A stretch of DNA of 34,657 nt from a virus, in the IMG/VR virus record IMGVR_UViG_3300044716_000419, positions 1 to 34,657 of that record, one strand, 5' to 3'. The position numbers were made by a program, and so were the translations under genes. The notes below the pieces were generated by a model, which saw only the letters and a program-made list of their open reading frames with translations, ran no database searches and was not told the origin of the DNA. Every line of letters begins with the position of its first letter. Position 1 is the first letter of the stretch. This document shows, one piece after another, positions 1 to 34,657 of this stretch.

Positions 1-2884
1 CCTTGATATCGCGGTAAGCGAAAAACGTCAGGTCCTTAGTCGTGCCGATCTGCGTCCAGGCGTTATTCTGGACCTCATAGACTGCGTAGGCCGCCGGGAG
101 CGCGCCGACTGGCGCAGTCCAGGAGAGCGCGATCGAAATGTAATGCTGTCGCGCGATCACCGTATCGACTTCGGCCGCGGTCAGGTTCAGGACTGGGCCA
201 GGCCGCACGCTGTCGCGATTGGTCAGGAGCGGGTTATATGGCGGGATCGGTTGCGACTCGGCCGTATAGACGCCAGGCGCGTATGGAACGAGTTCGAGCG
301 TGGCCGTGAGATCCATTCCTGGAGATATCGACTTGACCAGGCAGTCCATGGAGATCCGCTCGAGCGTGCCGAATACGGCCAGTTGACCGACTGCGAGCGC
401 GGGCGAGGCGTACTCGAACGCGATCGAGAACTCATCGATCACGGCCGAGACCTTCAGGTCCACCTGGAATTTATCGGTCACTCTAAATCGGGCGTGCATA
501 TCCGGCGTGACCATGTAGACCTGGTCGTCGAACGTGACGACGTTTCCGGCGATCGACTTGATCCTGGCCCACCCTGCGCCGATCTTTGGCACGTCGTAGG
601 CCAGGCGCACCAGGTCGCCGCGTGCGGCCAGGATGTTCTCGACGCCGGTCTGGATCGTGAACGTCTCGGATCTGAGTTTCGCCTGGGCGATCGAGCGCCG
701 GCCGACGCGCCAGGCGTGCGCGGGCGTCGTAATGCCGACCAGTTCCATCGTCTGAAACTTCGTCGCGTTCGACTCGTTGTATCCGTCGTCGTAGACCACC
801 AGTTCGCGCGATTGCCATTCCTGGCCAGGATCGACGAACTGCACGCGCAGGGCGTGCGGGTGATCGTAATAGGTGATATTCGAGGAGAACCCCGAGGCGT
901 TCCTGGGCGTGAACAGTTGGACCGGGTAGGACCTCGGTCTGTCGATCGCGACCGAATACTTTCCGGCGCGCAGAGACGCGGTCGCGTCCCCGGTCGAGGC
1001 GATCGTCTTCAGGACTTGCCAGGTCGTCGAGTCGCCAGAGATCACGACGTCGCAGTTCGAGCGGGCCTGTCCTGGCGCGTTCGATGCGGCCGTGTTGCAA
1101 TAGTTCGCCCAGTCGAGGAACGCATCGAGATCGATCCTCGAGTCCGCGGCCGGCTTGATCGATCCGGTCCCGCGCAGAACGTCCAGGTATGCCCAGGCCG
1201 GATTCCTAGTCGCGTACTCGCGCCAGACCCCGCCCTCCCAGACCGGCAGGATCGAAGTCACGACCGCGGTCAAGGTGTCGATCATGCCGTTTAACTGGTC
1301 GGTCGCGAGGACCTTCAGTTCGAGGATCGTATGAGGTACGTCCGGCGCGATCGGGGCCGCGTTGCGGATCGCCCGCACCGAGGAGAGATAGACGTCGTCG
1401 GCGATATACCGATCGTCGGAGTCTGGATCGATGCGTGCGACGCGGAACTCGTATTCGCCCTCGGGTAGAGCGAAAGTCATCGAGACCGTAAAGGGGCGCT
1501 GCGTGGCGTTCTGGATCCGAACGACCCGATCGCTAGACAGGACGTTCTCTCGCGCGAAATAGTCCTGGTACTCGACGTGGCGGACGTACTGGGTGTATTG
1601 GCTGTCGCCACCGTCTCGCGCGAGGGGCATCGAGCGTGCGCCGCCCCCGCTATCCCATCCGCCCCAATAGTTGCCATTACCCCAGTCACCATCGCTCGGG
1701 TTGTTGTAGTAGTTGCTTTCCCATTCCTCGCGTATACGCTTGACCGAGACGGCCGCCCCCGCCGGGTAAGCGTTCACGTCAGGCAGGGAATCGACGACCG
1801 CGTGGTTCGGACTCGCCTCATACCACCCGGTCGTCGCCTCCCAGTATCGCGAGATATTGGTCGGGCGATCGAACTCGAATCCGGGGCCGGTGATCGACCT
1901 GGGCGCGGCCGTGAAGTTCTGCCAGGCTCCACCCTCGGCGCGGTACTGAACCATCAGGTCGACCGACTTCGTTCCCAGGTCGCCCGTCGTCGAGTTCACC
2001 GTGGCCATGCCTTGCGGCATATTGAAGTCGAGGACGAACTCACTCCCGACCGCGCCGCCTGTCACCTGTCGCCACCCGGTGTAAAGGAGTTTCTGCGAGT
2101 AATCGGTCTGGTAGGTGTCTCGGTTGTAGAGCGCGAGCGCGTCGCCCTTTTTAAATCTCTGGTGGACGACGTACTCGATCGACTGGAACGAATCGATCGG
2201 GTTGTCGCCGATACGGATATCCTCGACCACTAGCGGGCCGTATCCGAAGTCGAAAAGCATATAGAGCGTTTGCTGATCCGCGAGCGAACTCACGAACGGC
2301 CTGGCCGCGTAGTTCGGGGCCATTTTCACGCGCCCATAGACGCGCGGGATCGCGCGGTACTGTTGGCCTGTGTTCTTGTTTACCGACCACCCGAAGGCGT
2401 CGGCCTCACGCGCGCCCGTGTTGCCTGAGACGCCCAGGCCTGTCGCGTCGAGTGTCGGAGGCGGGAATATCGCATTGAGCGCGAGACTCGCGGCCATAGT
2501 CACGGCCGCCGCGGTCAATGCCGAGGCGACCAGGAACGCCGTCGTCCCGGCCTTGAACCCCAAAGCACCCGCCGCGAGCGGACCCAGGTAAACGGAGGCG
2601 ACGACTGCGATCGCGATCAGGGCGACCGTCTTTAGGATGTTCCCGATTCCCTGGCCGCCCTGGGGGCGAACCACCAGGACGATCGGCGCGTCTTGCTTGA
2701 GGCGAACGAGTTTCCAATGCTCGCGCGTGACCAGGCTGTCGCCGATCCGGACCTCGATATAAGTCTCTAGCCATTGGTTCCCTGCGACCGCCTGGTCGAC
2801 GATCTCCTGGACCGTCGCGCCGACCCGGTAAGGAACGACCTGGTAGTTCCCTTGGATCCCCTGGAACGGGTTGTCCCTAAATAT
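1..2884 (-). CDS. J-like tail tip / host-specificity protein, N-terminal part (runs off the window start)
   Basis: This is the first 961 codons of the central tail-tip protein, which closes the tube and carries receptor-binding parts. A hydrophobic, Ala/Gly-rich stretch lies at about residues 75-125, a common feature near the N-terminus of J proteins. Tail-tip core sequence follows, and a fibronectin-III-like strand pattern appears just before position 1. The frame stays open to the window edge and its continuation is probably the ORF ending at 33368. No ATG, GTG or TTG precedes the first well-formed residues (NPFQGIQGNYQVVPY). The best initiation point is an ATA at 2884, overlapping the stop of the peptidase gene; the first standard start would cost about 65 residues. 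Family and position (after DUF1833 and NlpC/P60) are strongly supported; the start is not. Confidence 0.8.
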   Translation of the reverse strand, partial: MFRDNPFQGIQGNYQVVPYRVGATVQEIVDQAVAGNQWLETYIEVRIGDSLVTREHWKLVRLKQDAPIVLVVRPQGGQGIGNILKTVALIAIAVVASVYLGPLAAGALGFKAGTTAFLVASALTAAAVTMAASLALNAIFPPPTLDATGLGVSGNTGAREADAFGWSVNKNTGQQYRAIPRVYGRVKMAPNYAARPFVSSLADQQTLYMLFDFGYGPLVVEDIRIGDNPIDSFQSIEYVVHQRFKKGDALALYNRDTYQTDYSQKLLYTGWRQVTGGAVGSEFVLDFNMPQGMATVNSTTGDLGTKSVDLMVQYRAEGGAWQNFTAAPRSITGPGFEFDRPTNISRYWEATTGWYEASPNHAVVDSLPDVNAYPAGAAVSVKRIREEWESNYYNNPSDGDWGNGNYWGGWDSGGGARSMPLARDGGDSQYTQYVRHVEYQDYFARENVLSSDRVVRIQNATQRPFTVSMTFALPEGEYEFRVARIDPDSDDRYIADDVYLSSVRAIRNAAPIAPDVPHTILELKVLATDQLNGMIDTLTAVVTSILPVWEGGVWREYATRNPAWAYLDVLRGTGSIKPAADSRIDLDAFLDWANYCNTAASNAPGQARSNCDVVISGDSTTWQVLKTIASTGDATASLRAGKYSVAIDRPRSYPVQLFTPRNASGFSSNITYYDHPHALRVQFVDPGQEWQSRELVVYDDGYNESNATKFQTMELVGITTPAHAWRVGRRSIAQAKLRSETFTIQTGVENILAARGDLVRLAYDVPKIGAGWARIKSIAGNVVTFDDQVYMVTPDMHARFRVTDKFQVDLKVSAVIDEFSIAFEYASPALAVGQLAVFGTLERISMDCLVKSISPGMDLTATLELVPYAPGVYTAESQPIPPYNPLLTNRDSVRPGPVLNLTAAEVDTVIARQHYISIALSWTAPVGALPAAYAVYEVQNNAWTQIGTTKDLTFFAYRDIK

Positions 2885-3269
2885 CGCGTGGCCGGAAAAA
2901 CCCGACGATTCGATGACGCCAGACCTCGGAGTCGATTCTTTCGACTGCGCTCGACGCGCCTTCCTGGTTGTGGATAAAGTAGGTCGCATCGATCAGGATC
3001 CCGACGTGGCAAGCAAAGCGCCCGACTCGAAATAGGACGACGTCGCCGCCTTGCGGGTCCTGGACCCTTTCGAATTGGTGCTGTTGTTCGCTGATTGTTT
3101 TATCGGCCGCGTCGTAGTTGCGCGGATCGTTGTATAGGTCTCGGAAGTCGGGGAACTCGCGCCCCAGGATCTCCCGGTAAAATATTCGGACCAGACCCAG
3201 GCAGTCGCACCCGTCATGCGTTTCGCCGTGGACCTGGTAGGGAATGCCGATAAGGTCGGAGACATTCAT
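2877..3269 (-). CDS. NlpC/P60-type tail tip peptidase (lambda gpK-like)
   Basis: This 130-residue protein is a papain-like NlpC/P60 cysteine peptidase. In siphoviruses it belongs to the tail tip and helps open peptidoglycan during DNA entry. The catalytic Cys is C23 in the motif GCDCLG, the His is H88 in ACHVGIL, and H100 is a candidate third residue. It lies between the DUF1833 minor tail gene and the J gene, which is the usual place. The length matches a lone NlpC/P60 domain without the extra N-terminal Mov34-type domain of lambda gpK. Its stop codon overlaps the likely start of J. Because no other cell-wall enzyme is visible in the genome, it is also the only recognisable peptidoglycan hydrolase, but a tail role is far more likely than lysis. 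Confidence 0.88.
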   Translation of the reverse strand: MNVSDLIGIPYQVHGETHDGCDCLGLVRIFYREILGREFPDFRDLYNDPRNYDAADKTISEQQHQFERVQDPQGGDVVLFRVGRFACHVGILIDATYFIHNQEGASSAVERIDSEVWRHRIVGFFRPRDI

Positions 3270-3276
3270 CGCGCCC

Positions 3277-3747
3277 CTATTTGAACAGGCCGGCGAAGTT
3301 CGACGGCAAATATCGATGCTTCGGGAATGCGGTATTGAGGAGATCGTCGACGGTCAGGGTCATCGTGATTTCGTCCTTATCGAACGTAATGGCCGCGACT
3401 CTCATATTCTCGATCGAGGCCTCGATATAGTCGGGCGACGAGGCCAGAATCAATTCCAGGCGAACGTCCATCGGGCCGACAATGCTGCGGATCTCGTCGA
3501 TCAGTTCGAGGCTTGCGTTCTGCGCCTTGATCTCGATCGCGGGTAAGGTCTCGCCGTCGTCTGGCGGGAGTGCCATCTCGAGCGGGAACGCCATGTATTC
3601 CTGGCCGCGAGAGACGATATCCTCGAGGTTGTTCACCAGGCGGATCGGTGTCGCGAATGATGGGTGATTGAACTCGAACAGGAACAGGAAAACCTCGCCC
3701 GTATTCGGTGCGAGTGCGGCCTGGACGAGTCTCTGAGAAAAGGCCAT
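3277..3747 (-). CDS. DUF1833-type minor tail protein (lambda gpL-like position)
   Basis: The 156-residue product fits the DUF1833 family of phage minor tail proteins. Members start with a short helix and continue as a beta-rich domain with conserved phrases such as 'FLFLFEFNHP' and 'LEDIVSRGQEYMAFP', both visible here. It ends with 'PKHRYLPSNFAGLF', typical for tail-tip proteins of this kind. It is thought to join the distal tail tube to the tip complex, the role of gpL in lambda. The start follows the upstream stop by three bases, and the gene ends seven bases before the NlpC/P60 start, so translation is probably coupled. No unusual features. Confidence 0.8.
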   Translation of the reverse strand: MAFSQRLVQAALAPNTGEVFLFLFEFNHPSFATPIRLVNNLEDIVSRGQEYMAFPLEMALPPDDGETLPAIEIKAQNASLELIDEIRSIVGPMDVRLELILASSPDYIEASIENMRVAAITFDKDEITMTLTVDDLLNTAFPKHRYLPSNFAGLFK

Positions 3748-3750
3748 CGC

Positions 3751-4098
3751 TTAGACCTCCTCGAGTTCGCAGTCGATATTCCAATCGAGCGGACCGATTG
3801 ACGTAATCGCAGGCGCTTTGAGAAATTTAAACGTAACAGGCAAGGCTGTAATCGGCTTGATCCAGTCGAACGGGAGGCTCCCTTGCGCCAGTTCAATATT
3901 GTAGAAATTCAGGAACGCGACGTATCCCTCGCGGTCGACCCAGAAAGACAGGTTCGCCTTAATGCGTGTCTTCGTGAACCGTGGCCGCGACATAGTCGGA
4001 CCGATATCAGGGTTCGACCGGATCACGCCGTCGATCATCGTCTCCGAGTATTCCTTGTTCGGGCGGTCCTGGAGGACCTGGGGCCAGGTGGGATTCAT
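3751..4098 (-). CDS. Minor tail protein directly after the tape measure (lambda gpM-like position)
   Basis: This 115-residue protein begins at the base after the tape-measure stop and is followed by the DUF1833 gene. In lambda-like tails this slot holds the distal tail protein gpM. The sequence has no enzymatic motif. It is rich in aromatic residues and beta-strand-like segments ('WPQVLQDRPNKEYSE' near the start, 'SRPRFTKTRIKANLSFWVD' in the middle), consistent with a small beta-sandwich tube-end protein. Assignment rests mainly on gene order and on general resemblance to phage minor tail proteins. Confidence 0.68.
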   Translation of the reverse strand: MNPTWPQVLQDRPNKEYSETMIDGVIRSNPDIGPTMSRPRFTKTRIKANLSFWVDREGYVAFLNFYNIELAQGSLPFDWIKPITALPVTFKFLKAPAITSIGPLDWNIDCELEEV

Positions 4099-6213
4099 CT
4101 ATCGCTGTCCTTGTCGTCTGAGGCCGTAGGTCGAAGTCATCGCGCGATCGAACTGGCCGCTCGCGATTCCGTCCTGGACGACCTTGCTGATATAAACGTC
4201 GATCGTCTTGCCGCCGTTCGGGTCCTGGCGTTCCTCGGTCCTTACTTCGCCGCCGGTCGCGTTGTAGACGTTGACGACAGTCGTCGATCCACCGCCCGAG
4301 GCCGAGACGCCGAGTTTCCCGTCGGATCCGCGCTTAAGTGGCATGATCGCTTCGGGACCCGCCTCAAAAGCGAGGCCTGTCTTTCCGCCCGCCATGGGGA
4401 ACGTCATCGGCGTATTGAATACGCCACCCTTCGCGAACGGGATCACGTTAGACGCACCCGCGGAGATCGACGAATCGAATGCGTTGCCGTTCGCCGAGGA
4501 CGTCCATCCGCCCGCGGTCGAACCGCCGGAGGGTCCAGTCGGCGAGAAAAACGACAGGCCGCTCATGGCCTGCTTTAGTGACTTGACCAGAGGCTCGACG
4601 ATCATCACCTGGAACGCGACCGCGGCCAGACCCTTTACTAGCTTGTTCATCGTGTCGGCGAAAGAGTCACCCGCGATCACCGCGGCCGTCATCGCCTGGC
4701 CCAGGAGTTGAGTAAATTCAGAGACCAGGGGAGTCGACTCGGCGAGTTTGGTTTTCGCCGACGCCATGGTCTCGTTGTATTGCTGCATACTGACCCGGCC
4801 GGCCTCATAGTGATAATTGAGGCGCTCCATGGTCCGGTCGTATTCCTCCAGGGGAGTCCTGGCCTGGCCGACCAGGGCGTTCGCATCGGCCTGGAGAATG
4901 TTCGCACGCTCGAGTGCTGCGTTTCTCTGGAGGAGGTTCTCGAGCGCCTCCTGTTGAAACTCGGTGTAAGACGTGACGCCGTTTTTCTGTTGCTCGCGCA
5001 GTTCGATCAGTTTCTTTTCTGATTCGGTCACTCGCTCGAGCGAGATCCGCCAGTTCTCCTGGCCGGACGTGAGGCGTCGATTCGTCTCGAGGAGTTCCTC
5101 TTGCTTGGCCTGGTAGCCGGTCGCGAGTTTCTCGAACGCGGCCAGGTCGCGCAGGAACTCGTCGAGGCTTTTCTTTGCCTCGCGCGCAGTACGATCCGCG
5201 TCGCGCTTGGCGTCCGCCTCGGCTTTCCTGCGCTCGCCGGTCGTGCGGAGTGGCCGGCCGCTGTTGACCTCGGCCAGGAACTTCTCGGTCTGCTTGACCG
5301 AGATCTCGAGTTGTCTCTGGCCGCGGGTCGCCTCGTTGATCGACTTCACCCAGGCCGTGAACTCCTTTGTCGGCTCCTTCGTGGCCGAGTAGATCTTGAC
5401 GACGGTCTCGAGGTAGTCCGTCGCGGAGATTTTCATATCCGCATAGGCGTCCTTTGCCTTGAGGATCTCGTCGACTTGCGATCCGTTGATATTCCAACCA
5501 GGCGCGAGGAGTTGCGGGCTGTCGAGCGGGACCGCGTTCCCGCGCAGGGGTCCGACTTCGCCGCGCGCGTCGGCCGCCTTGCTGTCCTGGACCGATTTCT
5601 TAAACTGTAACCAGGCGCGATTAAAGAATCCGAGTTTCTCGACGCCCTCCTCAATGCTTGCGATTAGACTCGTTCGCAGATCCACCGCGGCCACCTGGGC
5701 CAAGGTGATATTTAGCTGCATACTCGTCCGGATCAGTTTCTTAGTCTCGTCGTCCGCGTCGCGGTACTGTTCGATCAAAGGATCGAAAGACGATTCCGAA
5801 ACCAGGTCGAGCGCGGTCGCGAGATCTTTCTGCGCCTTGCGCGCATTGTCGGCCGCCTTCTCGAGTTCGATCGTCTCGTCTTTAAGTGCTTTGATCGCCT
5901 CGATCATCGGAGGCAGTAAAGCGAACGCGACGCCAATGGCCGCACCGACTGCACCGAAACCGCCCAGGAGTTGAGGCGCTTGCTGTCCGAAGGCGCGGAG
6001 CGCGTCCTGGCCGCCTGTCACCTGGACGATAAAGTCCTGGACTTGATAGCTTGCGTTCTGAACGCCGCGGCCCATTGTGGTCATGCCGCCGGCCGTGGTC
6101 GTCGCCACCGAACCCATGCCGCGCATGGCCACCGACGCGCGTTCGGCCTCCCTCACCGCCTGGGAGGCGTCGACCTGGATCCTGTACAGTAACTCGCGGC
6201 TTTCAGTTGCCAT
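4099..6213 (-). CDS. Tail length tape measure protein
   Basis: The 704-residue protein shows the layout of a tape measure. An N-terminal part has small-residue repeats and 'MGRGVQNASYQVQDFIVQ'. A hydrophobic segment (about residues 83-110) can be threaded through a membrane during DNA injection. A long charged, helical, coiled-coil-like middle follows. The C-terminal region contains 'AKGGVFNTPMTFPMAGG' and 'GPEAIMPLKRG', a hallmark of lambda-type tape measures. At about 0.15 nm per residue it predicts a tail near 105 nm, in the normal siphovirus range. No lysozyme or peptidase insert is visible. It follows the chaperone G/GT pair, as is standard. The ATG shares one base with the stop of a small upstream frame. 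Confidence 0.93.
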   Translation of the reverse strand: MATESRELLYRIQVDASQAVREAERASVAMRGMGSVATTTAGGMTTMGRGVQNASYQVQDFIVQVTGGQDALRAFGQQAPQLLGGFGAVGAAIGVAFALLPPMIEAIKALKDETIELEKAADNARKAQKDLATALDLVSESSFDPLIEQYRDADDETKKLIRTSMQLNITLAQVAAVDLRTSLIASIEEGVEKLGFFNRAWLQFKKSVQDSKAADARGEVGPLRGNAVPLDSPQLLAPGWNINGSQVDEILKAKDAYADMKISATDYLETVVKIYSATKEPTKEFTAWVKSINEATRGQRQLEISVKQTEKFLAEVNSGRPLRTTGERRKAEADAKRDADRTAREAKKSLDEFLRDLAAFEKLATGYQAKQEELLETNRRLTSGQENWRISLERVTESEKKLIELREQQKNGVTSYTEFQQEALENLLQRNAALERANILQADANALVGQARTPLEEYDRTMERLNYHYEAGRVSMQQYNETMASAKTKLAESTPLVSEFTQLLGQAMTAAVIAGDSFADTMNKLVKGLAAVAFQVMIVEPLVKSLKQAMSGLSFFSPTGPSGGSTAGGWTSSANGNAFDSSISAGASNVIPFAKGGVFNTPMTFPMAGGKTGLAFEAGPEAIMPLKRGSDGKLGVSASGGGSTTVVNVYNATGGEVRTEERQDPNGGKTIDVYISKVVQDGIASGQFDRAMTSTYGLRRQGQR

Positions 6214-6353
6214 TAGAATTTAATCCCGATTTTGATCGCCGGCCATCGTTTATTAGGGTTATTCAATGCCCGATTATAGTTCTCGATCCACACATCGCCA
6301 ACATAAAGCGATCGATATCTGGTTCTCAATACTCGGGCGATTAAATCGGTAAT
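6213..6353 (-). CDS. Possible small tail protein with a non-standard start, just upstream of the tape measure
   Basis: The interval between the 160-residue gene and the tape measure contains an open frame whose sequence looks like protein, including 'RYRSLYVGDVWIENYN' and a C-terminus 'WPAIKIGIKF'. Its stop overlaps the tape-measure ATG by one base (TAATG), the arrangement used at several other junctions here. It has no ATG and no good Shine-Dalgarno-linked GTG or TTG. The frame is open from about 6437, in the -1 frame relative to the upstream gene. The 5' limit given is an ATT three bases after the upstream stop and is only a guess. TTG at 6329 or a frameshift extension of the upstream gene are alternatives. 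Function unknown. Confidence 0.4.
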   Translation of the reverse strand: MTDLIARVLRTRYRSLYVGDVWIENYNRALNNPNKRWPAIKIGIKF

Positions 6354-6355
6354 GG

Positions 6356-6838
6356 CTAACTGCTTGACGTAGGATCCGCGGATCCGTCGATTGACTCGAG
6401 GTTTCGGAAGTATTCCGCCTCGGACGTGATCCGGATATCATCGCGCGGCTTAATGTTGACGAGTTCGGCCTCGCTCACCTGGCGGCCATTCAGGAGGACG
6501 ACCGTCTTCGATGCGACGCCGCCAAGCGATAGGCGCGAATAGGACTTCGAGTATTGCTGCATCATGGCCACCGCATCGCGGACCGCTTTCTGGATTAGCG
6601 TCGTCGGTGCGAATACGGCTTCGAGGCGTTTCTGCGCGGACTTGATCGTACCGGGTCGGCCGTCCGCGTAGATCACCGGCTTATCGTTCCCGAGGCGGAT
6701 CTGTTCGGCGACTTTCTGCGTAAAAAAGTCGTGCATAAAATCTTGGATCGAGGTCTTACCAGGCAGGAACCCGTCGGGGAACGTGACGTTCTGGACGCCA
6801 GTCTTTCCGATCGTGATCTCATGCCTTAGATTTGTCAT
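6356..6838 (-). CDS. Unknown tail-region protein (160 aa)
   Basis: I do not recognise this family. The product is mixed alpha/beta. It begins with 'MTNLRHEITIGKTGVQNVTFPDG' and has a basic middle (around residues 55-75) and a Ser-rich tail. Its start lies 20 bases inside the end of the -1 frameshifted chaperone frame, and it sits between the chaperones and the tape measure. That slot sometimes carries an additional tail assembly factor. An internal phrase 'VLLNGRQVSEAELVNIKPRDDI' suggests a compact beta domain. It is probably co-translated with its neighbours and needed for tail assembly, but this is inferred from position only. Confidence 0.6.
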   Translation of the reverse strand: MTNLRHEITIGKTGVQNVTFPDGFLPGKTSIQDFMHDFFTQKVAEQIRLGNDKPVIYADGRPGTIKSAQKRLEAVFAPTTLIQKAVRDAVAMMQQYSKSYSRLSLGGVASKTVVLLNGRQVSEAELVNIKPRDDIRITSEAEYFRNLESIDGSADPTSSS

Positions 6839-7501
6839 TTGCGATTTTCAAATATTCGTTGTCGAGTTGCCGCAAAGTAGAGACCGCTGCATCCGGGAGA
6901 CTGAGTCGGTCCTGGGCTTGCCATAGAACCGTCTGGGGAATCGGCCCTGGCCCGCCGAACGTATACGCCCGGCATGAGGAGAGATCGAAAAACAGAGACA
7001 AAAGAATCGACTCCATACCGATCTCAGGGGCGAGGTGTTCGGCGCGTATCGCTCCGATCTTTTTAAGTTGCTCATAAAAGGCCTCTTTCCCTCCCCATTC
7101 GATCGCCCAGGCTAGGGCTTTTTTAGCTTGTCGGTCTCCTGCTCGACCTCGGCCTCTTGCGTCTCGGTGTAGTTCTGCGCGGCTCCCCAGACCTCATCGA
7201 GCGCGAAAGGGTATTCCTCGAAAAACGCCTTCGCGTTCTCCTGGTTGAAATCCTTATCGACGCCCTCCCAAGAGAGGATGCACATCTCGACGAATACCTC
7301 TCGCTGCGTCTCGAGGACTTGCAACATATCGGCGTTCTGGAGATCGATCCCCGCGGGCAGGCGACGGAGGACCGTCATCTGGAATTTTCGATTCGCTGAG
7401 ATTGGGGGCGAGATCCGAAACTTCACTTCCGGCGCGTCTTTCAATGCGTGGACGAATCCGTCCCGTAGGACGGCCGGAAGTTTGTAGGCGTCTAGACTCA
7501 T
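6819..7501 (-). CDS. Tail assembly chaperone, -1 frameshift product (gpGT-like)
   Basis: This is the predicted 227-residue fusion made when ribosomes slip back one base on A_AAA_AAG (7124-7118), one codon before the zero-frame stop. The first 128 residues are those of the short chaperone. The following 99 come from a frame that lacks its own start near the junction and is open from the slip site to 6819. The added part begins 'ALAWAIEWGGKEAFYEQLK' and contains 'MESILLSLFFDLSSC'. In lambda and many siphoviruses the G and GT forms coat the tape measure and recruit tail tube subunits, and both forms are needed at a set ratio. Position between tail tube and tape measure agrees. I checked the relative frame by arithmetic; expression is inferred. 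Confidence 0.82.
7112..7501 (-). CDS. Tail assembly chaperone, short form (gpG-like)
   Basis: The 129-residue short form is encoded between tail tube and tape measure. It has a Shine-Dalgarno AAGGAG eight bases before the ATG. The sequence starts 'MSLDAYKLPAVLRDGFVHAL', is mostly alpha/beta with a charged end rich in Glu and Lys ('EVEQETDKLKKP'), and shows no enzymatic motif. It resembles gpG-like chaperones in size, acidity and gene position. A proportion of ribosomes should bypass its stop by -1 slippage to make the longer fusion. It is expected to bind the tape measure during assembly and to be absent from the mature virion. Confidence 0.8.
   Translation of the reverse strand: MSLDAYKLPAVLRDGFVHALKDAPEVKFRISPPISANRKFQMTVLRRLPAGIDLQNADMLQVLETQREVFVEMCILSWEGVDKDFNQENAKAFFEEYPFALDEVWGAAQNYTETQEAEVEQETDKLKKP
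7118..7124 (-). other. Programmed -1 ribosomal frameshift site (A_AAA_AAG)
   Basis: Reading the minus strand in the chaperone frame, codons CTA AAA AAG CCC TAG contain the heptamer A AAA AAG. This is among the most efficient -1 slippery sequences in bacteria. The zero frame stops one codon later, while the -1 frame is open for 99 more codons. No clear downstream pseudoknot was found by eye. Confidence 0.88.
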
Positions 7502-7527
7502 TAGGCGTTCTCCTTTTCAATAACGAT

Positions 7528-8709
7528 TTAGTTTTTCCAAACGTAGATCGTAATCGAATTTCCCGCTGCTTGGTCATATTTTGCCGTACCTTCGATCGCG
7601 AGGCTTACCTGTTGATCGCGACCCTGGCTCGAGGGATCGGGGAAAGTTAACTGGACGGCCGGCATGGAGACCGCGATTCCGCCGTCTGCATTAGACGCGG
7701 AGAAAGCGATCGCGACCGGGGTCTGCTTGAGTTTTTCCTCGACCATGTAGAAATTCGAGTTCACCAGGTAGGAACTGGCCGAGACCGTCACGTTCGCGGA
7801 TCCCAGGCTGTAACCGTGAGGCGTGATCGAACCCATACACACCGAAGGCGTGAGACCGTTCGCCAGGTTGATCGTCAAGTTCTGGAAACAGAACCCGGCG
7901 TCCTCGCCGTTGAAAATCACGCCAGGGATATCGATCGAGGCGTTCAAGGGTTGAGTCGTCTCGGCCGGGTTGATTGTCTCGCCTGTCGTGACAGGGATCC
8001 CGCTCGGGCATACGGTATAACCCGCGCCCATGAAACCGAAATCACTCGTCGCGATCTCACCGTATGCGAACGCGAGGGTCATCGAGTTGACGAGCATTCC
8101 CGTGTAGTCGATCGCCTTGTCGGTCAGGTCGTTGAATTTCTTTTCGAACGTGAACGAAGGCTTATCCGTTCCGACGGTATAGCCGGCCGGACGTTTCACC
8201 GACGCACCGGCCGCCGTCTCGGCCACCGCTCCGCGCTTGGCCAGGATCATCGTTCCCGTTTCGTATGAGGTCACATAGCCCGCGCCGTTGTTCGACTCGT
8301 TCACGAAACCCGACAAAAGCACGATCTGGCCGGCTTCAAACATACCAGGCAGAAAGTCGCCGGAGGCGAGTTCCATCGAGGACTCGGATCCGACCGTCAC
8401 GTCCGCCGCGATCGGGAGATCCATCGCAGGGACCGAAGGCGTGTTCCGCATGAGCGCGCCAGAGATAAAGTCCTCGAGTTGTTGGCTCGGTGCGATCTCG
8501 GAGGCGATCGGGCCGCCGCAGTCCATACCGACGACCACCTGGCCATTATTTTCCCGGTGGCCCGCGATCATTTCGGACTGCGTGACCTGGGGCGTGCCAG
8601 ACAGGCCCTCGGACGTATAGCGCGCAGTATTGAAGGGAACGCCGTCGGGCGTCTTGTTGTATTCGGTTTCGCGAACGTAGTGGAGCGCGACCAGGTTGCT
8701 AGAACTCAT
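7528..8709 (-). CDS. Major tail tube protein
   Basis: The 393-residue product is the likely subunit of the tail tube. It starts at the ATG at 8709 (GGAG Shine-Dalgarno upstream), which overlaps the previous stop as TAATG. A longer GTG-initiated frame exists but would overlap the terminator gene needlessly. Beta-rich sequence such as 'GLSGTPQVTQSEMI' and 'GALMRNTPSVP' near the N-terminus matches the larger class of phage tail tube proteins (Phage_tube_2 type). The C-terminal half, with repeated Gly/Asn/Ser beta strands, may add an Ig-like surface domain. Its place between tail terminator and tail chaperones is canonical. Typical tube proteins are 150-400 residues, so it lies at the upper end. 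Confidence 0.82.
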   Translation of the reverse strand: MSSSNLVALHYVRETEYNKTPDGVPFNTARYTSEGLSGTPQVTQSEMIAGHRENNGQVVVGMDCGGPIASEIAPSQQLEDFISGALMRNTPSVPAMDLPIAADVTVGSESSMELASGDFLPGMFEAGQIVLLSGFVNESNNGAGYVTSYETGTMILAKRGAVAETAAGASVKRPAGYTVGTDKPSFTFEKKFNDLTDKAIDYTGMLVNSMTLAFAYGEIATSDFGFMGAGYTVCPSGIPVTTGETINPAETTQPLNASIDIPGVIFNGEDAGFCFQNLTINLANGLTPSVCMGSITPHGYSLGSANVTVSASSYLVNSNFYMVEEKLKQTPVAIAFSASNADGGIAVSMPAVQLTFPDPSSQGRDQQVSLAIEGTAKYDQAAGNSITIYVWKN

Positions 8710-9143
8710 TATGTATTCTCCGAGGAGTGGTTGATATGTTGGAAGGTTGCTACGGACGCCCATCCGGTAAAAGTCGCGCCCTGGCCGATCGCGGGAGGCG
8801 AGTCGTCCGAGGCAGGGGAAAATGATTCGATTACTACATGGCCCAGACGTTTCGCACGCAAAGCGATCCGCAGATTATCCGCGATTGTAATCGCCTCCCT
8901 CGATGGCCAGGCTCTCGGGATAATGACGTGGAATAGGATCAGACCGGACTCGAGGAACTCGTTCGCGGGAATGCTGTTCACGATCTCGCCAGGAGAGACG
9001 AACTCGAGGCCGACCCAGGGGAAATCGTTGTTCGCGGGAACCTCCTCGACGTCGCCGAAATCGTCCAGGACATAAACCGGCGTATAGGTCCAGTTCTGAG
9101 CGAACCAGTCGAGGATGGTCTGTCGGACTGTTGCGGACGCCAT
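8709..9143 (-). CDS. Tail terminator / tail completion protein
   Basis: This 144-residue protein precedes the tail tube gene and follows head closure, which is the tail terminator slot (lambda gpU-like). The sequence begins with a helix ('MASATVRQTILDWFAQNW') followed by beta strands such as 'PWVGLEFVSPGE' and 'LESGLILFHVII', the ferredoxin-like alternation of known tail terminators. Such proteins form a ring that stops tube polymerisation and docks the tail to the head. Its stop overlaps the tail tube start by one base. Identity is based on position, size and fold pattern. Confidence 0.7.
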   Translation of the reverse strand: MASATVRQTILDWFAQNWTYTPVYVLDDFGDVEEVPANNDFPWVGLEFVSPGEIVNSIPANEFLESGLILFHVIIPRAWPSREAITIADNLRIALRAKRLGHVVIESFSPASDDSPPAIGQGATFTGWASVATFQHINHSSENT

Positions 9144-9509
9144 CTAGACCCCGCACCGTATTTCGACCGCGATCGTCTGGCCGTTTACGGACCTGGTGAT
9201 CGGGTTCACATAGTCGGGGACGTAGGACTTCCCGCGCACGAATACCCGGTCCGCTTTCTCGCGGACCTGATAGGTCCCGATATCGGCCTGGAGCAAAACA
9301 ATATTGACGAACTTCGCGTCCAGTTCTCCGGCGACTTGCTCGAGGCCCGTCCGAATGCTCGACGGGGCCGTGACCCAGGCGCGCGCTTGGCCGACCAGGT
9401 TCCAGGTCGGGGGCGAGGTCGAGGCGTCGAGCGTGCGGACTTCGACCGTCTCGCCGTATCGCTCGATCATCTTTTCGTAGAGTGCCGCTGCATTTGTTGC
9501 GTTTAGCAT
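9144..9509 (-). CDS. Head closure / head-tail joining protein
   Basis: The chosen start is the ATG at 9509, which overlaps the connector stop as TGATG and gives 121 residues; a GTG three codons earlier is possible. The product is a small beta-rich protein with 'YEKMIERYGETVEVR' near the start and a phrase 'DRVFVRGKSYVPDYV' typical of head closure proteins related to SPP1 gp16 or HK97 gp9. These form the ring below the connector that retains packaged DNA and receives the tail. Neighbours on both sides fit this order. The ORF has no odd features. Confidence 0.68.
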   Translation of the reverse strand: MLNATNAAALYEKMIERYGETVEVRTLDASTSPPTWNLVGQARAWVTAPSSIRTGLEQVAGELDAKFVNIVLLQADIGTYQVREKADRVFVRGKSYVPDYVNPITRSVNGQTIAVEIRCGV

Positions 9510-10120
9510 CAGACCCACCTGTTCCGGTGTTGTTCGAGCGAATGCGCCACCAGGGCCGGGATTGCGCCATGCTGCGACGTGCCGCCGACCGTTCCCGCGC
9601 CTGCGCCCGAGGATCCGCCGGTCTCGTACTCAATCGATGCGACGCCGTAGACGGTCTCTTTCTTGACCGCGCCAAGCGCCGCGCCACCGCCCGCACCGGC
9701 TCCGCCCGTTCCCTGGGCGTTCCAGACTGCGCTCGCTGTTTGGATGATCGCGTACTGCGCCCAGGCCGGAAGGTTCAAATATCCGCCCATGTAAGAGACA
9801 ACCAGGTCGCCCTGGTGGCCAGAGCGCAGGCGAACCTCGCCCGAAGGCTTAACCACATATCCGGCTTCGTAGACGACAGGAAGGCCTGTCGCCGCGTCCA
9901 TCACGTCCAGGATCGCGTCGACCGGATAATTTTTCAGGACCACCGTATCCTGGCCGCGGACGACCTCGACCCAGTCCTCATACTTGCCGTATGAGAGAGA
10001 CCGGCCGAGATAGTCCTCGATCAATTCCTGCGAGATCTCGAGGGTCTGGGTAAGTGCTGCGTCCTGGGTGTCGTCGGTGATCCCCAGGAGGGCCTTAAAC
10101 AGTTCTAGGAGTTTATCCAT
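9509..10120 (-). CDS. Head-tail connector (HK97 gp6-like)
   Basis: The 203-residue protein starts with alpha-helices ('LLELFKALLGITDDTQDAAL' followed by 'EISQELIEDYLGRSLSYG'), the signature of gp6/gp15-like connector adaptors that dock under the portal. A short beta hairpin ('VVLKNYPVDAILDV') and another helix ('LPAWAQYAIIQTASAVW') follow. The C-terminal third is rich in Gly and Ala, possibly flexible, and makes the protein longer than HK97 gp6. It would bind the portal ring and prepare the head for head closure. The gene lies four bases after the collagen-like fibre, an unusual insertion between portal and connector. Confidence 0.75.
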   Translation of the reverse strand: MDKLLELFKALLGITDDTQDAALTQTLEISQELIEDYLGRSLSYGKYEDWVEVVRGQDTVVLKNYPVDAILDVMDAATGLPVVYEAGYVVKPSGEVRLRSGHQGDLVVSYMGGYLNLPAWAQYAIIQTASAVWNAQGTGGAGAGGGAALGAVKKETVYGVASIEYETGGSSGAGAGTVGGTSQHGAIPALVAHSLEQHRNRWV

Positions 10121-10123
10121 CGC

Positions 10124-12868
10124 TTAGGCTCCCTTGAGAATGGCGACTTCGGCCTTGAGCGCGTCGATCTCGGCGCGCATTTCGTCGAATAGCGCCTTCG
10201 CCGCGTAAGTCGCGTCGGCGTGGGCTTTACTGATTGCCTCGTCGCCGACTGGCGCGGTCGTCGGGAGTTCGATCTGGCCGGAGACCTTGATCTTTGTAGT
10301 CGCAGACCCGCGCCCGATCGTCGCGCCGCCCACCCCGATAACGATCGCGCCCGCGGAGTTCTGCGTCACGATCGGCTGATTAAACGTCGTGTTCGCGGCT
10401 GTTGTCGTCCAGAGGTTCGTCGAGTTGCTTCGCAGGGCGACGCCACCGGATCCGCCGAACATATTTAGCCCGGTAGTCCCCCAGGTGAACGACTGGACAG
10501 TCGTCGGGAGCGTGATCGTTCCCGTCATCGTGCCGCCCGTCGTGGGTAGCATCTTGTCCGCGTAGGCCTTATTTACCAGGTGATTCGCGTCAACCGGTGC
10601 AATATTGCAAACGGGGAGTTTTGTAAACGTCTGGATGCCCGCGTTTGATATAAAGATCCCGGTCAATCCGCCCGGCATTTGTAAGCGAACAGTCCCGACG
10701 GGGTCCATGTACCAATAAGAATCGACGCCATTAAAACTACTAATCTCCGTCGGAGGTAGTCGCAGAGGCGCGCCCGTTGCGGAAACCGATCCCCAGAGTA
10801 GAGTCCCGTCCGCTGATACGCCATTGACGTATTGATTCGCGGTATGCGTGCCGACCTTAATTCCACCCAGAACCGTCGAAGTCGCGACCGGGAGCGTATA
10901 ACTTGATCCCGCCGAGAGCGTGCCGTCCGCGGTCACGGTCAGGCCTGCGCCGACCTTGATTCCACCCAGGACGGTCGCCGTCGCAGGCGAGAGAGTCGCC
11001 GAGGAGGACGCCACCAGGTTGTCGACGTAGTCCTTCGTCGTTGCGTGTAGTGCTGAAACAGGCGCTCCGCTCAGAGAGAGCGGGCCGGTCATCGTGTCGC
11101 CCGCTCGTCGCACGCATTCGCTCGAAGGCGTGGCCGAGAGCGTGCCATCGAGCGCCATGCTCAGACCCGAACCGACCTTCATTCCGCCCAGGGTCGTATC
11201 GGACGCCACCGGGAGAACGTACCCGCCGGCCGCGAATTGTGCGTCGACGTATTGTTTCGTCACCGCGTCGAGAGGCGCGACAGGATCCGCGGGTAAAAGG
11301 ATCGGTTTATATGATTGGTGCTTGTTTATGCCCAGGTGTAAAAGGTTCGCCGTACCGTTGCGGAAGTACAGGCCGGCCACAGATCCGATCACATTAAAAC
11401 CGGACGCGTTTTGGATCATATTCACGCCGTTGGGGAAATTGATCGTCGCGGGCGCGACCATCGTTCCACCAGAGAGCGGGAGATATCCGGAGAGGTCTGT
11501 CGCGGGCGTATAGAGGAACCCATCGGATCCGATCGTCGACGTATTGCCGGCGTCGGACGAGGCCACCGTAGGACCGGCAGGCCCCTGAATGCCAGGTACG
11601 CCCTGGACGCCAGGGACGCCCTGCGGTCCTTGTACGGGTCCCGCGTCGACCCAGGCGGCCGTCTCCTCATCCCATACGAACCCGCGCGCGGGTGCGGGTT
11701 CTGAGACGACCCAGAGATCGCCCTGGGCCGCCGTGGCCGGAAGTTCGCTCTCTGTTGCAACCGTTCCGCGGTAGTTGATCCCCATACCCGCGGGACCCTG
11801 GATCCCCGGAGGTCCCTGGATGCCAGGCTGTCCAGGGATGCCCTGGTCGCCAGGCGGTCCGGCGGGCCCCATCGGGCCAGGAGCGCCGGCCTCGGGTACG
11901 CCACCACCACCCGCGCCCCCCATGCCACCGTTCAGGCGTTGCCAGTAACGACCGGCCTCGCCTGCGTCCATGATCGAGGAGACAGGCGCGATCCCGTCCT
12001 TCGGGGTTGCCCGACAGATAAAGGGCGCGCCCGCGTAGATCACCAGGTCGCCCGAGTTGTAGTCGGTTCCCGATCGCCAGGTCCCGCGGTAGAACCGCAA
12101 GGGAACCGCGTTATCGTCCTGGGGCGTGAATAGGTCCTTGACGACAGTCGCCGCGATCTCGCGCTCGATATCGCTCGAGTGCGCGCGCAGACTGCGCTCG
12201 ATCACGTCGCCCAGGTCGTAGACGACCGTCTGGCCGTCCTTGCCGACGACGATCGCGTCGTCCGTAATTTCGAACAGAGTGATCCCATGGCCATCGCGGC
12301 CGTGGCGGCCGTCCTGGCCGTCGATCCCGTCTTTCCCGGCCTTGCCTCTCTGCGCGAGCATTTTCGCCTCGCCAGTAGGTAGGACCAGGAACGAGGTCCC
12401 GCTGTCGATATAGATATCGCCAGGCGCGTATTGTTTGCCCTCGGCCTTGACGCCCGTCCATTTGAACCCGAAGGTCCCGACGCGCGACCAATCCTCGCCC
12501 TCGCCTGGTTCGGCCACCGTGTCCGAGGCCGCCTTAAAGATCTGGCCGAAGTTGTGCATCACCAGGTCGCCGGCTCGATAGACTGCGCCGGCCGTCCAGG
12601 TCTTTGTCTCAATGCCTGCGCCGGCCTGGCCGGCCTCGCCAGGCTCGCCTCGATCGCCCTGGTCGCCCTTGGTGATCTTGACGAACTCGCCGTCCGACTT
12701 GAGCGCGGCCGTCACGTCCTCGATCGCGACCTCGACAGGATCCGCGTCGCGGCCATCACGGCCGGCCGGTCCTGGAGTGCGTTCGATCTGCTCGACTGCT
12801 TTCTTGATCTCGACGATCTGGTCGACGATTGGCTCGAGGGATTGCGCGAGTGCTTTCTCAATCGACAT
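10124..12868 (-). CDS. Collagen-like fibre, probably head or neck fibre
   Basis: This 914-residue structural protein combines fibre modules. A short helix is followed by collagen-like Gly-X-Y tracts around residues 32-42, 68-85, 172-195, 325-361 and 409-429. Carbohydrate-module-like insertions between them contain 'VYRAGDLVMHNFGQIFKA' and 'YNSGDLVIYAGAPFICRA'. The C-terminal half holds repeats found in tail fibres: three copies around 'GGTMxxP/G' and three around 'VLGGIKVGxGL...DGTLSA'. It ends with heptad-like helices ('EMRAEIDALKAEVAILK') that could trimerise it. The start overlaps the portal stop by one base (TAATG), so it is translated with head genes. Its place between portal and connector argues for a fibre on the head or neck rather than the tail tip. 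It probably binds host surface or mucus-like glycans, which is inference. Confidence 0.78.
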   Translation of the reverse strand: MSIEKALAQSLEPIVDQIVEIKKAVEQIERTPGPAGRDGRDADPVEVAIEDVTAALKSDGEFVKITKGDQGDRGEPGEAGQAGAGIETKTWTAGAVYRAGDLVMHNFGQIFKAASDTVAEPGEGEDWSRVGTFGFKWTGVKAEGKQYAPGDIYIDSGTSFLVLPTGEAKMLAQRGKAGKDGIDGQDGRHGRDGHGITLFEITDDAIVVGKDGQTVVYDLGDVIERSLRAHSSDIEREIAATVVKDLFTPQDDNAVPLRFYRGTWRSGTDYNSGDLVIYAGAPFICRATPKDGIAPVSSIMDAGEAGRYWQRLNGGMGGAGGGGVPEAGAPGPMGPAGPPGDQGIPGQPGIQGPPGIQGPAGMGINYRGTVATESELPATAAQGDLWVVSEPAPARGFVWDEETAAWVDAGPVQGPQGVPGVQGVPGIQGPAGPTVASSDAGNTSTIGSDGFLYTPATDLSGYLPLSGGTMVAPATINFPNGVNMIQNASGFNVIGSVAGLYFRNGTANLLHLGINKHQSYKPILLPADPVAPLDAVTKQYVDAQFAAGGYVLPVASDTTLGGMKVGSGLSMALDGTLSATPSSECVRRAGDTMTGPLSLSGAPVSALHATTKDYVDNLVASSSATLSPATATVLGGIKVGAGLTVTADGTLSAGSSYTLPVATSTVLGGIKVGTHTANQYVNGVSADGTLLWGSVSATGAPLRLPPTEISSFNGVDSYWYMDPVGTVRLQMPGGLTGIFISNAGIQTFTKLPVCNIAPVDANHLVNKAYADKMLPTTGGTMTGTITLPTTVQSFTWGTTGLNMFGGSGGVALRSNSTNLWTTTAANTTFNQPIVTQNSAGAIVIGVGGATIGRGSATTKIKVSGQIELPTTAPVGDEAISKAHADATYAAKALFDEMRAEIDALKAEVAILKGA

Positions 12869-14220
12869 TAAGCGACCTTTTTATTCAATAGTTCAAAGAC
12901 GAGCGCGCGAGCGATTACCGGGTCGAATTGCTTTTCGTTGTCCTCGGGCGGATCTGCGGGCGGGTCTTTCGGTGGAGTCATGGGGGCGGGAGGCTCGGGC
13001 TTGAACCCGAGTTCGACCATCTGTTGCTGCAAGTAGGGCTTGTCGCCGTGTTCGACAGGAGGCAGACCCTCCTTATCGCGCGCCTCGTTCGGCGTGAACA
13101 GGCCGCCCTGGATCGCCTTCGTCAGGCCATCGATGCGGCCGGCGAAGTCAGTACGCAAGAGCGCGGAGACGTCGAGTTCGGTGTACTCGTTGGCCGCCAG
13201 TTCAAACGCGGAATCCAGAGACCGCTCGATGTTCTCCAGGAGTGAACCCAGGGAGATCGATAGCCACATCGAGATCAATTGTTCGGTGTTGCTCATGGTG
13301 GCCTTAGACAGGTCGCCAATGATCGGGAGCGGTACGCCAAACACGCGCGCGATATCCTCGATACTCATGCGCTGAGACTCGATCAGTTGCGCGTCGACCG
13401 AGTCGACTCCGAGAGGCTGAAACTTCAGGCCCGCGGAGAGAATCGGCATTCCGCCTTTACTCCAGAGTTTCGACTGTTCGTCGAACAGTTCGCGCAGGCG
13501 CGCCGTCTGTTCCTTCGTGAGGACCTGGTCGGTCGACAGAATGCCGCTCGGGCGATTCATGTTCCGAAAGAATGTCGCCTGGGTCTCAGACAAGGCGACG
13601 TTGATTCCGACCGCGATCGCGGCCGCCTTAATAGGCGACTCGCCGATCAGAGGATGGCGTGGCGTATGCGTGCGAAAGTGGATCACGTCGCGCGCCGGGG
13701 CCATGTAGTCGGTCGTCTCGGGGAGCATAGGGTTCGAACCCACCGAGTAAAAGATCGCGCCCGTCACCGGCTCGACGTAAGGCATGAACGAACCGCGCGG
13801 CATGATATGGAGCGCGGTCGGTGCGCGACGGTCGTCGCGGACAATGATGCAAACACATTCGCCGTCGAATAGCATTCTGGCGACGACGTTATAAATGAAC
13901 TGATTCCAGGTTTCGTATGCGTTCGGCGAACGCAAGAGACGCGCGACCGCGGTCGTCGTCATAATTTCATGCTTGCCCTGGTCGTTGATCCGTTTCTGGT
14001 GCGGGTAGCATTGGCTCGCGGCCCTGGCGAATGCCATCACCGACGCATAGACGGCCGGGACGTTGCGCGCGCCGATCCCGGACATATCCAGGTTTCGCTG
14101 ATACCCATCACCGAACGGGATCGAGTAGACGCCGCCCAGTTCACCGACGCCCATCGCAGGGCCTCGATACGTTCCCTCGGCTCCCGAGAAAAACGTCTTA
14201 ATTCTGGCGGCCAGTCCCAT
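12868..14220 (-). CDS. Portal protein (HK97 family)
   Basis: The 450-residue product forms the dodecameric ring through which DNA enters and leaves the head. Family features include an N-terminal 'GVYASV'-like segment (here 'NVPAVYASVMAFARAASQ') and the central phrase 'HFRTHTPRHPLIGESPIKAA'. Also present are 'PSGILSTDQVLTKEQTARLRELFDEQ' (split by family consensus) and 'DIARVFGVPLPIIGDLSKAT', all typical of HK97-type portals. The C-terminal tail is Pro/Asp-rich. It starts immediately after the small gene downstream of capsid. In most HK97-like phages portal precedes protease and capsid; here it follows them. Confidence 0.93.
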   Translation of the reverse strand: MGLAARIKTFFSGAEGTYRGPAMGVGELGGVYSIPFGDGYQRNLDMSGIGARNVPAVYASVMAFARAASQCYPHQKRINDQGKHEIMTTTAVARLLRSPNAYETWNQFIYNVVARMLFDGECVCIIVRDDRRAPTALHIMPRGSFMPYVEPVTGAIFYSVGSNPMLPETTDYMAPARDVIHFRTHTPRHPLIGESPIKAAAIAVGINVALSETQATFFRNMNRPSGILSTDQVLTKEQTARLRELFDEQSKLWSKGGMPILSAGLKFQPLGVDSVDAQLIESQRMSIEDIARVFGVPLPIIGDLSKATMSNTEQLISMWLSISLGSLLENIERSLDSAFELAANEYTELDVSALLRTDFAGRIDGLTKAIQGGLFTPNEARDKEGLPPVEHGDKPYLQQQMVELGFKPEPPAPMTPPKDPPADPPEDNEKQFDPVIARALVFELLNKKVA

Positions 14221-14499
14221 TTAGTTGTCGCCCTTGTTCGAACGACGCTTAAACAATTTCCGAGGCGTCATCTCTTTGGTTTCGTATGGGGCCTCGGTGG
14301 CCTCTGCGGCCTCCTGGCGGACTTCGTAGGCCGTGGCCAGGGGAGTAAGCGTATCGATGCGTCGGAGCGCGTTCGCGCCGACTGCGGGATTCTGCGCGTG
14401 GCCATCGGCCACCAGTCGCTCGGCGAGGGTCTTGTCGATATCGACGAAACCAGTCCGGCCATTTAATTCGGTGATTTTCTTGTACGCCCAAACTAGCAT
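14221..14499 (-). CDS. Unknown head-region protein (92 aa)
   Basis: I chose the ATG at 14499 because AGAGG lies seven bases upstream and the longer frame reaches into the hairpin region. The product starts 'MLVWAYKKITELNGRTGFVD', contains 'LAERLVADGHAQNPAVGA' and ends in a basic segment 'RKLFKRRSNKG'. The N-terminal part resembles short alpha/beta modules found next to capsid genes in other phages, but I cannot name a family. It lies between capsid and portal, downstream of a strong hairpin, and could be a minor head component or decoration protein; this is inference from position. Confidence 0.6.
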   Translation of the reverse strand: MLVWAYKKITELNGRTGFVDIDKTLAERLVADGHAQNPAVGANALRRIDTLTPLATAYEVRQEAAEATEAPYETKEMTPRKLFKRRSNKGDN

Positions 14500-14521
14500 T
14501 TCGGACCTCTCTTTCGTTATG

Positions 14522-14557
14522 CGATCACTCGCGAGGGCATTCCCTCGCAAGTGATCG
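14522..14557 (-). terminator. Strong RNA hairpin after the capsid gene
   Basis: Two 16-base arms (14522-14537 and 14542-14557) enclose a four-base loop, starting ten bases after the capsid stop. The one mismatch in DNA becomes a U-G pair in the minus-strand transcript, so the RNA stem is unbroken. No U-tract follows, so it may stall or partially terminate transcription, or protect the capsid mRNA 3' end, rather than act as a full terminator. Confidence 0.72.
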
Positions 14558-14566
14558 ATTTACTGC

Positions 14567-15880
14567 TTACCAGGCGACGTCTGTAATGGTCTGAACGCCA
14601 CCGGCGCGGCCAGTCGCCCAGTCCACATTCCAAAGCGCGCGCAGAGCGGACGTATTGGTCTGGAACAGGGATTTAACTGGCGACGCGGCCACCGAACCAT
14701 TGATATCGAGCGGAGTCGTGTCCTCATAGTGCAAGGTCGCGACTTCGGTTCCCATGAAACGAGGAGTCCCGCCGGCGAAGGCGACTTCGGACGCATCGAT
14801 CAGGTAAACGATATCGGCCGGGACGTTCGTCGAAGTGACGACAGGGATCCCGATCAATTGGCCGTTTTGCATTTCAGGGAAAGCGATCCCGCCGACCGCA
14901 TTGGTCGAGAGTTGCAGACCCCAGGCGCGGGCCGGGTGCATCACCCAGACCGGACGACGGCCGAGGTTCTGCGAGGTCATCGCCTGCAGGCGACCGCGCA
15001 AGTCGGCCGTAATCGAACCGACGTCGGTTCCTGTCGAGACGGCTGTATCGCCGGCCGCGAGGCCGACCTGGATACCCGCGGGAGAGATACCGGGGACGCC
15101 GGCGTTCGCGCTCAGAAACGCGATATCGAGCGCCTCGGCCGTGTCCTGGATCATGGCATTACGAATAACGTCCATGATGTTCGGGGTCGAACGCTCGAAC
15201 AGTTCGTTCGAGAATGCGGAGATCACGCCCAGGCTCTTAGGTGTAAGAATCTTGGATTCGAACGCCATTTGCTTGACTGGGATCGGTGCGCCCTCTGCGC
15301 GGAATGCGCCGTCCAGGCGAGCGCCTGATGCGCGGCCGGGGATCTTGATCGACTGGTATCCGTCGAACGTGTAGCTGTTCAGGCCCAGGCGAGGAACGAC
15401 CGACTCAGGACGCAAGAGGTCCATAAATGCGGAATATGTATCCCGCACAAGCTCAGCGGCCCACCCCTCGACCGAAGTCAGAGCGGGAGCGGTCACGGCC
15501 TTAGTCACCAGGGCGACGGACTCGTCACCGGCGAAACGCTTTTCCAGTACGGACTGGACGGACGTCCGGTTCGTATGGGATTCGGCCGCGGCCAGGGCGG
15601 CTTTGAACAGGAGGTCGGCGCTTGCCTTGCTACCCATGTTTTTCGACTGGACGACTGAGGCGGACGCGGGATTCGCACGCGAGGCCAGAGCGTTCTCGGC
15701 TTTCTTGAGTGCGTCGACAGTTGCGGCTTTTTTCTCTACGTCGCCGGAGAGAGTCTCAACCTGGACCAGGAGAGATTCGTCGTCGGGAGTGTCCTCGAGG
15801 GACTTAGTCACGGCGACCAATTGGTCTTTGAGACCCAGGAGTTCGGCCTCTGCGGCCTTAATGCGTTCTGCGAGGTTCAT
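14567..15880 (-). CDS. Major capsid protein, HK97 fold, with N-terminal scaffold (delta) domain
   Basis: The start is the ATG at 15880 (AGGA eight bases upstream, four-base gap to the protease stop), giving 437 residues; the longer frame would overlap the protease. The first 100 or so residues are charged and helical ('LAERIKAAEAELLGLKDQL' onward), matching the delta/scaffold domain that HK97-type phages remove after assembly. The remaining sequence has the HK97 pattern, including 'VVPRLGLNSYTFDGYQSIKIP', 'FERSTPNIMDVIRNAMIQD' and 'WVMHPARAWGLQLS' (each a short excerpt). The preceding gene is the matching protease, so cleavage around residue 100 is likely. A large hairpin follows the stop. 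Confidence 0.93.
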   Translation of the reverse strand: MNLAERIKAAEAELLGLKDQLVAVTKSLEDTPDDESLLVQVETLSGDVEKKAATVDALKKAENALASRANPASASVVQSKNMGSKASADLLFKAALAAAESHTNRTSVQSVLEKRFAGDESVALVTKAVTAPALTSVEGWAAELVRDTYSAFMDLLRPESVVPRLGLNSYTFDGYQSIKIPGRASGARLDGAFRAEGAPIPVKQMAFESKILTPKSLGVISAFSNELFERSTPNIMDVIRNAMIQDTAEALDIAFLSANAGVPGISPAGIQVGLAAGDTAVSTGTDVGSITADLRGRLQAMTSQNLGRRPVWVMHPARAWGLQLSTNAVGGIAFPEMQNGQLIGIPVVTSTNVPADIVYLIDASEVAFAGGTPRFMGTEVATLHYEDTTPLDINGSVAASPVKSLFQTNTSALRALWNVDWATGRAGGVQTITDVAW

Positions 15881-15884
15881 TTGA

Positions 15885-16436
15885 TTATTTCCTAATGGTG
15901 CGATTGGCGCGGAGAATCGCCGCCTTCGCGATTTTGATAATGGCTTCGTGGTTTTTGCCGGACTCGGCATTTTGGGCGTGACCATTGGACAGATCGACGC
16001 CGAAACTTTTCGCGATTTGCATCGCCTGGGGATTACATGGGACCGAGACGACGGACGTCTCGAGGAGTTCGATCGCGTCGAACTGGAGGCCGCCCTTTTC
16101 GCGAGGCGTGCCGCGACCGCGGAACCCGACGCTCGCGCCCAGGGGCGTATCGATCGCCAGGAGCGCCTTAATCATTTTCGAGAGACTGGTCTCGGCGAGT
16201 TTAAGATCGGCCGCGAGTTTCGTCCCGACCATGCGGAGATTCGTCCATTTGCCGACCGGGAGCGCGCTGTCGTGTTGCCAGAGACAGATCACCTCTTGAC
16301 CGACTAGCGACTTGAGCGCCTTAGTCGAAATCACGTCACCGGCGCGGTCCACCGCGTCCGAGGAGATAACCCAGGTCCCGTCGTATTCGGGCGACTCGGC
16401 TTTCTGAATGCCTACCGGGAGACTTTTTGTCTGCAC
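15885..16436 (-). CDS. HK97-type prohead protease
   Basis: The 183-residue product belongs to the herpesvirus/HK97-like prohead protease group (U35/S78-type fold). The active-site His is H55 in 'CLWQHDSALPVGKW' and the nucleophilic Ser is probably S128 in 'LLETSVVSVPCNP', which matches the family pattern of a Ser before a Val-rich strand and Pro-Ala/Cys-Asn-Pro. 'GASVGFRG' is another family phrase. It should cleave the capsid scaffold domain inside the prohead. The ORF starts with GTG after a weak GGTGG site. It is preceded by an internal promoter and a leader hairpin, so expression may differ from that of the terminase genes. Confidence 0.88.
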   Translation of the reverse strand: MQTKSLPVGIQKAESPEYDGTWVISSDAVDRAGDVISTKALKSLVGQEVICLWQHDSALPVGKWTNLRMVGTKLAADLKLAETSLSKMIKALLAIDTPLGASVGFRGRGTPREKGGLQFDAIELLETSVVSVPCNPQAMQIAKSFGVDLSNGHAQNAESGKNHEAIIKIAKAAILRANRTIRK

Positions 16437-16570
16437 GATTCCACCGTCGAGAGCGTGAAACCGTTTCCCGCCAGGAGGCGGTCGGATTTATTCGGGGGGG
16501 AGTCTGGCCCTGGAGCGTTTTTACGCTCCTCACGTTCTCGCTTAGAGGGTCGGTGATAGGCCATATCCAT
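16412..16570 (-). CDS. Possible small leaderless ORF (52 aa) ahead of the protease
   Basis: An ATG lies seven bases downstream of a perfect TATAAT, where transcription should begin, so an mRNA from this promoter could start with the codon itself. The frame encodes a highly charged peptide ('RPSKREREERKNAPGPD') and runs 25 bases into the protease gene in another frame. There is no recognisable family, and its sequence may reflect only the leader of the protease mRNA. Reported because the spacing is striking; likelihood of a real protein is low to moderate. Confidence 0.25.
   Translation of the reverse strand: MDMAYHRPSKREREERKNAPGPDSPPNKSDRLLAGNGFTLSTVESCRQKVSR
16512..16529 (-). other. Perfect hairpin in the leader of the protease-capsid transcript
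   Basis: GGAGCGT and ACGCTCC form a seven-base-pair stem with a four-base loop. It lies about 40-60 bases downstream of the predicted transcription start and 76 bases before the protease start. It could stabilise the mRNA 5' region or act as a protein-binding site. No U-tract follows, so it is not a simple terminator. Confidence 0.5.
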
Positions 16571-16576
16571 ACGCGG

Positions 16577-16605
16577 ATTATATTTTAATAATTGCGATTG
16601 CACAA
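16577..16605 (-). promoter_or_regulatory. Sigma-70-like promoter for the capsid genes
   Basis: On the minus strand, TTGTGC (16605-16600) is followed after 17 bases by a perfect TATAAT (16582-16577). The site lies in a locally AT-rich gap between terminase and protease and points to the protease and capsid genes. It could supply extra capsid transcript, or be active at another time than the main late promoter. Confidence 0.62.
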
Positions 16606-16628
16606 TGGATTAGGGTTTTGTCAATCCC

Positions 16629-18248
16629 TCACGCGATCAAGGCCTCGATATCGAACCCGGCCATCTCGAAATTGGCGCAGGGATGAGCGGCCATCACCGA
16701 GGCCACCAGGACGTCGATCCTCTGCGTCGACTTGTTTTTCGCCAGGGTCCGGCCACCGGCCCGGTCCATTTCGACGACCGCACTCGCCGCGCCTAGGTTC
16801 AGGAGCGGGTGGCCGCCGTGATAGATCCGTTTCTGGAGGAGTAGCGTCTCGAACGTCTCCAGGCGCGGAGACATATCCCGAAACGACTGGCCGACCTCCT
16901 GAAACTCGGCGTCCTGGGCGAACCCGGTCCTCTCGGCCGCGGCCTTCAGGACGTCAATGCGCCATCGATCGTACTGGACGCTAGTCAGGGCGACGCCCTT
17001 CTCATGCAACCAGTCGCGCAAGTAAGCACATAACCAGTCGTAATCGATCGTCGGCCCTGGGACCGCGATCAGGTAGCCATCGCGAACCCAGGCCGAATAT
17101 GGGGCCTTGTCGCGTTTCTCGCGCTCGCGGATCCCGTCCTCTGGCGTGAACGCGAGCGGGACCAGGTGAACGCCGCCGTCCGGGTCCCTGGCCGCCAGGA
17201 CGCACGCGGTCAAGTCGGTACGCATCGAGAGATCGAGGCCGGCGTGGACCTCGGCGTCTCGGAATACGGAGAGATCCGGGGGCGACGAACAGGCTTTCCA
17301 GACCGTCGGGGCCAACCAGAGCGCGGCCTGGGCGACGCGCCTGTTCAGGATCAGGTTCTCGAATGAGGCCTGGGAACTCGGCAGTCTGAGCGCCTGCTCG
17401 GCCTGCATACGGATATCCTCGGCGCTCCTGAACTCGCCCACCGCCGGACAGGCTTGCGCCCAGGCTTTAGGGTCGTCTAGCGCGAGATCCTTGTCGGCCG
17501 TGTAGACGTGACAGACAACCTCCGGCGACGGTGCTTTCGTCGCGTCATCGATGGCCACCGACAGAAAATCGGCATCACTCGGGGCCTGGGTCGAAATGAT
17601 GATCGCGAGCGGGTTCTCATGCGCGCCCTGGGACGTGAGGAGCGCATCGATAAAGGGATGATTCGGGCCGACCACCTGGCCCCATTCGTCGCCGACGATC
17701 ACGGCCGGCGACAGACCCATCGCGCGACCGGCCTCGGCCGCGAGTGCCTGGTACTCGATCCCGGTCCGAAGTGCGACGATCCGCTTGCCGGAGTGGACGC
17801 TGCGAAATAGTCCCTGGAGCGTGGGCGAGAGTTGGAGGCTCTTGCTCATGTAGTTGTAGACGAGCGCCGCCTGGTCGCGTCCAAGTGCGGCCGAGTTGAT
17901 CCTCGAGTTCTGGCGGATCAAGTCGCGCATAAACATAAACGCGATCATCAAGGCCGCGATTACGGTCGTCTTGCCGGCCTTGCGTCCGACCGACAGGATC
18001 GCGCGCCTGGCGCGCACCGGCCCGTCGAATATCGACTGGATGAAAACCTCCTGGAACAAAAGGAGGCGCATCGGTTTCCCGACCAGTTCGCCCTCGGGGA
18101 CGACGACGTGGGTCTCAATGAACCGACAGACCTTTTCGCCCAGGCGTAGCTTTTCCGTCGGGAGTGAGCGCCAGTCGCGCAGCTTGGGGACGTGGCCCGA
18201 CTTGATCGCCCCCAGGACGACCGGCGAGACCTTGACGCGTCGCCTCAT
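16629..18248 (-). CDS. Terminase large subunit
   Basis: The 539-residue product is the ATPase/nuclease motor that packages DNA. The ATPase has a variant Walker A 'GRKAGKTT' at residues 88-95, Walker B 'PAVIVGDEWG' at about 181-190, and a coupling motif 'IIISTQAPSDADF' near 218. The C-terminal RNase H-like nuclease includes 'AGLDLSMRTDLTA' (metal-binding Asp), a central Asp in 'VQYDRWRIDVLK', and 'RIDVLVASVMAA' near the end. This fits the HK97-type Terminase_1 group, many of which use cohesive ends. ATG and the small-subunit stop overlap as ATGA. HNH and small terminase genes just upstream complete the packaging module. Confidence 0.95.
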   Translation of the reverse strand: MRRRVKVSPVVLGAIKSGHVPKLRDWRSLPTEKLRLGEKVCRFIETHVVVPEGELVGKPMRLLLFQEVFIQSIFDGPVRARRAILSVGRKAGKTTVIAALMIAFMFMRDLIRQNSRINSAALGRDQAALVYNYMSKSLQLSPTLQGLFRSVHSGKRIVALRTGIEYQALAAEAGRAMGLSPAVIVGDEWGQVVGPNHPFIDALLTSQGAHENPLAIIISTQAPSDADFLSVAIDDATKAPSPEVVCHVYTADKDLALDDPKAWAQACPAVGEFRSAEDIRMQAEQALRLPSSQASFENLILNRRVAQAALWLAPTVWKACSSPPDLSVFRDAEVHAGLDLSMRTDLTACVLAARDPDGGVHLVPLAFTPEDGIREREKRDKAPYSAWVRDGYLIAVPGPTIDYDWLCAYLRDWLHEKGVALTSVQYDRWRIDVLKAAAERTGFAQDAEFQEVGQSFRDMSPRLETFETLLLQKRIYHGGHPLLNLGAASAVVEMDRAGGRTLAKNKSTQRIDVLVASVMAAHPCANFEMAGFDIEALIA

Positions 18249-18703
18249 GCGAGGAGTTCGTCCGAGGAGGCCGACTCGATCAGCTTGCGCGCCTCACGGT
18301 CCGCCTCGTTCCTGGCCGCCTGGGGCTTACCCGATAGGCCTTTCTGCGAGGCCGAGAGGCCCAGGGTCCGGCTCAGTTGCATGACCGACCCGGCCAGAGA
18401 CGTCTTCGCCGAGACCGACGGGTTCACGATCGGCGTTCCGCGAGGGTTCTCGACCATGAGGCCGCGGTCCGCGATATCGGAGTTCGCCAGGTCTAACTGG
18501 GCGAGGGACTGCGCGAGTTGTCCGGCCAGGATCAGGTGGAGCGTGTCCCAGGAGGACGCTTCGCGCGCGCGCACGATAGCATCGAAGTATTTCGTCTCGT
18601 TTCCCGTCAATGGGATCGGGCTTTCGAGCGTTTTCTTAATGCTTTTCACCGTTTCGAGCGCACCGGCGACGCTTGTTTTTGCAGTTCTGAGAGTTGCGGC
18701 CAT
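18245..18703 (-). CDS. Terminase small subunit
   Basis: The 152-residue protein directly precedes the large terminase (ATGA overlap) and has a strong Shine-Dalgarno AAGGAGA before its ATG. It has helices in the middle ('KYFDAIVRAREASSWDTLHL', 'AGQLAQSLAQLDLANSDIAD') and the phrase 'MVENPRGTPIVNPSV' seen in P27-like small terminases. These recognise the packaging site and assemble as a ring that delivers DNA to the motor. The role is strongly supported by gene order, size and sequence style. Confidence 0.82.
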   Translation of the reverse strand: MAATLRTAKTSVAGALETVKSIKKTLESPIPLTGNETKYFDAIVRAREASSWDTLHLILAGQLAQSLAQLDLANSDIADRGLMVENPRGTPIVNPSVSAKTSLAGSVMQLSRTLGLSASQKGLSGKPQAARNEADREARKLIESASSDELLA

Positions 18704-18851
18704 TGTTTAGTTCTCCTTGATGGTTTGAAAGGTAGGGGTTAACCCTGGGGAATGCTTAATCGGGGAAAATCCAAGAGGCAATCGCGCGAGAGTTCGCAGC
18801 GGTGTGCGCCGGCCGCCCGAAAACCTCGGCAATCGCCCCCCCCGGCGCGCG

Positions 18852-19157
18852 TCACCACCCACCCCCGACGGGTAGGCCATCGGCGCCGACGCGTTGGAAT
18901 ACTGCGCGGCCATTGGTGCGCTCGATGCGTGCCTTCGTGCTGTTGTGGCACGTCGCGCAGAGAGACTGGAATGGTCCATGCCAAAACATTCGACGATCTC
19001 CTCGGTGAGGCGTGACGTGGTCGGCCACCGTGGCCTCTACCATCAGGCCATCGGCCAGGCAATAACGACACATCGGCTCGCGCGCGAGGATTAGCTTTCG
19101 CAGTCGCCGCCATGCTCGAGTGTTGTAGTCCGCTTCGGGTAGGTAGTCGGTGTCCAT
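18852..19157 (-). CDS. HNH endonuclease next to the terminase genes
   Basis: This 101-residue nuclease has a clear zinc-supported HNH (beta-beta-alpha-metal) motif. Two Cys pairs are visible, 'CRYC' and 'CATC', with the catalytic part 'VADHVTPHRGD' and 'LCATCHNSTKA'. The ATG has AGGTGAG seven bases upstream. HNH proteins encoded beside terminases, as in HK97 and phi105-like phages, are needed with terminase for site-specific cutting at cos ends. That suggests cohesive-end packaging here, although the cos site itself was not identified. Confidence 0.9.
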   Translation of the reverse strand: MDTDYLPEADYNTRAWRRLRKLILAREPMCRYCLADGLMVEATVADHVTPHRGDRRMFWHGPFQSLCATCHNSTKARIERTNGRAVFQRVGADGLPVGGGW

Positions 19158-19189
19158 GCGTTTATCTCACCTGATAACGAATATCTAAA

Positions 19190-19321
19190 TCATTTCGAAA
19201 TGGAACCACACCCGGCCGGTAGTCCTCGGCATTCGTCGGGTAGTACCTGGACCACACCGGCCGCGAACGCTAACGCGACCAGGGTAAGGACCACCAGGAA
19301 AGCGAATCGGGTTTTATCCAT
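19190..19321 (-). CDS. Small exported or membrane protein (43 aa)
   Basis: A short frame begins with a basic N-terminus and a continuous hydrophobic stretch ('FAFLVVLTLVALAFAAGVV', residues 7-25), followed by a small polar part containing two cysteines in 'DECRGLPAGCGS'. This could be an uncleaved membrane anchor or a signal peptide. It lies between the origin-like region and the HNH gene and has no obvious Shine-Dalgarno. Function is unknown. Codon usage is like its neighbours, which supports it as a real gene. Confidence 0.5.
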   Translation of the reverse strand: MDKTRFAFLVVLTLVALAFAAGVVQVLPDECRGLPAGCGSISK

Positions 19322-19366
19322 GGTTTAGTTTAGATCAATCCAGGGTTAATCGGGGATGCGTTTTTT

Positions 19367-19567
19367 TGTAACGGTACGCTGTAACAAAAGCGAATCCTAC
19401 TCTGCCTATATAAACATATTGACCCATTTATACCCTCTATATCCTTTTTATCTCTATTTCTCTTTTTTCCTGTTACGCTGTTACTCTGTTACTTAAAAGA
19501 AATATATATATATAAAACAAAGGCTTAGGACGTAACAGGAAAAGTAACAGATCCCAAAAAGTAACAC
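19367..19567. other. AT-rich block with eight GTAAC/GTTAC elements: candidate replication origin
   Basis: Two GTAAC units (19368 and 19381) lie at one side. Three perfect tandem 8-mers CTGTTACN fill 19470-19493. An (AT)n tract lies at 19502-19513. Three opposite-facing copies, GTAACAG at 19532 and 19544 and GTAACAC at 19561, complete the set. The base composition contrasts with the GC-rich surroundings. Clustered repeats plus an easily melted tract beside the PrimPol-helicase gene resemble iteron-type origins. The whole region 19322-19566 holds no other gene. An alternative is a cluster of regulator-binding sites. Confidence 0.6.
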
Positions 19568-22104
19568 TAAGAGAACCGATTCGCATCGAAAACTAAGTTT
19601 ATCCATGCGTTTCGCTCTCTTTCCGAGTCGAACTGTCCGGCCTTTCTAGACGAAATGTAGACTCGGGTCGGGACCTGGCCGATCCTTAATAGGACATTCT
19701 CATATCCCATCGATCGCAAAATGTTCGAAGTTCGCTTCGCTCCTGGCTGTTTATAACCGTACTTTTTGAGCGCCTCATTTAATCGAGATATGAGGACCAG
19801 GTCCTCGGATACCAGGCTTTCCTCGATCGAGAGAACCTCCCGAATGTTCGACTCGTCGTCCGATATAGACTCCTCGATCATGTTCAGTTTGGCCTGGTTC
19901 GTCTCCGGCGCTGCGTTCGGATTGAACTCCGACAGGTCAATATTCAATAACCAGGAACGGATCTCGCCGTCGTCGTTATCAATCGCCGAATAGAGCGCCT
20001 TCCAGTAGTCCTCGCCGCGTTCGGCCAGGAGTGCGGCCCGACTCTCGAACCTGGTGGCGAATACGCCCCATCGGCGATCGCCATGGTCCAGGACCAGGGC
20101 GTCGGCGTGATTCGTGCAAGCGAGGTAATTCTGCGTATTGAGGACGTCGATCCCGTCCTGGCCCTTACGCACGACCTCGACGGTCTGGTTCGAGATAAAC
20201 GGCTTTAACTTGTTCATCACGTCATGGCGACTATGGCCAATGATCCGGATCTCCTCCAGGACGCCGACGCACGCGCCAGTCGCCCATCCGGTGAACGCGG
20301 AGAACAGGCTGTCTAGGCTGATATTGCGGACGTGACGCTGTCCCATGGCCGCCGCCAGGACTCGGGCGATCGTGGTCTTGCCGTCGCCCTGGACGCCGAA
20401 CAGTACCGGCGACCAGAGAATTTTCTCGCCTGGCCGCTGTACGTTGTGGGCCATCCATTGAATGAGGATATCGGCGTCGTGATCCGAGAACGTGGTGCGG
20501 ATATGGCGCTCGACTGTTCGCCAGTTCTGGCCGACGTGCCAGTCGGCGCGCTCGGCGACCGCGTCCTGGCGATAGCTGTTCACGAACTGGAGACCCTTGT
20601 ACTCGAAAAACGGGTCCGGAATACTTCCCTGCTTTGGCCAGTACATCTCGGCGTAGACGCATCGCCCGCCGAACTCCGTAAACATTTTCGTCGGCGACTT
20701 TCTGTTCCCGTTGTGATCGGCCGGCATTGCCGCGGCATACTTGACGTCGATCGACCGGGCCGGGGCGATCGCGCCGGTCTCGATCGAGTAGAACTCGGTC
20801 GACTTCTCGAGAAATACCCATTCGGACGTGAGGCCGGTCGATTGTAGGGCGTGAGAGAAACTCTCCCGCGCCTCGTCGGTCATTATGATTTTGCCGATAT
20901 CGCCGACCGTCAGGTCGTACCCGAGTTTTTTCGCTCGGCGCTTGAAGTCGTGCGACAGGCTTTTCGTCATGGCCGAGTTGATCCCCTTCAGTTTGCGGAT
21001 CTCGGCCGCGCTCGAGGTCATCAGGTCATCGATCGAGATCGCCGACTCGATCAGGGCGCGCGCTCGGTCGACTGAGGTCTGGTCGTACTTGAATGGCCTC
21101 GGGGCGGCCTTACCCTGGCCCAGGCCGGTCTTAAAAAACTCCGCGGCCGGGTGTTCGCCCTGCGAGGCGCGAAACGCGCGCTCGGCGTCCTCGAGCGATC
21201 CGTCGAAATTTAACTGTACGTTGGCCACCCAGGCGTCGAATGATCCCTGGAGTGGATCGCTTGCGTGGTCGGAGTGCCAGAGGCCCTCGCGGCCTGGGAT
21301 CTCTCGCACGCATGGCTCGCCGGTCGCCGAGGGAGGAGCGTATCGCTTAGTCGCGCGGTCCTGCGTGTACCCATGCTCGGCCAGGATCTCCGGGACCGTA
21401 TTCGCGCGATTGAATGGCGCGCGACAGTCGGACGTGTAGGCGAGTTTTCGGCCAGAGCGGCCTCCGCTGATCGCCAGGTGGGGCTTGGCGGGCTTGGCCA
21501 GGTGTTCGGATATGGCCGCGAAGAATTTCGCCTGGACGACGCGCAGATACTCCAGGTCGGTCGTGCATCGTTGCCAGAACTCGAGGAACGCATCAGGCAG
21601 CGCAGGACGGTCGTCCAGGCGTTTCCCGTTGGCGTATTGCTGCGTGCATAGCGTGCCGTCCTTGGTGCGGTACAGGAGGCCAGGGACGCAGTCCTGCAGG
21701 TTCGGACTATCGGCGCGCAGTTCGAGGACGGTCCCGGTCTCTTTCGAGGAGAACTTGATCCAGGATAGATCGGGTTCCTCGGCGAACGCGGACCGGCCAC
21801 CTGAACCTGGTCGCGTGGAATTGCTGCGAGCGCCTGCGGCCATGATGGCCTGGAGGTCGAACCCGAGCGCGCGCATCCCGACGACAGATAGTTCCCAGTT
21901 GTCCGGGTCGATACTGCATAGGCGATTAGGCGCGAGCGGTACACCGTACCCGGTGGCGTTGTCCTCGATCTCCCAGGCTCGGCCTTCGGGCGAGTTCCAC
22001 CCCAGGCCGATCGGGCGCTTTTCGTAGTCGTGCAGTCTGACCAGGTTAAACCCTGCGTCTAATAATCGTCTTGCTTCGCTCAGGTCAGGCTGCATATTGC
22101 TCAT
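19567..22104 (-). CDS. PrimPol-type primase fused to a superfamily 3 helicase
   Basis: This 845-residue replication protein has an N-terminal primase-polymerase domain (about 10-200) with 'GYGVPLAPNRLCSIDPDNW', the D66-x-D68 metal-binding motif, preceded by 'YEKRPIGLGW', typical of PrimPol proteins. The C-terminal D5/DUF5906-like SF3 helicase has Walker A 'GVQGDGKTT' near residues 569-577, Walker B-like 'GVLEEIRI' near 612-620, and the later 'NYLACTNHADALVL' plus 'DRRWGVFAT' motifs. It should open the phage origin and prime synthesis. The gene overlaps the CoiA-like gene by 20 bases and ends directly against the last origin-like repeat. Confidence 0.9.
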   Translation of the reverse strand: MSNMQPDLSEARRLLDAGFNLVRLHDYEKRPIGLGWNSPEGRAWEIEDNATGYGVPLAPNRLCSIDPDNWELSVVGMRALGFDLQAIMAAGARSNSTRPGSGGRSAFAEEPDLSWIKFSSKETGTVLELRADSPNLQDCVPGLLYRTKDGTLCTQQYANGKRLDDRPALPDAFLEFWQRCTTDLEYLRVVQAKFFAAISEHLAKPAKPHLAISGGRSGRKLAYTSDCRAPFNRANTVPEILAEHGYTQDRATKRYAPPSATGEPCVREIPGREGLWHSDHASDPLQGSFDAWVANVQLNFDGSLEDAERAFRASQGEHPAAEFFKTGLGQGKAAPRPFKYDQTSVDRARALIESAISIDDLMTSSAAEIRKLKGINSAMTKSLSHDFKRRAKKLGYDLTVGDIGKIIMTDEARESFSHALQSTGLTSEWVFLEKSTEFYSIETGAIAPARSIDVKYAAAMPADHNGNRKSPTKMFTEFGGRCVYAEMYWPKQGSIPDPFFEYKGLQFVNSYRQDAVAERADWHVGQNWRTVERHIRTTFSDHDADILIQWMAHNVQRPGEKILWSPVLFGVQGDGKTTIARVLAAAMGQRHVRNISLDSLFSAFTGWATGACVGVLEEIRIIGHSRHDVMNKLKPFISNQTVEVVRKGQDGIDVLNTQNYLACTNHADALVLDHGDRRWGVFATRFESRAALLAERGEDYWKALYSAIDNDDGEIRSWLLNIDLSEFNPNAAPETNQAKLNMIEESISDDESNIREVLSIEESLVSEDLVLISRLNEALKKYGYKQPGAKRTSNILRSMGYENVLLRIGQVPTRVYISSRKAGQFDSERERNAWINLVFDANRFS

Positions 22105-22915
22105 TCTCCAGAATCTCTATTTGTTTTAGTACATCCTCCTCACGCCGCCCGAAATAGCGCGCAAGATAGTCCAGGTTCGCGTGATAAACCGCGGGTAGAC
22201 CGCGCGCCGCATGAACCCATCGCGCGCAGCACGTTAGACACGTTTTAAACCGATACCCGGCGCCTGGACCGTGATCGCAGGCGAATAGATGGCGGGTATC
22301 GGTCGGCGCAGGGATTACCTCATTCTTTTTTATATGCACCGGCCGCACGCCCTCGAGCGCCACACCGTAGGCCGCGCCTTCGATGGGGCCGACCTGGCGG
22401 TCTCGAATGGCGAACTGCTTTCGCCTGGCGAGTTCGTTTATTAGGCGCGGGTAGCTGTTGAGTAGATCCGCCTGGTACTGTGCGTCGTCGGATCGGAGGT
22501 CGTACATCCAGACCGTCTCGATCGCCCCCGAGTAAAGCATTTCGCGAATCGCTCGGCGCTTTTCGTCGCTTGGCGGGTTCGTCACGATTATTTCGTGGAA
22601 TACTTTTTTGCTCCCGACGTCGGAGATATGGATCCCGTTCGGATATCTCGCGCACAAGTCACCGCCATAAATCGCCTTGACCGCCTCGGAGGCTATTTTG
22701 TGCAGAACGCCCTCGCCACCGAACCCGACGAGATCATCGCGGCCGTGTTTATGCCCTGGGTAGTGGGCGAAATGCTTGGCGATCTTGCTGTGCGGGTGGC
22801 CGCTCTTGAGCATGACGTCGCACCCTTTCTCGCACCGATATTTTGTTTTCCAGGTTGCCCTGTTAACGCTTATTGCCTGTCCGCTCTCATCGAATACTAG
22901 GCTCCTTGCATACAT
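22085..22915 (-). CDS. CoiA-like nuclease / zinc-binding protein upstream of the primase
   Basis: The 276-residue product has an N-terminal pattern 'YRCEKGC' followed by 'KHFAHYPGHKHG', which is the zinc-binding start typical of competence protein CoiA-like proteins. Possible PD-(D/E)XK core elements follow, including an acidic strand 'ISDVGSKKVFHEIIV' and 'AIETVWMYDLR'. A second Cys/His cluster ('ACDHG', 'TCLTCCARWVH') lies at about 215-240. It has a strong GGGAGG ribosome-binding site and overlaps the primase start, so co-expression is likely. It may process DNA in replication or recombination. The family resemblance is by motif reading only; a different zinc-binding nuclease is possible. 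Confidence 0.55.
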   Translation of the reverse strand: MYARSLVFDESGQAISVNRATWKTKYRCEKGCDVMLKSGHPHSKIAKHFAHYPGHKHGRDDLVGFGGEGVLHKIASEAVKAIYGGDLCARYPNGIHISDVGSKKVFHEIIVTNPPSDEKRRAIREMLYSGAIETVWMYDLRSDDAQYQADLLNSYPRLINELARRKQFAIRDRQVGPIEGAAYGVALEGVRPVHIKKNEVIPAPTDTRHLFACDHGPGAGYRFKTCLTCCARWVHAARGLPAVYHANLDYLARYFGRREEDVLKQIEILENEQYAA

Positions 22916-22948
22916 AGATTTTCCTCCCTAAACCGAATCTAAACCTCT

Positions 22949-23101
22949 TTATAAAACGTCAATGGCCCAAGCGATAAAAAACATCGTCGCGACCAGGAGA
23001 CCCAGGGCGACGAGGATCTCGACCCAAACCGCGTCGCGTTTTTGTACTGGCCGGCTTGCATCGAGGAACGCCTGGCGATTGTCTTTTCCGAAGTCTTGCA
23101 T
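22949..23101 (-). CDS. Small single-pass membrane protein (50 aa)
   Basis: The start follows the upstream stop by one base (TGAAATG). A polar N-terminus ('QDFGKDNRQAFLDASRPV') is followed by one strong transmembrane helix ('EILVALGLLVATMFFIAWAI', 28-47) and then ends. No family is recognisable. Its tight coupling to the 74-residue gene suggests a real gene of the early operon. Membrane roles such as exclusion or lysis regulation are possible but not shown. Confidence 0.6.
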   Translation of the reverse strand: MQDFGKDNRQAFLDASRPVQKRDAVWVEILVALGLLVATMFFIAWAIDVL

Positions 23102-23102
23102 T

Positions 23103-23327
23103 TCATACCCCTAGTTTGTCGAAAATAGCGTTCTGAATGGCGCGCGCGTAGGAATAAGGCATTCCGTCATGCGCCGCGTGTAGTGCCTTGACCAGGTCGG
23201 CGTCGAGCATGAGATCGCGCCGGCCGTTGGCCAGGCTCTCGGCGATCACGTCGGCCGCCGCGTCGACGTTCTGGTTCGGACCGACCAGGAGACGGAGCGC
23301 CTGGACGAGTGTTTCGCGATAGTTCAT
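23103..23327 (-). CDS. Small unknown early protein (74 aa)
   Basis: The product begins 'MNYRETLVQALRLLVGPNQN' and is alpha-helical, with Ala- and Asp-rich segments and 'MPYSYARAIQNAIFDKLG' at the end. I chose the ATG at 23327 because it overlaps the DUF3310 stop as ATGA; an in-frame upstream extension would run through the DUF3310 gene. No known family or motif was recognised. It is probably an accessory early protein translated together with its neighbours. Confidence 0.62.
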   Translation of the reverse strand: MNYRETLVQALRLLVGPNQNVDAAADVIAESLANGRRDLMLDADLVKALHAAHDGMPYSYARAIQNAIFDKLGV

Positions 23328-23566
23328 TTCTTGCTGTCCTTGATTGTTTTCATTAGTTCGGCTCGATGCTCGAGGTCGATTAGGATCTCGAGGAAATGCT
23401 TTGCCTTCTCCAGGTCGGCGACGCCGCCCTTCGAGCGCCACCGTGAAACGTATTTCACGACACAACCCTCGATAAACGGGATCCCGTTGGCGTGGATAAA
23501 CTCGACCGGCTGTATGGCCATGGCGCGGTAATGATCCCCGCCGACTTGATTTTCTAGTGGTGTCAT
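23324..23566 (-). CDS. DUF3310 protein
   Basis: The 80-residue protein matches DUF3310, a small family found in many phages and sometimes labelled nucleotide-kinase-like. The family signature is visible: 'GGDHYRAMAIQPVEFI' near the start, then 'FIEGCVVKYVSRWRSKGGVADLEKA' (quoted in part) and a Lys/Glu-rich C-terminal helix. A GAGGAGA ribosome-binding site precedes the ATG. It lies in the leftward early operon, between two small genes. The biochemical function of the family is unsettled, so no activity is assigned. Confidence 0.85.
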   Translation of the reverse strand: MTPLENQVGGDHYRAMAIQPVEFIHANGIPFIEGCVVKYVSRWRSKGGVADLEKAKHFLEILIDLEHRAELMKTIKDSKK

Positions 23567-23578
23567 ATCGATATCTCC

Positions 23579-23782
23579 TCAAATAAACGCGAGAGACGCG
23601 CCCAGGACGAACGCGAGGACCAGAGCGGCCGCGGTCTCGCCTGAGAACTTAAAGCGCCGCTCGGCGTAATACGGGCCATGGACCGCGACGAAATACTGCG
23701 GCTCGCGTAGTGCCTCGGCCTGAGTGCGGTAAACCTTACCCGTCCGAAGGCGGGTCATTAACTCTTGAAATTGGTCGGACAT
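23579..23782 (-). CDS. Small C-terminally anchored membrane protein (67 aa)
   Basis: The soluble N-terminal half begins 'MSDQFQELMTRLRTGKVYRT' and contains an aromatic segment 'YFVAVHGPYYAERRFKF'. The last 20 residues ('AAALVLAFVLGASLAF') form one likely transmembrane helix that ends at the C-terminus. AAGGAGAT lies before the ATG, one of the best ribosome-binding sites in the window. It resembles tail-anchored small phage proteins in layout, but no family is recognised. It could act at the host membrane early in infection. Confidence 0.68.
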   Translation of the reverse strand: MSDQFQELMTRLRTGKVYRTQAEALREPQYFVAVHGPYYAERRFKFSGETAAALVLAFVLGASLAFI

Positions 23783-23858
23783 TTTTGGATCTCCTTATTT
23801 AACGAAATGCTTTTGTAACACGTTATTTAGATTATCTCAACATGACAGAGAAAAAGGT

Positions 23859-23928
23859 GGGCGACGACCTGAGCGTGGGACCGCACGAAGGAGTGGCGTG
23901 CATTAAACGCTTTTACCAGGCGTCGCCC
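23859..23928. repeat. Inverted repeat in an early-operon gap
   Basis: GGGCGACG (23859-23866) and CGTCGCCC (23921-23928) are perfect complements separated by 54 bases. The 157-base gap between the lipoprotein and the membrane protein holds no convincing gene. The pair could form an RNA stem in the leftward transcript, such as an attenuator or regulatory structure, or be chance. Confidence 0.4.
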
Positions 23929-23939
23929 ATAAAGGGAGA

Positions 23940-24140
23940 CTATTTCTTATTCGTAGGCTTGTCGGGCGGCTTCGGATCACCAGGCATCAATTCGAACGCC
24001 TCGGGCGAGTCGCCGATAATCTGGTGATAGATATCGCATTTCGAGAACGCGCAAGTAATCGCGAAGTAGCGCCTGGCGTCTGGCGACTGGTGAGGCGCGC
24101 ACCCCGCCAGGAGTGCCAGGACCACCAGGGCGGCCCTCAT
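23940..24140 (-). CDS. Small lipoprotein (66 aa)
   Basis: The start ATG overlaps the Cro-like gene stop as ATGA. The N-terminus 'MRAALVVLALLAGCAP' is a classical lipoprotein signal with lipobox LAGC, so lipid attachment at Cys14 is expected. The mature part has two further cysteines ('ITCAFSKCDIYHQ') and a Pro/Lys-rich tail. Being expressed with the early leftward genes, it may alter the envelope of the infected or lysogenic cell, for example as a superinfection exclusion factor. That is inference. The larger reading frame that contains it is artefactual. Confidence 0.66.
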   Translation of the reverse strand: MRAALVVLALLAGCAPHQSPDARRYFAITCAFSKCDIYHQIIGDSPEAFELMPGDPKPPDKPTNKK

Positions 24141-24406
24141 GCGTTCGCTCTCACGTTGAGCGCGGTCAGGAACTCGCCAGGGATCAGGTCGGCCGGCGTG
24201 AGAGTGATCCCTCTCTCGCGTGCGGCCCGAATGATTGGCCGCCATTGGCGCATGGGGATCGCGCCGCCGGTCCCGCCGTCGTCGCGTGAGCGGAACCATA
24301 GCGTCACGGTCGCCCGGTGGATACCGGCCGCCTCGGCGAGCGCCGACCGGGTCCCGAACAGGGCGACCAGGCGTTCGGCCGGTAATTGAGACGTTGAAGT
24401 TCGCAA
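24137..24406 (-). CDS. Cro-like helix-turn-helix regulator
   Basis: This 89-residue DNA-binding protein has a helix-turn-helix in 'RSALAEAAGIHRATVTLWF' (about 20-38) and a helical C-terminal part. It starts with TTG, supported by AGGAGA five bases upstream. It is the first gene of the leftward early operon, divergently arranged from the repressor, the place occupied by Cro-type switches. It would repress the repressor gene, favouring lytic growth. A promoter and a palindrome for mutual control lie in the shared region. Confidence 0.78.
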   Translation of the reverse strand: MRTSTSQLPAERLVALFGTRSALAEAAGIHRATVTLWFRSRDDGGTGGAIPMRQWRPIIRAARERGITLTPADLIPGEFLTALNVRANA

Positions 24407-24450
24407 AGTGGTCTCCTGGATTCGGGTAGTGTTGCGTTTCTCTTGCCGTT

Positions 24451-24479
24451 AGTTTAGGCTTTCTCCTCGCGTTGTACAA
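24451..24479 (-). promoter_or_regulatory. Leftward early promoter
   Basis: On the minus strand TTGTAC (24479-24474) and TAAACT (24456-24451) are separated by exactly 17 bases, a good sigma-70 layout, and lie 45 bases ahead of the Cro-like start. The -35 box is embedded in the palindrome at 24471-24480, so repressor binding there would block polymerase. Confidence 0.55.
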
Positions 24480-24480
24480 C
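24471..24480. promoter_or_regulatory. Palindromic operator candidate GTTGTACAAC
   Basis: This ten-base perfect palindrome lies in the intergenic region between the divergent repressor and Cro-like genes and covers the -35 box of the leftward promoter. A dimeric repressor would be expected to bind here. No second copy was found by eye. Confidence 0.5.
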
Positions 24481-24498
24481 CATAAACGAACCGAACGA

Positions 24499-25095
24499 AT
24501 GACGAACGAAGTCGATACGGCCGCCCTCCAGGGCAGGATCCGGGACCTGAAACTCACGCAGCGCGCCCTCGCCGACCACCTGGGGGCGGACGCGGCCACC
24601 GTCTCGATGCTCCTGCGAGGCAAGCGCCGGATCACGCCGGCCGAGGCCAAACAGATCGCCGGGTTCCTGAAGTTGCCGATCGGCGAGGTCCTGCGTCTCT
24701 TTGGCGTGGACGTCTCCGAGGACCCGAAGGTCCCGATCATTGGCCATTGCACCACCGAGGGACTGGTCACGCTCCTGGCTCCTGGCGCGCAGGACCGGGC
24801 GGCCGGTCCGGCCGATCTCCCGCGCGACGCTCGAGCGATCCAGGTACGCGCCCCCTTCGCACCAGGCGACGGATGGATCCTGTTCTGCGAAGGGACTCAG
24901 AGCGACCCGAGCGAGAACCTGGGTCGCCTATGCCTGGCGGCCACCGCCACCGGCGAACTGACTATCGGCGTGATCGCCCGCGGGTATCAATCCGGCCGGT
25001 TCAACATTACGACGCGTTTCTTCACCCTGGGCGCGCCCCTCGAGAATCTCTCCCTGGTCTGGGCGTCGCGCGTGCTTTGGATCCGCCCCAGTTAA
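24499..25095 (+). CDS. CI-like repressor without autocleavage residues
   Basis: The 198-residue protein has an N-terminal XRE-type helix-turn-helix ('LTQRALADHLGADAATVSM', then 'LRGKRRITPAEAKQIAGFL') and a C-terminal half laid out like an S24 domain, with a 'VPIIGH' start and a beta-rich body. The usual 'GDSM' serine and the later lysine pair expected for RecA-stimulated self-cleavage are not visible, so induction may not use LexA-like cleavage. I chose ATG at 24499; a TTG start at 24472 would lie within the operator palindrome. It is the first gene of the rightward side and should maintain lysogeny. Confidence 0.75.
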   Translation: MTNEVDTAALQGRIRDLKLTQRALADHLGADAATVSMLLRGKRRITPAEAKQIAGFLKLPIGEVLRLFGVDVSEDPKVPIIGHCTTEGLVTLLAPGAQDRAAGPADLPRDARAIQVRAPFAPGDGWILFCEGTQSDPSENLGRLCLAATATGELTIGVIARGYQSGRFNITTRFFTLGAPLENLSLVWASRVLWIRPS

Positions 25096-25151
25096 TAGCT
25101 TTACGCTATCAATATAATCGGTTTCGATTAGTATTTATTTTGTTCGATACG

Positions 25152-25180
25152 TTGAGAATCCCTCAATTCCATGATCTAAT
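25152..25180 (+). promoter_or_regulatory. Rightward promoter for the recombination operon
   Basis: TTGAGA (25152-25157) and TCTAAT (25175-25180) are separated by 17 bases, in an AT-rich gap after the repressor gene, pointing to the rightward genes that start at 25228. A small inverted repeat CGGG-AATTAA-CCCG lies just downstream (25189-25202) and could be an operator. A second possible -10 box TATAAT occurs at 25113. Confidence 0.6.
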
Positions 25181-25227
25181 CTTTTTAACGGGAATTAACC
25201 CGCAAACCAAAACTAAGGAACGAAAAA

Positions 25228-25443
25228 ATGAAAGGGATCGTAATCGGAATAGCGTTTCTCCTCGGCGTGTCTTACCTGACCACATCAGACTGGGCCGACG
25301 CCGCCGTCACGGAAATGACGAAACCCGCTCCGACCTCGGCCGCCGAACGGGACTACACCGTTTGCAAATTGCAGTTAGACCTGGCCGACCCGTTCGTGAC
25401 CCGCGGGAAAGTGTTTTCCGTTTGCGGCTCGGCCCCTAAGTAA
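25228..25443 (+). CDS. Small exported or membrane-anchored protein (71 aa)
   Basis: The N-terminus 'MKGIVIGIAFLLGVSYL' is a short signal or anchor sequence, followed by a polar domain with two cysteines ('YTVCKLQLDLADPF' and 'FSVCGSAPK') that could form a disulphide bond. An AAGGA site precedes the ATG. It is the first gene after the rightward promoter. No family was recognised. An envelope or periplasmic role, for instance in superinfection control, is plausible but unproven. Confidence 0.62.
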   Translation: MKGIVIGIAFLLGVSYLTTSDWADAAVTEMTKPAPTSAAERDYTVCKLQLDLADPFVTRGKVFSVCGSAPK

Positions 25444-25451
25444 TCGCCGCT

Positions 25452-25637
25452 ATGAAAATCGCCGCCCTCCTCGCCGTGTTGCTCTTGTCTGGATGCGCCG
25501 GTATGCCGCGCGCCTATACGGACCACATTCCGGCGTTCAATCCCCCAAGCGATCCCTATCAGCGATATCTGCTCGAGAGCGAGCGCCGTCGCATCATTTA
25601 CCGGGCGTTTCACCCGGTCCGTCGTCATCGTCATTAA
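25452..25637 (+). CDS. Small lipoprotein (61 aa)
   Basis: The N-terminus 'MKIAALLAVLLLSGCAG' is a lipoprotein signal with lipobox LSGC and lipidation expected at Cys15. The mature part carries 'PSDPYQRYLLESERRRIIYR' and ends in a basic His/Arg tail. It begins eight bases after the preceding stop, without a strong ribosome site, so it is probably translation-coupled. It may be a second envelope-modifying protein of the early operon or a spanin-like outer membrane component; no partner spanin was found. Confidence 0.62.
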   Translation: MKIAALLAVLLLSGCAGMPRAYTDHIPAFNPPSDPYQRYLLESERRRIIYRAFHPVRRHRH

Positions 25638-25661
25638 CCACCACAACCAAGAGAGAAAGAA

Positions 25662-26399
25662 ATGGCCTTTAACCTTGCCAGTATCAGTAAAACGAAACAA
25701 ATGCGCGCCCCCCGGATCCTCCTGGCCGGCGTCCCCAAGGTCGGGAAATCGACCTTCGCGGCCGGCGCGCCGAACCCGATCGTCATCCGCACCGAGGACG
25801 GCCTGGACGGTGTCGACGTGAGCGCGTTTCCCCTCGCCGAGACTTACGAGGACGTCCTCTCCGCGATCGATACCCTCACGAACGAGGATCACGACTTCGA
25901 GACCGTGGTCCTGGACTCGACCGACTGGCTCGAACCGCTCTTGTGGGCTTACGTCTGCAAGAAAAACAAATGGGACAACATCGAGGCCGCCGGCTACGGG
26001 AAGGGATACGTCGCGGCCGCCGACGAGTGGCGAAACTTGATCGAGCGCCTGGAGATCCTGCGCGCCAAACGAAATATGGCCGTGATCCTAATCTCTCACG
26101 TCTCGATCAAACGCATCGAGGACCCAATGACTGAGGGATACGATTCCTACGTCTTAAAGACGAACGCCAAGGCCTCCGCGATCCTCGAGGAGTACGCCGA
26201 CGTCGTCGGATTCGCCGCCCACCGCGTCGCCGTAAGAAAGACGGACGCCGGGTTCGGCCAGAAACAAAATAAGGCCCTGAAAACGGGCGACCGAGTTCTC
26301 CACCTGGAACCTAGTCCGGCCTATCCCTCCGGGACTCGGTTCGGGTTCGAGGACTGCGACCTTACCTGGGAGGCCCTGGCCAACCAGTTCCCCGCGTGA
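25662..26399 (+). CDS. Sak4-like single-strand annealing/RecA-like ATPase (AAA_24 type)
   Basis: The 245-residue product is a P-loop ATPase with Walker A 'GVPKVGKST' at 23-31 and Walker B 'TVVLDS' at 81-86. The phrase 'ISHVSIKRIEDPMTEGYDSY' matches AAA_24/Sak4 family members. In phages these act in recombination-dependent repair or replication, usually beside a DUF669 SSB and a nuclease, as seen here. The gene lies just after two small exported-protein genes, with a purine-rich leader before the ATG. The assignment to Sak4-like is strong by motif and neighbours; the exact biochemistry in this phage is inferred. Confidence 0.85.
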   Translation: MAFNLASISKTKQMRAPRILLAGVPKVGKSTFAAGAPNPIVIRTEDGLDGVDVSAFPLAETYEDVLSAIDTLTNEDHDFETVVLDSTDWLEPLLWAYVCKKNKWDNIEAAGYGKGYVAAADEWRNLIERLEILRAKRNMAVILISHVSIKRIEDPMTEGYDSYVLKTNAKASAILEEYADVVGFAAHRVAVRKTDAGFGQKQNKALKTGDRVLHLEPSPAYPSGTRFGFEDCDLTWEALANQFPA

Positions 26400-26440
26400 C
26401 CCAGTAGTTAACTAAACCACAACCCATAGGAATTAACCAA

Positions 26441-26902
26441 ATGAAAACCTCTTTCGAGTTCGACCCCTCAACCATTGAACCCGCCGAACAGTTCGAGCGC
26501 GGACCGATCCCTCCTGGGACGTATGCCGCGAGCATTCTCGACGCCGAACTTAAGGACACGAAGTCGGGATCCGGCCAGTACATAAACGTCACGCTCGAGA
26601 TCACGACCGGCGACTTCTCAGGCCGGCGCGTCTGGCACGTCCTGAACGTGGTCAACCAGTCGGCCCAGGCCGAGTCGATCGGTCGCCAGGAACTCGCGGG
26701 ACTTTGCTCCGCGATTGGCCTGGACAAAATGAAACACATCGAGGACTTGATCGGCCATGACGTCCAGGTCGAGATCGGGATCGATAAAAAGGACGCGACC
26801 AGGAACCGGGTCTATGGATACAAGGCCGGCGCGAAGGCCGCACCGAAGGCGGCCCCACAACCCGCCCAGGCGTCCGCCGCTCCTCGCAAGGCGTGGAAGT
26901 AA
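26441..26902 (+). CDS. DUF669 ssDNA-binding protein
   Basis: The 153-residue protein resembles DUF669, a phage family that serves as an ssDNA-binding protein partnered with Sak4-type ATPases. It shows 'PAEQFERGPIPPGTYAASI' at the N-terminal side, 'GQYINVTLEITTGDFSGRRVWHVL' (quoted in part) and a C-terminal linker rich in Ala, Pro and Lys. An AGGA site precedes the ATG. It lies between the ATPase and the nuclease genes, forming a typical recombination set. A hairpin follows its stop. Confidence 0.85.
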   Translation: MKTSFEFDPSTIEPAEQFERGPIPPGTYAASILDAELKDTKSGSGQYINVTLEITTGDFSGRRVWHVLNVVNQSAQAESIGRQELAGLCSAIGLDKMKHIEDLIGHDVQVEIGIDKKDATRNRVYGYKAGAKAAPKAAPQPAQASAAPRKAWK

Positions 26903-26907
26903 CCCCC

Positions 26908-26928
26908 AGGCCCGCCTCGCGCGGGCCT
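26908..26928 (+). terminator. Hairpin after the ssDNA-binding gene
   Basis: AGGCCCGC and GCGGGCCT form an eight-base-pair perfect stem with a five-base loop, just after the stop. No U-tract follows and the next gene starts 18 bases later, so it may attenuate rather than terminate, or separate expression levels of SSB and downstream genes. Confidence 0.52.
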
Positions 26929-26945
26929 ATTCGTGAGACCGAACC

Positions 26946-27119
26946 ATGGAAGATCGCATTCTCTGTTCGGCGTGCCAGTCCCGCCGACTATTAAAAAACA
27001 TGACCAAGATTCAGCGCGGAAAGATCCGCCGGTGGATCTGTAACGAGTGCCAGGAAAAGATCAGCGTATCCATTTATCAAAGGAAACCAAAAAATGAGCG
27101 AACCAGTAAAAGTGAGTGA
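26946..27119 (+). CDS. Small zinc-ribbon-like protein (57 aa)
   Basis: Two CxxC pairs, 'CSAC' (7-10) and 'CNEC' (32-35), form a compact four-cysteine zinc ribbon, with basic residues between and after them ('KIQRGKIRRW', 'YQRKPKNERTSK'), suggesting nucleic-acid binding. The frame overlaps the next gene by 26 bases. It lies between DUF669 and the nuclease and is probably an accessory DNA-processing factor. There is no stronger family match. Confidence 0.62.
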   Translation: MEDRILCSACQSRRLLKNMTKIQRGKIRRWICNECQEKISVSIYQRKPKNERTSKSE

Positions 27120-27264
27120 TATCGACAAATTGAACCGGCCGATCTGGCCAGGGTTCACCCTGAAGGACTGCGCCCGTCGGGAAGGCTCCCTCGAGATCCT
27201 GGACGCGCCCAGTCGCATCCATGGGACCCTGTTCTATCCCGACGGCCGCATGGTGAAAGCATGA
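27094..27264 (+). CDS. Small unknown protein (56 aa)
   Basis: The frame starts at the ATG at 27094, with AAGGA nearby, and ends with a four-base overlap (ATGA) onto the nuclease gene, supporting a real translated gene. The product includes 'LNRPIWPGFTLKDCARREG' and 'APSRIHGTLFYPDGRMV', a small beta-rich domain. No known family was recognised. It may be part of the recombination set by context only. Confidence 0.55.
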   Translation: MSEPVKVSDIDKLNRPIWPGFTLKDCARREGSLEILDAPSRIHGTLFYPDGRMVKA

Positions 27265-28430
27265 CGCCGATCCCTGAACGCTCAAACACCACCGCCCAGG
27301 CGATCGTGAAGTGGTGGGGAAAGAAACCCCAGGGGAACCGCCCCCACCTGGGCGCGTCGCAGATCGGGAAGTCGTGTTCGCGCGCGCTCTGGTACTCGTT
27401 CCGGTGGGCTAAGACTCCGGCCTTCGAGGGTCGTATGCTGCGCCTGTTCGACCGCGGGAACCTCGAGGAAACCAGGTTCGTCGACGAGTTGCGCGCGATC
27501 GGCGTCGAGGTCTGGGACCTGGACCCGGACACGAACAAACAGATCCGCATCGAGGCCGTGAATGGTCACTTCGCGGGTTCGTGCGACGGAGTGGCGAAAG
27601 GTCTCCCGGAGGCCCCGAAGACCGCCGCCGTCCTGGAGTTCAAGACTCACGGAGACAAGTCGTTTACGACCCTGGAATCGAAAGGCGTCCAGGTCGCGAA
27701 ACCGGAGCATTACGCCCAGGTCCAGGTCTACATGAAGTTCCTCGAACTGGACCGCGCGCTCTACCTGGCGGTCAACAAAAACACCGACGCGCTCTATTCC
27801 GAGTGGGTCAAGTTCGACGCGGACGCGGCCGACCGCCTGGTCGCGAAGGCCGAGGCGATCATTAACGCGACGACGCCCCCCGAGCGTATGTCAGACGATC
27901 GGGATTTTTTCGAGTGCCGGTGGTGCGACTTTAAGGATCTCTGTCACGGCCAGGCAGTCGCCGAGGTGAACTGTCGGACGTGTTGCCATGCCTCGCCCGT
28001 TGAGAATGCCTCCTGGCGTTGCGAGAACCATAATCGGATCATCGCCGAAAAGGTTCAACGTGAGGCGTGCGACGACCACATCTATATCCCGCCCTTGATT
28101 CCGTTCGCGCTCCCGATCGACGGAGGCAATGGCTCGATCACTTACCAGGTGAAAGGCGCGGACCGCACGTTCACCAATAGCGCGACGCCGGGCCATTACA
28201 AGAGTCGAGAGATTTTCCTCCTGGATCCTTCGCTCCTGGGCGATAAATTGGTCGACGACATGAAGGAGATTTTCGGCGCGGAGGTCACGGCCGGGAACTC
28301 GCTCGCGGAAATGCCCGACGACCTGGAGGCCGTGTACGCGGAGGACAAGTCGCCGGCCGGTAAGAAAGCGAAAAAGGAGATCGAGAAAAACAAGGCGTCG
28401 ATCGCCGCCTTAAAGGGAATGAAACCATGA
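27261..28430 (+). CDS. Cas4-like PD-(D/E)XK exonuclease with an iron-sulphur cysteine pattern
   Basis: The 389-residue protein has the nuclease signature D109 in 'FAGSCDGV', E126-x-K128 in 'VLEFKTH', and 'YAQVQVYM' (Y151, Q153), as in RecB/Cas4-type PD-(D/E)XK nucleases. C39, C219, C222 and C228 are spaced as in the 4Fe-4S cluster of Cas4 and AddB proteins. A second cluster (C238, C241, C242, C254) may bind zinc. The C-terminal half has a Lys-rich end. It probably acts as the exonuclease that makes single-stranded ends for Sak4/DUF669 annealing. Gene order fits; activity and cofactor are inferred. Confidence 0.8.
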   Translation: MTPIPERSNTTAQAIVKWWGKKPQGNRPHLGASQIGKSCSRALWYSFRWAKTPAFEGRMLRLFDRGNLEETRFVDELRAIGVEVWDLDPDTNKQIRIEAVNGHFAGSCDGVAKGLPEAPKTAAVLEFKTHGDKSFTTLESKGVQVAKPEHYAQVQVYMKFLELDRALYLAVNKNTDALYSEWVKFDADAADRLVAKAEAIINATTPPERMSDDRDFFECRWCDFKDLCHGQAVAEVNCRTCCHASPVENASWRCENHNRIIAEKVQREACDDHIYIPPLIPFALPIDGGNGSITYQVKGADRTFTNSATPGHYKSREIFLLDPSLLGDKLVDDMKEIFGAEVTAGNSLAEMPDDLEAVYAEDKSPAGKKAKKEIEKNKASIAALKGMKP

Positions 28431-28912
28431 GTTACATAATCGGATTCGACCCAGGCCTGGATGGCGCGTTTACGGTCCTGGATAAGTTCGGCGATATCGT
28501 CGACGTGTTCGATATGCCGACCGTCGAGGTCAAGGTCGGCTCGAGCATGAAACGCCAGGTCGCCCCCCATGCGATCGTGGCCGAACTGCGTTTATTCGCG
28601 CGTGACCCTTGTCAGGCGATCATCGAGAAAGTGGCCGCCCGTCCTGGCCAGGGTACGGCCTCGATGTTCGGGTTCGGCCGCTCGGCCGGGATCCTCGAGG
28701 GAGTCCTGGCCGGAATGCTTATTCCGTATCGCCTGGTCACGCCCCAGGTCTGGATGAAATCGCTAAAACTCGCCCAGGGGAAAGGCGCGTCGCGTCAGCG
28801 CGCTATGGAGTTATTCCCGGAACAGGCCGATCGGTTTAAACGCGTAAAGGACGACGGCCGCTCCGATAGCGCGCTGATTGCCTTGTACGGATATGGGGAG
28901 TCGATTAAATGA
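28427..28912 (+). CDS. RuvC-like Holliday junction resolvase
   Basis: The 161-residue product keeps the RuvC active-site layout: D8 in 'IIGFDPGLDG', E67 in 'AIIEKVAARPG', and D142/D143 with D147 in 'KDDGRSDSALIALYG'. It would cut branched DNA formed during recombination-linked replication or before packaging. Start and stop overlap their neighbours as ATGA on both sides, showing tight co-translation with the nuclease and the HTH gene. No unusual features. Confidence 0.9.
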   Translation: MSYIIGFDPGLDGAFTVLDKFGDIVDVFDMPTVEVKVGSSMKRQVAPHAIVAELRLFARDPCQAIIEKVAARPGQGTASMFGFGRSAGILEGVLAGMLIPYRLVTPQVWMKSLKLAQGKGASRQRAMELFPEQADRFKRVKDDGRSDSALIALYGYGESIK

Positions 28913-29136
28913 GTCTAATGCTTACGGCCTATCTGCTCGAGAAATACGGCCCCAGGCTCGGCATGGAGGAGGTGGCCGAGGTCCTTCGGATCTCGAAAGG
29001 GAACCTCACGAACCGGCTCTATCGCGGAGAGATCACGCTCCCGACGTACCTGGACGGAGGTCGTCGGTTTTGTGCCGCGGAGGATCTCGCGGCTTACCTG
29101 GGTCGATTGCGTGAAACTGCTCGGGCCGAAGGTTAG
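28909..29136 (+). CDS. PrtN/excisionase-like helix-turn-helix protein
   Basis: The 75-residue product resembles the pyocin activator PrtN and AlpA-like/excisionase group in size and layout. It has an N-terminal 'MSLMLTAYLLEKYGPRLGM' helix, a putative helix-turn-helix with 'EVLRISKGNLTNRLYRGEI', and a conserved-looking 'LPTYLDGGRRFCAAEDLAAYL'. It is the last gene of the rightward operon and converges on the integrase gene, overlapping its 3' end by 104 bases. That position suggests a directionality factor (Xis) or a regulator of the integrase. A role as activator is equally possible. Confidence 0.6.
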   Translation: MSLMLTAYLLEKYGPRLGMEEVAEVLRISKGNLTNRLYRGEITLPTYLDGGRRFCAAEDLAAYLGRLRETARAEG

Positions 29137-30100
29137 TGTATCGCTTGAGCATGGACCAGGATCGATGGCCCGAGACCATGGCCACCTGTTCGATCGTGTA
29201 CCCCAGTTCGAACAACCTGGAGACCGCCTCATGGCGCAGATCGTGGAAATGAAGGTCCTCGATGCGCGCGATCTTGCACGCGAGGAGGAAATGGTCCGAG
29301 ATCCATTCCGGCGAGACCGGAAAGATCGGGCCGTCGCCCTTGGCCTGGAGCATGAGGATCTCGAGCGCGTTCCCCAGGAGCGGGATCACGTCCGTATGCC
29401 CTTCGCGCTGTCTAGGGTGCTTACGGTCGCGGATCGTGAGGAGGCGTTTCTCCTGGTCGACGTCGCGCCATTCCAGGCGCACGAACTCGCCTCGCCTCAT
29501 GCACGTTAGGACCGCCAGGTCGTAGATATCGCGCAGCATGGCCGGCATGACCGCGCGCAGGGCCGTCTCCTCCTCGCTCGAGACCCGGCGCTCGCGTGCC
29601 TTGCCAGGGCCGACTAGGGCCAGGTGATCCAGGAGTGGCCGCGCCTGGGCGACAGGGTCCCCCCAGTCCTCGCCGAGCGTGATCCGCGCGTACTTGAGCG
29701 CGGTCCCCAATTTCGAGACCTCCATCCCGATCGTGTACGGTCCCGCGCCGTCTTTCTTGCGCTTGGTGCAATACTGCGCGATTCGTTTGGGCGTGAGGTT
29801 CGCGACCCGATCGTCGCCGAGTTCGCGCTCGAGGTGTCGCAGCATATAGACCTCGTTCGATTGAGGCTCGATCGGCCGCGCCCCCATTTCCCGGAGTTCC
29901 TGGTACGCCTCGATCGCCTGGGCGACGGTCGCACCGTTCGGGGCCGTGGGAGACCTTCCCAGGTCGATCGCGCTCTCGGCCTGGCGTGCGAACCTGTCCG
30001 CCTCGTTGCGGGTCTTGAACGTCTTACAGATAGACTTCGCGCCCTTGCGACGCACCAGGACGCGGAAGGTCCCGGCTTTGGTTTCTGAGATCGTGGCCAT
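29033..30100 (-). CDS. int: Tyrosine recombinase integrase
   Basis: I use the ATG at 30100 (355 residues, 'MATISETKAGTF'); a GTG 15 codons upstream is possible. The N-terminal arm-binding domain and core-binding domain precede a complete catalytic set: R202 in 'TCMRRGEF', K227 in 'DRKHPRQREGH', H286-x-x-R289 in 'HDLRHEAV', H312 in 'VSGHRSW' and Y321 in 'LKRYTNL'. It should integrate and excise the phage genome. Directly upstream lie repeats and a tRNA-like segment that form a candidate attP. The gene runs against the rightward operon and its 3' end overlaps the PrtN-like gene. Confidence 0.93.
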   Translation of the reverse strand: MATISETKAGTFRVLVRRKGAKSICKTFKTRNEADRFARQAESAIDLGRSPTAPNGATVAQAIEAYQELREMGARPIEPQSNEVYMLRHLERELGDDRVANLTPKRIAQYCTKRKKDGAGPYTIGMEVSKLGTALKYARITLGEDWGDPVAQARPLLDHLALVGPGKARERRVSSEEETALRAVMPAMLRDIYDLAVLTCMRRGEFVRLEWRDVDQEKRLLTIRDRKHPRQREGHTDVIPLLGNALEILMLQAKGDGPIFPVSPEWISDHFLLACKIARIEDLHFHDLRHEAVSRLFELGYTIEQVAMVSGHRSWSMLKRYTNLRPEQFHAIDPGKPRDPPRHKTDDLRPGTSGA

Positions 30101-30104
30101 GTAC

Positions 30105-30314
30105 TGATACGTTGATACGCGAGGGAGTACAAAAGTATCACGCACCAGGCGAACCGAGTGATCTCGAGTGGTAGAAAGTGCTTGATTTCTCGGGGTCGAC
30201 GCCCTAGGATGACCCCCTCGCCTCCGTAGCTCAAGGGCTAGGAAAGCGAGGATCCATGCGGGTCTCAGGCCGGGCGTATCGCGAAAAATATCACTCGTCC
30301 GGCCTGGCGTATCA
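30105..30314. other. Candidate attP region
   Basis: GCCTCCGTAGCTCAAGGGC (30220-30238) looks like the 5' end of a tRNA gene, with acceptor and D-arm, but the rest of a tRNA is absent. It is flanked by TGATACG at 30105 and 30113, AGTATCA at 30134, CGTATCG at 30275 and CGTATCA at 30308, suitable as integrase arm sites on both sides. Two inverted repeats, GGGGTC/GACCCC (30192-30216) and CAGGCCGG/CCGGCCTG (30266-30306), also occur. The 166-base gap 30146-30311 contains no gene. The core limits remain unknown. Confidence 0.6.
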
Positions 30315-30551
30315 CTTCGCCGGTGGAGTTGCCTCGCCGGCCTTGCGTGCCTGGCCTGCGCGAACGACGTTGTCGACGACGCGGATCCATTGACCGCCAG
30401 GGCAGACGTCCGTCGCGGTCGGCGTGTAGACGCCCCCGAGTTCCTTGCAGAGTGCCTCCTGGTTGCCGGTGGCCACCGCCGCCGGGACCAGGAACGGCCC
30501 CAGGATCATCGCGGCCAGGGCGTTTGCTACGTTCAGAGCGATTTCAGTCAT
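30312..30551 (-). CDS. Small membrane or exported protein after the tail-fibre genes (79 aa)
   Basis: A hydrophobic segment covers about residues 10-27 ('ALAAMILGPFLVPAAVA'), ending with an AVA|TG-like signal peptidase site. The rest holds two cysteines ('EALCKELGG', 'TDVCPGGQW') and a basic end. GGAGAA precedes the ATG. It is the last gene of the late unit, a position often used for lysis functions. It could be an exported protein or a holin-like protein; topology and sequence do not decide. No endolysin lies beside it. Confidence 0.58.
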   Translation of the reverse strand: MTEIALNVANALAAMILGPFLVPAAVATGNQEALCKELGGVYTPTATDVCPGGQWIRVVDNVVRAGQARKAGEATPPAK

Positions 30552-30570
30552 GGTGGGTTCTCCGTTGTGG

Positions 30571-30879
30571 TTAGGTGATCCCCAAGGCCGCGAGATCGGT
30601 CTCGGTGAGGCCCAGGGCCGTTAGCTTGGCGATCGCGTCGGTCTTGGCTTGCTCTTGCGCGCGCTTGGCCGCGGTCTCCTCTTTCGTCGGAGGAGGCGGG
30701 TCCTGAAGGACCGGGTAGCCCCTGCTATCGGCGACGATTTCCTTGCCGTTCGATTGCCCGTCTAAAAGGTCCTTCCATTCTTGCTCGGTGATTTCCACAA
30801 CATCGGCCGGAATGCTCTCGCCGTGAATTTCAGCGTTATAAAAACCGCCTGTTTGTGCTGAATAAAAATATATGTTCAT
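30571..30879 (-). CDS. Tail fibre assembly chaperone (Tfa-like)
   Basis: The 102-residue product starts at ATG 30879 with AAGGAT upstream. The N-terminal part, 'MNIYFYSAQTGGFYNAEIHG', followed by 'IPADVVEITEQEWKDLLDGQ', matches the Tfa/gpK-type chaperones of lambdoid and P2-like phages, which help fold the fibre tip and may stay bound to it. The C-terminal part is a helical, Lys/Glu-rich segment. It follows the receptor-binding fibre, as is usual. The upstream end is more AT-rich than the head genes, like the fibre gene before it. Confidence 0.85.
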   Translation of the reverse strand: MNIYFYSAQTGGFYNAEIHGESIPADVVEITEQEWKDLLDGQSNGKEIVADSRGYPVLQDPPPPTKEETAAKRAQEQAKTDAIAKLTALGLTETDLAALGIT

Positions 30880-30890
30880 GCTGTTTATCC

Positions 30891-31559
30891 TTAATAGCCA
30901 AGAGCAAACCATCTGATTGCGGCCACAACGATCCCGCCTTCAGTCATTACAGTAAACCCTGTATTTGATGCGCCGCTCGTCGAAACTGCGACCGCAGAGG
31001 TGAAATCTGAGGTAATGACGAGCGACAGTCTGGCTGTGGGGAACGCAATGGGGAAAGCGAACCCTGTATTGTTTGGTATAGAGAGCGCAGACCCCCATTG
31101 CAAAATAATCCCGCCGGGCAGCCTTTGATACCCGTTTGTGTTTTTTGACTGTGTACGAAAATCGCGCAGATTGACTAGGTTGTCGTTGCCGACATACACG
31201 TCACCTTGCAAACCAATACGCGGGATCGACGTCGTATTCGCTGCGGATTCCGCCGTAATAGTCGGCTGTCCATCCGTGAAAAAGTGCAGTCTAAATATAT
31301 TGTCGGCCCCCGTGTACAGGTTCCAAGTGTTGTTATTTGACTGTTCTGTTAACCCAAGCTTTCCGCCGTTCGTAATATAGGCGTCACCGCTCACGGCCAA
31401 TTTGATATTGGAAGGATAAGCGTTCGCATCGTTTATCTGGAGGCTGTTTGAATAAATCGCCCCCGGCATGGTCATCGTGTCCCCAGGGGAATACTCCCCC
31501 AGGGCCACAATGTCAGTCCCGGAATAAACCGGCTTGACTGGATTTCGTGACTCTGCCAT
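30891..31559 (-). CDS. Receptor-binding tail fibre protein
   Basis: The 222-residue protein has an N-terminal attachment part ('ALGEYSPGDTMTMPGAIY') related to that of the preceding fibre. Its C-terminal domain has 'NGYQRLPGGIILQWGSAL', 'TGFAFPIAFPTARLSLVIT' and an ending 'AIRWFALGY', the pattern of gp53/gp37-like fibre tips that bind the host. It is followed by a Tfa-type chaperone. The gene is visibly more AT-rich than its neighbours, with many TTT, AAT and ATA codons, which suggests a modular exchange of the tip. Confidence 0.8.
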   Translation of the reverse strand: MAESRNPVKPVYSGTDIVALGEYSPGDTMTMPGAIYSNSLQINDANAYPSNIKLAVSGDAYITNGGKLGLTEQSNNNTWNLYTGADNIFRLHFFTDGQPTITAESAANTTSIPRIGLQGDVYVGNDNLVNLRDFRTQSKNTNGYQRLPGGIILQWGSALSIPNNTGFAFPIAFPTARLSLVITSDFTSAVAVSTSGASNTGFTVMTEGGIVVAAIRWFALGY

Positions 31560-31572
31560 TTCTTTCCCCTGG

Positions 31573-32886
31573 TTAAATGTTGGCGATCGGCTTCAGAGCG
31601 CCGGACGTGTCATAAAAAGGCATCGATCCGAGTCGGACCGTGGCCTTAACTTCCTCGATCGCGGCCTGGACGTTAGTCGCCACAATCCCACCGGCCGGCG
31701 CGAACCCGATCGCGGTCGCCGCGTGGGCGTTCGTGGCCTGGTTGATATGCGCGTCGAGGTCGCCCTGCGATAGCGTGTTCGCCTCGACGTAGGCGATCGC
31801 GTCCTGGACGTTCGTCGCGGTAATAGCACCGACGGGCGCGAAGGTCGTCTGTTGTGCGTTGTAGTCGCCGGCTGTTGGCAATACTGCGCCGGTGCGGCCC
31901 TTAAACGATTCGACGCCACCAGGAGCGGCCTCGAGCGCGTCCAGGCGTGTATCGACGCTCACCAGGGCGGCGTCCGCCTGGTCGATTGCTGCGTCGACGT
32001 TCGTCGCGGTGATGTAGGTGTTACCAGTCGGGTCGTAGGTAGTACTGGCCGCCGTCGCAGTACGCGCCGAGTAGTCGAAATGGACCCAGGCCGAACTCGG
32101 CTTGTGATAGATCAACCAGTCGCCGACCAGGACGTTCGCGCCCGCTGCGTCGCCGACAGTTCGCGCGCCTTCGGTGTTGAAAATAAAGTAATGACTGGGA
32201 CCGGCCGGATCTGGATCGGCCGGGTCTGCGTCGTTGAACCCGATCAGGCCCATAAAAACGAGGCCGTTCGTGGCGGACGCGATCAGGGTCGCCAGTTCCT
32301 CCATGCCGCCCTGGACGTTCGTCGAGGTCACGCCTGCGACGTTCGTAGGATCAAGCGTGACCAGGTTCGCCGCGTAGTCGCCTGCGGCCGGGACGACCGC
32401 ACCGACGCGCGTATTAAAGGACGTCACCGCGCCGGCCGCCGTGAGGTACTGAGTCGCATCGAGCGCCCAGGTGTCGGCCGCTGTCTTACGCAAGAGGCCC
32501 GCCGTGTCGGCGATCCCTGCGATTGCTGTCAGGTCGCCGTCGAGCGGCTGATATAGAGTCGCCGCCGCGGAGGCGTCGAGTTTCTCGGTGTCGAGTTCGT
32601 CGAGCGCGCCCTGGACGGTCGTCGCGACCAGGCGATTCGCGCGGCCTGTTGCGACGTTCGTAATCTGGCCGGCCGTGTAGTCGCCGTTCTGCGCGACGAC
32701 GTCGCCGGTGCGCGTGAATACGCTATTAACAGACCCGCCCGCACCAGGGACGAACGCGGTCGTCTGCGACGTACCATCGGCGAACTTAATCGGGCCGGTC
32801 AGATCGAGCGTTTCGCCCGCCGTGAACTCGCCGAGTCCGGTGTAGTTGTTCGAACCGTCTTTAATTCCTTTGACTGCGATAGACAT
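31573..32886 (-). CDS. Repeat-rich tail fibre shaft protein
   Basis: This 437-residue protein is built from repeats. Three copies of a segment with the form F-x-x-R-x-G-x-V-x(5)-GDY occur, and several 'TNVQxAIEE' type units ('TNVQDAIAYVE', 'TNVQAAIEEV'). The Ala/Thr/Asp-rich body and trimer-like repeats are typical of tail fibre shafts. 'LVFMGLIGFNDADPADPDP' is a distinct central insertion. Its N-terminal 'YTGLGEFTAGETLDLTGPI' is similar to the start of the next fibre gene, which suggests duplication. It lies after the 160-residue fibre-base protein. Confidence 0.78.
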   Translation of the reverse strand: MSIAVKGIKDGSNNYTGLGEFTAGETLDLTGPIKFADGTSQTTAFVPGAGGSVNSVFTRTGDVVAQNGDYTAGQITNVATGRANRLVATTVQGALDELDTEKLDASAAATLYQPLDGDLTAIAGIADTAGLLRKTAADTWALDATQYLTAAGAVTSFNTRVGAVVPAAGDYAANLVTLDPTNVAGVTSTNVQGGMEELATLIASATNGLVFMGLIGFNDADPADPDPAGPSHYFIFNTEGARTVGDAAGANVLVGDWLIYHKPSSAWVHFDYSARTATAASTTYDPTGNTYITATNVDAAIDQADAALVSVDTRLDALEAAPGGVESFKGRTGAVLPTAGDYNAQQTTFAPVGAITATNVQDAIAYVEANTLSQGDLDAHINQATNAHAATAIGFAPAGGIVATNVQAAIEEVKATVRLGSMPFYDTSGALKPIANI

Positions 32887-32898
32887 TTTGATTTCCTT

Positions 32899-33381
32899 TT
32901 AGGGATTGAGAGGTAGGTCGTGGTCTGTATTGGTGCTGTCGGTAAAGGGGATCGTATTCGTCGTCTTCACCGTGACGACGCCGGTTCCAGTCGAAGGCGC
33001 GACGCTAATGCCTTCACCTGGTCGGATCTGTTCGACGCCCGCGGTCACGCCGCCAGAACCGCCACCGCCGCCAGGCGTGCCGCCGCAGCTTTGGCCGGCC
33101 AGAGGGATCGGGTCGTAGGTCGAGTCGGCGCGATAGAACGGGACCGCGCAGGCAAACCCGGCGTAAACGGAGAGAGGGATATCGATCTCGCCGTCGAATA
33201 TATAAATGATCCAACCGCCAGGAACCGAGTCGTCGACCCAGATCGTGCCAGGCGTCGCGTAGTCCGGCCGCACCGGGCCGAGGTGCGTCGAGTGAATCGC
33301 ATCGCGCCAGGTGTTCAGTTGCTCCGAGAGAGAGACGCCGTCGTCTAACTCTGGAATGATGTTGATTTTAAATTGGCTCAT
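32899..33381 (-). CDS. Tail-tip or fibre-base protein (160 aa)
   Basis: The start ATG 33381 has GAGAGGAAA upstream and overlaps the end of the J gene by 14 bases. The product has 'SLSEQLNTWRDAIHSTHLGP' and 'TPGTIWVDDSVPGGWIIYIF', phrases common in phage tail fibre-base or baseplate proteins that begin with a short helix and bind the tip. A Gly-rich linker ('GGTPGGGGGSGG', about 110-122) joins it to a beta-rich C-terminal part. It likely attaches the fibres to J. Family is not named with certainty. Confidence 0.65.
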   Translation of the reverse strand: MSQFKINIIPELDDGVSLSEQLNTWRDAIHSTHLGPVRPDYATPGTIWVDDSVPGGWIIYIFDGEIDIPLSVYAGFACAVPFYRADSTYDPIPLAGQSCGGTPGGGGGSGGVTAGVEQIRPGEGISVAPSTGTGVVTVKTTNTIPFTDSTNTDHDLPLNP

Positions 33382-34657
33382 ATTTTCCTCTCCCGTTATT
33401 ATCGCCCGTAATTGACCGCATATAACGCGAAGTGCCACCGCGGAAATACGCTGTCTGCGATTGTTGAATACTTCTCGTCGTTTCGAAGGGAGGGAGTGCC
33501 GGCTCCTCCTTGCCCCATCCGCGCGCGATCCAGTCGAACTGTCTGGCCGAATCGACGCCGTCCTTGTTCACGAATGCGATATTGAAACCGAATCGGTCCT
33601 TCGCGTAGACGACCGCGCGGTCGCCCTCTTGCGCGGAATCCTGGGTAATCGCGAGCGCGGGCGTTTCGTAATAAGGCGGCTCGAACGTCACGCGCAGGCC
33701 TTCGGCCGGACATTGAACGTCGTAGTCGCCATCGACTCGGATCCTCGCGCTCACGTCGACGCGGGCCTTTTTAATGCGAACGCCGATCCGCGGATCTCTG
33801 GACGCGACGCATAGACGGAACTGGAAAAATCGCCCGGTGTACTCGCCCGCGTAGAACTTGCGCCAGGGGCCAAACATCGCGCCGCTAAATATCAGGTTCG
33901 GCTCGACCTTGGTTAGGATCGGCCAATCAATTAAGAATTTCGCATTGTCCGCGGAACGCAATTCAAACCAGGCGTCCCATTCCTCCCCCACTAGAGAGGG
34001 ATCTATCGCGACGCCGTCCATGATCGCCTCGGCCTCGATCTGGGCCGTAAACGTGATCGGGTGAATATGGCGGAAGTCCAGATATTTCTTGTAGAGGTAG
34101 ACGCCCCCGGTCGCGTAGGTGAAATCGTCCAGGCCGAGAGACTGGAGAAACCCGCCTTTGATCTCCATCGATTCGAGCGCGCCTGGCCAGGTCGGCTCCT
34201 CGACGATCTGGAGTTCGATATCGTCGTTTAACGTGGCCGTCGGCGTAATGGCCAGGACCGCGCCCTCGGAGACGTTCCCGAAGGTGTCGACCGTTTTCAC
34301 GAAGTAGGTTCCCAGGCGTGCCGGGACCGTGATCGAGGTCGAGGCGTAGGGTTGACGATTCGCGATAATGGTCGCGCTGTTGAAGTCCGCGCCCTGGAAC
34401 ACGGGCGAGTAGCGAACGATGTAATGGCTAACATCGTTCGAGCGCGACTCCGACCATTCGAGATAGATCGATTCCTTGCTTCGGATATCGAGATCGAAAA
34501 ACTCTGGCGCGAGTGGTTTCGTCTGGTCGCCCTGGGGGACGATCGTCGTCTGAGGCGCGTCGCCTGGTTGCATCCGTTGGCCGTTGTAGCCAAGTGCTAC
34601 CACCGCGAAGGTGAGAGGCCGCCCGATCATATCGATCGGCGACCCCGAATCGTTTAC
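33368..34657 (-). CDS. J-like tail tip / host-specificity protein, C-terminal part (runs off the window end)
   Basis: The frame enters at 34657 ('VNDSGSPIDMIGRPLTFAVV') and ends at 33368, giving 429 residues of the tail tip. A fibronectin-III-like domain continues from the window start, and a second one follows ('ESIYLEWSESRSNDVSHYIV'). The distal part has beta-sandwich-like strands and an aromatic, charged C-terminus, typical of the receptor-facing end of J proteins. The first residues fit the missing strands of the domain cut at position 1, so both halves are one gene. Joining the ends exactly leaves the frame off by one, equivalent to two missing bases. Confidence 0.82.
   Translation of the reverse strand, partial: VNDSGSPIDMIGRPLTFAVVALGYNGQRMQPGDAPQTTIVPQGDQTKPLAPEFFDLDIRSKESIYLEWSESRSNDVSHYIVRYSPVFQGADFNSATIIANRQPYASTSITVPARLGTYFVKTVDTFGNVSEGAVLAITPTATLNDDIELQIVEEPTWPGALESMEIKGGFLQSLGLDDFTYATGGVYLYKKYLDFRHIHPITFTAQIEAEAIMDGVAIDPSLVGEEWDAWFELRSADNAKFLIDWPILTKVEPNLIFSGAMFGPWRKFYAGEYTGRFFQFRLCVASRDPRIGVRIKKARVDVSARIRVDGDYDVQCPAEGLRVTFEPPYYETPALAITQDSAQEGDRAVVYAKDRFGFNIAFVNKDGVDSARQFDWIARGWGKEEPALPPFETTRSIQQSQTAYFRGGTSRYMRSITGDNNGRGKYEPI

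Follow-up and report, generated by a model that had tools for sequence, protein, structure and literature searches.

Gene order at the portal–fibre–connector junction

The window, that is, the whole stretch of 34,657 nucleotides analysed here, encodes on its minus strand, in this order, TerL, a protease-like ORF, the major capsid protein, a 109-aa ORF, the portal, a 914-aa fibre, a gp6-like connector, two small joining proteins, a tail protein, the tape measure and J. Their positions, and that of the cassette following J, are:

16629–18248 (−), TerL
15885–16436 (−), protease-like ORF, named from its position
14567–15985 (−), major capsid
14221–14550 (−), 109-aa ORF in the capsid–portal interval
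12868–14220 (−), portal, 450 aa (Pfam Phage_portal, PF04860, 4.5e-76)
10124–12868 (−), collagen-like/CBM5/12 fibre gene, 914 aa (ORF; Pfam CBM_5_12 and Collagen; Gly-X-Y content far above shuffles)
9509–10120 (−), gp6-like head-tail connector, 3' of the fibre gene (Pfam Phage_connect_1, 1.9e-7; PHROG)
7528–8763 (−), tail protein
4099–6213 (−), tape measure
2–2989 (−), J, N-terminal part, residues 1–996
33368–34657 (−), J, C-terminal part (74% identical to residues 1000–1158 of a relative's J)
30571–33438 (−), tail-fibre cassette after J, four ORFs (Gp53-like_C, phrog_188)

Searches of Pfam and PHROG with the 109-aa ORF returned no match. Residues 1–998 of the relative's J match the left-end part at 2–2989, and the record, with J split over both ends, has the appearance of a permuted genome of ~34.7 kb that is nearly complete. 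A phage integrase (29033–30145, minus strand) and a PD-(D/E)XK/Cas4-like nuclease (27261–28430, plus strand; a weak match below the Pfam cut-off) are also encoded, and given these two ORFs the phage is probably temperate.

The portal stop and the fibre start have one base in common (TAATG), and the connector starts 3 bases past the fibre stop. The range singled out in an earlier note on this DNA, 10124–14220, spans portal and fibre together. Its description of a 914-residue ORF with Gly-X-Y tracts and fibre repeats, overlapping the portal by one base, is borne out by the ORF, the TAATG junction, Pfam and the shuffles described below, as is its placing of the fibre among head-tail joining genes, with the portal on one side and the gp6-like connector on the other.

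Architecture of the fibre

The fibre contains 36 Gly-X-Y triplets in total, whereas 10,000 composition-preserving shuffles averaged 1.4 and never exceeded 16. The runs occupy residues 68–85, 175–195, 314–325, 328–363 and 414–434, of which 314–325 is Gly-rich and less collagen-like than the other tracts. Pfam matched CBM_5_12 (1.4e-8; 35.1 bits against a cut-off of 26.2) and Collagen (1.9e-6, above cut-off), while Phage_head_fibr (PF11133; 1.3e-3) fell below its cut-off (18.6 against 24.6 bits). The portal domain PF04860 was absent from the fibre in the Pfam search, although relatives of the fibre are annotated as portals, and a PADLOC search gave no match. The NCBIfam Scl adhesin was rejected, its matches covering Gly-X-Y only and lying far under cut-off. 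From N- to C-terminus, the parts of the fibre are:

12788–12862 (−), N-terminal helix, residues 3–27 (AF2 helix, low pLDDT; similar segment in related loci)
12614–12667 (−), Gly-X-Y tract 1, residues 68–85
12464–12619 (−), CBM5/12-like module A, residues 84–135 (AF2 pLDDT ~83–94; structural match to ChiB)
12350–12466 (−), small beta module B with a Y..GD motif, residues 135–173 (AF2 strands, pLDDT ~82–89 up to residue 170)
12284–12346 (−), Gly-X-Y tract 2, residues 175–195
12119–12283 (−), short beta element and helix, end of the conserved core, residues 196–250 (AF2 low pLDDT; alignments)
11924–12103 (−), CBM5/12-like module C, residues 256–315 (best Pfam CBM_5_12 stretch 263–287)
11780–11887 (−), Gly-X-Y tract 3, residues 328–363, 12 triplets
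11567–11629 (−), Gly-X-Y tract 4, residues 414–434 (Pfam Collagen 413–450)
10229–11491 (−), distal fibre, residues ~460–880, with GGTMTG...TKxYVD and LGGIKVG repeats (PHROG tail-fibre profiles)
10130–10228 (−), C-terminal helix, residues 881–913 (AF2 pLDDT ~65–75)

Across 16 sequences, W127 of module A and G150 and D151 of module B are invariant, and several short family members terminate near the equivalent of residues 196–250. The N-terminal helix is a putative docking or trimerising segment, and the C-terminal helix, as modelled, likely forms a coiled coil. The distal fibre showed weak matches to the phi29 head fibre (3qc7) and to phage hyaluronidases.

The AF2 model of residues 1–330 was good for the small beta modules only, and the monomer model of the distal fibre was unreliable (pLDDT 32.5). 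Module A superposed on the chitin-binding domain of Serratia ChiB (VIA-align Z 7.8, 1.9 Å over 49 residues) and on ChiC (2d49; Foldseek probability 1.00, 1.2 Å, E 0.026), and module C on the tail fibre of cyanophage A-1(L) (VIA-align Z 6.8, 1.6 Å over 50 residues). These scores are modest, with Foldseek E-values above 0.001 and Z values below 8, which can reflect a common arrangement; we accept the CBM5/12 fold because the sequence profiles agree. CBM_5_12 matched 12 of 16 relatives at E≤0.01, and the A3 profile also matched Cis13 of an Anabaena contractile injection system (7b5h, E 6.6e-6). Surface-glycan binding by the predicted CBM5/12-like modules is plausible; since modules of this type also have a structural role in tail fibres whose structures are solved, their likeness to CBM5/12 makes sugar binding by the fibre putative.

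Conservation of the portal neighbour

Scans that used the fibre, the portal or an alignment of portals as query gathered the related loci, 46 of them in the widest scan. Whole-fibre searches returned one distant match among genome contigs, and likewise one by tblastn against named phages, so that relatives were reached via the portal. After removal of duplicate contigs, we counted 38 loci, the window included, that extend at least 450 nt past the portal. A profile of the core, built from 16 core sequences, so that about half of the matches are independent of it, matched an ORF overlapping the portal stop in 36 of these 38, the overlap being that of the open frame, as the start codons of more divergent members are not all fixed. 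The two loci missed by the profile (L032 and L037) have the same build by eye, bringing the total by profile or eye to 38/38. Because similarity of the portal was the basis for choosing the loci, this conservation is a property of the clade.

Members share an N-terminal helix, Gly-X-Y, CBM5/12-like modules and again Gly-X-Y, and range from ~200 to 1517 aa; core-only forms (roughly 200–400 aa) are common, and others, including that in the window, carry a long distal fibre. The longest Gly-X-Y run per member varies from ~5 to 71 triplets, the latter spanning about 61 nm if folded as a triple helix. The gene holds the same portal-adjacent position in Salmonella FSL SP-016, E. coli prophage-like phages, PAJU2, RHph_X2_26 and SOVA965. 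No such gene is present in the annotation of Acinetobacter fEg-Aba01, where the order is portal–protease–capsid. The PAJU2 record flags some proteins as structural, the neighbour ORF007 not being among them, and our search of the available literature turned up neither mass spectrometry nor microscopy of any family member, nor a paper on a collagen-like protein adjoining the portal.

Divergence of core and distal parts

Among 14 genomes with long forms, pairwise identity of the core followed that of the portal (Spearman rho 0.84), whereas that of the distal part did so weakly (rho 0.34); both values are descriptive, as the same genome enters several pairs, contig ends truncate some distal parts, and the border between core and distal part was set by motif. 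The window and L005 are 50% identical in the portal, 38% in the core and 60% in the distal part, and along the alignment identity is 90% at residues 351–400 compared with 26–45% in residues 1–250. Conversely, L007 and L015 are 93% identical in the portal, 81% in the core and 48% in the distal part, the last shortened by a contig end. These patterns indicate that the distal part is swapped between phages while the N-terminal core co-diverges with the portal.

Tail fibres encoded after J

Among the products of the cassette that follows J are a tail fibre matching Gp53-like_C (2e-14) and, by its match to phrog_188 (2.3e-25), a tail-fibre assembly protein. Further ORFs stand directly after J in relatives L005, L021, L022, L033 and L010; in L005 and L010 these include an S74 fibre chaperone (Pfam), and the other post-J ORFs are called fibre-like from sequence alone. 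The earlier note had remarked that most siphovirus fibres lie after J. That rule holds for this phage too, through the cassette at 30571–33438, and because an ordinary tail-fibre cassette occupies this place, the portal-side fibre is an additional one.

The alternative weighed first, a displaced tail fibre, is disfavoured by the post-J cassette. In this alternative the protein would sit at the tail tip, its gene merely being placed among head genes. PHROG tail-fibre profiles do match the fibre, and lactococcal phage TP901-1 is a case in which gene order is a poor guide to location. Against a tail-tip location stand the separate fibre genes and tail-fibre assembly gene after J, the co-variation of the core with the portal and a gene order kept in all 38 loci by profile or eye, and we regard it as very unlikely.

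Portal fusions and annotation of the neighbour family

In named phages, members of the neighbour family are annotated as hypothetical proteins or as portals. The FSL SP-016 neighbour (L053:7254–8297) matches phrog_1289 over its full length (2.8e-146) as well as the end of phrog_2271. The "portal protein" phrog_1289 would thus represent the neighbour family and does not look portal-like, its name probably stemming from adjacency, and phrog_2271, which covers portal and neighbour, appears to be a fusion profile. In this way a structural gene annotated in many phages and prophages as "portal protein" or "hypothetical" gains an identity.

Physical fusions also occur. In Moraxella Mcat9 a CBM-like module is carried on the portal's own C-terminus and the following ORF is small. 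In two E. coli phage records portal and neighbour form a single ORF, with G6 near the junction versus G5 in a split relative; this comparison is doubtful because a difference in a G5/G6 run invites sequencing error. RefSeq holds an intact fused protein (WP_001513216.1) and flags two other copies as frameshifted portals, a label that is perhaps wrong. That an unnamed, widespread family of portal-coupled neck fibres employs the G5/G6 run to let one E. coli genome make both split and fused forms, with the portal itself carrying the adhesin, is a long shot. Some E. coli prophages encode portal and neighbour in a single ORF and others in two (L081, near 3001; L082; L083–L086), and DNA resembling an E. 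coli portal–neighbour pair occurs in 1236 of the 5426 complete genomes of this species.

The fusions cut both ways. They link the module with the portal, yet the portal C-terminus is generally internal: in HK97-type portals it lies in the crown, inside the head, so that such fusions could be directed inward. A precedent for action inside the head is SPP1 gp7, one of the known portal-adjacent minor head proteins of this type. The neighbour might be an internal, portal-bound protein whose core sits on the portal crown or which is packaged and ejected, its collagen- and CBM-like modules being structural. Besides this precedent and the fusion of a module or the whole neighbour to the portal C-terminus in some phages, the short members without a distal fibre speak for such a protein. 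It accords poorly with the tail-fibre repeats and lengths of up to 1517 aa in others, with distal swapping between phages and with rods as long as about 61 nm in certain members, which would be hard to fit straight inside the head and so disfavour an internal place for the long forms. As a reading of the whole family we consider it quite improbable; the short forms, given the portal fusions, may have an internal, portal-bound role.

Proposed role at the head-tail junction

We regard it as moderately likely that the protein is a homotrimeric fibre of the portal vertex or neck, with a core fitted to its own head-tail junction and an exchangeable distal part acting as an outward adhesin; trimerisation, virion location, orientation and binding are what we infer here. 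In such a scheme, the overlap of the fibre ORF with the portal would keep production of the two proteins in step, and the homotrimer would be built into the particle at the portal vertex or neck. Its core of ~250 residues (helix, short collagen-like rod, CBM5/12-like modules and second rod) would be matched to the head-tail junction of the phage that encodes it. The remainder, the distal part with a third CBM5/12-like module, further Gly-X-Y, fibre repeats and the C-terminal coiled coil, would project outward and contact surface polysaccharide reversibly, aiding adsorption beside the tail-tip fibres.

Among the readings considered, the head or neck fibre suggested in the earlier note has the strongest comparative support, from the portal–fibre–connector order, the overlap, the co-divergence of core and portal, the separate tail fibres and the portal fusions, but short members need not protrude. 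The proposal is strongest in synteny, co-divergence and separate tail fibres, and weakest in location and orientation. A purely structural element of the neck or collar, serving in gating, stabilisation or head-tail joining and having no adsorption role, with CBM-like folds that only trimerise or space, would agree with the frequency of core-only short members and with Cis13, a protein that binds the baseplate by its N-terminal domains and within which the module match lies. The large, exchangeable distal regions of the long forms argue against it, and we think it unlikely.

Comparison with known fibres

The closest functional parallel to the proposed neck fibre is the neck passage structure (NPS) of lactococcal phages (TP901-1, 936 group), whose extra fibres at the head-tail junction have a conserved N-terminus, a variable C-terminus with carbohydrate-binding modules and lengths of 500–900 aa, and which is reported to be non-essential and associated with the portal vertex (PMC6669499; PMC4493119); for the portal neighbour the location is deduced from synteny and co-divergence. 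In the NPS, a BppU-like beta-sandwich forms the collar and a coiled coil the shaft, whereas the portal-neighbour family combines helix, collagen and CBM5/12. No BppU-like N-terminal beta-sandwich was found in the AF2 model, which has a helix followed by Gly-X-Y and no strand of at least 3 residues before residue 102 (low pLDDT). In TP901-1 the NPS gene lies after the baseplate genes (PMC4493119), unlike the portal-neighbour gene, which overlaps the portal gene, and because of this placement gene position is imperfect evidence for location. We accordingly file the portal neighbour as a proposed head-tail-junction fibre built from different parts, not as a member of the NPS. A core that tracks the portal combined with an exchanged distal part would make it simple to recognise from sequence a second adhesion device of siphophages, placed near the head and akin to the lactococcal collar.

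The phi29 head fibre gp8.5 (PF11133) has a similar LGGIKVG-type repeat (phmmer E 0.23 to 3qc7), but the likeness is confined to this short distal repeat and below the Pfam cut-off, and the core has no match. Collagen-like fibres are also carried by E. coli O157:H7 prophages (EPcl proteins; 933W L0121) (PMC3368898; PMC5155283). The EPcl proteins use PfN/PfC/Pf2 fibre domains (PMC3368898), for which Pfam gave no match in the 914-aa fibre at E≤1, and Sp5 ORF67 is classed as a tail fibre, unlike the portal-adjacent fibre.

Cis13 (7b5h) resembles the fibre in having a CBM5/12-like module in a trimeric, fibre-like protein. In the Anabaena injection system it attaches to the baseplate through its N-terminal domains, and the module match falls within Cis13. 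It differs in belonging to a tail-like machine without a head and in having no reported collagen part. Comparisons with Cis13, A-1(L) and a Dhakavirus show that CBM5/12-like modules serve in virion fibres. The Dhakavirus gene (L054:2344–3849) lies beside hoc, carries a related CBM5/12-like stretch and possibly encodes another head fibre.
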